From IMG/VR virus record IMGVR_UViG_3300045972_000789, positions 1 to 51,686 of that record: DNA of 51,686 nucleotides; one strand, written 5' to 3'. Of this stretch, positions 1 to 51,686 are shown piece by piece. Positions within the stretch are counted from its first letter, which is position 1. The number at the start of each line of letters is the position of its first letter. A model generated the notes under the pieces. The model was not told the DNA's origin, did no database searches, and worked only from the letters and a program-made list of their open reading frames with translations. A program made the position numbers and the translations under genes. The stretch is from a virus.

Positions 1-1338
1 ATGAACGGGGCTGGTGACAAATTGGTGACAAACGGCAAGGGAACCCAAAACGCCCGTCCCCGCAAGGGCGGCAAGGCGGGTCCCATCGCCACGGTCAAAT
101 TCGGATCGGCCTCCGTGCCCATCTACCTATCGGAATCTAAGGGGCGGAAGCGCTACTTCATCGCCCACTACCGCGACGGCAAGCGCTTGCGCCAGGCATT
201 TGCCGATCTCGCAGCCGCGAAAAAGGAGGCCTTGTTCGTGGCGCAGCGAATCCAGTCCGGCATGCAGCATGTCACGGACATCAAACCGCATGAGCGCGAA
301 AACTACGTCGCGGCGATGCGGTTACTTGAAAAATCGGGCATCCCCCTGGTGGCGGCGGTCGAGGATTACATGCGTGCCCGTGACAAGGCCGGCACCGAGT
401 CGTTGACGGCGATGGCCGACGATTACGGCAGGTTGTTCAAAAAGGTGGTGCGCAACACCTCCACCGCCGACGTCGTGGCCGAGATGCTCAAGCAGCGCGA
501 ACAGGACGGCGCGAGCAAAGTCTATCTGAAGTTGCTGAAAACCACCTTGAATCGCTTTGCCGCCAAGTTCCCCGGCGAACTGATGGAAGTGGACACCCAC
601 CAGATCGACGCCTGGCTCCGGTCGCTCGACGTGAAACTCTGCACGCGCAACTCGATGCTGCGCTGCATCAAGATTTTCTTCTCGTATGCCCGCAGCCGCA
701 ATTACCTGCCCGAGGAACGGAAAACGGCGGCTGAGAATTTAAGGATTTCCAAGGTGGTCACTGACAACATGGAAATCTTCACCCCCGAGACGATGGCGCG
801 GATCCTGCACCACGCTCCCCCTTCCCTGATCCCGATCCTTGCCATCGGCGCGTTCTCCGGCATCCGCATGGCCGAACTCAATCGGCTCGATTGGTCCGCC
901 GTGGATCTGGAACGTCGGATTATCGAACTCCGCGCCGGACAAGCCAAGACCGGCTCACGCCGCGTCATTCCGATCACCGACAACCTCGCCGCATGGCTGG
1001 AGCCGCTTGAACGTAAGGGCATGGTGGTGCCCACGGTCAAGAGCGATCACCGCGCCGTCTCCGCCCTGGCTGCATCACTGAATCTCGAATGGCCGCGCAA
1101 CGTACTCCGGCATTCCTTCATCAGCTACCGGATCGCCACGGTGAAGAGCGCGGATCAGGTCGCGCTTGAAGCGGGCAATTCCCCATCCATCATCTTCAAG
1201 AATTACCGCGAGCTCACGACCGAGGAGCAGGCAAACAAGTGGTTTGCCATCCTGCCCAACGAAAGCCAGGGGGATAACCCGCCCCCCTTCGTCAGAAAGA
1301 GACGCCGTGCGACAACGCGACGCCAGGGCACGAAGTGA
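1..1338 (+). CDS. int: Tyrosine recombinase (phage integrase)
   Basis: A 445-residue site-specific recombinase that would catalyse prophage integration and excision. The N-terminal ~110 residues look like an arm-binding region, residues ~115-245 like a SAM-like core-binding domain, and residues ~260-410 hold the catalytic domain. Visible catalytic residues are R289 (SGIRMAE), K316 (AKTGSR), R370-H371 (NVLRHSF) and the nucleophile Y402 (KNYREL). The first position of the HxxRH box is N367 instead of His, and the later His/Trp position is also Asn (GNS, N393). The window begins exactly at this ATG, so its promoter and the attachment site are not visible. The length and the absence of an IntI-type insertion argue against an integron integrase. 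Confidence 0.92.
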   Translation: MNGAGDKLVTNGKGTQNARPRKGGKAGPIATVKFGSASVPIYLSESKGRKRYFIAHYRDGKRLRQAFADLAAAKKEALFVAQRIQSGMQHVTDIKPHERENYVAAMRLLEKSGIPLVAAVEDYMRARDKAGTESLTAMADDYGRLFKKVVRNTSTADVVAEMLKQREQDGASKVYLKLLKTTLNRFAAKFPGELMEVDTHQIDAWLRSLDVKLCTRNSMLRCIKIFFSYARSRNYLPEERKTAAENLRISKVVTDNMEIFTPETMARILHHAPPSLIPILAIGAFSGIRMAELNRLDWSAVDLERRIIELRAGQAKTGSRRVIPITDNLAAWLEPLERKGMVVPTVKSDHRAVSALAASLNLEWPRNVLRHSFISYRIATVKSADQVALEAGNSPSIIFKNYRELTTEEQANKWFAILPNESQGDNPPPFVRKRRRATTRRQGTK

Positions 1339-1340
1339 TT

Positions 1341-1440
1341 CCGTTCAATCCGCGCGCCAACGGTGGTTGTTGGACGCGGATGGTGCATGAGAGGATCGGC
1401 CATATTGCCCTACCAGCCGGGGGCGCAACGAGCTCCTACG
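1341..1440 (+). repeat. Dispersed structured repeat R1, copy A
   Basis: Starts 2 nt after the integrase stop. The first 25 bases (CCGTTCAATCCG... to AACGGTG) match 26456-26480 with two differences, and the block CGCGGATGG to CATATTGC is again nearly identical to copy B. Copy A can fold as a nested hairpin: ATCCGCG pairs with CGCGGAT around CCAAC/GTTGG. Both full copies directly follow a gene. Function unknown. Confidence 0.6.
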
Positions 1441-1454
1441 CGTATCCACACGCA

Positions 1455-1494
1455 AAATCCGGGGCATGGAAGAGAACTCCCCTACCCCGGATTT
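1455..1494. terminator. Stem-loop between convergent genes
   Basis: A perfect 10-bp stem AAATCCGGGG / CCCCGGATTT with a 20-nt loop lies between the rightward integrase and the leftward small membrane gene. A short T run follows on both strands (ATTTG / ATTTTG), so it could end transcription in both directions, although neither U-tract is strong. Confidence 0.5.
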
Positions 1495-1521
1495 GTGATG
1501 CCCGAAAAATGGTGTGCCCGC

Positions 1522-1713
1522 TCAGCCCGTGAAACTGGCGTTCGGTTTGCCGTCGTCGAGCAGGTCACCGATGCGGTTCACGGCGTCCTTGAGGATCGAG
1601 GCGGCGGCGAAAATGACCACGCCGACCGTGGGGTCAACGAACGGGATCACGTTGAAGGCCGACACGAAGCCCGCGAGTTTGCCGACGAAGCTGAGGTATT
1701 TGAGTGCTTTCAT
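1522..1713 (-). CDS. Small hydrophobic membrane protein (phage, unknown; possible holin)
   Basis: Sixty-three residues, largely hydrophobic from residue 6 to 45 (YLSFVGKLAGF ... VGVVIFAAASI), followed by a charged tail (RIGDLLDDGKPN). This would allow one or two membrane segments. The ATG at 1713 is preceded by GTTGAC with a 17-nt gap, the same arrangement as in many structural genes here, so it belongs to the phage transcription programme. It is the last gene of the leftward late region and is separated from the next phage gene (4179-4367) by inserted cassettes. Size and position suit a holin-like protein, but no family was recognised. Confidence 0.55.
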   Translation of the reverse strand: MKALKYLSFVGKLAGFVSAFNVIPFVDPTVGVVIFAAASILKDAVNRIGDLLDDGKPNASFTG

Positions 1714-1730
1714 GGTGGCCGGGGCGCGGT

Positions 1731-1736
1731 GTCAAC
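1731..1736 (-). promoter_or_regulatory. Start-proximal GTTGAC element (gap 17 to ATG 1713)
   Basis: Read on the minus strand, GTTGAC is followed by 17 nt and the ATG. No Shine-Dalgarno is visible in the gap. The rest of 1714-1926 shows no gene; a weak rightward promoter-like pair (TTGACC, 18 nt, TGTAAC) ends near 1915 and might serve the cassette array. Confidence 0.6.
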
Positions 1737-1926
1737 GATGGCAGGGAATGCAGCGGGCAGGATCATGACTGTCCGGGGAAACTCCTCCTTCCAAGCTTGC
1801 GGGGGCCGATCTGGCCATGATAGACAGGGTCCATGAAAACGGACCGATTAGCGCCGGTGAACGCCGTCTGCCTTTCCGGGTCGCCTTTGACCCTGATCAA
1901 CGACCGATCGTGTAACACCCCCCAAA

Positions 1927-1957
1927 CCCGACCGGTCGGGTAATACTACTGTTGGGC
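1927..1957 (+). other. Left boundary of cassette array (palindrome plus GTTGGGC core site)
   Basis: A perfect 14-bp palindrome, CCCGACCGGTCGGG (1927-1940), is followed by GTTGGGC (1951-1957), which fits the integron recombination core GTTRRRY and abuts the first cassette ATG. No clear matching RYYYAAC box lies upstream. It may be an attI-like or degenerate attC site. Confidence 0.4.
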
Positions 1958-1958
1958 C

Positions 1959-2534
1959 ATGAAAACAAAATTTCTCGCGCTTACCACAATAGCAACTCTA
2001 TTGCTCGTGTCATGCCGCCATCATATGAGCGAGGGAATTGCGTCGTTCACCGCTAATCTTTCTTCAGTTTCTGCCGCATCTGCTTTTCAAATGGATCTCT
2101 CGGCATTTCTGAAACGAAATCAATTCCATCCAACAACCGCGAATTTCCTAGATTTTCCGGCAAAGGATGACGGTGATTTTGAATCCTCTTTTTCAGGCTC
2201 ATATAGCGGATCGAAACCATTTACCCTTCGAATGATTAGAACGAAGCGAGGAGATCACTATGCGGTTCATGCATTTATCGAATGGCACGTTTACGGATTC
2301 GAATCCGACATCCAAAATATGAAACAGAAAGTAAATGAATTTTCCAAGGCGCTCGATCAACTTGCTAACAAACGGCCCAACCAGGCGCTGCACACCAACG
2401 GCTCTCCGGGCGGGTTGTTTAAGAGTGCGGTCATAGCTTCATCGGCTCAGTCACGGATGCTGCTTCCGCAGCCTCCGCGCCTTCGCCTTTCCCCGTTGTG
2501 CTGCCACCTGCCGCTTCCAGAGAGCCGTGGGTGA
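1959..2534 (+). CDS. Cassette gene 1: small lipoprotein of unknown function
   Basis: The product starts with a lipoprotein signal (LLLVSC, lipidation Cys19) and continues as a polar, low-GC protein without a recognised domain. It would be a secreted, membrane-anchored protein. The ATG follows the GTTGGGC core directly. The reading frame stays open into the attC-like site that begins at 2375, so the last ~50 residues (from PNQALHTNG on) are encoded by the recombination site itself; the biological protein may effectively end near residue 140. It points opposite to all neighbouring phage genes and its AT-rich codons differ from theirs. Confidence 0.6.
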   Translation: MKTKFLALTTIATLLLVSCRHHMSEGIASFTANLSSVSAASAFQMDLSAFLKRNQFHPTTANFLDFPAKDDGDFESSFSGSYSGSKPFTLRMIRTKRGDHYAVHAFIEWHVYGFESDIQNMKQKVNEFSKALDQLANKRPNQALHTNGSPGGLFKSAVIASSAQSRMLLPQPPRLRLSPLCCHLPLPESRG

Positions 2535-2548
2535 GCTTGGCGTTCGAC
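2375..2548 (+). other. attC-like recombination site 1
   Basis: Left box GCCCAAC and right box GTTCGAC enclose a long imperfect palindrome. The reverse complement of the right arm (GCCAAGCTCACCCACGGCTC) aligns with the left arm (CAGGCGCTGCACACCAACGG CTC). Length is about 174 bp, at the long end for attC sites. The next cassette ATG follows 6 nt after the right box. Confidence 0.6.
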
Positions 2549-2554
2549 AGACAA

Positions 2555-2995
2555 ATGAAAACAAGCCCTCTCTTCGCTGTCAGTGCATTGGTGCTGGCTG
2601 GATGCGCATCAGTTGAACCGCCAAAGTCGACGGCGCAGCCATTCGCGGTTCTTTATGGCGCGCGTAAAGCGCAGTGGCTAAGTAATTACCAGAAGGGCGC
2701 CTTCTCCCATAAGAATGATTCCGTTTCCTTCCACGACATCGAGATTAGCGGATTTCCGAACTTAGATTCACAGAATCAAAAGCTTTATCTAGTGGTTCGA
2801 TTATGCACCCATCAGTCCGGCAACGCTGAAGATGGCAGTCAGATGTTGAGACTCATTTCTGCGCTAAAGTGCTCTAAAAAAGAACTGACACAATACATTG
2901 AGTCTTTGGATAGAACGGCTCTAAAAATGTATGCATCAGCCCTCCACGGATCAATCGAGCAATTCGACATCAACCGTCGTATCTACCTCCAATAA
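2555..2995 (+). CDS. Cassette gene 2: small lipoprotein of unknown function
   Basis: A 146-residue product with a clear lipoprotein signal (MKTSPLFAVSALVLAGC, Cys17), hence probably a periplasmic-facing lipoprotein. The rest is polar with three further Cys residues (LCTHQ and LKCSKK regions) and no recognised domain. The ATG at 2555 was preferred over an upstream start at 2498, because the latter would add residues encoded by the preceding attC-like site. The stop lies 4 nt before the next left box, the tight packing expected of an integron cassette. Confidence 0.65.
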   Translation: MKTSPLFAVSALVLAGCASVEPPKSTAQPFAVLYGARKAQWLSNYQKGAFSHKNDSVSFHDIEISGFPNLDSQNQKLYLVVRLCTHQSGNAEDGSQMLRLISALKCSKKELTQYIESLDRTALKMYASALHGSIEQFDINRRIYLQ

Positions 2996-2999
2996 AGAA

Positions 3000-3091
3000 G
3001 TCGAACAATTCACTCCTGCCGACAGCCATCAGCCCCACAAACTCCAACCCCAAGCTTCCCTGCCGCGCTGCGGCAGAGTGAGGCGTTCGGC
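3000..3091 (+). other. attC-like recombination site 2
   Basis: Left box GTCGAAC (3000-3006) and right box GTTCGGC (3085-3091). The arms pair well: TTCACTC with GAGTGAG and CTGCCG with CGGCAG, with an unpaired base that could be an extrahelical base. At 92 bp it is a typical attC length and the best example in the window. Confidence 0.75.
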
Positions 3092-3114
3092 AGAAAAGAG
3101 AAAAGCAAAACACC

Positions 3115-3510
3115 ATGAAACGCACCATACCCCACATCATCACGGCCTTGGTATTCCTGACGGCCGGGTACATCGCGGGCAGCTTCCGTTCCACCCGCCA
3201 AGCAGCCATAGGATCAAATGCAAATAGTCTCATTTGGCTGACTGGAATCCATGAGATGATCTCCAAGGGAGACCATAAAAGAGCAAAAGAGATTACAGAA
3301 TCAGCCGTGGATGCTCATGTAGCTGTCCTCGCTCAAGTCCAGCGAGATCCCGCGGCGACGTTAGTATGGATGATCCCTTGGACACCAGACATTGTTGGTC
3401 AGGTCACACCCAATGCGCTGAAGCGAGCGAATGATTATTTTGTAGGAAGGACTGATGTTCTTAAGCCCGAGACCAGGGAATTTCTTACAGCAACCCAGCA
3501 ATCCAAATAG
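3115..3510 (+). CDS. Cassette gene 3: membrane-anchored small protein
   Basis: A 131-residue protein with one N-terminal membrane segment (IPHIITALVFLTAGYIAGSF, about residues 4-23) after a short KR start. The remainder is a soluble domain with helical character (HKRAKEITESAVDAHVAVLAQ). No family recognised. It lies between two attC-like sites in the cassette orientation, and the stop codon overlaps the next left box. Confidence 0.65.
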   Translation: MKRTIPHIITALVFLTAGYIAGSFRSTRQAAIGSNANSLIWLTGIHEMISKGDHKRAKEITESAVDAHVAVLAQVQRDPAATLVWMIPWTPDIVGQVTPNALKRANDYFVGRTDVLKPETREFLTATQQSK

Positions 3511-3604
3511 CCGAACAAGGCGCCGCTGACCGACCGGCATGAGCCACGCAATTTCAACCTCAACCACGATGCCCTGCGCCCGGCGGCAGGGCTAGTCGTT
3601 CGGC
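3510..3604 (+). other. attC-like recombination site 3
   Basis: Left box GCCGAAC (3510-3516) and right box GTTCGGC (3598-3604) are perfect complements. The inner arms pair only partly. The central part (CACGCAATTTCAACCTCAACC) resembles the matching part of site 2 and of the site at 38485-38571, which suggests one attC family. Confidence 0.7.
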
Positions 3605-3608
3605 AGAA

Positions 3609-4049
3609 ATGAAAAAAGGACGCATAGCACTTGTGGTGGCTCTGGTGGCTTTGTTCCTGGTAGTCTTACAGAATAGATTGAACTTTTGGGGCTATTTGCC
3701 TGATAACGTGCCAGTCACCAGATGTATCGGCTTGAAGCCAGTTCTGGACAAGAAGCGGGAGCGATTCAACAGAGATACGGTCAGGAATCTCGTGTATCAG
3801 AATGAGTCTTCGGATCCGCTGTTTTACTCCAATATAGTCCAAAAGGTCGAGGCGTGTGATTGGATCAAGTCTAAAGACTTTATTAGGCGAGAGGATATTG
3901 ATGGTGACAGATTCGCGCTGGCAGGCAGTCCCTACCGAGACGGCGCATGGCGCGAGAAGACTGCGTTCATATCGAAGAATTGGAGTTTTCAGTGCGTGAT
4001 TTACGACGGCACCGATTTTGTGCTAGTCGTCCTGACCGCCCGGTATTGA
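3609..4049 (+). CDS. Cassette gene 4: membrane-anchored small protein
   Basis: A 146-residue protein with a KKGR start and a hydrophobic segment at about residues 6-21 (IALVVALVALFLVVLQ), so a signal anchor or uncleaved signal. The soluble part contains Cys residues in the TRCIG, EACDW and FQCVI contexts. No recognised domain. The ATG is 4 nt after the core GTTCGGC and the stop is 8 nt before the next left box. Orientation is opposite to the flanking phage genes. Confidence 0.65.
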   Translation: MKKGRIALVVALVALFLVVLQNRLNFWGYLPDNVPVTRCIGLKPVLDKKRERFNRDTVRNLVYQNESSDPLFYSNIVQKVEACDWIKSKDFIRREDIDGDRFALAGSPYRDGAWREKTAFISKNWSFQCVIYDGTDFVLVVLTARY

Positions 4050-4057
4050 ATCTGTAA

Positions 4058-4153
4058 GCCGAACAATTCGTGGATGACAACCCCTCATAAGCTCCTCAAT
4101 CTCATTTCAAAGGCATCTCCATGGCGGGGTTTTCATCACTTTTGACGTTGGGC
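4058..4153 (+). other. attC-like recombination site 4 (right end of array)
   Basis: Left box GCCGAAC (4058-4064) and right box GTTGGGC (4147-4153). GTGGATGACAACCCC pairs with GGGGTTTTCATCAC apart from small bulges. Length is 96 bp. No further cassette follows; leftward phage sequence resumes within 26 bp. Confidence 0.7.
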
Positions 4154-4178
4154 GCCGGTCATCGGTAGACTTGAATGT

Positions 4179-4367
4179 TCACTTCCGCCGCATCTTCCGC
4201 ACCATGCTCACCAGCGACATGATGCCGACTGCCAGGCCGATCAGCAGCGAGGCCATCCGCAGGTGCCATTCGATTTGTTCCTGATACGACGTAACGAGGC
4301 CAACCAGCGGCGAGGCCATTCCGATGAAGGCTTTGCTGACGTAGTCGAGGTCGATGGGCTGGTTCAT
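4179..4367 (-). CDS. Holin-like small membrane protein
   Basis: Sixty-two residues with two hydrophobic stretches (FIGMASPLVGLVTSY and MASLLIGLAVGIMSLVSM) and a basic C-terminus (VRKMRRK). This pattern fits small phage holins, which permeabilise the inner membrane for the endolysin. The ATG is 12 nt after the stop of the gene at 4380-4775, so it is probably co-translated. The endolysin lies far away (20895-21470), so the assignment rests on sequence character only. Confidence 0.45.
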   Translation of the reverse strand: MNQPIDLDYVSKAFIGMASPLVGLVTSYQEQIEWHLRMASLLIGLAVGIMSLVSMVRKMRRK

Positions 4368-4379
4368 GGAGTTGGATGT

Positions 4380-4775
4380 TCAGTTAGGTACGATGGCGTT
4401 TCCCCATGCGTCAAAACCATCAGCGGGAGGCGTGATCGAAAGCGGTTGACCCTCCACCTCCACAAATGCTCGGCGTGGTTCATAGAATGCAGGTGGTATC
4501 AGATCATTCAGCGTCCGCCCCGCGAGTTCCGCCAGCCCCGCAATATGCCGCAGGTTCTCCCGGCTTGCTGCCAGGAACAGTCTGGCATTGTCATCGCCAA
4601 TGGCCACGAGCAGTTCATCCGGCGTGACTAGTGGATCACACCAGAAGGCGCGGTAGTTCTCGACATGGTTGACCACGCGGGCTTGCAGCGTTAGGTTGAG
4701 GTTGGCAAGGATTGCAGTGGCTACAGTCTGTGGGTAAGGGATCGGCGCTGGCTGTGGAACGGTGAATAGGTTCAT
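4380..4775 (-). CDS. Phage tail-region protein of unknown function
   Basis: A 131-residue protein starting MNLFTVPQPAPIPYP. A central segment (LLVAIGDDNARLFLAASRENLRHIAGLAE) looks helical and the C-terminus is proline-rich. The ATG at 4775 is preceded by a CA-rich leader without a Shine-Dalgarno. It follows the large tail protein by 32 bp and precedes the holin-like gene. No family recognised; position suggests a tail-fibre accessory or lysis-associated protein. Confidence 0.5.
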   Translation of the reverse strand: MNLFTVPQPAPIPYPQTVATAILANLNLTLQARVVNHVENYRAFWCDPLVTPDELLVAIGDDNARLFLAASRENLRHIAGLAELAGRTLNDLIPPAFYEPRRAFVEVEGQPLSITPPADGFDAWGNAIVPN

Positions 4776-4807
4776 GTTGTTATGTGGGTTGGTTATTGGA
4801 AGAAATA

Positions 4808-6895
4808 TCAGGTTGCGGTCAGGTCGCCGGAAAGGAGCCATTCCGTATCTCCGGTGCGGGTAATCGTGACCACTCCACCCGCTGTCGAGCATTTGGTCCA
4901 ACCGCTTTTTGATTTGATCGTGCAGCCTGCCGCAGTGATGGTGAAAGGGGAGGCTGCCCATGCGTAAATCCGGCATTCAAAGGGTTCACCAGAAGCTAAG
5001 TCCGTTGGAACGGTGTAGGTTTGGGTCGCGCCGTTGGCTCTTATGATCCGTCCGCGATGCGCTCTGGTTAGATTCAGCGTGGCGTTTGTTCCAGAAACGG
5101 ATTGCAGCAGCGAGGTGAACCCCGAAACCCATGCGCTTCCCGTATATGTTCTGTAAATGGGAGTCAGTCCAACGCCTTTTGAATTGTCGGCGAAGGTGGC
5201 GCAGAAGGTGTTAGGAATAACACCATAGCTATCCCCGGCTACCAAGTAAGAGGACATGCTAGCGGGCCTGCCCGATGGATCGGTAAAGGTGCAATCCGCT
5301 GTCAGGACATACAAGCCGCCAACAACGGCGGTCTTTGTGGTTGCGACTGAGACAGGTGCGCCGATAGGGCTGGGCTGAAACAGTTGGGCGGGGATATTGC
5401 CGCCCAAATCCACAACGGTATAACCGAAAACTCCCCCGGACCGGGAAGAATCGCAACGCTTGAAGTAGGTTGTAGCGGACCCTCCGACGTTGTAGGTGAA
5501 GCCGGTAAATGTGACATCATACATATAGAAGGTCGTTGCCGGTGGCGGATTCACGGAACCGATGCCAAGGCAGGCCCCGCCCGTGATGTTGACTGATCCT
5601 GTTTTGCCCACAAACCCACCTCCCAAAGTGCTCGGCCCACCTTGCGAGACAACGGACGCCTCAATCCCTGATTGCGTTAGGTAAACTACGGGCGCATCCC
5701 CTCCCGGCACACTATTACCCGTTACCCCGGCGACTGTTAAAGCCAGCGAACAAAGCGTATGATGGTCGCCTCGCGCAAGCACGCGGACCTGTGTTGCTTT
5801 CTCGGTTAGGGTTAGTGTGTGCGCCCCGGTGCCAAGGTCTAGGATGTTGTAGATTTCCCCGCCCACTACCGCACAGATGGCCGCATAGGCGGCGGCAACC
5901 GTGGCGAAGGGCTTGGAGCGATCCCCGATTGCGGCGGTGGCGTCATTGCCACCTACCAGGCGGACAAAGGCCACCCTTGCGTCGGGGATGCTTTGCAACG
6001 CTGTGTCCGCCTTCCCTCCTTGTGCTGCGGTTGCGCCACCAATGGCGGTGAGCTGTGCAGCGGCAGTGGCAGCGGTCAACAAGGCGCGTCCGGCTGCGGT
6101 GCTGTCGGTGATGTCCGTGGCGGCAAGCCCAGCGTGCGGATCAGGGATATACTGCGCACCGATTTTACCGGCGACCGGGGAGGCTCCTTTGAGTTTGTCC
6201 AACACCAGATCGGTGTTCACCACCTCATCCACATCCACCGCATCAATCAAGGCCCATAGGTAGTCGGGCGCTCCCTCTTGGCACTTATACCAAGTGAACG
6301 GGGCGGTTGCCCCGGCGCGGTATTCCTGCCCCACGATCCCGACGGTCACACCATTCTCCGGGGCGAAAGCTCCCGTCACGGGAAGCGGGCGGCGTGAGTC
6401 CAGCCATTCATCGGGGCTCGGTTCCCCCAGTGGCGTTCCCTCGGTGCCGCGAATCACGTCGTTCTCGACGATCACAGCGAAGGTGCGCGTCGAAGTCGGC
6501 GGGCCACCGTTCACGCTCCACGAGATTTCACCGATCAGGGAAATTTCCGCCAGTTCGTTTTCCCCACCAATTCCAAGCGCGGCATTCAGGGTCTCGGTGT
6601 TGAAGCTGGGCGAGACGAGATAGGTGTTGTCGGTGGTCTCGGGATCGACTGATGGAAATGTCCAATCGACGGAATACACGAGATACTCGCCGCTGAAACC
6701 TCCCGGCAATTTGACCCCGAAGCCGATAGAAAGCACGTCGGGGCCGCCAATCTGGGTGGGGGTCGATCCGCCCGTTAGAAACTGGACTTGAAACTGGGCC
6801 GCGTCGCCGCGCTTGATCCTGATGGACTGGACCGGGTTGCGGAATCCCGGGCCTTCAATCAAGCGGAGCGTTTCGAGATCGACGTGGAGCTTCAC
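4808..6895 (-). CDS. Large tail protein, probable fibre or receptor-binding protein
   Basis: A 695-residue protein. The N-terminal ~250 residues form an apparent virion-attachment part (RIKRGDAAQFQVQFLTGG, then SVNGGPPTSTRTFAVIVEND). The middle is Ala/Gly/Thr-rich and repetitive (AGRALLTAATAAAQLTAIGGATAAQGG). The C-terminal ~90 residues (GRIIRANGATQTYTVPTDLA to WLLSGDLTAT) resemble compact beta-rich tips of phage receptor-binding proteins. GTG at 6895 is the chosen start because it lies 14 nt after a GTTGAC element. It sits downstream of the tail-tip genes where a fibre gene is expected. No chaperone or peptidase domain seen. Confidence 0.65.
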   Translation of the reverse strand: MKLHVDLETLRLIEGPGFRNPVQSIRIKRGDAAQFQVQFLTGGSTPTQIGGPDVLSIGFGVKLPGGFSGEYLVYSVDWTFPSVDPETTDNTYLVSPSFNTETLNAALGIGGENELAEISLIGEISWSVNGGPPTSTRTFAVIVENDVIRGTEGTPLGEPSPDEWLDSRRPLPVTGAFAPENGVTVGIVGQEYRAGATAPFTWYKCQEGAPDYLWALIDAVDVDEVVNTDLVLDKLKGASPVAGKIGAQYIPDPHAGLAATDITDSTAAGRALLTAATAAAQLTAIGGATAAQGGKADTALQSIPDARVAFVRLVGGNDATAAIGDRSKPFATVAAAYAAICAVVGGEIYNILDLGTGAHTLTLTEKATQVRVLARGDHHTLCSLALTVAGVTGNSVPGGDAPVVYLTQSGIEASVVSQGGPSTLGGGFVGKTGSVNITGGACLGIGSVNPPPATTFYMYDVTFTGFTYNVGGSATTYFKRCDSSRSGGVFGYTVVDLGGNIPAQLFQPSPIGAPVSVATTKTAVVGGLYVLTADCTFTDPSGRPASMSSYLVAGDSYGVIPNTFCATFADNSKGVGLTPIYRTYTGSAWVSGFTSLLQSVSGTNATLNLTRAHRGRIIRANGATQTYTVPTDLASGEPFECRIYAWAASPFTITAAGCTIKSKSGWTKCSTAGGVVTITRTGDTEWLLSGDLTAT

Positions 6896-6909
6896 GCTAA
6901 TTTCGCGCT

Positions 6910-6915
6910 GTCAAC
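6910..6915 (-). promoter_or_regulatory. Start-proximal GTTGAC element (gap 14 to GTG 6895)
   Basis: Lies between the stop of the upstream Cys-rich gene (6920) and a GTG start. It supports GTG at 6895 as the true initiator of the fibre-like gene. Confidence 0.6.
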
Positions 6916-6919
6916 CGCT

Positions 6920-7309
6920 TCACCATTTGCCGACCGGGCAATGCTGCGACCGCATGCGCGATTTCAACGCGGCGAAGCAGCCGCACAGAGAGCATCGGTT
7001 CTGGCCGTGGATGAAATTCTCGCACCCGCGGCAGATTGCCATCCTGCGCTCGATCTCCCCGGCGTCCAGTTTGGCGACGCCGGTTGCCCGCGCCACGACC
7101 TCGCCAACCGCCGCCCGCGCCAGGTTCACGGCCATCACCGACACCGGCGGCGGCGATTTCGGGCGGAATTGGTCGCGGAGCTCGGCCATGGCTTCGGCGT
7201 CGATTTCCAGCCATTCGCCATCCACCACGCCACGCGACAGCACCGCCTCGACGTATCCAGGCGGGCGTGACTGCGCGGCCTCGTAGATTTTTGAAATGCG
7301 GAGTTTCAT
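6920..7309 (-). CDS. Small Cys-rich phage protein with zinc-finger-like C-terminus
   Basis: A 129-residue protein whose C-terminal 40 residues carry a CxxC (CRGC), a CxxCxC (CSLCGC) and a CP motif before a terminal GKW. This would bind one or two metal ions. Similar short proteins ending in CPxGKW occur among phage tail-region genes; their role is unknown. The ATG at 7309 overlaps the upstream stop (ATGA), so translation is probably coupled. Confidence 0.6.
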   Translation of the reverse strand: MKLRISKIYEAAQSRPPGYVEAVLSRGVVDGEWLEIDAEAMAELRDQFRPKSPPPVSVMAVNLARAAVGEVVARATGVAKLDAGEIERRMAICRGCENFIHGQNRCSLCGCFAALKSRMRSQHCPVGKW

Positions 7310-8472
7310 GGCGCGGCGGCCTCCCATGTCGGGTCGGGAAATCCGTTAGGTTGTGGGTTTTCCTCGTCTGTGATGTCGGGCTCGTAGTCTTGAAGGAACG
7401 AGTATTTCAGAATCTCGACTGTTATGGTGGTGTGGTTCCCGTCTGACGTTGGAGGGTCCAGAGATCGCACATCTCCCCTGATGATATTGGATTCGCCGGT
7501 GACGCTTGATTCCGGGTCAGGCACGCACGGATTACCTGTGCCCACCCACTCGTAAGAACCGAACTCGTCGTCGTGCGTTATATCGTCGGGAACAGGAGGT
7601 TCTGAATAAGCGTAAACCACCTTGGTCGTTTTCCTTAGCCACACTTTCAGGTAGCAAGTCATGGAAGGCCCGTGCATCACGCGATATTGAGACGCGCTTG
7701 CGCTGACAGCCTGGGAGGATGTGCCGTTAAAATGGGATGAGGCAATATGCACCCCGGAAGAACCCCAGTCTGGAAACGCCTCGAACAACTCTGTCGGGTC
7801 ACACAAATCAGACGAGCAGTCTGAGTATTCAGTCGTTATGGGGGTGCCGTGCGTTTCTGTTACGTTGGGTTCGGGGTCATCAATGGAAGACCGGGCGCAC
7901 GTCCCGTGAGTGTATGCCGAGTTGTATAAAAACCCCGTGCATTTGTCCCCCGTGCAGGCACTCCATATCCCATTCGCTCCAAGCGTGTGAGCGCATGTGT
8001 GCCACTCCGTGTGGTGCGCCTGCTGGAACGTGACCGGATCGGTGATCCACACCTCCTCTGACCTCGTATAGGTGTGGCTCCCTGAATAATATTCAACCAA
8101 ATTGCAGAAGCTATTGGTTGGATCTGTCTCGTAAGTTGTGGTGTGGAGGAAGTAAGTGTCACACTTCGACACCATTACGCCGTTCGAGTCATTTGTCGTG
8201 ACGCTGTGACTGTATTCGTAGCTGGCGGTCCCTTCGCAATCGACGCTGGAATCGCAACTGCCGTCATCTTTCGTCGAGTAAGTTCTGGTGACGGTGTAGG
8301 CGTCTCCATACGTGTCCTTCTTGGTCCGGCAGTATTGCTTCGGGTTGTCACCGTCCACAACGGCATCGGGATCGGCCACCCCCGGAGTGCAGCAACGGCC
8401 AGACACGCTGCGCGTCTCCAGTGTAACCAATGGCACGAACGACTCGCAGCAGTTGCAGGCTTGATTGCTCAT
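7306..8472 (-). CDS. Cys-rich structural protein, tail tip candidate
   Basis: A 388-residue protein with about 20 Cys residues and an unusual excess of Thr, Ser, Tyr and Asp (for example TYGDAYTVTRTYSTKDDGSC). No transmembrane segment or known domain is visible. The composition suits a secreted or virion surface protein stabilised by disulfides or metal. The ATG at 8472 shares a base with the upstream stop (TAATG). It lies between the tail genes and the fibre-like gene. Function not recognised. Confidence 0.5.
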   Translation of the reverse strand: MSNQACNCCESFVPLVTLETRSVSGRCCTPGVADPDAVVDGDNPKQYCRTKKDTYGDAYTVTRTYSTKDDGSCDSSVDCEGTASYEYSHSVTTNDSNGVMVSKCDTYFLHTTTYETDPTNSFCNLVEYYSGSHTYTRSEEVWITDPVTFQQAHHTEWHTCAHTLGANGIWSACTGDKCTGFLYNSAYTHGTCARSSIDDPEPNVTETHGTPITTEYSDCSSDLCDPTELFEAFPDWGSSGVHIASSHFNGTSSQAVSASASQYRVMHGPSMTCYLKVWLRKTTKVVYAYSEPPVPDDITHDDEFGSYEWVGTGNPCVPDPESSVTGESNIIRGDVRSLDPPTSDGNHTTITVEILKYSFLQDYEPDITDEENPQPNGFPDPTWEAAAP

Positions 8473-9017
8473 TACGCGGACACGGTGATGCCATAGAACG
8501 GTGCCTCTGCGGCGAACCAGTTTCGGCAGACGAGGATGGAGATTGGGCCGCAAGCGTTTTGGGTGATGCCGCCTTCATCGTTCACCGTCCCTATCAGGAA
8601 ATAGATTGTCTCGTCGTCGGATTGCGCCTCATCGGGCTGTGCGATCACCTCGGACTCGTAGGTCCCGTCGCTGCCGTCAAAAGTGACCTGCAAATAGATC
8701 TTCATGCCATAGTTGGACGCCAGTGATCCAAGGTCGGTTTCGCTGATTGCGTCCTTCCCAGCGGTCCCCTCGCCAACAATTAGGGTGGGTTTGGTTTGCC
8801 CGTCGTCGATCCTCGTGAACACCCGGAATGATCCACACGACGGCGGGGCGTTGCTGGAGGGTGGCTTTTGCGCCCGGTAGGCGAACCCACCGGAGCTGAA
8901 TGTGAGTTCCATCCCGCTCGACGGGCGTGGTGTGCGGGCGGCCAGGGCGTCAATGAGCGCGTTCCAATCGCTGGCTAGGATCGGATTGCCGGGGCGTTTT
9001 TTCGGCGGGAGTCTCAT
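8472..9017 (-). CDS. Phage tail-region protein of unknown function
   Basis: A 181-residue protein starting MRLPPKKRPGNPILASDWNALIDAL, an opening seen in short phage tail-tip proteins with a helical segment followed by beta-rich sequence. The C-terminal half (KIYLQVTFDGSDGTYESEVI to GPISILVC) looks beta-rich. The ATG at 9017 is 4 nt after the upstream stop; a longer start at 9053 would overlap the previous gene. No family recognised. Confidence 0.55.
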   Translation of the reverse strand: MRLPPKKRPGNPILASDWNALIDALAARTPRPSSGMELTFSSGGFAYRAQKPPSSNAPPSCGSFRVFTRIDDGQTKPTLIVGEGTAGKDAISETDLGSLASNYGMKIYLQVTFDGSDGTYESEVIAQPDEAQSDDETIYFLIGTVNDEGGITQNACGPISILVCRNWFAAEAPFYGITVSA

Positions 9018-9021
9018 GGTG

Positions 9022-9750
9022 TTAGTGCGCGTAGATGTCCGGGTCCCAACCACCGCGGTCGCTTGCCAGCCATTCCCATTCGATGCGGAACGACCGGCCT
9101 TCCTGCGACTGGCTCACCCCGTTGAGAATCCAGTTTCGACCTGCCGCCAATCCGGGTGCGGGGCCGAACGGTGATGAAATCCTGCCGATGTTGTTGAGGT
9201 CGCCACCCGCAACGCCACTGTCACGGGTCAAGCTCACCCGCCATGTCACCTTGGGCGAGTAATAGGAGGTCTGCCCGCGCATGATCTTCCCGAGGGCTTC
9301 CTTGCCCATCGAGGATTTGACCTTGTCCTTGTAGGACGCGCCGGAGTCGTCCTTTTCCTTGCCGCTGGCGATGCCTTTCAGGGCCTCAAGTTCATTGTCC
9401 TCCAGATTCTTGTAGCGGACGTTGGCAAGCAATGGCTCCTCAGACAACGACAAGCCCATCGAATAGGTCAACGAATCCTGTTCCTGCTGCGGGGTCTTCG
9501 CCTCGGCCCCGGCGTAGTTGCAGGTGATTTCTGCCAGGTCGCCCTCGGTCACTTTTGCCGTGGCCGTGTCCACGGTGATGAACGACACCTCCGGGTGGGC
9601 GGTGCCGGGGCGCGGCATCAACTTGGTGATCGAGTTGCGGTGGCAGAGAAAAACCTGGGTGGCCGTCCACTTGCCCTCGCGGTCCACCGAAAGCGAATAG
9701 TCGGGTTGCGGATAGAGAACGCCCGGTTGGATTGAAACGTGATGCGGCAT
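9022..9750 (-). CDS. Tail protein of unknown function
   Basis: A 242-residue protein (MPHHVSIQPGVLYPQPDYSLSVDREGKW) with a mid-region rich in Lys and Glu (GKEKDDSGASYKDKVKSSMGKEAL) and a Trp-rich C-terminus (RIEWEWLASDRGGWDPD). Its position after the tape measure suggests a distal-tail or baseplate component. The ATG at 9750 has a GTTGAC element 17 nt upstream. The toxin-like gene pair at 9816-10738 separates it from the tape measure. Confidence 0.55.
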   Translation of the reverse strand: MPHHVSIQPGVLYPQPDYSLSVDREGKWTATQVFLCHRNSITKLMPRPGTAHPEVSFITVDTATAKVTEGDLAEITCNYAGAEAKTPQQEQDSLTYSMGLSLSEEPLLANVRYKNLEDNELEALKGIASGKEKDDSGASYKDKVKSSMGKEALGKIMRGQTSYYSPKVTWRVSLTRDSGVAGGDLNNIGRISSPFGPAPGLAAGRNWILNGVSQSQEGRSFRIEWEWLASDRGGWDPDIYAH

Positions 9751-9767
9751 CTTGGCCGGGACGCGAA

Positions 9768-9773
9768 GTCAAC
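9768..9773 (-). promoter_or_regulatory. Start-proximal GTTGAC element (gap 17 to ATG 9750)
   Basis: The element stands in the 65-bp space after the nucleotidyltransferase-like gene. The leader has no Shine-Dalgarno. Confidence 0.6.
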
Positions 9774-9815
9774 CGATTCGATAGATTCCTCCGCCCCAAC
9801 GGGAGTGACACCCCG

Positions 9816-10550
9816 TCAGGCATGGTCGGGCCAGGTCGAAGCAGCAAAAGCAGATAACCGGTCAAGACGGGATTCTATCATCTTGCGAATCGGAAACAGA
9901 CTTTCAGGGGTTGTTTCGATTAGTTTCAACGCCCGCCGGCAGCGGTTCAGGGAACAGAATTTGCGCAGCAGCTTGATTTCACGAATCAACTGCCTCTCGG
10001 TGATTTCACCAACCTTGGCGGTCCCGATTAGATTGGACAAGTGGGCGTGAAGAATCAGGCAAAGCATTCTCAGATGTTTTTCATCCTGCCGGTCGGTCTG
10101 GTCGAGATCGATGAGGCAATGGCATTTGCTCCTGAATAGATTCAAAGGGTCTAGCACGGTGATCCCGTTGAAGCGGTGCGCACGTTGCCGCAATACATCC
10201 ATTTCGCCCGGATTGATTCCGTAAACCCCGCTCATAAGGTCGATGGTTCGCGGGCTGTCTCCACCGGTGGTGAATATCCCGATTTGCCCGTCAGCCGGGG
10301 ATTTTCCCTTCAGAAGTCGCCCGCTTGCTTTAGACTGTAAATACCGCATTGCACCAATCCCGATCCAAACGTCACAATCCTTGGATGTGAAAGGAATGAA
10401 TTTCTGCAATCCCTTGGTCTTTGCATTGGCGGTGTAGTATTCGGCCCAGAAGTTTACCGCCTGACCACCTTCCAAAAAATAGCACTCCTCCGCCTTGTCG
10501 AGATCCTGCAAGAAGGCGAGATAGTCGAGTATGTTGGTTTCCCTTGGCAT
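9816..10550 (-). CDS. Nucleotidyltransferase-fold protein (AbiEii-like toxin candidate)
   Basis: A 244-residue protein with the start of a nucleotidyltransferase fold: FLEGGQAVNFWAEYY (glycine-rich loop followed by helix) and FTSKDCDVWIG (DxD-type acidic pair). This is the pattern of AbiEii/MenT-type enzymes that modify tRNA ends in toxin-antitoxin or phage-defence systems. The remainder is helical with a basic tail. The start shares a base with the stop of the 62-residue gene upstream, giving a two-gene unit inserted between tape measure and tail genes. It lacks a GTTGAC leader, unlike its neighbours. Role in superinfection immunity or maintenance is inferred. Confidence 0.6.
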   Translation of the reverse strand: MPRETNILDYLAFLQDLDKAEECYFLEGGQAVNFWAEYYTANAKTKGLQKFIPFTSKDCDVWIGIGAMRYLQSKASGRLLKGKSPADGQIGIFTTGGDSPRTIDLMSGVYGINPGEMDVLRQRAHRFNGITVLDPLNLFRSKCHCLIDLDQTDRQDEKHLRMLCLILHAHLSNLIGTAKVGEITERQLIREIKLLRKFCSLNRCRRALKLIETTPESLFPIRKMIESRLDRLSAFAASTWPDHA

Positions 10551-10738
10551 CAGCGGCCCACGACTTCCGACAGATTTGAAATCTTTGCCTTTTTGAAGAA
10601 ATCGGCGGGAAAAATCGAGTTTTCGCGCTGAAGGGCCGCCGGACTTTCGCCTTTTGCAAGACGCATGCGATCTTCCCTACGCGCAGCGCTTTTGGCTGCT
10701 ACTCGCGAGGAACGGTTGGCGCTGCTGGCAACTTTCAT
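10550..10738 (-). CDS. Small basic partner of the nucleotidyltransferase (antitoxin candidate)
   Basis: Sixty-two residues, strongly basic at the N-terminus (SRVAAKSAARREDRMRLAKGESP), then QRENSIFPADFFKKAKI. Small proteins with a RENSIFP-like motif directly upstream of nucleotidyltransferase genes are familiar to me, but I cannot verify the family here. The stop overlaps the next start (TGATG). A promoter-like TTGACT with ATTTAT 17 nt downstream lies at about 10822-10793 just upstream, so the pair may have its own promoter. Confidence 0.5.
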   Translation of the reverse strand: MKVASSANRSSRVAAKSAARREDRMRLAKGESPAALQRENSIFPADFFKKAKISNLSEVVGR

Positions 10739-10815
10739 GGGAACAAGGCTTGCTACAGGCGATTTGTAACGCTGGGCAGTGGAGGATTCAAATAAATTCA
10801 GACGATCAGCCTTGA

Positions 10816-10821
10816 GTCAAC
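10816..10821 (-). promoter_or_regulatory. GTTGAC element at the tape measure stop
   Basis: Here the TGA inside GGTTGACTC is the tape measure stop codon and no start codon follows within 20 nt. It may be a relic of the leader of the tail gene now at 9750, displaced when the toxin-like pair was inserted, or serve as a -35 box for that pair. Confidence 0.35.
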
Positions 10822-12571
10822 CGAACGCCGCCTGCGTGCCGCCGCCGAGCTTCTCAATCCTGCTGCTCATGTCCTTGAGTAACCGGTTGGTTTCGCCCGT
10901 TAGACGGTTATTTTCGCGCTGGGCGTCCAGGGTGCCGGACGAATACCCGCCGCCGCCAACTTTCCCAAGCGACGTGACAATTGGATCTAGGCGGGCGGAT
11001 TGCGTGGACACACCCGGTCCCGTGCCGGTGGTTTGGCCGGCAGCAGATGCCGCCTGCTTCACCGCCTCGGGTTTGGGCATCGAATCGCGGATCGAACCCA
11101 CCACGTTGTTGATGCTGTCGCGCAGCGCGCTGGTGTCGATGAAGTCCGGCGACGTGGACCGGCCTGCCGCTCGCCCCGCAGCCGCCACACTATCCGCCAG
11201 TCCGGCCGCGCCCGACGTCATCAGCCCTTGCGCGTCTTTCTCGGCCGCATCCGTGTTGACGCCGAAGATGCTGGCCCCCGCTTCCTTGTTGCGTTTGAGG
11301 ATGTTGTCGAAATTCGCCTCCACGTCGTCGGGCTCAAATCCTAGCAGGTCGCTCATGCCGGGGATTTTCGCCAGCCCCCATAGCAGGGTGTTGACCACAT
11401 ACTCCATGCCCGCCTGGAGATAGATCAGGGGAGTTTGGAATGCGCTGAGTAGTGCCGCGCCAAATCCTGCCACCACTCCTAGCAGGATCGTTCCCAACCC
11501 TTTCCACATCGCCCCGTCGGTGAGCAGGTTCCAGAAGAATGACAGTGCCATTTCAAACCCCTTGATGAGCGAGTTGATGCCTACGGTGAAGGCGAGTTGC
11601 AGGCAGGACGAAACCAGTTCGAGGACCTGCCCGCTCTTGAATGTGGCGATGACAAACATGATGGCGTCCTTGATCCGGTTGCCCGCTTCGGCGGCGAGGG
11701 GCGTGAGCGTGGATACAAGTCCGATGGCTTCCGCGACTAGCGGGCGGATCGCGTCGTTGATCGGTTGGCCGAGTGATAGAAACACCCCGTTGACCGAATC
11801 TTTGAGCGTCGAGAACAGGCCGCTGGTCGTTTTGCTCTGCGCCTCCATCATGCCCGAAAATTTGCCGCCCTTGGATGTCATGTCGATGAACGCCTTCTCG
11901 ATCTGCGGGAATCCTACCTTGCCGGATTCGACCAGTTTCCTCACCTGGGATTCGTTGATGCCAAACTGTTTGGCGAGTTCTTGAATGATCGGGATGCCCC
12001 GGCCTGTTAGCTGGTTCACGTCCTCGGCAAACAAGCGCCCCTGGACCCGCGCCTTGCCGTAGATTTCGGCGATTTCACCGATGGGTGCCTGGATGCCCGC
12101 CGACACGTCGCCAATCCGCCGCAGGGTGGCGGGCACTGTGTTGGCTGACTCACCGAAGGCGATCAACTTGCGGGCCGCATCGGCTACCTCGGGAAACTGG
12201 AAGGGCGTTTCGTCAGAAAACTTGCGGAGCTTGGCCAGCGTCTGCTCGGCCTTGGCCGCGTCACCGATCAGGGTGGTGAATGCCACTTTTGTCTGCTCAA
12301 AGTTAGCGGCGGATGTGACTGCCTTCACCCCGAGTCCCATCGCTGCCGCTCCACCGGCCAATGCCGCGCCGATTCCCGCCTTGAGCGCAATGCCCGTGAC
12401 AGCAAACCCTTTGGTCAACGCCGCCGCACCGCCTTTGCCGAGTCCTGCCAGTCCCGCACCCGTCATGTGACTCATGCGGCGGGCCGACGCGCTAACAAGT
12501 TCGGTGGCCCCCGCCATGGCCCGCTTCAACGCGGTGATGTCGGCTCCAAGGGTGACGGTCAGGGCGCTCAT
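10817..12571 (-). CDS. Tail tape measure protein
   Basis: A 584-residue protein that sets tail length and is ejected at infection. Residues ~85-290 match the conserved N-terminal tape measure domain (TLIGDAAKAEQTLAKLRKFS, then AEIYGKARVQGRLFAEDVNQ and LTGRGIPIIQELAKQ). Two hydrophobic stretches follow (about 300-400), one with long alternating Ala/Gly/Leu. The C-terminus is Gln/Ser-rich and basic. The short length suggests a siphovirus with a rather short tail. The ATG at 12571 overlaps the stop of the chaperone extension and has a GTTGAC element 14 nt upstream, located inside the C-terminal codons of that extension. Confidence 0.88.
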   Translation of the reverse strand: MSALTVTLGADITALKRAMAGATELVSASARRMSHMTGAGLAGLGKGGAAALTKGFAVTGIALKAGIGAALAGGAAAMGLGVKAVTSAANFEQTKVAFTTLIGDAAKAEQTLAKLRKFSDETPFQFPEVADAARKLIAFGESANTVPATLRRIGDVSAGIQAPIGEIAEIYGKARVQGRLFAEDVNQLTGRGIPIIQELAKQFGINESQVRKLVESGKVGFPQIEKAFIDMTSKGGKFSGMMEAQSKTTSGLFSTLKDSVNGVFLSLGQPINDAIRPLVAEAIGLVSTLTPLAAEAGNRIKDAIMFVIATFKSGQVLELVSSCLQLAFTVGINSLIKGFEMALSFFWNLLTDGAMWKGLGTILLGVVAGFGAALLSAFQTPLIYLQAGMEYVVNTLLWGLAKIPGMSDLLGFEPDDVEANFDNILKRNKEAGASIFGVNTDAAEKDAQGLMTSGAAGLADSVAAAGRAAGRSTSPDFIDTSALRDSINNVVGSIRDSMPKPEAVKQAASAAGQTTGTGPGVSTQSARLDPIVTSLGKVGGGGYSSGTLDAQRENNRLTGETNRLLKDMSSRIEKLGGGTQAAFG

Positions 12572-12822
12572 GCGCCGGGGGTGGAGTCAACCGGGTGATT
12601 CCATAGGCATCGCAGGGCGTTCAACTGATCCTTGAGTGTGGCTTGTCCTGTGCAGGTGACGCTCCAATGCGTCCGCACCCCATTCCGCCGCAACAAACAG
12701 TGTTGATACTGAGCGAGTCGCGCTAACGGCATGAAGAGGATGTGTTCCTCAGGCCAGCCAGTCTCGGCGGCTACGGCGAACAACTGGGCTGCTAGAAAAC
12801 CGGGTTCGTCGCAGGGAGGGGC
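12568..12822 (-). CDS. Tail assembly chaperone, frameshift extension (GT-type)
   Basis: This -1 frame opens at the slippery site and encodes about 84 residues (APPCDEPGFLAAQLFAVAAETGW...). It has no plausible initiator near the overlap; the first candidate is a TTG at 12783. It is in register with a -1 slip from the 139-residue upstream gene, which would yield a fusion of about 214 residues. This copies the gpG/gpGT arrangement of lambdoid and many other siphophages, in which the minor extended form recruits tail tube subunits to the tape measure. The tape measure follows immediately, as expected. Confidence 0.7.
   Translation of the reverse strand, partial: APPCDEPGFLAAQLFAVAAETGWPEEHILFMPLARLAQYQHCLLRRNGVRTHWSVTCTGQATLKDQLNALRCLWNHPVDSTPGA
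12586..12591 (-). promoter_or_regulatory. Start-proximal GTTGAC element (gap 14 to ATG 12571)
   Basis: The hexamer forms Val-Asp codons near the end of the upstream gene (PVDSTPGA then stop). The gap is C-rich and the opposite of a Shine-Dalgarno. Confidence 0.6.
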
Positions 12823-13211
12823 TTTTTTCCGCCGAGGTCCCCCATCGTTTCGACCTGGGCCGCCTCAAGTTCGCGACTCTGGTCTTCGAGGCGCTTGAAG
12901 GCGGTCTGGAAATCGGCGGGTGTTAGACCACCGCAGAAGATCAGGGCGGATTCGCGGAACCGCTGGTCGTCGAAGGACGCCCGGACCACCTCCGGCCACG
13001 GGGCGCAGTGGGTGAAGACGAAGCCCATGATGGCCGAAGTAAACTCGGGTGTGCCGTCGGTGGGCATTTCACCTTTCACCAGCGGGTTGCCGGTTCTGAG
13101 CATCACGTCGTAGCTGGCGAGCGATAACGGGCGCATGGAGTGGCCGCCCACCACGGTTTCAACGTCGTGGAATGCGGTGGATAGATGATTCTGGCGGTCG
13201 GTGTCGTTCAT
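12792..13211 (-). CDS. Tail assembly chaperone (short form, gpG-like)
   Basis: A 139-residue protein located between the tail-tube region and the tape measure, the canonical position of a tail assembly chaperone. The sequence is mostly helical with a Glu/Gln-rich end (LEDQSRELEAAQVETMGDL) and no recognised catalytic motif. Codons 128-130 contain the A AAA AAG heptamer. Normal termination occurs 9 codons later at TAG (12792). The ATG at 13211 is 6 nt from the upstream stop, with little room for a separate leader. Confidence 0.7.
   Translation of the reverse strand: MNDTDRQNHLSTAFHDVETVVGGHSMRPLSLASYDVMLRTGNPLVKGEMPTDGTPEFTSAIMGFVFTHCAPWPEVVRASFDDQRFRESALIFCGGLTPADFQTAFKRLEDQSRELEAAQVETMGDLGGKKPLPATNPVF
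12822..12828 (-). promoter_or_regulatory. Programmed -1 frameshift slippery heptamer A AAA AAG
   Basis: Zero-frame codons are GGA AAA AAG, which gives the heptamer AAAAAAG used at E. coli dnaX. Slippage by -1 joins the frame at 12822 that stays open to 12568. Position and frames match tail chaperone frameshifts. Confidence 0.7.
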
Positions 13212-13217
13212 GGGATC

Positions 13218-13619
13218 TTAGAGGTAGCGAAGGAATAAGTCTTCGGTTTGGGGCGAGGCATCGAGCGGCAGGAAAGCAAATTTCCCGCGGCGGCTGATGC
13301 AGGCGAGCGGCACGTCCTGCTTGATCTTGGTCACGAGCGACTCACGGTTCACGAGCGCGGCCTTGATGTAGGCGAACGGATGCTCGGGATTGGCGATGTG
13401 CCAGGCATTGTCCGACCATGCCGCGATGAGTTCGCTGGTCCGGTATTTCCCGCACGGGCTCTGCGGGTCGAAGAACCAAATCACCCGCTCGCCACGGATG
13501 CCGTCGCCGACCACGCGGATGAGGGGTTTTTCTGCCAGGGGAATGCCGACAGCGGATAGGGCGGCGGCGAGGGCAGTGTTGCTGGTGGCGGTGGATGATA
13601 GATGGGTGATGGCGTTCAT
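13218..13619 (-). CDS. Phage tail-region protein of unknown function
   Basis: A 133-residue protein from ATG 13619 (MNAITHLSSTATSNTALAAALSAVGIPL). Its middle has GERVIWFFDPQSPCGKYRTSELIAAWSD, which looks like a small alpha/beta fold, and AYIKAALVNRESLVTKIKQ. The longer start at 13754 lies inside the tail tube gene's downstream space and gives a low-complexity N-terminus, so it was rejected. It sits between the tail tube candidate and the chaperone. No family recognised. Confidence 0.55.
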   Translation of the reverse strand: MNAITHLSSTATSNTALAAALSAVGIPLAEKPLIRVVGDGIRGERVIWFFDPQSPCGKYRTSELIAAWSDNAWHIANPEHPFAYIKAALVNRESLVTKIKQDVPLACISRRGKFAFLPLDASPQTEDLFLRYL

Positions 13620-13647
13620 GTCTGGATATGGGGTTGGATAGATTGGC

Positions 13648-14025
13648 TCACGCTGCGAGAGCAACGAGCGGATAGTGGGTGGCGGTGATGTCGATTTTCT
13701 CAAAGTCCTCGTTGTTGAGGGCGCGGTTGATCTGCTTGATGATCGTGGTTCCACCAGTGACGGCCTGGAGGTGGGACGGCATCGTGTTGGCCAGGACGAG
13801 GGCCGCGCCGATCTTGCCGCTGAACGGGCTGGTTTTCCTCACCAGGCCGGAAATCTTGATTTCGACCTTCTCCTGATAGAGCGCGAGGCCGATAATTTCG
13901 CCGCCCTTGTCCAGCACGGTCTTTTCCTGATTCGAGAAATCGAACGACAGGTCGGTGATGAGAATCCCCGCCTCATCATCGGGGATACCCCAGTTGCCAG
14001 TAGTGCCAAGGAATGTTGCGGCCAT
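13648..14025 (-). CDS. Probable major tail (tube) protein
   Basis: A 125-residue, mainly beta-rich protein (GILITDLSFDFSNQEKTVLD, EKVEIKISGLVRKTSPFSGKIGAALVL) upstream of the chaperone and downstream of the tail terminator candidate. That is where the tube gene stands in most siphophages. Small single-domain tube proteins of this size exist. The ATG at 14025 carries a GTTGAC element 17 nt upstream. The call is from position and secondary-structure impression, not from a recognised signature. Confidence 0.5.
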   Translation of the reverse strand: MAATFLGTTGNWGIPDDEAGILITDLSFDFSNQEKTVLDKGGEIIGLALYQEKVEIKISGLVRKTSPFSGKIGAALVLANTMPSHLQAVTGGTTIIKQINRALNNEDFEKIDITATHYPLVALAA

Positions 14026-14042
14026 TTGACCGCGGGCGGCGT

Positions 14043-14048
14043 GTCAAC
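14043..14048 (-). promoter_or_regulatory. Start-proximal GTTGAC element (gap 17 to ATG 14025)
   Basis: Sits in the 27-bp spacer after the preceding stop at 14053. The gap (ACGCCGCCCGCGGTCAA) has no Shine-Dalgarno. Confidence 0.6.
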
Positions 14049-14052
14049 CGGA

Positions 14053-14484
14053 TCAAATGGCCGACACCACCGCCTCGTAGCTGAGAACTGATTCACGGCC
14101 CCGCGCCTCGTCCGGGGTGGTCACGCTCTCGCGGTCGATCAGGTCATGCAGCACGAAGGTGGCCGAATCTAATGCCAACTGGATCGCCGCCTTGCCAGCG
14201 AGCAACGCCACCAGTTTGCCCGCCCACTGCGCGTGGGTTTCTGCGGGCGTGTCGTCCACCTGGGAGAACAAATGCACGTCGAGCTTCACCCGGGCGGTGT
14301 GCGGCATGGCCGGGATCGGTTTAGATTCCGAGGCGTTGAGCACGACACACGGTCGGGTGCGGATTTCATCGCGGCGGGCGACGTGGACTGGCAGCGCCGC
14401 CGAGTCGGGGAATCCATCTGGCCTGTGGGTGTCGATCCATTCTGCCAGGAGTGCGGTGAGACGATCTTCGATTAGATTGGACAT
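14053..14484 (-). CDS. Tail terminator/completion protein candidate
   Basis: A 143-residue protein (MSNLIEDRLTALLAEW) with the look of tail terminator proteins that cap the tail tube and join it to the head: an N-terminal helix, then alternating strands (RPCVVLNASESK, ARVKLDVHLFSQVDD) and a C-terminal LSYEAVVSA strand. The ATG at 14484 follows a GTTGAC element by 18 nt. A start at 14532 is possible but would place the element inside the gene. Upstream is a 262-bp gap. Confidence 0.5.
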   Translation of the reverse strand: MSNLIEDRLTALLAEWIDTHRPDGFPDSAALPVHVARRDEIRTRPCVVLNASESKPIPAMPHTARVKLDVHLFSQVDDTPAETHAQWAGKLVALLAGKAAIQLALDSATFVLHDLIDRESVTTPDEARGRESVLSYEAVVSAI

Positions 14485-14502
14485 CTTGCCCGGTGGCAGC
14501 GC

Positions 14503-14508
14503 GTCAAC
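14503..14508 (-). promoter_or_regulatory. Start-proximal GTTGAC element (gap 18 to ATG 14484)
   Basis: The longest gap among the exact elements. The first gene after a 262-bp non-coding stretch carries it, so the element is not simply a product of close gene packing. Confidence 0.6.
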
Positions 14509-14698
14509 CCGCTCACAGGCAGGCAATCGCACTCAAAAGATTGTCGTCCACCGCGAGAACATTTCCCGACTAGGTCGAGGCAGGGTTACACCCCATGGTG
14601 ATCGTGACCATTTTCGATAACATTACTGCCACACCGCGAGTGCATTCTGCGGTGCATACGCTAGATAAACCAATATGGTCGGCTGTGAAATTCGGCCT

Positions 14699-14742
14699 GA
14701 CTGTGACAGCTACATCTGCAAGAAGACGTGGCTGTCACAGTC
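14699..14742 (-). terminator. 12-bp perfect inverted repeat after a tail gene
   Basis: GACTGTGACAGC and its complement GCTGTCACAGTC are separated by 20 nt and begin 5 nt after the stop at 14747. No U-tract follows, so it may be a weak terminator, a processing site or a protein-binding site. The rest of 14509-14698 shows no convincing gene. Confidence 0.4.
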
Positions 14743-14746
14743 ATCC

Positions 14747-15550
14747 TCAACCCGCTTTCCGCAATGCACGGTTCGCCTTGTCATTGATGACTCGCAGTGA
14801 CGTGGCCAATGCTTTTCTCAATCGCCCCGAGGCCACCCGGAGCGCGATTTCAATGCCGGTAGCGGTCGTCACCTGTTCGATGTAGTCGAGCTTGTTGATG
14901 AGCGTGACGGCGGGTTTCTCGCCGGTCTTCACGGTGGCGGTGCCCGGTGCCTGTTTGTGACGGGTCACCCATTGCGCGGCACCCCGCACCCGTCCGCCGA
15001 TAGCCTTGGCCGCGTTGATCCATGACCCTTTGGCGAAACCGACGCGCTTCTGGATCTTGGCGATGTAGGTTTCCCGCGCTTTGGGGCTGGTGACAATCTG
15101 AGCCGGGGATCTGCGCCTAACAACACCATTGATCGTCCGGCTTTGTTGGTGAAGTTTCGGATCGAGCCGGCCCACCGAAAGCTCCTTCCATGGCGAGTTC
15201 GAGACTTGGAGCGCCTTTTCCGCCTTGGAGAACCGCCGGTTTTGGATGTTCGCCCAAAATCTATCGGCGGCGGCAGGGTCGCCTGGCTTGGTTTTCTCAA
15301 ACGCATCGGACGGCAGGGCAAACACTTTAATGATGTCACCCGCCACCGCTTTTTCGCCGCGCTTCTTTGCCTTTTCCGAAAACCCAAACGGCCGCGTGTT
15401 GCGTGCCAATTCGACCGCCAGCCCACGCGCTTCCTGTTTCACCAGCGATTCAAGCGTGCGCCCAACCTTTTCAGGATAGCGGTTGAGCAGGCGGGCCACG
15501 TCACTGCCGCCCTTGAGCTTGCTCGTGTAGCGAATGTAGCCGTCACTCAT
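14747..15550 (-). CDS. HK97 gp10-like minor tail/connector protein candidate
   Basis: A 267-residue, strongly basic protein (MSDGYIRYTSKLKGGSDVARLLNRYPEKV). The opening of short helices followed by a long Lys/Arg-rich body resembles HK97 gp10-type proteins, although it is longer than the usual ~150 residues. The final part (INKLDYIEQVTTATGIEIALRVASGRL) fits a helical C-terminus. The ATG at 15550 overlaps the upstream stop (GATGAG). Position between the head-tail connector and the tail terminator supports a neck role. Confidence 0.5.
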   Translation of the reverse strand: MSDGYIRYTSKLKGGSDVARLLNRYPEKVGRTLESLVKQEARGLAVELARNTRPFGFSEKAKKRGEKAVAGDIIKVFALPSDAFEKTKPGDPAAADRFWANIQNRRFSKAEKALQVSNSPWKELSVGRLDPKLHQQSRTINGVVRRRSPAQIVTSPKARETYIAKIQKRVGFAKGSWINAAKAIGGRVRGAAQWVTRHKQAPGTATVKTGEKPAVTLINKLDYIEQVTTATGIEIALRVASGRLRKALATSLRVINDKANRALRKAG

Positions 15551-15854
15551 CGGTGGTTGCCAGGCTGAGGGTGAGTAGCGGCGAGCGCGGATGGCCGGAC
15601 ACCTGCGAAATCCGATATTCCGCGCCATCCACCACGATGCGTTCGCCAAACTTCGGGCGGGCGGTAGGAAACGCCGCCTTGGGCACCCGCACGCTGAGGT
15701 CGGGCGATTCGACGAAGCCGCCCATGTCGATCTGTTGCTCATTCTTCACCCGGCTGACGAGCACGAGCAGGTCGATGTCCTGCCACCGCGCATTCACCCC
15801 GTGTTCGGCGAGAAGTTGCCGCAGGTCAGATAGAATTTCAGATTCGAGTCCCAT
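15543..15854 (-). CDS. Head-tail connector (head closure) candidate
   Basis: A 103-residue protein (MGLESEILSDLRQLLAEHGVNARW) with a helical start and then a beta-barrel-like run (DIDLLVLVSRV, ERIVVDGAEYRISQVSGHP, LLTLSLAT). This pattern is seen in small head-closure proteins. It follows the capsid gene after an 87-bp spacer with a stem-loop. The ATG at 15854 is preceded by TTTGAC, a one-base variant of the GTTGAC element, with a 14-nt gap. Confidence 0.5.
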   Translation of the reverse strand: MGLESEILSDLRQLLAEHGVNARWQDIDLLVLVSRVKNEQQIDMGGFVESPDLSVRVPKAAFPTARPKFGERIVVDGAEYRISQVSGHPRSPLLTLSLATTDE

Positions 15855-15868
15855 GCCGGTGTGATGCT

Positions 15869-15874
15869 GTCAAA
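15869..15874 (-). promoter_or_regulatory. Variant start-proximal element TTTGAC (gap 14 to ATG 15854)
   Basis: One-base variant of GTTGAC at the usual distance, directly downstream of the capsid stem-loop. Confidence 0.4.
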
Positions 15875-15879
15875 ATGAA

Positions 15880-15909
15880 GCACCCCCTCCAGTTGCCCGG
15901 AGAGGGTGC
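15880..15909 (-). terminator. Stem-loop after the major capsid gene
   Basis: On the minus strand GCACCC-T-CTCC... pairs with GGAG-G-GGGTGC (6 plus 4 bp with a mismatch). TTCATTTT follows, a poor U-tract. It could reduce read-through so that capsid is expressed above the downstream genes. Confidence 0.5.
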
Positions 15910-15941
15910 CCACGAACCCCGTTAGACCAACCAGGGAGAGT

Positions 15942-16841
15942 TTACGCCGCAGGGCGGGTGATGCGCTCGATGACCGGCTTGTTGCCCGCCGCGAAGCCAT
16001 ACATTAGAGTGAAACTCACCTCCTGCTTACCGAGGCGTCCGTCGTAGCGGTCGCGGACCTGGATCGACAGGCCGGTGCGCGGGTCGGTCACGACGCGGAT
16101 CACGGTGTCGCCGGTGTTGGCCGGGACATCCGGCACGCGGGCCGCCATGATGAGCCCCTCGCGGATGCCCGCGAAGCCGACCAGACGCTCGCCATTTTCG
16201 GGCAGGGCCGAGTATTCGATCACGGTGAAGCCGTTCACGTCGGGCAGCATGCCGGAAACCACCACGTTGCCCGCCTGCGGGGTGATGTAGGCTTTGTAAA
16301 GCGCCTCGTCCTTTTGCAGGGCGTTGTAATAGTCCGAGTTGACGAACATGAAGCGCCCCATGTCGGGGATGAAGCGTTTGTTGAGCTTGGTGCCAACATC
16401 GACCACCGTGTCGCGACCGAATGCCGCTTCGGCCACGTCGGTCTTGTTGTTGAAGTTGGCATTGACGATGAGTGCCATCAGGTCGTCGCAGACTTTCCGG
16501 CCAAGCGCATAGGCCACCTTGTCGGCGTAGCGTTGGTTGAGGTCGATTTCACTGGTCGAGCGTTCGACGTCCGTGATGGCGTAGCCCGCGTAGGCGTGCT
16601 TGTTGATTTTCACGCTGACATCGACCTGCGCCTGGTCATCGGGGACGTAGCCGGTCGCGGGATTGAAATCCTGAGCCACGGTTGGCGTGACGATGTGGGT
16701 CACGATGTCCTGGTTGAATTTGACGCTCGCGGAACTGAAGTCGGTGGCGATCCGGTCGAGGATCGGGAACTTGGCAAGCAGGGTCATGAGCGCCGTTTGG
16801 GCGATCAGCGGGGAATTAACAGTGGCGTTGGTGTTGGACAT
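15942..16841 (-). CDS. Major capsid protein
   Basis: A 299-residue protein (MSNTNATVNSPLIAQTALMTLLAKFPILDRIATDFS) directly downstream of the protease-scaffold gene, with a 6-bp gap. It shows the features of a lambda gpE/HK97-fold coat protein: an N-terminal extended arm, DRSTSEIDLNQRY-type spine helix (VERSTSEIDLNQRYADKVAYALGRKVCDDLM), a central MLPDVNGFTVIEYSALP region and a C-terminal IQVRDRYDGRLGKQEVSFTLMYGF strand series. The start lacks its own GTTGAC and is probably coupled to the upstream gene. Confidence 0.85.
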   Translation of the reverse strand: MSNTNATVNSPLIAQTALMTLLAKFPILDRIATDFSSASVKFNQDIVTHIVTPTVAQDFNPATGYVPDDQAQVDVSVKINKHAYAGYAITDVERSTSEIDLNQRYADKVAYALGRKVCDDLMALIVNANFNNKTDVAEAAFGRDTVVDVGTKLNKRFIPDMGRFMFVNSDYYNALQKDEALYKAYITPQAGNVVVSGMLPDVNGFTVIEYSALPENGERLVGFAGIREGLIMAARVPDVPANTGDTVIRVVTDPRTGLSIQVRDRYDGRLGKQEVSFTLMYGFAAGNKPVIERITRPAA

Positions 16842-16847
16842 GGCGGA

Positions 16848-17309
16848 TTAGCGGTTGAAGTGGGTGGCGAGGTGTTGCTGATAGAACTTGGCGGCCTCCT
16901 CGGGCTTGTGGGCGGTGACAAGGCGGTCGTAATGGGCGACGAGGTCCTGGATGGTGGAATTAGCGGGCATTACCCCGGCATCGCCTGCGGGAGTCACGCG
17001 GGCTGGCAGCGTGGTGCCGGTGGATGCGACAACGCGGGCAACCTCGGTCTGAACGCGGGTGTCGAAGTCCGTCTGTGCCGATTGCAGATCCGTGATGCGG
17101 GTTTGCAGGGTGGTGATTTCCGTAGTGGCGCTGTCGCGTTCGCCCCGGAGAGTTTCGATTTCGGTGGTGAGCGTGCCGACTTCGCCGCGCAGCGAATCCA
17201 GGTTGGTGGAGGCTTCGGCCAACAGGTCGGCTTGTGCCTGATAGTCACGCTGGAGGGTTTCAACCTGGGTGCGGGATTCGGCTAGAAGGTCTTCTGGTGA
17301 GGTGTTCAT
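16848..17309 (-). CDS. Nested scaffold protein (in-frame internal start)
   Basis: Internal ATG 17309 (M275 of the protease) would give a 153-residue protein (MNTSPEDLLAESRTQVETLQ), almost all coiled coil up to ~residue 95, then a linker and a helical C-terminus (FYQQHLATHFNR) suited to coat binding. This is the lambda C/Nu3 arrangement. The internal ATG is preceded by an exact GTTGAC element with a 15-nt gap inside the coding sequence, strong circumstantial evidence that the start is used. Confidence 0.7.
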   Translation of the reverse strand: MNTSPEDLLAESRTQVETLQRDYQAQADLLAEASTNLDSLRGEVGTLTTEIETLRGERDSATTEITTLQTRITDLQSAQTDFDTRVQTEVARVVASTGTTLPARVTPAGDAGVMPANSTIQDLVAHYDRLVTAHKPEEAAKFYQQHLATHFNR

Positions 17310-18131
17310 CGCCTGTGATCCCGTGTCAACCGACGCGTGATAGACGCGCAGGCGGCGCATCGCTTCGGCGCGGTCTGAAACCATGCCTGCCAGATTGACT
17401 CGTTGTGCCTGCCGCCCGCTGAATGTTTGGCCTTCCATGGCCTCGGGCGGAATCGAACGACCCCGCGCCAGCACTGCGGCATGGAAATCCTGGGCTATTT
17501 CAGCAAGGTTCGAGCGGATGAGGTCGCGCTGGTCATCGGTTAGCGGTGTGCCCGGTGCGCCCATCGCTTTGTATTTGCCAACTGAGAACACCTCCACCTT
17601 GATTCCCTCGGCATCGAGCGCGGCAGAATCGTCAATCACCGCCTGCACCACGCCGATAGACCCGACCTGTGCGGATGGCGTAGCGTAGATGGCGCGTGCT
17701 TGGCTCGCGATCCAGTAGGCCGCCGAACACATCAGGCCGGAAGAAAATGCATAGACCGGTTTGCGTCCGTTGATGGATGCCACGGTGGCGGCCAGTTCGG
17801 GCGTGCCGGCCACGGTGCCACCCGGAGAGTCGATGTCCAATAACACGGCCTTGATGTCGTCGCGCCCACCGGCTTCACGCAGGGCCGCGCCTACCTCCTC
17901 GGAATCGGTGGCACCTAGCAGCACGCGGGCAAACACGTCTGGCTTTCTGAGAATCGGGCCGTTGATGGCGACCACGCCGATGCCATCCTCAACATTGAGA
18001 AGCGGGTTGGACTGGCGGGATTGAGGCAGCGCAACCCCGCGTTCATTGAACGAACGGGATGCAATCGCCATGGATCGCAGCGCCTCGGGCTGGATCAACC
18101 ATTCACTTGTTTGGAGCAGAACCGGATTCAC
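16848..18131 (-). CDS. S49-family prohead protease (ClpP/SppA type)
   Basis: A 427-residue protein. Residues ~50-260 are an S49 peptidase domain with LLDIDSPGG (oxyanion region), the nucleophile S136 in MCSAAYWIAS, and a candidate general base Lys in GKYKAMG (K186 or K188). It would mature the prohead by cleaving scaffold and possibly portal or coat. Residues 275-427 are coiled-coil scaffold sequence with its own internal start. The start is GTG at 18131, with a GTTGAC element 14 nt upstream. The gene would normally follow the portal directly, but a 1-kb + strand insertion separates them. Confidence 0.85.
   Translation of the reverse strand: MNPVLLQTSEWLIQPEALRSMAIASRSFNERGVALPQSRQSNPLLNVEDGIGVVAINGPILRKPDVFARVLLGATDSEEVGAALREAGGRDDIKAVLLDIDSPGGTVAGTPELAATVASINGRKPVYAFSSGLMCSAAYWIASQARAIYATPSAQVGSIGVVQAVIDDSAALDAEGIKVEVFSVGKYKAMGAPGTPLTDDQRDLIRSNLAEIAQDFHAAVLARGRSIPPEAMEGQTFSGRQAQRVNLAGMVSDRAEAMRRLRVYHASVDTGSQAMNTSPEDLLAESRTQVETLQRDYQAQADLLAEASTNLDSLRGEVGTLTTEIETLRGERDSATTEITTLQTRITDLQSAQTDFDTRVQTEVARVVASTGTTLPARVTPAGDAGVMPANSTIQDLVAHYDRLVTAHKPEEAAKFYQQHLATHFNR
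17325..17330 (-). promoter_or_regulatory. Internal GTTGAC element (gap 15 to nested ATG 17309)
   Basis: Lies within the protease gene as the Val-Asp codons of HASVDTGSQAM, exactly where a leader for the nested scaffold is needed. Confidence 0.65.
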
Positions 18132-18145
18132 GCCCGGTGGGCGGT

Positions 18146-18151
18146 GTCAAC
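18146..18151 (-). promoter_or_regulatory. Start-proximal GTTGAC element (gap 14 to GTG 18131)
   Basis: Supports a GTG initiator for the protease. The inserted cassette-like DNA begins just upstream of it, so the insertion left the element intact. Confidence 0.6.
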
Positions 18152-18283
18152 GCGGATAGGATGATCGCAGACCGAAAGAATGGGGTTGTCGCGAAGCGGG
18201 TAAAACGCTAGAAACGATTGTCTTGCAGCGCTTGTTTGAGCGTCGGAAGACGAAGTCTGCCCTTCCGGGCGGCTTTTGCACCT

Positions 18284-18290
18284 GTTCGGC
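18284..18290 (+). other. GTTCGGC core site left of a single cassette-like gene
   Basis: GTTCGGC matches the right box of the attC-like sites at 3085 and 3598 and lies 22 nt before the + strand lipoprotein ATG. No clear partner box is seen upstream. The stretch 18200-18283 holds short hairpins only (AGACGAAGTCT; GCCCTTCCGGGC). Confidence 0.4.
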
Positions 18291-18312
18291 GGAAAAACAA
18301 CACCATATCCCT

Positions 18313-19032
18313 ATGTCTAGACAGATTCACTACATTCTTGTGCTCTGCATCCTCTCGTCGGCATGCGATCGCCGAGAAGATTCAAAGTCAGGAATCTCAA
18401 CGGAGACAGCGTCTATTGCATCGGCAAGGGACGATGAGACAATGCTACGCGAGGAGATAGGAAAAGGACTAGAGGAGTATTTGAACGTTATTTCGATACC
18501 CTCGGGGGAGATCGAGATCATGAGCGGATTAAGTTCCCAGATGGAGGCCAATAATTTCCAATCAAAGCGTTTCAAGAGTGATTATCTCAGCTTTCTTGAC
18601 AGCATTAAGTCGAACGGGTTATTGACCTATGCTGAGAAGCCTCAGTCTGCTCTTGAGGAAGTAGGTCGCGTGGGCGCGAAGACTTTTGTTGTTTCTCCAA
18701 CAGAACTGGCGCTTCAGCACCGCGATCAGAAACTCTCGACTGCTGACTATGTTCAGATCCGCATTGCGACCTGCAAAGTCGAGAGCATCATCCGGAGCAC
18801 GCCGTATGAGTCGCCCCGCTTGCCGCAGTCTGAGGAATATCGGCTAGTTCTTGGCACCTACTATTGCAAGGGCATTCCATGGGCTCGAGACGCGATTCCG
18901 GGAGGCAAGGACGACACCTTCAAGTTTCGGGCTGTCCTCAAACTGAATCCATTTACTAAGCGTTACACGTTTCAATTCGCTGACTGGGGTTATCCAATTG
19001 AGGACGGGTGGAAGTCCAATAATGTGGAATAA
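18313..19032 (+). CDS. Cassette-like gene: lipoprotein of unknown function
   Basis: A 239-residue protein with a lipoprotein signal (ILVLCILSSAC, Cys18). It then has a Ser/Asp/Glu-rich linker and a globular domain without recognised motifs (LGTYYCKGIPWARDAIPGGKDDTFKFRAVLKL). It lies in opposite orientation between portal and protease, which are normally adjacent, so it is an insertion. Its AT-rich codons differ from the phage genes. The GTTCGGC core upstream and GTAGAAC (19039-19045) just after the stop suggest an integron cassette whose distal attC arm is degenerate. ATG 18313 chosen because it starts the signal peptide. Confidence 0.55.
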   Translation: MSRQIHYILVLCILSSACDRREDSKSGISTETASIASARDDETMLREEIGKGLEEYLNVISIPSGEIEIMSGLSSQMEANNFQSKRFKSDYLSFLDSIKSNGLLTYAEKPQSALEEVGRVGAKTFVVSPTELALQHRDQKLSTADYVQIRIATCKVESIIRSTPYESPRLPQSEEYRLVLGTYYCKGIPWARDAIPGGKDDTFKFRAVLKLNPFTKRYTFQFADWGYPIEDGWKSNNVE

Positions 19033-19156
19033 TCAGAAGTAGAACAAGACGAGCCACAGAAACCGCCACTAGCTGCCTTGTCGTCAACATCACCCGTATC
19101 ACGCCCCTCAACTCCCGTATCAACGCTCGCCACCGCTGGTATCCCACGAAACGGAG

Positions 19157-20614
19157 TTAAGGTTGCGAACCGCGCGCCGCATTATCGCCCTGCGCTTTTT
19201 CCGGAATCTGTTGGACGGTGCCACCTGACGGCTTCCACAGCATGTCCACCGGCACGCCGAACTTGGTAGCCGTTTCCAGAATCAGCTTCGCATCACTGGC
19301 GCGGCGTTCGATTTCCTCGCCGAAGTCTGCGCCAAGCTCTGCGTAATGGTCTGATAGGGTTTTCAGGCCCATCTCCACATCCGAGCGGTTCTGTTGGGCT
19401 TCCCGGCCAGCGTCCACAGTCACACGGCGCGGCGGAACTGTGGAAATCTTCCACCACCCGGCGATGGGCGGCAGAAGTCCGCGGTCGATGGCGTCACCGA
19501 TCACATAGGCCCACACCGGGCGGATGAGGCGGCGTTCAAGGATCATCTGGCGGAATGAGAACCGGCGATCCGCTTTAGCCACGATCAGCCGCACGCCCGC
19601 GCCGCCGACCTTGCTGGAATCCGCAGCGAACTCGAACGGGATGAATCCCAACGCCGAATCCCGCCGCAGGTGTTCCAGGAAACCGGTGAAGGTGGGTGAC
19701 GGGCGGTTGGACTGAAAGCTGTCGAGCGACTCGTCGGGCTTGAGGGCCACCAGCTTGCCGCCGACGATTTTCTGGAGCGATACCGGATCGCTCGTCTCGT
19801 TGTTAGCACCTGGTTGCCCGACCACGAAGTCGCCGTTGTCGTCGAGCTCGCCCCGGGCCGTCTTGAGGATGCGCGACACGTCCGCGTTGTCTTTCACCGC
19901 GTGTTTTTCGAGGGCGAGCAATTCGATTTCGTCGAGAATATGGTTGATCGAGTGCTGAAGCGTCGGATGCGATCTAACACCACCGGCCCATTCCGGCTCG
20001 AACAGATGCAGTAGCGATTTGGAAGGGATGTCGCGGGTTTTCCCGTCATCTTCTACCACCCGATAGAATACCGGCGCGCCCCAGGCGTCGAGTCCCACGC
20101 CATCGATGGTTTCCTTCGCGCCGAATGCGTCACCAATCCGGTGGGATTCGATCAACTGGATGCGCGGCTCGCCATCTGCGTCGCGGGTCTTGTGAATGAA
20201 ATACTCACCGTCGATGTCGATGCCCCGGCAGACAATCGACTGGCATTCCTCGAACGAAAACCGCCGGGTGACCTCACAACGGGCAGCCCACAGGGCAAAG
20301 TAGTCCTCGGCGGCGCGGTTCCATGTGGGATTGCCGGATTGCGCCTGGACACGGATACCGTCGCCGGTGGAATAGATCGCCATGTTGGCGACCAACTCTC
20401 TAACAAACCCACTGTTTTTGTGGAGGTAGCGCGACTTGCGAACCAGTTCGGCGCGGACACCCGGCGTGAGTTCGTTGCGTGAATCGGTTGGCGCGGACCC
20501 CGGCACCGTGCCTCGGCGGGGCGACCAGTTAGCCGCCTCAAATGGCGATCCCCATGCTTTAGGGACGAGAACCGGGGGCAGCAATCGTAGGGCGATATTT
20601 TTGAGACTGATCAT
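19157..20614 (-). CDS. Portal protein (lambda family)
   Basis: A 485-residue portal, the dodecameric DNA entry channel. Lambda-family signatures include NWSPRRGTVPGSAPTDSRNEL near the start, RKSRYLHKNSGFVRELVANMAIYSTGDGI, the clip/wing region FFRVVEDDGKTRDIP-like strands (PVFYRVVEDDGKTRDIPSKSLLHLFEPEWAGGVRSHPTLQHSINHI) and the stem helix region RDSALGFIPFEFA. The ATG at 20614 overlaps the upstream stop (AAATGATC). Upstream residues from 20704 would be read from the gpW gene and were rejected. The gene ends at TAA 19157, with the cassette-like insertion following. Confidence 0.88.
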   Translation of the reverse strand: MISLKNIALRLLPPVLVPKAWGSPFEAANWSPRRGTVPGSAPTDSRNELTPGVRAELVRKSRYLHKNSGFVRELVANMAIYSTGDGIRVQAQSGNPTWNRAAEDYFALWAARCEVTRRFSFEECQSIVCRGIDIDGEYFIHKTRDADGEPRIQLIESHRIGDAFGAKETIDGVGLDAWGAPVFYRVVEDDGKTRDIPSKSLLHLFEPEWAGGVRSHPTLQHSINHILDEIELLALEKHAVKDNADVSRILKTARGELDDNGDFVVGQPGANNETSDPVSLQKIVGGKLVALKPDESLDSFQSNRPSPTFTGFLEHLRRDSALGFIPFEFAADSSKVGGAGVRLIVAKADRRFSFRQMILERRLIRPVWAYVIGDAIDRGLLPPIAGWWKISTVPPRRVTVDAGREAQQNRSDVEMGLKTLSDHYAELGADFGEEIERRASDAKLILETATKFGVPVDMLWKPSGGTVQQIPEKAQGDNAARGSQP

Positions 20615-20871
20615 TTTGGAAGGTGGCCGTCGATGAATGAGGTGACTGCAATGCGGGGTTTGCCGTAGGTGGCCGGGTCGAGGATGCGCAGCGCGTGGCC
20701 GCATTCATCGAGGACTTCCGAAACGGTCATCGCGAACTGCTTCGAGACGGACGTGTCCGCGTCGTTCCAGTTCATGATCGTTTTGCCTTCCAGTAACAAT
20801 TCCTTGGCGCGGCGCTGGATGGCGAGCACCTCGGCTACTGTGAATCCGGTGATGAATAGTCCGCGGGCCAT
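20611..20871 (-). CDS. gpW-like head-tail joining protein
   Basis: An 86-residue protein (MARGLFITGFTVAEVLAIQRRAKELLLEGKTIMNW) with a helix, a short beta turn around KTIMNWNDADTSVSK, and a second helix. It sits directly before the portal, as lambda gene W does. It would be added to the filled head before tail joining. Length is slightly above lambda gpW (68). The ATG at 20871 has a GTTGAC element 14 nt upstream. Confidence 0.65.
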   Translation of the reverse strand: MARGLFITGFTVAEVLAIQRRAKELLLEGKTIMNWNDADTSVSKQFAMTVSEVLDECGHALRILDPATYGKPRIAVTSFIDGHLPK

Positions 20872-20885
20872 GATCGGTAGCGAAT

Positions 20886-20891
20886 GTCAAC
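20886..20891 (-). promoter_or_regulatory. Start-proximal GTTGAC element (gap 14 to ATG 20871)
   Basis: Located in the 23-bp spacer after the endolysin stop (20895), out of frame with it. Confidence 0.6.
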
Positions 20892-20894
20892 GGC

Positions 20895-21470
20895 TCACGC
20901 CCACCACGTTCCGTCCTTCACCCGCTGCCGTGCTTCAGCCAACGTGCAGCCGGTCTTGATCTGGATGTGCGGGGTGTCCTGAAAACCCGTCCAATGGCCG
21001 CCCCATTCGAGGCCGAACGATTCGGCGATCTTGCCGCAACGTTCCATCAGCGGACTTTCCCACTGCGGTTGACCCGTGGCATCAAACACCACAAAATCCC
21101 AGCCCACCCCAAAATTGTGCCACGAGTAGCCGCCGGAAGCGTTGGTGACTTTCGGTCCCGCCGTCGTGCGGCCCTGGGCATACAGCCCGTCCTGCTCCTG
21201 ATATGTGCGGAGGCCGGTGATGATCTTCACGTTGATGCCCGCCTCCAAACACTTCACCAACCACTCGCGGGCCTTGATTTGGGCGTCCTTCCTGAGTGTG
21301 GCGATGTTCGCTGCGGAGCGAGGATCAATCGTGCCGTTGGATGGCACGGGGATTGGCGCGGTGTCGATCCCGAGTCGGGCGGCAACAGCCTGTGCGGTGC
21401 GGGGGCCGGGCACCCCGTCGGCGGTGATCCCGAGGAATTCCTGAATTTTTGGCCAAAGAGTGGTGCTCAT
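20895..21470 (-). CDS. Endolysin, M15-family peptidase
   Basis: A 191-residue lysis enzyme. Residues ~5-35 (IQEFLGITADGVPGPRTAQAVAARLG) resemble a peptidoglycan-binding repeat. Residues ~60-185 are an L-alanyl-D-glutamate-type peptidase with the zinc ligands H118 and D125 in SWHNFGVGWDF and H168 in TPHIQ. No signal peptide, so it would depend on a holin. Unusually, it stands between the terminase and the gpW-like gene rather than after the tail genes. The ATG at 21470 follows the small lipoprotein gene by 26 bp. Confidence 0.85.
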   Translation of the reverse strand: MSTTLWPKIQEFLGITADGVPGPRTAQAVAARLGIDTAPIPVPSNGTIDPRSAANIATLRKDAQIKAREWLVKCLEAGINVKIITGLRTYQEQDGLYAQGRTTAGPKVTNASGGYSWHNFGVGWDFVVFDATGQPQWESPLMERCGKIAESFGLEWGGHWTGFQDTPHIQIKTGCTLAEARQRVKDGTWWA

Positions 21471-21496
21471 GGTCCGTGAGTGCTAGAAAACCCGGC

Positions 21497-21655
21497 TCAC
21501 TTGCCGTTGCGGGGATCGACGACGATTTCAAACCGTCCGTCCGGGTGGACTTTGATTAGACCGGCATTGGTGGCGAATTGGCCGCTCAGCCCTTGGAGTG
21601 AAGTGCAGGCGGGCAGAAGCAGTAACAGCGCGGCGAGGAATATCAGGGTTCTCAT
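21497..21655 (-). CDS. Small lipoprotein, possible o-spanin (Rz1-like)
   Basis: Fifty-two residues with a strong lipoprotein signal (MRTLIFLAALLLLLPAC, Cys17), followed by a 35-residue exported tail (TSLQGLSGQFATNAGLIKVH...). The size and its place directly before the endolysin fit an outer-membrane spanin subunit, which would link to an inner-membrane partner. The usual proline-rich tail and an obvious i-spanin are missing, so this is tentative. The ATG at 21655 overlaps the terminase stop (CCATGA) and has a GTTGAC element 17 nt upstream inside the terminase gene. Confidence 0.5.
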   Translation of the reverse strand: MRTLIFLAALLLLLPACTSLQGLSGQFATNAGLIKVHPDGRFEIVVDPRNGK

Positions 21656-23478
21656 GGTTCCCCGTCCGGTGTGTCAACCGGGTCAGGTTGGGCCGCCGAC
21701 TCGCGACCAATGATCTTGAGCATGGTGGCCGCCGCTGCCTGCATATTCTCCGCATCCCAGTAATGATTCGGTCGCGAACCGATCCGCTCCCACTGCCACT
21801 TGCCGCCTTTCTTGATCCGGTGCTCGCTTTCCATCTGGGCGAGATAGTCGTCGTCGATGTCGTCGGGCACTTCCCACACCGGGCCGTTGTCGCGGTCCTG
21901 GTTGCGGCGCAGTCGGGCCAGCGTGTCCTTGATGTTGAGGTTCGACCAATAGAACACCGAGCAACTCTGACCACGACCTAACACCACCTTGCGGCGCGGC
22001 GAATAGAACCGCTCGATGGATTTGCGGCCTTTGACCTTGTGAGTGAAGGTGGCGCGCTTGTCGCCCATGAGGGCCGTCCATCCGTGGGCCGCGCATTCGC
22101 GATACACGTCGTACGTGGCGTAACCGGCATCAATGAACACAAGGTTCGGGTGGATGCTGAACCGCTCTTGGATGAGCTCCACGTCGGTGTAGGTGAATAC
22201 CTTTTCGTTCCAGATCAGGCGGCTGGATCCATCGTCGGCCCAGGCACGGACCACGAGAAACAAGTGGTCTAGCTGACAGTCCACTGTGAGGATGCGCAAC
22301 GGGCACACCGACGGTTCACCGGCAGGAATGACCCGGCCCGCCGCATCCACACCCGCCTCGCCGTCCCAGGTTTCCCCCTTGAGGTAGCCGCCCGGGACGA
22401 TCTCCAGCTTGTAGTCCTCCAAATACTCGCGCCATGCCAGTGCCAGACGCTTTTGATAGAACTGCTGGATCAGGCTCACATCCCCACGGCGGGCGGCGGC
22501 TTTGGCCCGAAGATATAACTCCGCCAAGCGTCCCCAGCTCATGGCACACAGGGCATTCCAATGAAACCCGGCGTTTTCCTTTTGGGCGTTCGGGTTGGTG
22601 ACGACATATTTCCCATTCACGTTGAGTTCGCGGCGCGTCCGGTCGCTGTCATCAAAATAGTGGTTGCACGAAGCGCAGCGCATGATCGTGGTTTCGCGGA
22701 CCCGTTGGAAATTCCATTCGCCGTCCTCGTCGCGGGCGTCCTTGCTCCATTCGACCTGTTCCCATTTCCACGGTTGCCGGTGGTGGCAGTGCGGACAGGC
22801 GAATGTCCACTCGCGCATGTCGGTCGATTCATATTTGCGGTGGGTGTCGTCGTCATCCTCGCCGCCCTGGCTCATGAACAGGCACTTGCCCAACCAACCG
22901 AAGGCTGTGACCCGCGCCTCAGCCTCCGCCATGTGACCCGTCGGCCACCTCCACGTCTCATCTCCTACTAACCAGCGGATCGACCGACGCTGGAGGTTGG
23001 TTTTGTTATGGGCACCGAGCACCCACAAGGTCATGCCGTTGGCGAAATGCACGGTGGTCAGCCGTCGCTTGTGCCGGTTCGCCGGATAGAGCGCGCGGAC
23101 GGGCGGGCACTCGTCGAATAGCTTCTGTAACCGGCTTTCGCTCTGGTCCTTGGCGTCGTCATCGGTTTGGTCGAGCCACAGCGTCGGGCCGGGCAGGTTG
23201 GCGATGATATAGGCCATGCCGAGTTCGCCCACAGTGGTCTTGCTGCTCTGGATCGAGGCAATGATGCTCACCAGGCGGATTTTCGGATCGACCAATGCCT
23301 CCATCGGTTCACGCATCCACGGCGAGTTGGCCGAGCGGAACCGCCCGGGAACGGGTGAGTATGGGATCGAGGTGATATGATCCTCACACCACGCCCACGG
23401 GGGACGACGGTCGGGCGGACGCCACGCATCGCGCCAGATCCGTTCAAGCTTCTTGCGTGCCGGTTCGATGGTTTTCAT
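21652..23478 (-). CDS. Terminase large subunit (GpA family)
   Basis: A 608-residue packaging ATPase-nuclease. The Walker A region is deviant (ASIQSSKTT, residues ~74-82), followed by GPTLWLDQTDDDAKDQSESRLQKLF and LTTVHFANGMTLWVLGAHN. Zinc-ribbon-like CPHC and CASC pairs lie around residues 235-275. The C-terminal nuclease has acidic positions in TVDCQLDHLFLVVRAW and VFIDAGYATYDVYREC. This matches the lambda GpA family in size and order. The start overlaps the small terminase stop (ATGA). It ends ...DTPDGEP, where the last codons contain the leader of the lipoprotein gene. Confidence 0.9.
   Translation of the reverse strand: MKTIEPARKKLERIWRDAWRPPDRRPPWAWCEDHITSIPYSPVPGRFRSANSPWMREPMEALVDPKIRLVSIIASIQSSKTTVGELGMAYIIANLPGPTLWLDQTDDDAKDQSESRLQKLFDECPPVRALYPANRHKRRLTTVHFANGMTLWVLGAHNKTNLQRRSIRWLVGDETWRWPTGHMAEAEARVTAFGWLGKCLFMSQGGEDDDDTHRKYESTDMREWTFACPHCHHRQPWKWEQVEWSKDARDEDGEWNFQRVRETTIMRCASCNHYFDDSDRTRRELNVNGKYVVTNPNAQKENAGFHWNALCAMSWGRLAELYLRAKAAARRGDVSLIQQFYQKRLALAWREYLEDYKLEIVPGGYLKGETWDGEAGVDAAGRVIPAGEPSVCPLRILTVDCQLDHLFLVVRAWADDGSSRLIWNEKVFTYTDVELIQERFSIHPNLVFIDAGYATYDVYRECAAHGWTALMGDKRATFTHKVKGRKSIERFYSPRRKVVLGRGQSCSVFYWSNLNIKDTLARLRRNQDRDNGPVWEVPDDIDDDYLAQMESEHRIKKGGKWQWERIGSRPNHYWDAENMQAAAATMLKIIGRESAAQPDPVDTPDGEP
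21673..21678 (-). promoter_or_regulatory. Start-proximal GTTGAC element (gap 17 to ATG 21655)
   Basis: Embedded in the last codons of the terminase gene (Val-Asp of DPVDTPDGEP). It marks the 52-residue lipoprotein start. Confidence 0.55.
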
Positions 23479-24080
23479 TCGCCTTGGTGGAGGATGGCCA
23501 GCACCTCGTCGATGGCGCGGCGGGATTCTTCCTGGATGCCGGTGGCGTCGAGGCCCGATAGAATCGGCGGTAATTCCTGCTCAAATTTCTTGCGCAGCAT
23601 CGACGTTGCCTGCGCCACGAACTCGGTCCACGTCTGGCGAACTTCCTCGACGGCCACATACTCGCCGCGCCGGATGCCAAGCCGCAGTTCCCTTTCTTCC
23701 ACTTCTGCCAAAAGCTTGCGCGCCTTGAGTGAGGTTTCGATGTCGGCTGCATCCTGTGTGGCAGGCTCACCACCTTTGAGGTCGTTGCGGCGCATGAACT
23801 CGCGCCATGCTGATACGTCGTGCAACCCATTGGCGGCGGGCTTTGGCGCGTCCTTGCGCTTTTTCCACGCATGCACCGACTGGCGGGTGATCCCGAGAGC
23901 GGCTGCAAGCTCGACGTAACTGGCTGCGGTGGTTGGCGCGGGTCCGGTGCCGGTCGCCATCGACTGCAACATGGACCGTTCGGTGCGCGTCAGTTTACCG
24001 CCCTTTTGCACGCGACCCACCAGGTTCGCAAAGTCGCGGGTCAGCAGTTTTTTGGCAATGTCAGGGGCAACGGCATCCAT
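23475..24080 (-). CDS. Terminase small subunit
   Basis: A 201-residue DNA-recognition subunit. A helix-turn-helix is visible at about residues 60-80 (YVELAAALGITRQSVHAWKKRKDAP), followed by a Glu/Arg-rich helical oligomerisation region (KARKLLAEVEERELRLGIRRGEYVAVEEV). It binds the packaging site and feeds the GpA-type large subunit, whose gene overlaps its stop. ATG 24080 was preferred over an upstream TTG at 24101 because it follows a GTTGAC element by 16 nt, and the TTG lies within that element. It is the first gene of the leftward late region. Confidence 0.8.
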   Translation of the reverse strand: MDAVAPDIAKKLLTRDFANLVGRVQKGGKLTRTERSMLQSMATGTGPAPTTAASYVELAAALGITRQSVHAWKKRKDAPKPAANGLHDVSAWREFMRRNDLKGGEPATQDAADIETSLKARKLLAEVEERELRLGIRRGEYVAVEEVRQTWTEFVAQATSMLRKKFEQELPPILSGLDATGIQEESRRAIDEVLAILHQGE

Positions 24081-24130
24081 CCGCTGGGGCGGAGGCGTCA
24101 ACTCGTGTGGTTGACTCGCGGCACCGGACC
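24081..24130. promoter_or_regulatory. 50-bp divergent spacer with back-to-back GTTGAC elements
   Basis: Only 50 bp separate the start codons of the leftward late region (24080) and the rightward operon (24131). GTCAAC at 24097-24102 and GTTGAC at 24110-24115 form an inverted pair 7 bp apart, with 16- and 15-nt gaps to their ATGs. No -10 box or Shine-Dalgarno fits on either side. Confidence 0.6.
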
Positions 24131-24910
24131 ATGAGCATCCCCGTGCATTGCGCCCACACCCGCCTCGTTGATCCTAACAAGCTGAAACCCAACCCGGCCA
24201 ACCCGAACCGCCACAGCGCCCACCAGATCCAGCTTCTGGCGTCGATCATCCAGGAGCAAGGGTGGCGCAATCCGGTCACCGTCTCGAACCGGTCGGGCCT
24301 GATCGTCCGCGGTCACGGGCGGTTGGAGGCCGCGCTTCTCATTGGCTGCGAAACAATCCCCGTGGACGAACAGGACTACGCCAGCGAAGCGGAAGAACTC
24401 GCCGACTTATTGGCCGACAACCGGCTATCGGAACTGGCTGAACTCGACGAGGACGACCTGCGCCGCGTGTTGCGTTCGATACAAGACGCGGACCCGGACT
24501 TTGACATCGAACTGACCGGCTTCATGGAGGACGAGATCCGCAAGTTGATGGACGACGACGGCAAACCCGAGGACGAGCTTGAAACGATCCCCCGGATGGA
24601 ATGCCAGGCATTCGAGACTCACGACTACCTTGTGTTCATGTTCCACGACCTGCGCGATTGGATGCAGGTGCTTCAACTCATGGGCGTTCACGAGGTTGAC
24701 TACTCGATCAACCGCAGAACCAACAAAATCGGCATTGGCCGTGTGCTCCATGGAAAACGACTCATCGAACTCTGCCGCCGCGCCAGCCTGGCCGGAACTC
24801 AGCCCGCTCTCCCTCCGTCTGGTGATCCTGTCGCGCAGCCGGAGCCGCTCGATCACCAGCCACAAGTTGTTTCCGACGGCGACGCTCCTCGTTCCCGCAA
24901 GCGAGGCTGA
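24131..24910 (+). CDS. ParB/Srx-like N-terminal domain protein
   Basis: A 259-residue protein. Residues ~10-95 match the ParB/sulfiredoxin nucleotide-binding domain (VDPNKLKPNPANPNRHSAHQIQLL, then GLIVRGHGRLEAALLIGCETIPV with the GxxR-type motif at 61-64). An acidic stretch (DLRRVLRSIQDADPDFD) and a C-terminal domain of unknown role follow. In phages, ParB-like genes accompany DNA methyltransferases or base-modifying glycosyltransferases. The 3' end overlaps the next gene by 161 bp, which suggests tight coupling. ATG 24131 follows a GTTGAC element by 15 nt. Confidence 0.75.
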   Translation: MSIPVHCAHTRLVDPNKLKPNPANPNRHSAHQIQLLASIIQEQGWRNPVTVSNRSGLIVRGHGRLEAALLIGCETIPVDEQDYASEAEELADLLADNRLSELAELDEDDLRRVLRSIQDADPDFDIELTGFMEDEIRKLMDDDGKPEDELETIPRMECQAFETHDYLVFMFHDLRDWMQVLQLMGVHEVDYSINRRTNKIGIGRVLHGKRLIELCRRASLAGTQPALPPSGDPVAQPEPLDHQPQVVSDGDAPRSRKRG

Positions 24911-25541
24911 GCAATACGCCCACACGGGGCTTGAAATCGAAACCATACCCGACGAGATCGCCGGCATCAGCGCCGTTAGGAATTGGGTGCTGCGGCATTT
25001 CACCGAGGACGCCATTGTCATGCTCGACGATGATATTTCGTCCTGCGTCTGCATGGTCAGCCTGCGGTGCCGTCGCCTGTCAGTCGTGGAAACCATCGCC
25101 ATGCTGGAAAACTCGGCGTGGTGTGCGCGTGGTGCGGGGGCCAGGTTGTTTGGCTGGCACCAGCGCAGCGACCCGCGGCTTCTGCAACGCAATGATCCAT
25201 TCGGCGTGAACCACTGGGTCGGCGGCGCGGTCGGCGTGGTGCGCGATGAGCACGGCGGCGTGCCGAAATGGGACGAACTCCTCAAATGCAAGTGCGACAT
25301 CGACGCCACCCTGCAAGAACTGTTGGACAATCGGCTTGTCTGGAACGAAGCGCGCTTTTGTTTCGTGCAGGAGCGCGACAAGAACCTTGGCGGTAACAGC
25401 CTGTTCCGCAGCGAGGAACGCATCGCCACCGAGAAGCGATACCTCAAGCGCAAGTGGAAGGCCCATATCCGCATCGAAACCTACAAGAGCCAGGACCGTG
25501 TGGCCATGGATGCGCCCCGTCGCCAGTCGGTGAAGCTGTGA
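24750..25541 (+). CDS. TAGT-like glycosyltransferase (phage DNA-base glycosylation candidate)
   Basis: A 263-residue GT-A-type enzyme. Visible are LRLVILSRSRSRSITSHKLFPTA near the start, LVPASEAEQYAHTG, IPDEIAGISAVRNWVLRHF and the metal/nucleotide-sugar motif LDDDI (D93-D95), with HWVGGAVGVVRDEHG downstream. This order resembles the TET-associated glycosyltransferases (TAGT) described in phages that hypermodify DNA; that family call is from memory of motifs. Its overlap with a ParB-like gene fits the known gene neighbourhood. No TET/JBP oxygenase is in the window, so the acceptor base or protein is unknown. ATG 24750 is the only ATG leaving the first motif intact. Confidence 0.6.
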   Translation: MENDSSNSAAAPAWPELSPLSLRLVILSRSRSRSITSHKLFPTATLLVPASEAEQYAHTGLEIETIPDEIAGISAVRNWVLRHFTEDAIVMLDDDISSCVCMVSLRCRRLSVVETIAMLENSAWCARGAGARLFGWHQRSDPRLLQRNDPFGVNHWVGGAVGVVRDEHGGVPKWDELLKCKCDIDATLQELLDNRLVWNEARFCFVQERDKNLGGNSLFRSEERIATEKRYLKRKWKAHIRIETYKSQDRVAMDAPRRQSVKL

Positions 25542-25597
25542 TAAATGGCGTTCAATACTGCTTTAACGGCGTGTTCTAACGATTATATTTAAGGACC

Positions 25598-26155
25598 ATG
25601 AGTTATCACTTAACTACCACTCGCGGATACAGCTTCCCGGCAGTGTCCAGCGCGATGCAGAAGGCGGTCAGGCGCGGTGACGCGAAGCTGGCCGGATACT
25701 GGGCACTCGAACTTTGGGCCAGCGGATTCGGCCAGTATGTCTGGCGGCGGTTGCTCACCGTGAGCGCCGAGGACTGCTGGGGCATCCTCACGGCCGAGGT
25801 CAAGGCGCTGCACGACAGCTACACCGAGATCAACCGCAACAACCCGGCGAAAGCGCCAAAAGGCCGCATCTTCATTTCCAAGGCGGTGATCCTGCTGTGC
25901 CTCGCCAAGAAAAGCCGCGACGCCGACCACCTTCAGAACTTCGTCTATGACAAGCAGGCCGGGCTGGACCCTGAAACCTTGACGGACGAACTCGCACAGG
26001 CGGGCGAATACATCCCCATCCCCGATTACGCCTACGACTGCCACACGCCGCAGGGCCGCAAGATGGGCAAAACCAAGGCGGAGTTCTTCCGCGCCGAGCA
26101 GGACGCGCTGTCGCCCTTCATCCCTGGCCTCTTCGACGACCTGATTGATTCCTAA
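25598..26155 (+). CDS. MgsA/WHIP C-terminal-domain-like protein
   Basis: A 185-residue protein without a nucleotide-binding site. Residues ~8-60 (GYSFPAVSSAMQKAVRRGDAKLAGYWALELWASGFGQYVWRRLLTVSAED) match the C-terminal tetramerisation/DNA-end region of MgsA/RarA AAA+ ATPases, which has the same Ser-x-x-QKAIRRGD and RRL...SED pattern. The rest (HLQNFVYDKQ, GRKMGKTKAEFF) is unassigned. It may act at replication forks with the phage ATPase at 29890-30516. It follows a 56-bp AT-rich spacer with AAGGACC before the ATG. Confidence 0.6.
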   Translation: MSYHLTTTRGYSFPAVSSAMQKAVRRGDAKLAGYWALELWASGFGQYVWRRLLTVSAEDCWGILTAEVKALHDSYTEINRNNPAKAPKGRIFISKAVILLCLAKKSRDADHLQNFVYDKQAGLDPETLTDELAQAGEYIPIPDYAYDCHTPQGRKMGKTKAEFFRAEQDALSPFIPGLFDDLIDS

Positions 26156-26170
26156 CAACCCTGAGATCCC

Positions 26171-26452
26171 ATGGCCATATACCTGATGCAACCCCGCTTC
26201 CCGCTGGGAAGAACCTACGCCACTCCCGGTGCCCTTGCGCTGGACGTGGACCTGTCGTCCTACCTCCGCCGCCACCATTGCGGCGATTGGGGCGAGGAAC
26301 TCTGCGCCGAAGACAAGCAGGCGAACGAGGACGCGCTGAAAGACGGCACCCGCCTGCTGAGTTGTTACCGGACCCCCGGCGGCGACCGACTCTACATTAT
26401 CACTGAATGGGACCGGAGCCTAACAACTGCTCTGCTCCCCGAGGAATACTGA
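26171..26452 (+). CDS. Small conserved phage/plasmid protein (unknown function)
   Basis: A 93-residue protein with the recurring pattern TPGAL near the start, LRRHHCGDWGEELCAEDKQANEDAL, RLLSCYRTPGGDRLYIITEWDRSLTTALLPEEY. Proteins of this pattern are very common on plasmids and prophages but no function is known to me. The ATG is 15 bp after the preceding stop with a CA-rich leader. The stop is followed directly by repeat R1 copy B. Confidence 0.7.
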   Translation: MAIYLMQPRFPLGRTYATPGALALDVDLSSYLRRHHCGDWGEELCAEDKQANEDALKDGTRLLSCYRTPGGDRLYIITEWDRSLTTALLPEEY

Positions 26453-26455
26453 CGC

Positions 26456-26580
26456 CCGTTCAATCCGCATGCCAACGGTGCTTTTCTGAGCCTAACGGTA
26501 GTCTATCACACGCGGATGGAGGATGTGAGGGTCGGTCATATTGCTACACCTGGTGCGGATGGCGTGAGTTTCTACGCCTG
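26456..26580 (+). repeat. Dispersed structured repeat R1, copy B
   Basis: Shares the 25-base head and the CGCGGATGG to CATATTGC block with copy A at 1341. The segment between them is longer and carries an internal GCC(T)AACGGT direct repeat. ATCCGC can pair with GCGGAT as in copy A. It lies immediately after a gene stop and before a terminator. Confidence 0.6.
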
Positions 26581-26587
26581 ATTACGC

Positions 26588-26611
26588 GGCACCCAAGAGG
26601 GTGTCTTTTTT
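26588..26611 (+). terminator. Rho-independent terminator
   Basis: Stem GGCACCC / GGGTGTC (7 bp with one G-U), loop AAGA, then six T residues. The clearest intrinsic terminator in the window. It would separate the 24.1-26.4 kb genes from the radC-amidoligase genes, implying a promoter between 26612 and 26727. Confidence 0.8.
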
Positions 26612-26642
26612 GTGGTCATTCGATGTCCGGTGCCCGGGAAAA

Positions 26643-26716
26643 TGGTGCGGATGGCGTGGGACAAACGACGTGGGCGTCTGGCAGGAAGGAGGATGCCGGA
26701 ACACCCAATCCTCCGG
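26643..26716 (+). repeat. Leader repeat R2, copy B, with Shine-Dalgarno and upstream ATG
   Basis: Precedes the radC-like gene. It is closely similar to 27271-27358: TGGTGCGG..TGGCGTG, ACAAACGACG, and GGCAGGAAGGAGGATG. The perfect AAGGAGG stands before an ATG (26693) that is 34 nt upstream and in the +1 frame relative to the radC start. GCCGGA / TCCGGC forms a hairpin around that site. Confidence 0.6.
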
Positions 26717-26726
26717 CCCACAGCCA

Positions 26727-27209
26727 ATGAAACCACTGAGATACCGCCCCGGAACCACCAATCGCATCACCATCACCAGCGTTCGCGAGGACGCCTGCAC
26801 CATCACCACTGACACACCAGAGAACCTGTTGAAGTTCTGGCAGGAAATCATCGCCACTCAGCCCGACCACGAACCCGACAAGGAGAGCGTGGTGGTCGTG
26901 ATGATGAACACGCGGCTGCGGCCCTATGCTTGGCACCGCGTAAGCCTCGGGACTGTTAGCGAGAGCCATTGCCATCCACGCGAGGTTTTCCGACCCGTGC
27001 TCGCCGCCGCCGCATCCGGGTTTGCCCTCATGCACAACCATCCGAGCGGCGACCCGTCCCCCAGCCGTTCTGACGAGGTCATTACCCGACGCATGGTCGA
27101 GGTGTCCAACCTGCTACAAGTCCGCTTCATCGACCATGTGATCGTCGGTGAGCCAGCACCGGGTCGCTCACCATATTATTCATTCCGCGAGGCGGGGATG
27201 ATCCCGTGA
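26727..27209 (+). CDS. RadC-like JAB-domain protein
   Basis: A 160-residue protein comprising only the JAB/MPN metallopeptidase-like domain of RadC. The metal-binding motif is HNHPSGDPSPSRSD (H103, H105, D116), with the upstream LRPYAWHRVSLGTVSES strand. The biochemical function of RadC is unsettled; phage and plasmid copies are frequent. ATG 26727 was chosen because a longer frame from 26601 would read through the terminator and the R2 leader. It is followed by R1/R2-like sequence and the amidoligase. Confidence 0.85.
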   Translation: MKPLRYRPGTTNRITITSVREDACTITTDTPENLLKFWQEIIATQPDHEPDKESVVVVMMNTRLRPYAWHRVSLGTVSESHCHPREVFRPVLAAAASGFALMHNHPSGDPSPSRSDEVITRRMVEVSNLLQVRFIDHVIVGEPAPGRSPYYSFREAGMIP

Positions 27210-27217
27210 TTTTTGGA

Positions 27218-27239
27218 CCGTTCATTCTGCATGCCAACG
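27218..27239 (+). repeat. Dispersed repeat R1, partial copy C
   Basis: CCGTTCATTCTGCATGCCAACG matches the head of copy B with two changes and starts 9 nt after the radC stop. The downstream block is not conserved, apart from GCAATATGG, the reverse complement of part of the CCATATTGC block. Confidence 0.5.
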
Positions 27240-27270
27240 ACCTGATAGAGCGCAATATGGAGTGAAATTA

Positions 27271-27358
27271 TGGTGCGGCTTGGCGTGCGGATGACGCGCG
27301 ACAAACGACGCGGATGGCTGGCAGGAAGGAGGATGTCGGAACGCACAACCCTTCCGGC
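27271..27358 (+). repeat. Leader repeat R2, copy C, with Shine-Dalgarno and upstream ATG
   Basis: Second R2 copy, before the amidoligase gene. The AAGGAGG-ATG (27333) is 40 nt upstream of the gene start and again in the +1 frame. The hairpin GTCGGAA / TTCCGGC keeps the fold of copy B with changed bases (one G-U and one extra pair), which hints at a conserved structure. Confidence 0.6.
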
Positions 27359-27372
27359 AACCAGATCCACAG

Positions 27373-28317
27373 ATGAAACCGCAAGATCCCCAAGCCGAAC
27401 GCATCACCTTCGGCGTCGAACTCGAAACCACCATCCCCGTCACTGCCGGTCTCGTGGTCGGTGCCTATCATGTCGGAACCACCGTGCGCATGGGGGCCGA
27501 CGCCCAAACCCACCTGCCGCTCAACGCGCCCACATTTGCTGGCAATCACTGGAAGGCCGAGCGTGACGGGTCCATCCGCATCAAGCCGGGCCGCGTGGCC
27601 TGCGAGTTTGTTTCACCCATCCTCAAGGGCGGCGAGGGTGTCGAGCACTTGATTCAATTCGTCGAGTGGGCCAATGCCATCGGGGCGAACGTGAACGGGT
27701 CGTGCGGCTGTCACATCACCGTGGGCGTCGCATCCATCATCGGCACGGACGATGCGCAGGCGGTGAGTGAATTTGGCCGCAAGCTCGCGCACATCGCACG
27801 GTGGCACGCCATGAGCCTCTACGGCCAGACGGGCACCGGACGCCACCTCAACCATTACAGCCACATGCTCGGGGACGATGTCGGCACCTTGGTCAAACGC
27901 ATGGAGAACGCGGCCAACCCCACCCGCAAGGCCGACGCCGCCAACCGCTGCGGACGCGGCATGATCAATTTCAAAAAGCTCTTCTGCCACGGGGTGATCG
28001 AATTCCGGGTGTTTGCCGGCACGCTCAACCGCCACAAGTTGCTGCATCACCTCGCCACGGTGTTAGGGCTCTGCCGCCGCGCCGCCGAACTGGAATGCCT
28101 GGGTGCATTCACGAAGAACAAGTCGCAGGCGAAACGCACGGCCACCGCGAAGGACGCCCTGCGCTTCCTCTGGGATTACCTCGGATGGACCGGCTCCAAG
28201 CGCCCCGTCGCCCTGGGTCTGGTCGGCCCGCTGCACACTGAATTCAAGGCCTATCGGAAAATCGCCGACCGGATGTGCCGCCGGTTCGATTCCCGGTTCC
28301 CCTGCGCCAACCTCTAA
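27373..28317 (+). CDS. Amidoligase-family enzyme (glutamine synthetase-like fold)
   Basis: A 314-residue protein matching the amidoligase superfamily: FGVELETT (13-20), ERDGSIRI (63-70), CEFVSPILKGGEGVEHLIQFV (77-97) and a Cys/His-rich NGSCGCHITVGVAS (108-121). Such enzymes form amide or peptide-like bonds using ATP. Acceptors can be peptides, proteins or cell-wall precursors. The next gene is a class II glutamine amidotransferase, and amidoligase-amidotransferase pairs are known in phages and bacteria, so the two probably work together. Substrate unknown; host cell wall or a virion/host protein tag are both possible. Confidence 0.8.
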   Translation: MKPQDPQAERITFGVELETTIPVTAGLVVGAYHVGTTVRMGADAQTHLPLNAPTFAGNHWKAERDGSIRIKPGRVACEFVSPILKGGEGVEHLIQFVEWANAIGANVNGSCGCHITVGVASIIGTDDAQAVSEFGRKLAHIARWHAMSLYGQTGTGRHLNHYSHMLGDDVGTLVKRMENAANPTRKADAANRCGRGMINFKKLFCHGVIEFRVFAGTLNRHKLLHHLATVLGLCRRAAELECLGAFTKNKSQAKRTATAKDALRFLWDYLGWTGSKRPVALGLVGPLHTEFKAYRKIADRMCRRFDSRFPCANL

Positions 28318-28330
28318 CCGAACGAATGCC

Positions 28331-28936
28331 ATGTGTGTGATCCTCGTATGCCCTGCCAACATTCGCCCCGACCGGGCCACCCTTGATGCCTGCCACCACG
28401 CCAATCCGCATGGAGCCGGGGTGGCGTGGCGCGAAGATGGGAAAGTCCGCTGGTTCAAGGGACTCGAACCTGAGGGAATCGAACCACTGATCGCCGGACT
28501 AACGGGTGAGATCGTCATTCATTTCCGCCTTGCCAGTGTTGGTGAGGTGACGCCGAAACTCTGCCACCCGTTTCCCATCACCGGCTGTGCCACCACGCGC
28601 CTGTCTGGCCACGCCCGCGCCGTGCTATTCCACAACGGGACATGGAGCAATTGGCGCGAGACCCTGCGGCGGATGCCCCGGCACCATCGCCCCGACGGTC
28701 TGCTGTCCGACACCCGGGTTGCTGCCTCCTTGGTCGATCTCTGCGGCATGGACGTGCTCGACCGGCTGCCCGGGCGCTGGGTGTTCTTTGATAGGGACTT
28801 CACCGAGCTCTACGGCGACTGGCGCGAGTGGCGCGGCATGATGGCGAGCAACCTGTATTTCCTGCCCCTGCGCGATGCCAGTTGGCACCAGCCCTTTCTC
28901 AATCTCCCGGACACCTGCGGCAACTCGGATACCTGA
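28331..28936 (+). CDS. Class II glutamine amidotransferase-like protein
   Basis: A 201-residue Ntn hydrolase. The catalytic Cys is C2 after Met removal (MCVILV). IHFRLASVG (63-71), LCHPFPI (77-83) and FHNGTWSNW match the glutamine-binding and oxyanion motifs of GATase II. It would release ammonia from glutamine or act as a gamma-glutamyl-type transferase for the amidoligase encoded 13 bp upstream. No synthase domain is attached. ATG 28331 is required to place Cys at position 2; upstream residues from 28103 are an out-of-context extension. Confidence 0.82.
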   Translation: MCVILVCPANIRPDRATLDACHHANPHGAGVAWREDGKVRWFKGLEPEGIEPLIAGLTGEIVIHFRLASVGEVTPKLCHPFPITGCATTRLSGHARAVLFHNGTWSNWRETLRRMPRHHRPDGLLSDTRVAASLVDLCGMDVLDRLPGRWVFFDRDFTELYGDWREWRGMMASNLYFLPLRDASWHQPFLNLPDTCGNSDT

Positions 28937-28990
28937 GCCGCCCGCATGTGCCCTCACAAACGAAACCATGAAGCAACAAACAGACACCAG

Positions 28991-29251
28991 ATGAAACCAG
29001 TAATCCAAATCGCGGCACCCGAAAGCGTGCCATTCAACTCGTCATTCTTCGCCAGTCCGGCGAAGTCCACACAGCTCATGACCGAGCGGGATCTATGCGC
29101 CTACCTGCGGGTGAGTAAACGCAACCTCTACTGCTGGCGCATGAGCGGGTTGATCCCCTACGTCAAGATCGGCAGGTCGGTCAGATTCCGCCCCTCCGAT
29201 GTCGAGAACGCCCTGCAACAAATGACCACCCAACACCAAGCAAAGCCATGA
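28991..29251 (+). CDS. Excisionase-like helix-turn-helix protein
   Basis: An 86-residue protein whose residues ~28-80 form a winged HTH of the MerR/excisionase type (LMTERDLCAYLRVSKRNLYCWRMSGLIPYVKIGRSVRFRPSDVENAL). It could assist excision by bending attachment-site DNA, or act as a small regulator. It lies far from the integrase in the middle of a rightward operon. The leader is A/C-rich (CAACAAACAGACACCAG) and the stop overlaps the next start. No other repressor-like HTH protein was found in the window. Confidence 0.75.
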   Translation: MKPVIQIAAPESVPFNSSFFASPAKSTQLMTERDLCAYLRVSKRNLYCWRMSGLIPYVKIGRSVRFRPSDVENALQQMTTQHQAKP

Positions 29252-29748
29252 AACGCACCTACAACCTGATAGCCAGCCGCGGCAACGAGATCGTATTTGA
29301 CGACCGCATCCAATCCGACAGCCCCCGCGATGCCCGACGGGAAATGAAAAACCTGCTTGGGCTCACCAGCCTGAGCGGCATCGTCTATTCGATCACCGAG
29401 ATTCCCGTGGATCTGATCCGCGAGATCGTCGATGCCAGGATTGCAGAACTGGCCGATGGCGCACCGCTCATTACGCCCATCCCCGCCGATGTGGAAGCGT
29501 TGGTGATGGAGCGCCTTGAGCCAATCCTGCGCCGCCTGGCCGCTTTGGAACACGCACCGGAAGAATTGCCCACCATCACCCGCTTCGACCCGCTGGCCGA
29601 TCTGCCTGAACCCGCCACCGAACCTGACTGGGTTTTGGTGAAACTCCACTTCCGCCGCTATGGCGACCCGGCCCGCACTGCTGCCAAATACGGCCTCGGG
29701 GTCCGCGAACTGAATGCCCGCGCCAGAAGGGAGGGGTGGGCGTCATGA
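29248..29748 (+). CDS. Phage protein of unknown function
   Basis: A 166-residue protein. The first 60 residues look like a small alpha/beta unit (YNLIASRGNEIVFDDRIQSDSPRDARREMKNLLG). A Glu/Leu-rich helix follows (VEALVMERLEPILRRLAALEHAPEEL). The C-terminus YGDPARTAAKYGLGVRELNARARREGW resembles an HTH-like helix pair. ATGA overlap with the HTH gene upstream and with the 51-residue gene downstream places it in one operon. No family recognised. Confidence 0.6.
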   Translation: MKRTYNLIASRGNEIVFDDRIQSDSPRDARREMKNLLGLTSLSGIVYSITEIPVDLIREIVDARIAELADGAPLITPIPADVEALVMERLEPILRRLAALEHAPEELPTITRFDPLADLPEPATEPDWVLVKLHFRRYGDPARTAAKYGLGVRELNARARREGWAS

Positions 29749-29900
29749 TCGAAGTTAGAAAATACCGCCAAACCCGGTTCTGGGCGATCTATGTGGACGG
29801 CGAACTTCTGGCCGTCACTGTCTATCGGAAGGGCGCACAGGCCATCGCCGACCTGATCCTTCAAATTCGTGTTAGAAAGGAGACCAGTGATGCCGCGTAA
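29745..29900 (+). CDS. Short phage protein of unknown function
   Basis: Fifty-one residues (MIEVRKYRQTRFWAIYVDGELLAVTVYRKGAQAIADL), predicted as a beta-hairpin followed by a helix. The start overlaps the upstream stop (ATGA) and the end overlaps the start of the AAA+ gene by 11 nt, so it is well embedded in the operon. The sequence WAIYVDGELLAVTVYRKGA recalls small phage proteins of no known function. Confidence 0.6.
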   Translation: MIEVRKYRQTRFWAIYVDGELLAVTVYRKGAQAIADLILQIRVRKETSDAA

Positions 29901-30516
29901 GCCGCCATCGGTTGCGCCAACCTGCTTTGTCCCGTCCTGTCCTACGGATTTCGTGGGGCAGGCGGGCAAGGTGGCTGAGGTGCTGCTGCGGAAATCTGAG
30001 CGTCTGCGGGCGAACCCTGACCAGCCACTCAAGCTCCTAATCTCGGGTGCTCCCGGCATCGGGAAAACCAGTCTGGCAAATTTGATCGCCCGCACGCTCG
30101 CCAGCCACCCCGCCGCCATCGAGGACGTTAGCGGCCGGGAGGTCGGGTTTGACCTCGCCCGCGAATGGACCCGCTCGCTTGCCTACGGATCGCTCTTCGG
30201 CCCGTGGTCGGTCAAGGTGGTGAATGAGTTAGACCGCTGCTCGAAGGATGCCCAGGACATGCTGCTAACCTACCTCGACCGCATGAAACCAGGCCACGCT
30301 TTTCTCGGCACCACGAACCTCGACCTCGGCAGTCTCACGGAACGGTTCCAAACCCGGTTTCAATCGGTCCGACTCCAGCCACCGGAAAACGAAATCCTCG
30401 CGGCCTTCCTCGCCCGGCGGTGGGGCGCTCCTATTGGGATTACCCGCCAGATCTCCGAAGGGGCTAGGGGTAACGTCAGGGCGGCGATGGCGGATTTGGA
30501 GATGTGGTGGGGATGA
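29890..30516 (+). CDS. AAA+ ATPase, clamp-loader-like
   Basis: A 208-residue ATPase with Walker A GAPGIGKTS (about 52-60) and a Walker B-like VNELDRCS. A sensor/arginine region follows (LGTTNLDLGSLTERFQTRFQSVRLQPPENE). This resembles the RFC/DnaX small-subunit core without the C-terminal collar, so it may be a helicase or clamp loader accessory. The start overlaps the previous gene. The last ~70 codons are duplicated in degenerate form at 33459-33662, on the far side of the FGE cargo gene. Confidence 0.78.
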   Translation: MPRKPPSVAPTCFVPSCPTDFVGQAGKVAEVLLRKSERLRANPDQPLKLLISGAPGIGKTSLANLIARTLASHPAAIEDVSGREVGFDLAREWTRSLAYGSLFGPWSVKVVNELDRCSKDAQDMLLTYLDRMKPGHAFLGTTNLDLGSLTERFQTRFQSVRLQPPENEILAAFLARRWGAPIGITRQISEGARGNVRAAMADLEMWWG

Positions 30517-30624
30517 TGGTCCGTGCAAGAGACGATGGTCGGACCTGAGGGTGAGGGAAAGAAGTTGCTCCTCTCCGGCAGGGCGGCTCCGCCTTGTCCT
30601 GCTTGTCGCGCCGCTACCTGCTGG

Positions 30625-33300
30625 TCAAGGGGCTGAACTGCGGGCTACGCGGAAGCCTACGGTGGCGTTGTTGTAGCTCGGGCCGAAGTAGAGGCGGCAC
30701 GCGACACGGCAGTGGTTCGCGTAGTCGTAAAAATTGCCACCCCTGAGCACCCGGGACGAGCCCGATGCAGGGCCGCGAGGATCCGTCTGCGAACCTGCGG
30801 TATAAACGTCATACCAGTCCCAACAAAACTCCCATAGGTTGCCCGACATATCATAAAGTCCATACCCGTTCCCCTCGAAACTACCCACCGGCGAGGTATC
30901 GGGATAGAATCCCATGCCCCAGACCGGATGGTAACCCCGCGTCGGACTCACGTCGTAACTGAAGGAACTATCGCTCCAATAGTTTGCCTGCGACTGGGTG
31001 ATGGTGTCGCCCCACGGAAACCGCTTCCCACTTAACCCACCGCGAGCCGCCCGTTCCCACTCCGCTTCGGTAGGCAAGCGATAGCCGTTGGCACTCCAAT
31101 TGCAAATCACCGCATTTCTTTCGCCCGTCCGGTAAACAGCGCCCGCGAACGTGTAGCACGCAGCTAGTCCTTCATTCTCGCTGCGGGCGTTGCACCATTT
31201 CACCATGTTAAACCAACTGATCGAATGCACCGGATGATTCGCGCCATTCGAGGTATAACCACCATCCCCTCCCACCAAATCCATGTAGCCGTGGGTCAAT
31301 CCCCAGGTCCGCACCGAATCCCAGACTGCCTTCGTCACCAAATACTTCTCCATGTAAAACCCACTCACCTGCACCGTATGAACCGGTAGCTCGTCTATAG
31401 ACCCGTCCCCACTGGCAGAAAGCACGTTACCCATCTGGAAACTCCCTGCCGGAATCAGCGCGAATCCGACAGGAGCAGGCGGCAACGGCTTTGACTGGAC
31501 AGTCAGCAACTGCTTGACCGGCAGCGCCGCATTCCAGTTAGAGTTGCCGTCCTGGGTCGCAGTGATGTAGACCGTGCCGACACTTACGGCGTGGATCTTG
31601 CCATCCACAATGGTCGCCACCGTCGGTGTGGAACTGGCGTAGCTAACCAACAGGCTGGAGGCTGCGCTGGCGGTTAAGGAAAAATCCTCGTCGCCGACAT
31701 GGAGAGCGGGCAACGAGGCGAAGGAGATTGTCTGGTTGCCCTTGCCGACTAACAATGTGCCGGACTTGGTGCCGCTCGCGTTGGGATCATTGACCGTGGC
31801 CACCACGGAATACGAGCCGACGTCGGTTGGCGCATCGGCGACCCCGTTATAAGTAACATCCACATTGAGTCCTGCCGGCACCGTGGTCGCCGTCACGACC
31901 CGTGGCTGCCCGTTATACGTCTGGCTCAAGCCCGCCAGAGTCACCGTGGCGGTCACCTTATTGACCGTTAGATAAACCGATTTTTGCACGCTGTCATACT
32001 TGGCCGAATCCGTGGGGGTGAATGTGACGCTCAGGGATTGCGAACCCACAGGCAACTTCGTTCCGGCAAGTGGCGAATAGGTGTATGTGCCGGGCACATT
32101 GGCTTTGGCATTGAGCTGGGCGGCGGAAAGCACCGTGCCGTAGGTGATCGCCGCCGGGTTCGCCCAGGTGAGCACCGGCGTGGCCTTGCCACCAACTGTG
32201 AAGGTTTGTGTGACATCGGCGGCTGCCGTCCAACTTGCAGATCCCGCCTGCTTGGCGGTGATGGTTGCCGTGCCATTGCCAAGCACATGGATCCTGCCGG
32301 CCACGATCTTGGCGACTTTGAGATTCGAACTGGCATAAGTTACCGTTAGGCCGGAACTCGAAGTGGCGCCGGGTGCGAAATCCACGTCGCCGACTCCTTT
32401 GTTAGGCAGGGGTAAGAAGCTGATCGTCTGGCTGCCGGTAGCCACCACCAATGTCTGCTTGACCGGCGGCGCGGCGGCCCAGTTGGCAGTGCCGACCTGG
32501 CTCGAGGTGATCACAGCCGTCCCCTTGCCGACCAAATGGATTTTCCCGGCCATGATGGTCGCCACCGCCGGGGCGGAACTGGTGAAAGTCACAGTCAGGC
32601 CGGAGCTCGCGCTGGCACCCGGCGAAAAATCCGCGTCGCCCATGGTGTGGCCTGTTAGCGCCGGAAAATCAATCGTCTGGAGCTTTTTGGCGATAACCAG
32701 TGTTTTGGCCACCGCCAGCGCGGGTTTCCGGTTGTCGTCGCCCGCCTGGCTCGCCGTGACTTTAACGCTGCCCGCCCCCACGACATGCAATTGGTTGCCA
32801 TCCACAATGGTCGCCACCGCCGGGGCGGAACTCACATAACTCACCGCCAGGCTGGATGAGGCCGTTGCCGTTAGTTCGCAATCCGCATCGCCGTAGTGTC
32901 GCGCGGGAGGGGCAGGAAACGTGATGGTTTGCGCGCCCTTAGCCACCACCAGCGACACGGATTTTTGGGCGCTGCTATATTTGACGGTGTCAGTGGGCGT
33001 AAACAAGACATTCAGGGTCTGGGTGCCCGCCGGTAATTTCACCCCGGCAGCGGGGATGTAGTCAAACTGCCCCGGCACATTGGCTTTGGCGTTGAGTTGT
33101 TTGACCGAGAGCGCCGTACCGTAGGGAATGGCTACGGGATTCGCCCAGGTGAGGGTCACGCTGGCCGCCGAAAGGGTGCCGGCCATGCCGCAGCACATCA
33201 CCAGCAACAGCAGCGCAGCGCGCATGGCGGCCATGCGTTGGTGAAAAAATGACGAATTCCGCACAGATGCGGGGGGTCTCATGACGGAGGGGGTGTTCAT
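30625..33300 (-). CDS. Large secreted protein: MBG/Ig-like repeats plus FGE-sulfatase (C-type lectin fold) domain
   Basis: An 891-residue protein. A signal peptide lies at ~26-45 (MRAALLLLVMCCGMAGTLSA). Two copies of an LTWANPxAIxYGTxLS...NAKANVPG module (near 50 and 385), one YNGQPRVVTATTVPAGL MBG domain, and about five copies of a QTISFxxLPxxxxGDxDF bacterial-Ig-like unit follow. The C-terminal ~260 residues are an FGE-sulfatase/SUMF1-type domain (FALIPAGSFQMGN, SWFNMVKWCNA, GYRLPTEAEWERAARGG, GLYDMSGNLWEFCWDWYD, RVLRGGNFYDYANHCR, VGFRVARS). Probably a surface or secreted adhesin-like protein, not a sulfatase activator. It looks like host-type cargo. The opening ATG could also be at residue 23 or 26. 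Confidence 0.75.
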   Translation of the reverse strand: MNTPSVMRPPASVRNSSFFHQRMAAMRAALLLLVMCCGMAGTLSAASVTLTWANPVAIPYGTALSVKQLNAKANVPGQFDYIPAAGVKLPAGTQTLNVLFTPTDTVKYSSAQKSVSLVVAKGAQTITFPAPPARHYGDADCELTATASSSLAVSYVSSAPAVATIVDGNQLHVVGAGSVKVTASQAGDDNRKPALAVAKTLVIAKKLQTIDFPALTGHTMGDADFSPGASASSGLTVTFTSSAPAVATIMAGKIHLVGKGTAVITSSQVGTANWAAAPPVKQTLVVATGSQTISFLPLPNKGVGDVDFAPGATSSSGLTVTYASSNLKVAKIVAGRIHVLGNGTATITAKQAGSASWTAAADVTQTFTVGGKATPVLTWANPAAITYGTVLSAAQLNAKANVPGTYTYSPLAGTKLPVGSQSLSVTFTPTDSAKYDSVQKSVYLTVNKVTATVTLAGLSQTYNGQPRVVTATTVPAGLNVDVTYNGVADAPTDVGSYSVVATVNDPNASGTKSGTLLVGKGNQTISFASLPALHVGDEDFSLTASAASSLLVSYASSTPTVATIVDGKIHAVSVGTVYITATQDGNSNWNAALPVKQLLTVQSKPLPPAPVGFALIPAGSFQMGNVLSASGDGSIDELPVHTVQVSGFYMEKYLVTKAVWDSVRTWGLTHGYMDLVGGDGGYTSNGANHPVHSISWFNMVKWCNARSENEGLAACYTFAGAVYRTGERNAVICNWSANGYRLPTEAEWERAARGGLSGKRFPWGDTITQSQANYWSDSSFSYDVSPTRGYHPVWGMGFYPDTSPVGSFEGNGYGLYDMSGNLWEFCWDWYDVYTAGSQTDPRGPASGSSRVLRGGNFYDYANHCRVACRLYFGPSYNNATVGFRVARSSAP

Positions 33301-33458
33301 TGCGTGGGGGAAGATTGATGATGGCGTGCGACTGAAACGATAAGAATATGCAACCCTCCGTAAATTTGATGAACATTTCAGCGGACGGGCTGACGACTAT
33401 TTGGTAGCTGAAGCGGCTGCTGGTGACAAGCACTTAAAGGCAAACAACCGCGTTATGC

Positions 33459-33662
33459 ACCACGAACCTCGACGTCGCCAACCTAACCGAACGCTTCCAG
33501 ACCCGCTTTCAATCGGTCCGCCTCCAGCCAGCGGAAAATGAGACTCTCGCGCAATTCCTCGCCTGCGGTGGACGCTCCTATCGCTATCACCTGACAGGTG
33601 GCGGAAGGGGCAAGGGCGACGCCTTGAAGGCGATGGCTGATTTGGAGATGTGGTTTGGGTGA
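33459..33662 (+). pseudogene. Duplicated 3' fragment of the AAA+ ATPase gene
   Basis: Encodes TTNLDVANLTERFQTRFQSV...MADLEMWFG, nearly parallel to the last ~70 residues of the ATPase at 29890-30516 (TTNLDLGSLTERFQTRFQSV...MADLEMWWG). The middle differs, and no start codon or Walker motifs are present. Homology begins at 33457 against 30308. The fragment flanks the cargo gene on the side opposite the intact copy, so cargo insertion and duplication are linked. Confidence 0.75.
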
Positions 33663-33907
33663 ATGCCGCCAACTTAGCTGCTCGGCTTGGCCGCGACCGG
33701 ACTGCCGAATGGTGGCGCCGGGATCGGGCTGGATGGTGGGGAAAATGGGAACGCATTTATTTGAATTTTTCAATCAACTTACTCACGGCCTTGTCTAATC
33801 TTTTTTCCGAAGACTTATCTGTCTCAGGTGTTGAAGCAATGATGCCAAATCCCTTATTGGGAGCCAACCAGAAGACGGTGGTAAACTTATTGCATAGACC
33901 AAGATGA
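33659..33907 (+). pseudogene. Possible 5' remnant of a phage gene cut by cargo
   Basis: GTG at 33659 overlaps the stop of the ATPase fragment (GTGA), the coupling typical of this operon. It begins VNAANLAARLGRDRTAEWWRRDRAGWWGKWERI, a GC-rich, phage-like sequence. From about 33745 the frame runs through AT-rich DNA antisense to the hydrolase gene. The meaningful part is therefore about 28 codons. No intact homologue follows the intact ATPase. Confidence 0.35.
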
Positions 33908-35040
33908 GTGTAAACAGTGCCGTTAGCCCATGGCCTTTCCGTGATTATGAAACCCATGCCAAAATTATATGGCTTGACTTTAGTGTGAAGTGTGTTGTAG
34001 TTTACTTCTGAAACACCAAGTGGATTCTCTTCACTGAAAGCCAAATGGAAAAGATAAAATTTCGCGAGGTCTTCCATGCGGCACGAAATTCCGCCTGCCG
34101 GCATTGTAAGCGGTGTATCAATATCAGAGGTAGGAACGGCGGTGGTCATGCCGAGAGGATTAAATACATGCAAAACCATTAGATTCTCCCATGATTTGGA
34201 GGTTGCCTTTTCAAGCATCGAAGCCGCAAGGTAGTAACCCGCATTTGAATATATCGATTTGCTGCCTGGCTTGAAAAGAGGCTTTTTTGAGGTTACAAGT
34301 TGCAGCAGTAGTAGTCGTTGTGCGGTTGGGTTACCACGGCTTGCGGACGCCTTGGCAAGTTCTCCTGATTTCCAAAACGCATCCCGTTCAGGCGCACCAG
34401 CAGTATGGGTAAGGAGTTGCGCGAGACTCACTGTGGCAAAGGAAGAATCCATTTTATTTTTAAGTTCTGGAAAAGCCTCAGCCAAAGTTGTTTCCCATTT
34501 TATAACACCCTTCGTAACCAAAACCGCAGCTAATGTCGCAGTCATGGATTTGCTGCAGGAGGCAATTACGTATGAATCTGTATGTTGTAGTTTATCTTTT
34601 CCTTGAACTTTTCCATCGCAGCCTACCCCTCGTATGGAAAAGTCACGGATAACTGCAATACCGAGACCATCAAGTCCAGAGCCAGCGCGCGCCGCGTGAG
34701 CGGAATCGTCTAGGTTTGCGATATCTTTATCTACTTTGTTATACTCAATCTGGTCAGGTTTAGATTGTGTCAGTTGGGGCAAAGCAGCGGATCCCGGGGC
34801 ATCAAGTTTCTTCGCCTGCTCGATACTTTCCGGCGAGAGCTTCGAAAACGGCACTTGGATCTGCTTGCCATCCTTCTCCATAATCACCGTCTTGCCATTC
34901 AGTTTAACAAACTTCGCTTGGATAACCCGACCATCCGTTGAAGTCCAAGGCAAGGGAGGAACGGCTTCTTGTGCTTGGATCCTGTTGCTGACTGAAATGA
35001 GCAATGCTACGACCACAAAGAACAAGCGATTAAAAGTCAT
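33757..35040 (-). CDS. Secreted serine hydrolase, beta-lactamase (class C) family, with SHD1-like domain
   Basis: A 427-residue protein with a signal peptide (FFVVVALLISVSNRIQA). Residues ~30-78 form an SHD1-like domain (PLPWTSTDGRVIQAKFVKLNGKTVIMEKDGKQIQVPFSKLSPES). Residues ~100-425 are a beta-lactamase/PBP4-type domain with the SxxK motif in ASCSKSMTA and YSNAGYY as the YxN motif. Likely a periplasmic peptidase or esterase; activity on beta-lactams cannot be inferred. It is AT-rich compared with phage genes. SHD1 domains are typical of Planctomycetota/Verrucomicrobiota secreted proteins, which supports a host origin. Confidence 0.82.
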   Translation of the reverse strand: MTFNRLFFVVVALLISVSNRIQAQEAVPPLPWTSTDGRVIQAKFVKLNGKTVIMEKDGKQIQVPFSKLSPESIEQAKKLDAPGSAALPQLTQSKPDQIEYNKVDKDIANLDDSAHAARAGSGLDGLGIAVIRDFSIRGVGCDGKVQGKDKLQHTDSYVIASCSKSMTATLAAVLVTKGVIKWETTLAEAFPELKNKMDSSFATVSLAQLLTHTAGAPERDAFWKSGELAKASASRGNPTAQRLLLLQLVTSKKPLFKPGSKSIYSNAGYYLAASMLEKATSKSWENLMVLHVFNPLGMTTAVPTSDIDTPLTMPAGGISCRMEDLAKFYLFHLAFSEENPLGVSEVNYNTLHTKVKPYNFGMGFIITERPWANGTVYTHLGLCNKFTTVFWLAPNKGFGIIASTPETDKSSEKRLDKAVSKLIEKFK

Positions 35041-35162
35041 TATATTAACTATGTTAGACCGAGAAAAACTAATTTTGTAGTAACGGCTGTTAAAAGAGCC
35101 GGTGGACGGACCGGAGAACGTGGAGGGAAGTTTATATTACGTTAGAGTTCGGTAATTACGGC

Positions 35163-35708
35163 TTAGCGCAATCTGGAATACGCATCGAGTTGTTGCTGTT
35201 GCAGTATTCCATATGGATTAGATGGATCAAGAATATGCGTTCCAGGCGCAGTCCGTTGTTGCGGACTACCAGTTTCTCTACTGATTGGCTCAAGGAGTTT
35301 ACATTCCTTAATTTCACTTGCTCCAATAGACGCAGGAACTTCGGTGAGTTTGAGTATGCGCGCTGTGGGCTGTGCAATCTCGGCCTTAAGATATTTGGAT
35401 TTGCCCTGTTCCACCCGGACAGTCGCTTTCCTGTTCCAGTCGATCTTGGTGACAAAAATGGTGTCGCCAGGTTGTCCGACATAGGGGAAATATCCACCAT
35501 GACGAATTATGGTGATTAGATTTCCGTTTGCTTTTAGTGTCCCAGTGGCGACGCATCCCAAACGCGTTTGTTGATATATATAAACTACTCCTTTACCGGG
35601 TGGTGGATTAACAGGCACAAAGGAAGTTCCGTTGGCACCGCAGCTGGTGAAGACTGTGGAAATAACGACGCATCCAAATGCTGTGACAATCATCAGGAAC
35701 TTGTTCAT
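35163..35708 (-). CDS. Lipoprotein, DUF2846-like
   Basis: A 181-residue lipoprotein with signal and lipobox-like VFTSCG (Cys23). The beta-rich core KGVVYIYQQTRLGCVATGTLKANGN...GGYFPYVGQPGDTIFVTKIDWNRKATVRVEQGKSKYLKAEI resembles DUF2846 domains. The C-terminus is Gln-rich (GILQQQQLDAY). Function unknown; such proteins sit in the envelope. It lies 122 bp upstream of the hydrolase and 51 bp downstream of a similar lipoprotein, so the three may be an operon or a related cluster. Confidence 0.65.
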   Translation of the reverse strand: MNKFLMIVTAFGCVVISTVFTSCGANGTSFVPVNPPPGKGVVYIYQQTRLGCVATGTLKANGNLITIIRHGGYFPYVGQPGDTIFVTKIDWNRKATVRVEQGKSKYLKAEIAQPTARILKLTEVPASIGASEIKECKLLEPISRETGSPQQRTAPGTHILDPSNPYGILQQQQLDAYSRLR

Positions 35709-35759
35709 TTATCAATTTTGGCTTGTTTTGATTAGCGGCATCCGAGTTGTTGTCCGTTT

Positions 35760-36257
35760 TTAATTTATGGTCTCAATACCCATTGATAGATTTGAATTCG
35801 TGATTTTGCTTCTCCCTTCAGCATCGGACAATCTGGCCCACGAAACCACCGGCGTACTCGCGACAATTACATCGACTGTGAAAAGGGGTGTCATCTTTAG
35901 AAAGACATTTTCGCCCTTGTTCGCGTTGAACTTGTAATCAGAGACCCCGAGTTTCACTCCAGTAATGTTTTTCCCATAAGCGGATATCGTGTGTTGACCA
36001 GCCGGGATGTCCAATAGACTAAATTGGTTAGCCTCAGGGGCACGGTCTGCTGGCTTGCCGTCGAGATCCAAGTTCACTGGTCTCGCATTCCCCCCAAGTC
36101 CAAAGATCATGGGACGATAAATGAAAACATTGACCCTGCCAGGTGTAGGATTGAATCGCTTGGCTAACGCTTCTTCTTCCGCCTGGCCAGGGTCCGTTCC
36201 GCACGATGCCAGAATCAAAGTGGAAATGGCCGCAAGTAAAGTGATGCTCTTATTCAT
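35760..36257 (-). CDS. Lipoprotein, DUF2846-like (second copy)
   Basis: A 165-residue lipoprotein with lipobox LILASCG (Cys19). The core PGRVNVFIYRPMIFGLGGNARPVNLDLDGKPADRAP...FSLLDIPAGQHTISAYGKN follows the DUF2846 pattern of a short strand, a substituted surface loop and a PAGxHTI turn. It appears distantly related in layout to the neighbouring lipoprotein. ATG 36257 chosen to start the signal peptide; the leader is CA-rich (CAAACAATAACAAAC). AT-rich like the rest of this island. Confidence 0.65.
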   Translation of the reverse strand: MNKSITLLAAISTLILASCGTDPGQAEEEALAKRFNPTPGRVNVFIYRPMIFGLGGNARPVNLDLDGKPADRAPEANQFSLLDIPAGQHTISAYGKNITGVKLGVSDYKFNANKGENVFLKMTPLFTVDVIVASTPVVSWARLSDAEGRSKITNSNLSMGIETIN

Positions 36258-37022
36258 GTTTGTTATTGTTTGTGAGTGGTTTCTGATGGGCATATTATGG
36301 TGTTTCCAAGGATGGATAGGATGCGGGATAATTCCCCCCCTCTTCCGTTCTTAAGAGGTCACGGTCGGAAATCACACGGAATTTGAAACAATCGTCAGAT
36401 GGACTGCCTGAAATTGCGGCGAGTGCCTGTATGGGAAAGAGAAATGGGGCACGAAGCGGGGGCAAAGGATAGGGGCATGAGGTTAGATGATTCACTTAGT
36501 AAGTGTTTTCTCATTTTTTATTTTCAAGAGTCCATGTCAAAAACTACGCATATTGACTCAAGTTTCACGCATGTCCTGCTCCATGTCCTTGGTCGATCTA
36601 GTTTTGACACAATGCATGCCAATGCTGCGCAATAGTCAGGTTAATCGTCGGCGGCTAGCAACTTTAATGTGATAGAATGGTGACAGTTAGAGATTTGCCT
36701 CGCCCATAACCCATTGATAGTGATGAGGAAATCTATTTACGATGGTGACAAAGTCCTTGGGTCCTCCCACCCCCATCCAAATCCTGTGAAAGGTGCTTTT
36801 TTCAACTTTACACTTTTTTTGCGTCGAAAATTGGGGGTTTGGCGGCTGGAAATTCACGGGCGAAATGTCGCAAAACGTTGTAAATAAGACTGTTGAGAAA
36901 ACATAGGCTGCTAGGCATTCTGTTATTACTGCTAGATTTTAGGTGTAAAGCGTGTAAAGTAAACCATCAAAAAGTGTAAACCGGGGCGGTTTTTCGGGCG
37001 GATAATCCGCAGGCGGCGGGGA
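36258..37022. other. AT-rich non-coding stretch with GTGTAAA repeats
   Basis: No convincing gene in 765 bp. Near the right end are an inverted repeat TTTACACTTTTT (36807-36818) / AAAAAGTGTAAA (36969-36980) and two direct GTGTAAAG copies at 36943 and 36952, 9 bp apart. These could be binding sites for a regulator or replication protein. A short GCGGAT / ATCCGC stem at about 36998-37010 lies just after the epimerase stop and may help terminate it. Confidence 0.45.
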
Positions 37023-37895
37023 TCAGGAATCCGGCCCGTCCGGGAAGGAAATCCGGGGTTGCCACCCGAGTTCCGCCCCGACGGACGTGATGGACGCAAG
37101 GGTTTCCGGCACATCGGCTGGATGGGGTGCTTGGTGCTCCACCAATGGCGCGGCGGATTTGGCGGCGGCTGCCAGCATGTCGAGAACCGAGTGGTTTTGA
37201 CCAGTGCCGACGTTCAGGACGGCTGATCCGGGACCCGGCCACTGAACCGCTAGGCCGACTGCCCGGGCTACATCGGCAACGTGGGTCAGGTCGCGACGCT
37301 GGCTGCCGTCGCCATTGATGACGACCGGTTTGCCCGCCTCGATCCGGCGGCGGAACGATTCCAGGGCAAGGTCGGGGCGCTGGCCGTTACCCCACACCGA
37401 GAAGAACCGCAGGGCGACGAAGCGCAGGCCGTGCTGGCGGGCGTAGAGGCGGCCCCATTGCTCGCCGTGGAGTTTGGTTAGCGCGTAGGGGCTGAGCGGG
37501 TCAGGCAGGGCCGTTTCCTCGGCTGGCAGCGGCGTGTCCGGGCCATAGACGCTGGACGACGAGGCGAAGACGAAGTGCGGGGTGCCCATGCGGCGGCAAT
37601 GTTCCAACAGGCGGAGCGTGCCGATGACGTTGGTGAACTCGTAGTCGAGCTTACGGTCCATCGACGGGCGGACACCGGCCAGCGCGGCCAGGTGGACCAC
37701 CGCGTCGAAGGTCTGGTTCGGCAACAACCCCTGGCGGATGTCGCAGGCGTAGAACCGGACGCCCTCGGGCAGCAGCTCCGGTGGAGGCATCTGGTCGAGC
37801 CCCATCACCTTGTGCCCTGCTTCGTGGAGGTGGCGGACGACGTGGCGACCAATGAAGCCCGAGGATCCAGTGACGAGAATGGAGAGCGGTTCCAT
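37023..37895 (-). CDS. NAD-dependent nucleotide-sugar epimerase/dehydratase (SDR)
   Basis: A 290-residue extended short-chain dehydrogenase. The NAD-binding GSSGFIG is at residues 10-16, the catalytic pair is Y137-K141 in SPYALTKLHGE, with ASSSSVYG upstream and RFFSVWGNGQRPD typical of GalE/WbpP-type enzymes. It would modify a UDP- or dTDP-sugar in the cytoplasm. It is slightly short at the C-terminus. A GTTGAC element 14 nt upstream marks it as part of the phage programme. It might supply the sugar donor for the TAGT-like glycosyltransferase, or alter host surface polysaccharide; both are inferences. Confidence 0.82.
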   Translation of the reverse strand: MEPLSILVTGSSGFIGRHVVRHLHEAGHKVMGLDQMPPPELLPEGVRFYACDIRQGLLPNQTFDAVVHLAALAGVRPSMDRKLDYEFTNVIGTLRLLEHCRRMGTPHFVFASSSSVYGPDTPLPAEETALPDPLSPYALTKLHGEQWGRLYARQHGLRFVALRFFSVWGNGQRPDLALESFRRRIEAGKPVVINGDGSQRRDLTHVADVARAVGLAVQWPGPGSAVLNVGTGQNHSVLDMLAAAAKSAAPLVEHQAPHPADVPETLASITSVGAELGWQPRISFPDGPDS

Positions 37896-37909
37896 TCCCC
37901 GCGCCGCGA

Positions 37910-37915
37910 GTCAAC
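37910..37915 (-). promoter_or_regulatory. Start-proximal GTTGAC element (gap 14 to ATG 37895)
   Basis: Shows that the element is not limited to structural genes. It lies at the edge of a cassette-like insertion, as at 18146. Confidence 0.6.
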
Positions 37916-38033
37916 CGGCTAACACTTTATCTCGACTGTTAGTCCATTGTGCTTTAAAAGCCCCTTGTCGTCGGGCACCTTTGGAACCAGCCCGTCAGGT
38001 TGTATTTGTTCCAAAAACACCACAAGTCAAAAC

Positions 38034-38474
38034 ATGTCTCACACAATCCTAATATCCGTAATTACTGGAGCATCAGCATTACTTGGAGCCCTTATTCCGA
38101 CTGTTGCGGGCTTCTTGAATAGTGAAAGGCAGCGAAAATTTGATAAATCCAAGGCTCTGCTGGATAAACAGAGAGAAGGCTTTTTAAGATTGATGCTCGC
38201 CCTGCAAGAGATGCTCAACCAGCAAAAACAACGTGACCAATTCATTGAACTACAGAAAGCAGTGATTGAAGTTTCTATGTATGGCGATTTGGAAACCTCG
38301 CGAGCCGTGAACGAATACTACAGAAGTCTAGTGCAATCGACACATAATGCATCGCCCCTTACAAGACAGGAACATCAGCAGAACCATACGGCCATTTTCA
38401 ATGCGATCAGGAAGTCACTGAGTTTAGGCCCTATTGGTAATTTTGAGATAGTCGGGATTCCTGTCGACGCATAA
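38034..38474 (+). CDS. Cassette-like gene: membrane-anchored coiled-coil protein
   Basis: A 146-residue protein. A hydrophobic N-terminus (ILISVITGASALLGALIPTVAGFL, ~5-28) is followed by a long charged helix (SERQRKFDKSKALLDKQREGFLRLMLALQEMLNQQKQ) and a helical C-terminal part. It points opposite to the phage genes on both sides and is AT-rich. An attC-like site follows the stop by 10 bp. ATG 38034 chosen because it starts the membrane segment. No family recognised. Confidence 0.55.
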   Translation: MSHTILISVITGASALLGALIPTVAGFLNSERQRKFDKSKALLDKQREGFLRLMLALQEMLNQQKQRDQFIELQKAVIEVSMYGDLETSRAVNEYYRSLVQSTHNASPLTRQEHQQNHTAIFNAIRKSLSLGPIGNFEIVGIPVDA

Positions 38475-38484
38475 TTGGAGAAGC

Positions 38485-38571
38485 GATAAACGCTGCTGCC
38501 ACCCGGCGTCAGCCACACACTTTCAACACAACCGCCATGCTCCGACCCCGCGACTAGGCTGGTCGTTGGTT
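38485..38571 (+). other. attC-like recombination site 5
   Basis: Left box GATAAAC and right box GTTGGTT, both imperfect. The inner part CACACACTTTCAACACAACC and the end GGCTGGTCGTTGG align with site 3 (CACGCAATTTCAACCTCAACC; GGCTAGTCGTTCGG). Arm pairing is moderate, so this may be a decayed attC. Confidence 0.45.
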
Positions 38572-38575
38572 AAGA

Positions 38576-38950
38576 TTATGATCGAATGATGCTGCTGCCC
38601 TCGCCCAACACCAGGGAAACCAGGCGCTCGACGTGGGCCGATGTAAGCTCGTTAGGTCCGAGTCGCACCACCCGCCAGCCTGCCAGAGCGGCCTCCAAGT
38701 ATTTCTCCAGATCGGCGGCGAATCCCCCTGCCCTGTTGTGGCGGCCATTCACGTAGATGCCGCCCTCGATCTCAATGAGCGTCCGGCTCGGGATGTGGGC
38801 AAAGTCGGCCCGCCATTTACGCACCGGGTGAAAGCGGTATTCCTTTTCCAACCCCGGTCCCCCATGCGCCCGCCACAGCAGTTCAAAGCGGCCCTCCAGC
38901 CTGCTAGGCGGCTTGGTATCCCGGAACACCTTGCGGACACGAGTGGCCAT
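38576..38950 (-). CDS. PD-(D/E)XK-like nuclease candidate
   Basis: A 124-residue protein with KEYRFHPVRKWRADFAHIPSRTLIEIEGGIY followed by RHNRAGGFAADLEKYLEAALAGWRVVRL. The D-x(n)-ExEGG pattern and a final VVRL strand suggest a small restriction-endonuclease fold like DUF559/Vsr-type or Holliday-junction resolvase-like enzymes. In a phage replication operon, a resolvase or packaging-related nuclease is plausible. The start overlaps the upstream stop (TGATG). It is the last gene of the leftward replication operon before the cassette-like insertion. Confidence 0.6.
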   Translation of the reverse strand: MATRVRKVFRDTKPPSRLEGRFELLWRAHGGPGLEKEYRFHPVRKWRADFAHIPSRTLIEIEGGIYVNGRHNRAGGFAADLEKYLEAALAGWRVVRLGPNELTSAHVERLVSLVLGEGSSIIRS

Positions 38951-39195
38951 CACAGGGGCAGCTTTGTTTGGGCCGGATCGTCCGGCAGGGTTTCGATTTC
39001 ATCGGTGATGGTCGTGGTCACCCGGCACGTCACCTTGATGTTGGTGGGCGAGTGCGACCGGTCGAAGATCATGCGGAACCCGAGGCTGAACTTGCCGTTG
39101 TCGTCGGCGCTGTCCTCGGCTTCCTGGAAATGGGCGTTCAGGAGTTCCTTCGCCGCATCGATGGCGGCCCGGCATTCGGTGGATTGTTGGGTCAT
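38950..39195 (-). CDS. Phage protein of unknown function
   Basis: Eighty-one residues: an N-terminal helix (CRAAIDAAKELLNAHFQEAED) followed by a beta pair (KFSLGFRMIFDRSHSPTNIKVTCRVTTTITDEIE) and a DPAQTKLPL tail. The tail resembles the C-terminal peptides of proteins that bind a sliding clamp (QxxLPL-like), which is only a hint. Coupled to the downstream nuclease gene by overlap. Confidence 0.55.
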   Translation of the reverse strand: MTQQSTECRAAIDAAKELLNAHFQEAEDSADDNGKFSLGFRMIFDRSHSPTNIKVTCRVTTTITDEIETLPDDPAQTKLPL

Positions 39196-39207
39196 GGGTG
39201 TGGTGTG

Positions 39208-39861
39208 TTAGAGCTCGTTGATGATGGAGGTGATCGGTGAAAAATCGCGCTTGAGGGCGGCCCGTTGTTCGGCGGTAGCGGTGTCGAGGAATTGGTTTTC
39301 CCGCATGTGCTTCCACCAGACGACGAGGCGGTTGATGAACGGGATGTGGTTTTCGATCCCCTGGTCGGCATCGTCTGGTTCAAGGTCGGCGTCGGTGGCG
39401 ACACGTCCGAGGCTGAGGGATTTGCGCAAGCGGCGCGTGGACATGCGGCGACCGGCATCCACTTCGGCCACACAGGCGTCGATCCATCCCTGCTTGTCGC
39501 CGTCGGGGAGTTTGGCCAGCAGCCGGTGATGCTCCCAAGAGAGTCGTTCGCTGCGCAGCGAATAGGGAATGCTGCGGCTGACGTAGGCGTAGTTCTGGAG
39601 CGTGGAGAGATCGAGGCCGGTGGCGGCGAGGGCGATTTGATAGGACCGGTTGTCCACTTTCTTGTCGGGGAAGCCGTCGGTGCCAAACAGGCTTTGGCCA
39701 TAGACGAGCCAGTCGCCGACGATGAAGGCAATGGAACTGGCAACCTCGCCGAGGCTGGCTGCGAGTTCCTGCCATTCTTCCTGGCTGAGCTCACCGTTGA
39801 TTTGCATGCCGATGCGGCTGATGGTGACTTTCGGGTTTGGCAGTCTGAGGGTCGAGTTCAT
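39208..39861 (-). CDS. LmbU-like phage protein
   Basis: A 217-residue protein with the pattern SQEEWQELAASLGEVASSIAFIVGDWLVYGQSLFG, then GLDLSTLQNYAYVSRSIPYSLRSERLSWEHHRLLAKLPDGDKQGWI. This matches a family often annotated as LmbU-like or as DNA-binding regulators in actinobacteria and phages. The role here is unknown, perhaps DNA binding in replication control. The gene overlaps the end of the upstream HTH gene by about 70 bp. Confidence 0.6.
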   Translation of the reverse strand: MNSTLRLPNPKVTISRIGMQINGELSQEEWQELAASLGEVASSIAFIVGDWLVYGQSLFGTDGFPDKKVDNRSYQIALAATGLDLSTLQNYAYVSRSIPYSLRSERLSWEHHRLLAKLPDGDKQGWIDACVAEVDAGRRMSTRRLRKSLSLGRVATDADLEPDDADQGIENHIPFINRLVVWWKHMRENQFLDTATAEQRAALKRDFSPITSIINEL

Positions 39862-40399
39862 GGGTGCGGGTGGATTGGATGCGGGCGGCGCGATACGACT
39901 TGCGCGCTGTCAACGAGCGCATGGCGCGCGATGGGCGCAGGTCCAGCAATTCGGTAAGTTCGACGCAGCGTTTCGATACCGCCGCACGGGTGATGCCGTG
40001 GCGTTGGGCAATCTCGGTCATCGAGGATCCTGTGTAGGACAGGCCGCTGACCAAGGCGATGCACTCGGCGGTTAAACGGGCATTGCCGTGGCTGAGGACT
40101 TCACCCAGCACCCGGCGCACCGTGTCCCATACAAACTCCTCGTCACAGGGGTCCGACGGCGGATCGGGTTCCGGTTCCGGCAGGATAGCCGGATCGTCGC
40201 CCTCGCGCATGAGCGGGCTGTCGGCGGCATCACCCTTGGCGGAGCCGTTGCCGTGGTGGGCCAAGTCTGGTTCCGCCAGTCCCTGGGCCTCCAGCTTGTG
40301 CCGCTCGTCCGCAGGCAAGGACTCGATCCAGGCCCGGTATTCGCGTTGGTATTCGGCGTCCTTGGCGGATTGCCGGCGGGTGTAGTCGTCGCCGTTCAC
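39791..40399 (-). CDS. HTH-containing phage protein (sigma-70-like region)
   Basis: A 202-residue protein from GTG 40399 (VNGDDYTRRQSAKDAEYQREYRAWIESLP). An acidic, proline-rich linker (LPEPEPDPPSDPCDEEF) precedes a C-terminal DNA-binding domain with an HTH of the sigma region 4 kind (GSSMTEIAQRHGITRAAVSKRCVELTELL). It could act as a regulator of this operon or a replication accessory. The start overlaps the upstream stop (GTGA). An ATG-initiated frame from 40699 has a low-complexity N-terminus antisense to a better gene and was rejected. Confidence 0.6.
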   Translation of the reverse strand: MNGDDYTRRQSAKDAEYQREYRAWIESLPADERHKLEAQGLAEPDLAHHGNGSAKGDAADSPLMREGDDPAILPEPEPDPPSDPCDEEFVWDTVRRVLGEVLSHGNARLTAECIALVSGLSYTGSSMTEIAQRHGITRAAVSKRCVELTELLDLRPSRAMRSLTARKSYRAARIQSTRTHELDPQTAKPESHHQPHRHANQR

Positions 40400-40794
40400 A
40401 GCGCACCTCCTTTCGCGCCGCACCAGAGCTTGGTGGTAGGATCGAAGACGATAACTTTCTTGTACCTGGCGTAGTCGAAGACTCGGATGGCGAAGTTCAC
40501 GTCCAGACCGAACCGTTCGCGGATGTGGGCAATCACCTCGCTGCGGCTGTTGTCGAAAGGTTGATCTCGATTCGGCCAGTGCGAGAGAGTGGGCATGTCC
40601 GCAAGCAATGGCCAATACCTCGTGGGCGGATTGGCCTTGTTGTCGGAATTTTTGGGTGTCGTTTCTTTGACTTTCCCATGCTGCCCGGTGCAAGTGCAAT
40701 ATATACCCTTATAGGGTATATATATTGCACTTGTTGCACCAGGTGCAGCTTCTGTTTTTGCAGCGGTGCAACATCTATTTTTGCAGCAGTTCAT
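40396..40794 (-). CDS. Phage protein of unknown function (5' end overlaps repeat region)
   Basis: 132 residues if the ATG at 40794 (overlapping the primase-helicase stop) is used. The coherent part is the C-terminal ~75 residues (PPTRYWPLLADMPTLSHWPNRDQPFDNSRSEVIAHIRERFGLDVNFAIRVFDYARY). The first ~50 codons are encoded by an AT-rich palindrome and short repeats (NCCKNRCCTAAKTEAAP...), so a start at ATG 40599 is a serious alternative. No family recognised. Confidence 0.45.
   Translation of the reverse strand: MNCCKNRCCTAAKTEAAPGATSAIYIPYKGIYCTCTGQHGKVKETTPKNSDNKANPPTRYWPLLADMPTLSHWPNRDQPFDNSRSEVIAHIRERFGLDVNFAIRVFDYARYKKVIVFDPTTKLWCGAKGGAL
40691..40733. other. AT-rich palindrome with flanking repeats, candidate replication origin
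   Basis: CAAGTGCAATATATACCCT (40691-40709) and AGGGTATATATATTGCACTTG (40713-40733) are an almost perfect inverted repeat with a 3-nt loop. GGTGCAA/TTGCACC copies lie around it, and TTTTTGCAGC is repeated at 40755, 40778 and 40853. It is the most AT-rich patch of the replication operon and directly follows the primase-helicase gene. Confidence 0.45.
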
Positions 40795-42791
40795 AAGTCT
40801 TTGTTTTTGAGTTGTTTCCACCAAGTCCATGCGGTGCGCGGGCTGCATTTCATTTTTGCAGCGACCCCATCGGCGTTTGCCTTCGTTAGAGAGCCTCCAT
40901 GGGCATCGATAACGGCCTTGAATGCCTCTGCATCGAAGCCGGATTTGCGTCCCGTCTTGTAGCGATCAGGCCTCTTTTCAGGCTCAGGTTCGGGGGCCTC
41001 GCATTGCTCCCAGCAGATGCCGCCACGGGTCGAATGACGCAGAAAGACCGTGTCGGTGGACTCTCCTGCGGTGTCGTGGAGCCCGGCGCGGGTCCGGCGC
41101 TTCGTCATGCTGAACTGGAAGGTGGGCGGCTCGCCATCCGGCATCTTGAGGCGCACCAAAACCGCCGTCTCGCGTGCCCAGTTGGTGAGCGCAGAGCTAC
41201 CAAGGCCGCTGTAGGCGAGGTCGCTGGCGGTCCAGTGGCTCGCCGCCTTCGGGTCTTTGGACGGCTTGCCTGTGTGATGCAGCAGGCACCAGATGACACC
41301 CGTGCGAAGGCTCACCTCATTGAGCAGGCCGCAGCAAAACTCGCTGATGACACGCTGTTCGGAAATCTCATCGCCGATATAGTTGAGCAGCGGATCGGCC
41401 CACACGAGATCGGGTTTGTGGCGTTCAACGAGCGAGGACGCGGCATCGACAAAATCGCCACCCGTGCGCGTGGTGTCGCGGTAAATGAAGATGCGCTCGT
41501 TGAGGAGTGCTTCCTGTTCGGGCGTGATGCCCATCCCCTGGCGCACCCCCTGATACATTTCTGCTAGGTCGCCAATGTCGTTTTCCGCCTGGATGAGCAC
41601 CGAGCGCAGCGGCGTGACCGGCGTGATGTTGAACGCAGGAAGTCCGAGCGCCCATAGGATCATGAGCTGCATGCACAAGGACGACTTGCCGATGCCCGAC
41701 TGGCCGACCACGACCAGCGACCCGCCCCGGCACAACCAGCGGTTGCCAAGCACGTTGTTAGGGTCATGGGTCGTGTCGTAGGTCGCCAGGCTGGAGATGG
41801 ACATGAACGAGTCCTCGTCCGGTGCGTTCTGGGCCGACTCCCATGCGGCCCACGAGTCCGCGCCGAATTTAAGCGCCAACAACCGCTGGCGGTGCGGCTC
41901 ACCCTCCACGGTGCGCCAGCCATCCGGGCAACGGGACAACCGCGACGCGTTGCGGTTCTGTTTGTCCAGGTTAATGCCCGAAAACCATTCCCAGATGATG
42001 GCGACGCGACGTTTGTATTCCTTCTCGTCCGGAGCATCGACGCGGATCCATGCGTGCAGGCTCTTGTTGCCGGAATCTATCAAAGCCGCCACCGGCATGC
42101 CGCTCGCCACAACCGCGTGGTATTGCTCTTCCTTGGGAATCGACTTTCCCTCCTGGTCGCGGTCGAACTCCACGAGCACATGGCGGAAAGCGACCACATC
42201 CTCGTTAGTGGCGCCATCCTTCCGCATCGGGTTGATGCGCAGGAACAACCCGAGCTTGGTGCCGAAAACCCTGTCGATACAGCCCTTTTTCTCGACCCTC
42301 GCCTTCCACTCCGCCGCGGTGAGCGTGACACCCCGGCGCGGGGCGATTTCGCCCTCGTCCGTTTCCACGCCCTCGGCAATGGAGACGAATTCGTCCGGTT
42401 GGAAACACGCGTCGACCAACCTGACAAATCCGTCATCCACCGGCGCGGGCACCGCCATCGACGAATGCTCGTTCCTAACCGGTGCTGGGGTGGCACGACG
42501 TGGCGCTGGGGGTGGTGCGGCAGGCAATGGCCCGGATGCGCCGAGCGGCTCACGGGAGCATCGTGCATATGCGGAGAGTATCGTTTGATGTGCCTCCGCT
42601 TCGGTCAGCCCGTCGGCCATCGCCCGGGCGAGGAGTTGGGCGTCAGCGTCCTCAAGCGGGTGCCCGGCATCCCTGAACTGGCAGGTCGCGTCGAAGAGTT
42701 CGGCATTCCTCGTGCCCTTGGCAGCACCCCGCTGGAGATAGTCGAGGGTGCGCCGTGGCAACGAAATCCCTGTGGATCGGTATCGTGGCAT
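40791..42791 (-). CDS. Primase-helicase (AEP-like primase fused to RepA/DnaB-type ATPase)
   Basis: A 666-residue replication protein. Residues ~120-320 look like an archaeo-eukaryotic primase-type domain (VLVEFD at 205-210; DSGNKSLHAWIRVD at 239-252). Residues ~350-550 are a RecA-like hexameric helicase core with Walker A GQSGIGKS (363-370), Walker B PDLVWADPL (460-468) and an LLHHTGK segment near 503. The C-terminal ~50 residues are HTH-like (SLTKANADGVAAKMKCSPRTAWTWWKQL). It would open the origin, unwind and prime. The candidate origin lies just beyond its 3' end. Confidence 0.82.
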   Translation of the reverse strand: MPRYRSTGISLPRRTLDYLQRGAAKGTRNAELFDATCQFRDAGHPLEDADAQLLARAMADGLTEAEAHQTILSAYARCSREPLGASGPLPAAPPPAPRRATPAPVRNEHSSMAVPAPVDDGFVRLVDACFQPDEFVSIAEGVETDEGEIAPRRGVTLTAAEWKARVEKKGCIDRVFGTKLGLFLRINPMRKDGATNEDVVAFRHVLVEFDRDQEGKSIPKEEQYHAVVASGMPVAALIDSGNKSLHAWIRVDAPDEKEYKRRVAIIWEWFSGINLDKQNRNASRLSRCPDGWRTVEGEPHRQRLLALKFGADSWAAWESAQNAPDEDSFMSISSLATYDTTHDPNNVLGNRWLCRGGSLVVVGQSGIGKSSLCMQLMILWALGLPAFNITPVTPLRSVLIQAENDIGDLAEMYQGVRQGMGITPEQEALLNERIFIYRDTTRTGGDFVDAASSLVERHKPDLVWADPLLNYIGDEISEQRVISEFCCGLLNEVSLRTGVIWCLLHHTGKPSKDPKAASHWTASDLAYSGLGSSALTNWARETAVLVRLKMPDGEPPTFQFSMTKRRTRAGLHDTAGESTDTVFLRHSTRGGICWEQCEAPEPEPEKRPDRYKTGRKSGFDAEAFKAVIDAHGGSLTKANADGVAAKMKCSPRTAWTWWKQLKNKDL

Positions 42792-42805
42792 GGTCGTCTA
42801 TCAGT

Positions 42806-44335
42806 TCATGCGGCACTGCCGAATTTGATATTGAGGAATGCCTTGGCTTCCTTGAAGGTGGCCATCTCCGGTCTGGGGTGGCCGTATTTCCGCAACATGC
42901 GGACTTGCTTCGGGGTCGCCAATTCGAGTTTCCGGCGCGTGATGAGCCGGTCTAGCAGGCATGACGCGTGGCCCTTGGTGAGCACCGCCATCACGTCGAT
43001 TCCAAATTTTCCAAGGATGTCGAGTTGCTTGGCCGATGGGGCGTCACCCTGCCACTGCATGACCGGAATGAACTCGGCCAAATGCGCGTCATTGAGCGTG
43101 ACGGCCAATTCCAACGGATCGAGCACCGAGCCCTTGCGACGGCGGTTGGCGGCGAGCCGCTCACGAAGTTTGCGGGTGCGGTCGGCATTCACCTCCTCAC
43201 GCGCCTCTTCCAGGTCGCCATCGTCACCCAGCTTATCGGTTAGTGCCTGCGCATCCTCGTCGTCTTCGGCGATCAGGTGGGCCGGCTTGATCAAGCTGTG
43301 TTCGCCCGACTGCCACAGGAAATCGAGCACCAGCAGATGGTCTTTGCCCGGACAAATCCGCGTGCCGCGACCGATGATCTGCGAATAGAGCGCCCGCACC
43401 TTCGTTGGACGTAGGCACACCACACAGTCAATGCTGGGCTCGTCGTATCCCTCGGTCAGCAGCATCGCGTTGGTGAGGATGCGAGTTTCGCCGCTTTTGA
43501 ACCGTTCCAGGATGTCCCGGCGGTCATTGCTCTGGCCATCGACGTGCTCGGCCTGCAACCCGCGCTCGCGGCAGATTTTCGCAAACTGTTTGGAAACCGA
43601 AATGAGCGGCAGGAACACGAGGGTCTTGCGGTGCCGGTGTTCGACCAGCACGTCGGCGATCTGTTCGAGATACGGTTCCAGCGCGTGGCCCAGGTCATCG
43701 GCATTGAAATCACCCGCCGTGGTCCGCACGGAATCAAGATTCATGCCGAGCGGCACGGTCTTGACCTTGATCGGTGCGAGCCAGCCCTGTTGGATCAGGT
43801 CGAGCAACGTCACCTCGCACGCGATGTTCTGATAGTAACGGCCCAAGTTCTTTTTGTCACCACGGTCAGGGGTGGCCGAGACTCCTAACACCTTCGCGTG
43901 ATTGTCGAAATGCTGGAGAGTGCTCAGGTAACTGTCAGCCAACGAATGGTGCGCCTCATCCACCACGACCAGCCCGAAATGATCGCGTGGCCAGCGGTTG
44001 CGCCGCGCCTCACGCATGAGCGTCTGAACCGAGGCGACGACCACCGGGGCATTGAGTGATGCGCGGTCATCGCCCATCTCGACCTGTGCCATAATCCCGG
44101 TCGCCGCAGCCAGCTTGTCCACCGCCTGCGAGATGAGTTCCTCGCGGTGGGCCAGGATCAAGGTGCGCTGCGGCTGGAAATCCTGCGCCAGACGGCTGAA
44201 CAGGATGGTTTTTCCCGCGCCTGTTGGCAGCACGCCGAGCTGGCGGGTGAAGTCATTAAATCCTGCGTGGATGTCCTGCCGGGCTTTCATCTGATAGGCG
44301 CGCAGACCCATTCGCTCAGAAAGGGATGTCGTCAT
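42806..44335 (-). CDS. SF2 DEAD/DEAH-box helicase
   Basis: A 509-residue helicase. Walker A PTGAGKT is at 37-43, motif II VVDEAHH at 125-130, motif III GVSATPDR, motif V LTEGYDEPSIDCV, and motif VI QIIGRGTR. A C-terminal extension of ~130 residues (helical, KRKGSVLDP...) follows. Similar to phage UvsW/RadD-type helicases involved in recombination-dependent replication. ATG 44335 gives MTTSLSERMGLRAYQMKA and overlaps the SSB-like gene by 20 bp; upstream sequence from 44491 is only the other gene in a different frame. Confidence 0.88.
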   Translation of the reverse strand: MTTSLSERMGLRAYQMKARQDIHAGFNDFTRQLGVLPTGAGKTILFSRLAQDFQPQRTLILAHREELISQAVDKLAAATGIMAQVEMGDDRASLNAPVVVASVQTLMREARRNRWPRDHFGLVVVDEAHHSLADSYLSTLQHFDNHAKVLGVSATPDRGDKKNLGRYYQNIACEVTLLDLIQQGWLAPIKVKTVPLGMNLDSVRTTAGDFNADDLGHALEPYLEQIADVLVEHRHRKTLVFLPLISVSKQFAKICRERGLQAEHVDGQSNDRRDILERFKSGETRILTNAMLLTEGYDEPSIDCVVCLRPTKVRALYSQIIGRGTRICPGKDHLLVLDFLWQSGEHSLIKPAHLIAEDDEDAQALTDKLGDDGDLEEAREEVNADRTRKLRERLAANRRRKGSVLDPLELAVTLNDAHLAEFIPVMQWQGDAPSAKQLDILGKFGIDVMAVLTKGHASCLLDRLITRRKLELATPKQVRMLRKYGHPRPEMATFKEAKAFLNIKFGSAA

Positions 44336-44762
44336 CGCTGTTAGTGGGTTGGGATTGTGCGGCGGGTTTCGCGGCGGGGGTGGACTTTGCGGGCATGCAA
44401 CCCGCCTTCTGGGGCAGCCAGGCGGCGACCTTGTTGCGCTTCTTGCCGTTGTATTCCTCGACGGTGAGGCGGGCGGTGCCGCTGCGGCCAATCAGGTCGT
44501 CCGCCGTGATTTCGACGTCGTCTTCCGGGGAAACCACCTCGCCGGAAGCGGCGCGGAAAGCGTCGATCTTCCAGAAGGCAGTCGGGATGAAGACCAGGAA
44601 ATCATAGAGATAGCTTCCGGCGGATGTCCTGAGCTTGAGTTCGATCATCTCGTGGCCGCTTTTGCTGACGGTCTCGATGGCGTCGATGACTTCGACCTGA
44701 TAGTCGCCCGGATCGACAAAGTCGGGGCGTTCGGTCGGGGTGGATGCGTTGTATGAGGGCAT
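44316..44762 (-). CDS. SSB-like protein (DUF669-type) with DDDIPF tail
   Basis: A 148-residue protein with a beta-rich core (DYQVEVIDAIETVSKSGHEMIELKLRTSAGSYLYDFLVF, then TARLTVEEYNGKKRNKVAAWLP), like phage DUF669 proteins proposed to bind ssDNA. The C-terminus is a Pro/Ala/Ser linker and DDDIPF (143-148), the same acidic tip bacterial SSBs use to recruit repair and replication proteins. Its position between nuclease and helicase genes fits. The leader before ATG 44762 is CA-rich, without a Shine-Dalgarno. Confidence 0.75.
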   Translation of the reverse strand: MPSYNASTPTERPDFVDPGDYQVEVIDAIETVSKSGHEMIELKLRTSAGSYLYDFLVFIPTAFWKIDAFRAASGEVVSPEDDVEITADDLIGRSGTARLTVEEYNGKKRNKVAAWLPQKAGCMPAKSTPAAKPAAQSQPTNSDDDIPF

Positions 44763-44766
44763 GATG

Positions 44767-45804
44767 TTAGTTTGGTTTGGTGTTGGTGGATGGGATGGTG
44801 GATTTGGATTGTTTGAGATAGGTGGATGGGGCCGCGTGTTTCACCGCATCCTCTGGAAACGGCGATTCGCTGGGCATTCGCTGGCTCCATAGGTCGCGGA
44901 ACTTGGCGGCTGATAGATTGCCGTAGGCGGCGAGCACCGGCCCGAAGCCAAGGCGCAGGATGTGGTGGCCGACCGTTTCGCAATCGACGAACTCAGCCCC
45001 CTTGCGCGTGACGAGCTTCCAGCCAGGAAGGGTGCCGCCGGTCTTGATGCGTTCGGTGGCAATCTGTTTCGCCCGGTCGCGGAAGTCCTCGACCACCGCG
45101 CAGGCTGCTAGAAACCGCCCGAGTTTATCGGGGTCGGCCAGCACCGCGTCGAAATCGAATCCCGGATCCGCGACGGGCAGGGTTTCCGCAACGAGCGCCA
45201 GCCGCGCCGGACAGGTATCCGCCTTGGCGCACCAGCCGCAGTATTCACACGGGTTCGGCTTTTTCGCCGGGTCGTTGAACGCCTGGACGATCTGCGTGAC
45301 GATGGCATACGCCTCGTCGTAGGTGAACCGGTGGGTTTCGATCTCGCGCTGGTCACAGAACAACAGGTGCGCCGTCCACGACGAGGCGAAATGCGCGTTC
45401 ATCAAACCGAGCGCATAGGCCGCCATCTGCTCGCGGTAATTGCGCCGCGCGCCCGTCTTCAAATCGAAGTGGGTGAACTTGGCCGGGACGATGGCATCCG
45501 CCGTGCCGGTTAGATTGAGGATCTCCATCCGGCAGTCGTCCTCGCGGGCCAGCACCCGCTCGCGGCCCGACATCGCCCGCACCATCGAAACCGACCAGGA
45601 GACAGCCGCGATTTCATCGGCGGTCAGTTTGTTGGCGATGACGAACCGTTCTTCCTGCCCTAGCAACTCGGCGCGGAAGGCGGAATCGAGCAGCGTGCCG
45701 CGCTGCGCCGCCGGGCCGGCCACTTGGTTACCCTCGTAGCACGAGCAGAGCACCAGCTTCGGCAGGTTGGACGGGCGCAATGCGCTTTTTGGCGGCGCGC
45801 TCAT
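44767..45804 (-). CDS. Cas4/RecB-type nuclease (DUF2800/PD-(D/E)XK)
   Basis: A 345-residue exonuclease. RPSNLPKLVLC at the start and QRGTLLDSAF are DUF2800 hallmarks. Catalytic positions include D103 (TGTADAIV) and D114-K116 (FDLKTG), with QMAAYALGL downstream. Four Cys (C186, C189, C192, C198 in CEYCGWCAKADTC) would hold an iron-sulfur cluster. It pairs with the Sak4-like ATPase encoded upstream, probably as a two-component recombination system that resects ends. ATG 45804 overlaps the upstream stop (ATGA). Confidence 0.85.
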   Translation of the reverse strand: MSAPPKSALRPSNLPKLVLCSCYEGNQVAGPAAQRGTLLDSAFRAELLGQEERFVIANKLTADEIAAVSWSVSMVRAMSGRERVLAREDDCRMEILNLTGTADAIVPAKFTHFDLKTGARRNYREQMAAYALGLMNAHFASSWTAHLLFCDQREIETHRFTYDEAYAIVTQIVQAFNDPAKKPNPCEYCGWCAKADTCPARLALVAETLPVADPGFDFDAVLADPDKLGRFLAACAVVEDFRDRAKQIATERIKTGGTLPGWKLVTRKGAEFVDCETVGHHILRLGFGPVLAAYGNLSAAKFRDLWSQRMPSESPFPEDAVKHAAPSTYLKQSKSTIPSTNTKPN

Positions 45805-46808
45805 TGGGCGGCCTCCTTTTCCTTGGCCCATTCCGCCACCGCGGCGACGAAACGATCAGGGTCGGCCAACATCCGGGCGGCGTAGGCGGGATCGAGATTG
45901 TCTATGCTTTCGAGCGGACCTTCCGCCGTGTAGCCGAGCTGGCCACGGGCAACCAGGAAATCGACCACGTTGGCCATGTTGGATTTGCGCTGGAACGCGG
46001 CGAAGATCCGGTCGGTCAGCGATGGCGCGGGTTCGGGTGATGCCGCCGGTGGGGCCGCAGTTGCCTGCGCACCGAACACCGGAGCCAGCGATTCCATGGA
46101 AAACGGCAGCTTGTCCGGCAGGCCATGGCGGTTCTTCGCGTCATACGCCGCCGTGTGGGTGGCGAAAAGCACGCGTTCCTTGCCGCCCACGCCGCGCATC
46201 TTGCCGTTGTCCTTTTCGGCGACCTTGGTGACGTAGTTCGCGAACAGCACGACGTCGGCCCATTCCTTGAGCAACGGCGCAACCTGTTTGCTCAGCTTCA
46301 GCTCGAAACGGTCGTAACTGCCCGCCTGGTCGGGTGCCTCGAACTTTTTCACCGTGGCATGCGCCAGAAAAACGATGTGCATGCCGCGAGCAGTCAGCGC
46401 ATCGAGCGAGTTGAGGAACCGGGCGAACTCCTCGGTGAGCATGACCCAGCCTTTGCCATACCCGAAATCCTCGATGGAATCCTTGTTGGCCTTCCGGCAC
46501 AGGTGCTCGGCCAGCCGCTTTTCCAGCCAGTCGGCGGTGTCGATGACCAGCGTGCGGAACGGATGCTCCGATTTGCCAAGCTGGCCGATGGCGGCTTTGA
46601 TTTCCTCCCAGGTCGTCGCCGAATCAAACCGGGCGACGTCGAGGTGGTGGGTGCCGCCCTCGGTGTCGAGGAAGATAGGGGCGGGGGTTTGGCCAGCGAG
46701 CGTCGATTTGCCGACGCCTTCTGATCCGTAAATAACGACCTTCTGAGGTCGGGCGATTCTCCCACGGCGGATGGCCAGGGGACTGGTGGATTGGGTGGTG
46801 GTTTGCAT
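45801..46808 (-). CDS. RecA-like ATPase, Sak4/AAA_24 type
   Basis: A 335-residue protein with Walker A GSEGVGKST (28-36), FLDTEGGTHHLDV, and Walker B-like TLVIDTADWLE. IVFLAHATVKKF and LFANYVTKV follow. Small phage RecA-fold proteins of this kind (Sak4) act in single-strand annealing and recombination. It is the first gene of the leftward replication operon. ATG 46808 was chosen over 46853 because it gives a regular N-terminus (MQTTTQSTSPLAIRRG) and lies 19 nt after a TTTGAC variant of the start-proximal element. Confidence 0.8.
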   Translation of the reverse strand: MQTTTQSTSPLAIRRGRIARPQKVVIYGSEGVGKSTLAGQTPAPIFLDTEGGTHHLDVARFDSATTWEEIKAAIGQLGKSEHPFRTLVIDTADWLEKRLAEHLCRKANKDSIEDFGYGKGWVMLTEEFARFLNSLDALTARGMHIVFLAHATVKKFEAPDQAGSYDRFELKLSKQVAPLLKEWADVVLFANYVTKVAEKDNGKMRGVGGKERVLFATHTAAYDAKNRHGLPDKLPFSMESLAPVFGAQATAAPPAASPEPAPSLTDRIFAAFQRKSNMANVVDFLVARGQLGYTAEGPLESIDNLDPAYAARMLADPDRFVAAVAEWAKEKEAAQ

Positions 46809-46827
46809 CTGGTGAATGCGGCGGGGT

Positions 46828-46833
46828 GTCAAA
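46828..46833 (-). promoter_or_regulatory. Variant start-proximal element TTTGAC (gap 19 to ATG 46808)
   Basis: One-base variant with the longest gap of the set. It may be coincidental. Confidence 0.3.
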
Positions 46834-46856
46834 TTCCCGCCGTCACCCACCACCGG

Positions 46857-46960
46857 GGGACATGTCCCGTTTGCGGCGTCCGATAGCCGTCAAACCTCGC
46901 AACCACGGCGAAAAAAAGTTTGGATTTTTTTCAGCAGGGTCATGGGACATGTCCCGTTTG
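46857..46960. promoter_or_regulatory. Two copies of a 17-bp operator with GGGACATGTCCC palindrome
   Basis: GGGACATGTCCCGTTTG occurs exactly at 46857-46873 and 46944-46960, 87 bp apart (about eight helical turns), upstream of the replication operon. The first 12 bases are a perfect palindrome, as expected for a dimeric repressor. A poly-A/T patch (46909-46932) lies between. The rest of 46961-47170 is AT-rich (TTAATAATTAACTTATTATCAA), with no gene, and may hold the promoter of the + gene at 47171. Confidence 0.65.
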
Positions 46961-47170
46961 GCTGTCCCGGGAAGCCGATCAAGGAAACCGTCAGCACCTC
47001 ATCCCCAGGCAATCCCGCCAATACTTAACTTTGCTTAATAATTAACTTATTATCAACAATTTATGCAAATTTTCGGATTGAAAAATCGGCGTAAAAATCC
47101 AAATATAGTCCCGTTCCGAGAAAAATAACGCTTCATCTTGGGACCAAGCCAAAGAAACCTGATTTGAGAT

Positions 47171-48319
47171 ATGCCTAAGATCCGCCGCCCCCGCCTGCTG
47201 AAGGCCGGTGTCCTCAAGGACATGAAACCGGCCACCCTCACCGCCCTCCTCGCTCCGCACGCCGATTATTTTCGCACGAGGGACGTTTCAATCGATCAAG
47301 TAGCCGAATCCGGCTTCGACTTCGCCGCCCTCGCCGCCGTGCTGGCCTTTTCCACCGAGGACACACCACCCGAACTGGCGGAGCACCTCGATCTGCTGGA
47401 CCTGATCTCTGAGAGCCAGAGTTCCCTGAATTTCGAGGCCGAATATCACCAGATCGTCCAGAGTCTGCGCGAACCCGACGATGGTGAGGCTGATGTGGCC
47501 GTTAAAATCCTGCTCCACGCGCCAGATGTCGCCCTGCATGAATTCAACCGCCAGGCCCTGCATTCCGACCGCTCGCTGGTGTCGTTCCGCCTCAAGCCCG
47601 GGATGCCCACGCTGCCCGTCAATCCTGAGTCAATCGAGCGGCTCAAGTCCATTCTGTCGCCGTGGTTCAAGGAAAACTCACGCTCCGCGACCTGCATCAT
47701 CCATCACCTCAATGAGGCCGAGGGCGACGCCTTCGTGATCCGCCACGGCGACACGCTCAAGCGCATCGGCATTCTCGACGCGGAGGGCAACCGCGACTCC
47801 CATATTTTCCGGCCCGAGCAGGTGGATGTGGCAAACTTCAACCGCATCACCGGCGAGTGGCAGGTGTCCGGGCGCGGCGCAAAGCTCCAGGGGCTTTACC
47901 GCGAAGCGTTCGGCACGGCCTTTCACGGGTCGCTCAAGGCCCTCGCCTACTCGAAGCGCTACTCGCTGGAACCCTTGCGCGATGGACCGTCCGCCCTGAA
48001 ATGCGACATGCTTGCCACCGTGCAATTCGCCGAGCTGAAATCCCTCAAGCTGGGCTTGCATGGCGGACAGCAGTTGTGCATCAGCCGCTCTCCCGTGTTC
48101 GGGGCATTGGAACAGATGGCCGTGGGACTCCTGGCCACTAGCAATCTGCTGGAAGCCACCATTGCCTTCAAACTCGCCAACCGCCGCGCCCGCGTGCTGG
48201 TGCGCATATCCCCCGACCGCGACACCATTCACGGCAATACCTCCGACCCCGCCATTGACGACTGGCTCGTCGAACACCACTTCGCCAATGACGACGTCCA
48301 GCTTGTGGCGAGTGCTTGA
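47171..48319 (+). CDS. Unrecognised protein, first of a two-gene unit
   Basis: A 382-residue protein without signal peptide, membrane segment or familiar motif. It starts MPKIRRPRLLKAGVLKDMKPATLTALLAPHADYFRTRD. The C-terminal part is beta-rich (ALEQMAVGLLATSNLLEATIAFKLANRRARVLVRISPDRD). It is the first rightward gene opposite the replication operon and shares the operator-bearing region. The stop overlaps the next start, so both products probably act together. Candidates are a lysogeny regulator without classical HTH, or a defence or anti-defence module; the sequence decides neither. Confidence 0.6.
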   Translation: MPKIRRPRLLKAGVLKDMKPATLTALLAPHADYFRTRDVSIDQVAESGFDFAALAAVLAFSTEDTPPELAEHLDLLDLISESQSSLNFEAEYHQIVQSLREPDDGEADVAVKILLHAPDVALHEFNRQALHSDRSLVSFRLKPGMPTLPVNPESIERLKSILSPWFKENSRSATCIIHHLNEAEGDAFVIRHGDTLKRIGILDAEGNRDSHIFRPEQVDVANFNRITGEWQVSGRGAKLQGLYREAFGTAFHGSLKALAYSKRYSLEPLRDGPSALKCDMLATVQFAELKSLKLGLHGGQQLCISRSPVFGALEQMAVGLLATSNLLEATIAFKLANRRARVLVRISPDRDTIHGNTSDPAIDDWLVEHHFANDDVQLVASA

Positions 48320-49385
48320 CCGACTCGGAGCAGGCGAGTTTGCAGCCAGCGACTGGCGGCACCACCTCGGGGCCGACTGGGAAATCTGTTGCCCGTTTTT
48401 GAAAAAAGTTTCGGGGCACGCCGAATCCGTGCTCGATCCGGGTCGCCCGTCGCGGCGGCTGGATGTGGTGCCGGACGGGCTGGACGGGTTTCTCGGGATC
48501 GTGGGTGACGATGCGCCGGATGGCCCACCGCTGCCGCTGAGCGCCGATGAAGTCGCGCTGCTGACGCCGGACTGGCATGTCATCGCCCCCGCGCTCGGAA
48601 AAGCCTTCGGTTTCGCCGTCAACCGCTACGAAACCCAGGGATTCACCCGCCAAATCGGCAGCGCCCAGAACGGCAGCGATCCAATCCGCCCGGTGGTGCT
48701 CTGTCTCCCCGCCGGGCATTTCGGCGATCACGGGCGCATCGCCAGCGACCTTTCAGCCCGCCGCGACGCCACAATTCTGCTGCCGTCGGCCCGGTGGGTC
48801 ACGCCGCCCATCCAGGCGCTCGCTTCGGCCAACCGCCTGACGCTGGTCACCGTGGCGGAACACCTGGCGGAAATTGTCACCATCGCCGCCGTTCCGGCGC
48901 TCGCCACGCCGCCGCCGGTTGCGGGATCGAAGACACGGAAAAAGCCGCTTTTGCGGGTCCAGTCCGGCTGGCGCTGGGACATGCTGACCATCGAGGTTGC
49001 TGCCGGCGGTCAGATCATCGTGTCGTGCGACGGCCAGCGGAAGGAACACCGGTTCCGGAAATCCAATGCCAGGACTTACGCCAGGGACTATGAGATCCTG
49101 ATGCACCTCGCCTCCAAGGCCAAGTGGCGCAATCCGCCGACCGGCGCGCCTGAGAACGAGCGGGTGCGACGCCGCTTTCTTCGTTTCCGGGATACCCTGA
49201 CCGAAATGATCGGCATCCCCGGCGACGCCTTCGATACGGAAGGGGACGACTGGACGCCAAAATTCAAGGTGCTGCTCCACAAGAATTTGAGTGGCGTTAG
49301 GGAGAGAATCGTATGCGGGGAGGAGTGCGATGACCTCCCAGCATGGCACCCGCTGTCGCGGGACAAATCACGCGGCCACGGCTAG
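48312..49385 (+). CDS. Unrecognised protein, second of a two-gene unit
   Basis: A 357-residue protein from GTG 48312 (VLDRLGAGEFAASDWRHHLGADWEICCPFLKK), overlapping the previous stop by 8 nt; a TTG at 48303 is possible. It has a central alpha/beta region (IRPVVLCLPAGHFGDHGRIASDLSARRDATILLPSARWVTPPIQALASANRLTLVTVAEHLAEIV) recalling a nucleotide- or sensor-binding fold. A basic C-terminal part follows (RKSNARTYARDYEILMHLASKAKWRNPPTGAPENERVRRRFLRFRDTL) that could bind nucleic acid and resembles a winged-helix layout. No catalytic motif recognised. Confidence 0.6.
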   Translation: MLDRLGAGEFAASDWRHHLGADWEICCPFLKKVSGHAESVLDPGRPSRRLDVVPDGLDGFLGIVGDDAPDGPPLPLSADEVALLTPDWHVIAPALGKAFGFAVNRYETQGFTRQIGSAQNGSDPIRPVVLCLPAGHFGDHGRIASDLSARRDATILLPSARWVTPPIQALASANRLTLVTVAEHLAEIVTIAAVPALATPPPVAGSKTRKKPLLRVQSGWRWDMLTIEVAAGGQIIVSCDGQRKEHRFRKSNARTYARDYEILMHLASKAKWRNPPTGAPENERVRRRFLRFRDTLTEMIGIPGDAFDTEGDDWTPKFKVLLHKNLSGVRERIVCGEECDDLPAWHPLSRDKSRGHG

Positions 49386-49484
49386 AATGACAACGATTGT
49401 GGTACAGACACCCGGCAAAATCATTCGAGAAACATGACGGAATGGCGCTTGCGGGCATGACTGCATCATGGCTAGCGTTGCCCC

Positions 49485-49694
49485 ATGAAACCGCCGAAAA
49501 CCAAAACGAAAAGCCTGCCACGGAAGCGCGGAACGCGCCGCGCCAGCCCCGATCCGGTTAGAGAGGATTCTCCGCCTTATCGCGTCAACGGCAGCACGCC
49601 TGTCGATCCTCTCCGCTTCATCGACCTCTTCTGCGGCATCGGGGGCTTCCGCATCGCTTTCGAGCGTATCTTTACCCAGTGCGTGGTTGGATAG
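49485..49694 (+). pseudogene. Truncated C5 cytosine DNA methyltransferase (N-terminal fragment)
   Basis: After a basic leader (KPPKTKTKSLPRKRGTRR) the frame encodes DPLRFIDLFCGIGGFRIAFE, the SAM-binding motif I of Dcm-type methyltransferases. It then runs on to QCVVG and stops. Catalytic motif IV (PCQ) and the target-recognition region are missing, so the fragment cannot be active. The break lies just before an HNH nuclease gene, consistent with deletion or replacement inside a restriction-modification locus. Confidence 0.75.
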
Positions 49695-49741
49695 TCTGCA
49701 CACACTGCCTTGTCTGAAATAGTAATGTTAGAAGTCGCCAC

Positions 49742-50737
49742 ATGAAACGCGCCGGAGATACAAATAAGAATGGGCAACAGCTTCTCCGGTTGACCGAAGA
49801 GCGCGGCACAGACCACAACTCGCGGATTTGGATTCTGAAATGTCTCAGTTGTCTGAAAGTTTACGGCAGCAATAGCACTGATGCGTGGGAACGGAAATGT
49901 CCCAAGTGTCAGAGCGGAGCGGAAGGGCTATCAATTCCGACTGAGCAGCATGATGTGAACTGGACAAATGATGAACACATTTTGGCCTTCCGTCTCTATA
50001 ATGAAATTCCATTCGGGTCGATCCATAGCCGGAATCCCCGGATTCAGGAACTATCCGCAATCCTTGGTCGACATGTCAATTCTGTTTCACTCAAGCTGGC
50101 AAATATCGCCCGGCTTGATCCAGTGCATCAAGCCAGGGGTATCATGGGAATGAGAAACGGTGCCAAAGGCGAAAAAGCCGTCTGGGACGAATATGCCAAA
50201 GATCCCGAGGCGTTAGCACTGAAAAGTGAAGATCTGCTGGCGACTCGTATTGGCAGGAGTCTGGAGGAGATGGCAGAAATCGAAACAAACGACCTGCCCA
50301 AGGAAGGCATTGAGCGCGACGCGGTAATAAAGATTCGTGTAAATCAGAGTTTCTTCCGGCGTCGCATTCTATCAGCATACGATTTCCGCTGCTGCGTCAC
50401 CGGCCTCACAAGCCGTCCATTGCTCACTGCCAGTCACATTTTATCATGGGCGGAAAACAAGGAGCATCGGCTGAACCCAAAGAACGGACTTTGCCTGAAT
50501 GCTTTGCATGATCGCGCTTTTGACCGTTATATGATGTGGATTGAAAATGGTTTTGTGATCCGGTTTTCTCCCCTCATTCAAAAGGAAGTCCGAAATGTGC
50601 AAGAATCAGAGGATACCATCGAGTGGCTCACCCGCTTCGAGGGTCGTCGGCTCATTCTGCCAAAGAAGTTTTCACCTTCTGTGGAGTTTCTTGAGGTGCA
50701 TGCTGCTAAATGCAAATCCCGGGCACGTTGCGCCTAA
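49742..50737 (+). CDS. HNH endonuclease, probable restriction enzyme
   Basis: A 331-residue protein. An N-terminal zinc ribbon is formed by C34/C37 (CLSC) and C53/C56 (CPKC). Residues ~75-130 look like a helical DNA-binding segment (NDEHILAFRLYNEIPFGSIHSRNPRIQELSAILGR). The HNH core lies at ~215-262 (CCVTGLTSRPLLTASHILSW...NPKNGLCLNALHDRAFDR) with H232 and H256 as key residues. This arrangement is typical of HNH restriction endonucleases next to Dcm-type methyltransferases. Its partner methyltransferase is truncated here, so an intact one elsewhere or an inactive enzyme would be needed. AT-richer than the phage genes. Confidence 0.8.
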   Translation: MKRAGDTNKNGQQLLRLTEERGTDHNSRIWILKCLSCLKVYGSNSTDAWERKCPKCQSGAEGLSIPTEQHDVNWTNDEHILAFRLYNEIPFGSIHSRNPRIQELSAILGRHVNSVSLKLANIARLDPVHQARGIMGMRNGAKGEKAVWDEYAKDPEALALKSEDLLATRIGRSLEEMAEIETNDLPKEGIERDAVIKIRVNQSFFRRRILSAYDFRCCVTGLTSRPLLTASHILSWAENKEHRLNPKNGLCLNALHDRAFDRYMMWIENGFVIRFSPLIQKEVRNVQESEDTIEWLTRFEGRRLILPKKFSPSVEFLEVHAAKCKSRARCA

Positions 50738-50839
50738 TCCGCCGCATTGTTCAATCAATTGAGGATATGGGCATCGGACTTGAACATACATTAAATATTT
50801 GCTTGCATTTTATTGATATACGGGCCAGTTTTTCTGGTC

Positions 50840-51136
50840 ATGAGTTCGAATCGTAGAGGCTACTGTATCTTCACAAACACACTATTACAGGGTCCTGTTC
50901 CAAATGTTAGAGAATGTAGTCTCGACAATTCTGGCAGCACCGTCGAAAATATTTGTGTCTTTGAAACAGAGCTTGATGCTCAGAGAGAAATTGTTGATTT
51001 CATGATGACGCGCCTTCAACAGTTTTTAGATGGCGAGAGAGAATTTGATGATGCGATCACCGTCGAGGAATATGTTGTCGATGTCGATATCCTGCCCGAT
51101 GGTTCGATTGTGGACTCGGAGGGCAAGTGCTTCTGA
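50840..51136 (+). CDS. Small acidic protein of unknown function
   Basis: A 98-residue, acidic protein (MSSNRRGYCIFTNTLLQGPVPN). It has a short beta start, a helix (ETELDAQREIVDFMMTRLQQFLDGEREFDDAI) and a strand pair (VEEYVVDVDILPDGSIVDSEGKCF). An alternative start is at 50813. The ~100 bp upstream are very AT-rich and might hold a promoter. Position between HNH and Vsr genes suggests it is a passenger in the restriction-modification island. No family recognised. Confidence 0.55.
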   Translation: MSSNRRGYCIFTNTLLQGPVPNVRECSLDNSGSTVENICVFETELDAQREIVDFMMTRLQQFLDGEREFDDAITVEEYVVDVDILPDGSIVDSEGKCF

Positions 51137-51224
51137 GGGGAGTTCCGTCCGCGTTGTCGATTCATAACGGCATGGCAAATTGATTGCCATGCAACTTGTC
51201 GTCCATCATGTTAGAAATATAGCA

Positions 51225-51686
51225 ATGGCCGACATTTGGAGCAAACAGAAGCGATCAGAGGTCATGTCTGCGATTCGCAGCAAGGGCAACCGGACGACCG
51301 AGGGTCGGATAATCACGTTCTTTCGTGAGCACGGGATCAAGGGCTGGCGTCGCCATCAATCGCTACCAGGGCGTCCAGACTTTATTTTCAGGAGAGAGAA
51401 GGTGGCGGTCTTCGTCGATGGGTGCTTCTGGCACGGCTGCCCGCAATGTTACCGAGCTCCCACCAGCAACGTGGAATTCTGGAAGAGCAAGATGGAGGGT
51501 AACCGCCGCCGCGACCGCAGGGTGTCACGGCAACTGCGATCCGCCGGGTGGTCCGTGATCCGTGTCCGTGAATGCGTCCTGAAGCGGAGTCCGGCAGCCG
51601 TGGCCAGTCTGGTCCGACAAAAGCTCGGCCATGTCCCCAGGTCTGACCAAACCTTCGGCATTGCCCTCGGGACAAACGGTCGTTAG
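51225..51686 (+). CDS. vsr: Very short patch repair endonuclease (Vsr)
   Basis: A 153-residue mismatch endonuclease that nicks 5' of the T in T:G mismatches arising from deamination of 5-methylcytosine. The start MADIWSKQKRSEVMSAIRSKGNRTTE is the usual Vsr opening. The catalytic aspartate is D52 (GRPDFIF), and the metal/zinc-binding DGCFWHGCPQC follows (H70), then RRDRRVSRQLRSAGWSVIRVREC. Length equals that of characterised Vsr proteins. Its presence implies that a cytosine methyltransferase was or is part of this locus. The window ends exactly at its stop codon. Confidence 0.9.
   Translation: MADIWSKQKRSEVMSAIRSKGNRTTEGRIITFFREHGIKGWRRHQSLPGRPDFIFRREKVAVFVDGCFWHGCPQCYRAPTSNVEFWKSKMEGNRRRDRRVSRQLRSAGWSVIRVRECVLKRSPAAVASLVRQKLGHVPRSDQTFGIALGTNGR

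Follow-up and report, generated by a model that had tools for sequence, protein, structure and literature searches.

How does an array of gene cassettes come to lie in the genome of a phage that has no integron integrase? The question is raised by a 51,686-nucleotide virus record from IMG/VR, in which a first-pass annotation had described four small genes separated by attC-like sites as an integron-like array. Here the window means this whole stretch of 51.7 kb. We consider it probable (about 0.75) that the feature is an integron lacking only the integrase gene intI: a Pc-like promoter, an attI of the Akkermansiaceae type and four cassettes, carried by a temperate phage and presumably loaded in trans by the integron integrase (IntI) of the host. 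It is read as an integron without only intI because an attI and a Pc-like promoter head the four-cassette array. The observations behind this reading are the identity of the attC and attI sites, an insertion slot that is conserved yet empty in some relatives, gene content that differs from slot to slot, and IntI in many hosts.

The phage and the site of the array

The window is the complete virus record. It opens with the start codon (ATG) of a phage tyrosine integrase (phrog_1, E 1.7e-23) that falls far under the IntI cut-off. Other phage genes in the record are terminase, portal, capsid, head protease, tape measure and replication genes. This full phage gene set surrounds the array, and the slot was also seen in other viral contigs. 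HNH-type and Vsr-like (very short patch repair) nuclease genes were recognised by eye at the right end (49742-51686). The features around the array are as follows.

1-1338, + strand: phage tyrosine integrase
1522-1713, - strand: phage gene A (63 aa), bounding the slot on the left
1797-1826, + strand: Pc-like promoter, TTGCGG-N18-TAGACA, read by eye
1867-1957, + strand: attI, core GTTGGGC at 1951-1957, by host-attI HMM
1952-2542, + strand: cassette 1; lipoprotein ORF 1959-2534, reading through attC1 (2375-2548, E 2.5e-3); boxes GTTGGGC 1951 and GCCCAAC 2375
2543-3085, + strand: cassette 2; lipoprotein ORF 2555-2995, attC2 (3000-3091, E 5.4e-10); boxes GTTCGAC 2542 and GTCGAAC 3000
3086-3598, + strand: cassette 3; membrane-anchored ORF 3115-3510, attC3 (3510-3604, E 9.3e-13); boxes GTTCGGC 3085 and GCCGAAC 3510
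3599-4147, + strand: cassette 4; membrane-anchored ORF 3609-4049, attC4 (4058-4153, E 2.3e-9); boxes GTTCGGC 3598 and GCCGAAC 4058
4179-4367, - strand: phage gene B (62 aa), bounding the slot on the right

Relatives were recovered by searches with gene A and the integrase. In GTDB, the genomes with a related integrase are nearly all verrucomicrobial MAGs, mostly named Akkermansiaceae, Akkermansia, Verrucomicrobiaceae or Prosthecobacter. Gene A is present in 33/260 family genomes and is 75-89% identical in aligned relatives. On sequence evidence the phage is a temperate phage of freshwater Akkermansiaceae, "freshwater" being read from isolate names. A tRNA-Lys(CTT)-like sequence, read by eye immediately upstream of a related phage integrase (L002, 1-130), is a probable attachment site. 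Searches with the tail gene and its neighbours found no close relatives in viral contigs, positions 1-12000 of the window had no DNA match among phages, and the array DNA had none among plasmids.

The array lies 0.6 kb from the integrase and near the contig end, as might be expected of an assembly chimera or of host chromosome taken for virus. Either is very improbable, since phage genes lie on both sides of the array and the attI-bearing slot occurs in many independent genomes and in the IMG/VR viral contig L227.

attC sites and cassettes

An attC covariance model (A3) was built from 16 host-chromosomal attCs taken from loci adjoining intI, with the R''/R' pairs added by hand. RNAalifold gave these 16 sites a stem of 13 pairs, 13/13 of which covary. 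When run over the whole window, this host-only model matched all four sites proposed from the sequence at first reading, with the E values listed above, and there was no fifth match anywhere in the 51.7 kb up to E 10. Reverse-complementing R'' gives exactly the left border box in 4/4 cassettes. The model score of attC1, whose loop is long, is weak. The boxes had been described as RYYYAAC-type, which holds for GCCCAAC. The other three R'' boxes (GTCGAAC and, twice, GCCGAAC) are not strict RYYYAAC because they have G at the fourth position. With four attCs and no intI in the record, the array belongs to the CALINs (at least two attC sites, no nearby intI); the attC-bearing cassettes of a complete integron are also present, as four model matches with paired boxes. 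Rfam returned neither attC nor any other relevant family.

Stem-loops at gene ends, as these palindromes are, could also be transcription terminators of phage morons. This has next to no probability given the conserved box-stem-loop-stem-box layout with bulges, the covarying stem, up to 96% identity to attCs of chromosomal arrays and the host-trained model, which contradicts it.

DNA searches of the 260 family genomes found attCs elsewhere in the host family that are 96% identical to attC4 and 94% identical to attC2. In the same search, with two candidates per genome scored, no gene-level or flanking-gene match to the window cassettes was found. Because attC matches reach 96% without a gene-level match, the window attCs are host-type attCs around other genes. 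Proteins of cassettes 1 and 2 had no match among the 260 genomes, and the cassette 4 protein has a homologue (33%) in one host genome. The products were first described as small exported or membrane-anchored proteins, and the translations agree: two are lipoproteins by lipobox (LLLVSC in cassette 1) and two are membrane-anchored. Pfam assigned the cassette proteins to no family above cut-off.

attI and promoter

The 200 bp ahead of cassette 1 recur in the slot of related phages and, in host chromosomes, directly 3' of intI on the same strand. A role for this leader as a phage moron promoter was considered and dropped, since in host integrons the leader follows intI immediately, which identifies it as attI. 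An HMM trained only on 12 host attIs adjoining intI matched window positions 1867-1971 (E 4.5e-21), which supplies the attI of a complete integron, and matched none of 16 empty-slot loci. In the clearest host integron, L100, intI (216-1166) is followed by attI (1263-1394) and then eight chained attCs. In the alignment of attIs, CGACCGGTCGTGTAACACC and CGACCGGTCGTTCAATA stand out as direct repeats, and the core ACTGTT is conserved. A search of IMG/VR with an exact attI fragment gave no match. Phage and host attIs are interspersed in a tree that is short and weakly supported, with one well-supported phage-only group. Host genomes L218 and L220-L224 have an attI with no intI detected in the fetched stretch, two of them in tandem in L220, and solitary attIs may be common in the host family.

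Promoter-like hexamers occur at the position expected for Pc in the window; they are weak, and the automatic scan did not score them. By that scan, Pc is well conserved among hosts, where a TTGGCT-N17-TATCAA-like promoter precedes most attIs at a near-fixed distance, mostly 46-49 nt before the attI reference. Several sister phage slots have TTG..-17-TA.. about 60-62 nt before the reference, which is ~14 nt further upstream than in hosts. The first-pass annotation had overlooked the attI; with attI and a Pc-like promoter present, "integron-like" can be upgraded to an integron, on a temperate phage, from which intI alone is missing.

The slot between genes A and B in relatives

The array was thought to interrupt two leftward genes. 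Both proved intact, and the four rightward cassettes lie between them, against the direction of the late operon. In relatives with an empty slot, genes A and B are adjacent, 21-25 bp apart (L011, L013, L023, L028, L032, L146, L149, L160, L166, L169 and L182); empty slots also occur in viral contigs L226, L228, L231 and L233. The host-only HMM found attI in 11 further slots (L025, L031, L147, L150, L151, L152, L157, L161, L164, L171 and L227), and the combined HMM found one in the L049 slot (= L148). Slot attIs in relatives have the same orientation as in the window. attCs follow the slot attI in L049, L152, L157, L164 and L227. The slots of L005 and L007 hold single genes and no attI. The outcome named beforehand as refuting, no attC match and the same gene order without palindromes in relatives, is therefore the reverse of what was found: strong attC matches and relatives with an empty slot.

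Between slots the attC stretches alone are similar, and the cassette genes differ in every sampled slot. Because the relatives' slot holds different cassettes or none, phages may shuttle cassettes loaded by a host enzyme. The slot differences could instead reflect exchange between phages and host integrons by homologous recombination, acting at attI and the conserved flanks. One slot, that of L157 (479-3345), has a unit of attI plus gene three times in tandem, as well as a second copy of the 5' end of gene A. This arrangement points to homologous reshuffling, which could explain part of the turnover. The interspersed phage and host attIs also fit such exchange. The chained complementarity of R'' and left boxes is a signature of site-specific insertion, though it possibly predates capture. 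As an account of the slot differences in place of IntI acting in trans, homologous recombination seems rather doubtful to us. Since homologous reshuffling is visible in L157, the homologous and IntI routes may both act.

A second, decayed insertion

A second attI-gene-attC unit lies between the head protease and portal genes.

18232-18287, + strand: half attI, host-only attI HMM, E 2.3e-6
18313-19032, + strand: lipoprotein-like gene, recognised from sequence
19039-19145, + strand: truncated attC with the 3' arm partly deleted, by alignment; 83% identical over 99 bp to host locus L221

The matching stretch of L221 is a weak attC match of that locus, and attC model R1 did not find the remnant attC at 19039-19145. 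Judged by its sequence, the stretch 18145-19157 is a second integron-derived insertion, decayed. Both insertions in the window begin right after GGTGTCAACG (at 1729 and 18144), upstream of a leftward phage gene; GGTGTCAACG could act as a signal of the phage or mark a hotspot of recombination. In L055 the 5' end of the head protease gene is present three times (11767, 13199 and 14493), and these copies apparently flank inserted genes, as happens at the second insertion of the window.

The decay of this copy, half an attI and a truncated attC, raises the possibility that the main array is a passive relic as well. On this view a single event of illegitimate recombination brought it in from a host chromosome, no IntI would accept it as a substrate any longer, and its cassettes would be morons. 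The lack of intI in the phage is consistent with this, as are the slots of several relatives that contain single genes without recognisable attC. The attI core and attCs 2-4 of the main array are, however, intact and score like host sites, the paired boxes are perfect and the genes differ in every related slot, and for these reasons a relic appears unlikely.

Integron integrase in phage and host

No integron integrase had been noticed in the window, and none was found: the sole TIGR02249 match is the phage integrase, at 21 bits against a cut-off of 265. The window thus lacks the intI gene of a complete integron. Among the slots scanned for IntI, that of L030 alone carries one, right after gene A and diverging from the array (344.7 bits, cut-off 265). 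There the phage slot holds intI and a cassette array, after which come a transposase of the IS91 family and a tyrosine recombinase (1716-6919). No IntI remnants were seen between gene A and attI in six relatives.

Host genomes are rich in the enzyme, with IntI above the curated cut-off in 84/260 family genomes. At E 1e-50, IntI was detected in 24/33 family genomes with gene A and 69/227 without it (Fisher p 7e-6, ancestry ignored), a count that takes in the genome of L030, whose IntI occupies the phage slot itself.

If the array is an integron served by its host, IntI in the lysogen would recombine attCs at the prophage attI in trans, loading or swapping cassettes as expected from established integron biology. 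Pc would transcribe the cassettes rightward, independent of and opposite to the phage late genes. The cassette products may modify the lysogen envelope, and the phage would carry the cassettes into new hosts.

Relation to known systems

Integrons and CALINs in phages were described by Qi et al. 2023 (PMC9892861), who reported 17 CALINs and found that IntI1 used 5/6 tested attCs; the text makes no mention of Verrucomicrobia. Like those CALINs, the window has an attC array without intI in a phage genome, with cassettes in one direction. It differs from them in being headed by an attI and a Pc-like promoter, and in occupying a slot that is conserved family-wide with empty and refilled alleles. 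Shewanella prophage M16-3 (PMC9892861) also has an attI-headed CALIN inside a prophage. Unlike the window phage it is cryptic and also holds a complete integron, and it is an isolated example. Vibrio anguillarum phages p16 and p42 (PMC9892861) are temperate and carry parts of the host chromosomal integron; they carry intI and sit at the host integron, whereas the window array has no integrase and lies inside the late region. Treponema chromosomal integrons (PMC3607928) have intI and cassettes in the same direction, the layout of the host integrons here (intI towards attI). The present hosts, in contrast, are Akkermansiaceae, and the phage copy is without intI. Our literature search turned up no account of an attI platform that lacks an integrase and recurs across a phage family, in Akkermansiaceae.

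It is still asked how cassettes pass from one large chromosomal integron to another among environmental bacteria. The earlier proposal that phages carry them has rested mostly on single examples. In the present case a loading site recurs across a whole phage lineage, and its alleles are variously empty, filled or intI-bearing. We see roughly even odds that the phage family keeps an integrase-free attI/Pc platform at a fixed site, reshuffled by the IntI of each lysogen, and that the phage acts as a cassette shuttle between chromosomal integrons. Because the loading site recurs and the host family is rich in integrons, the borrowing of host IntI by prophages becomes directly testable.
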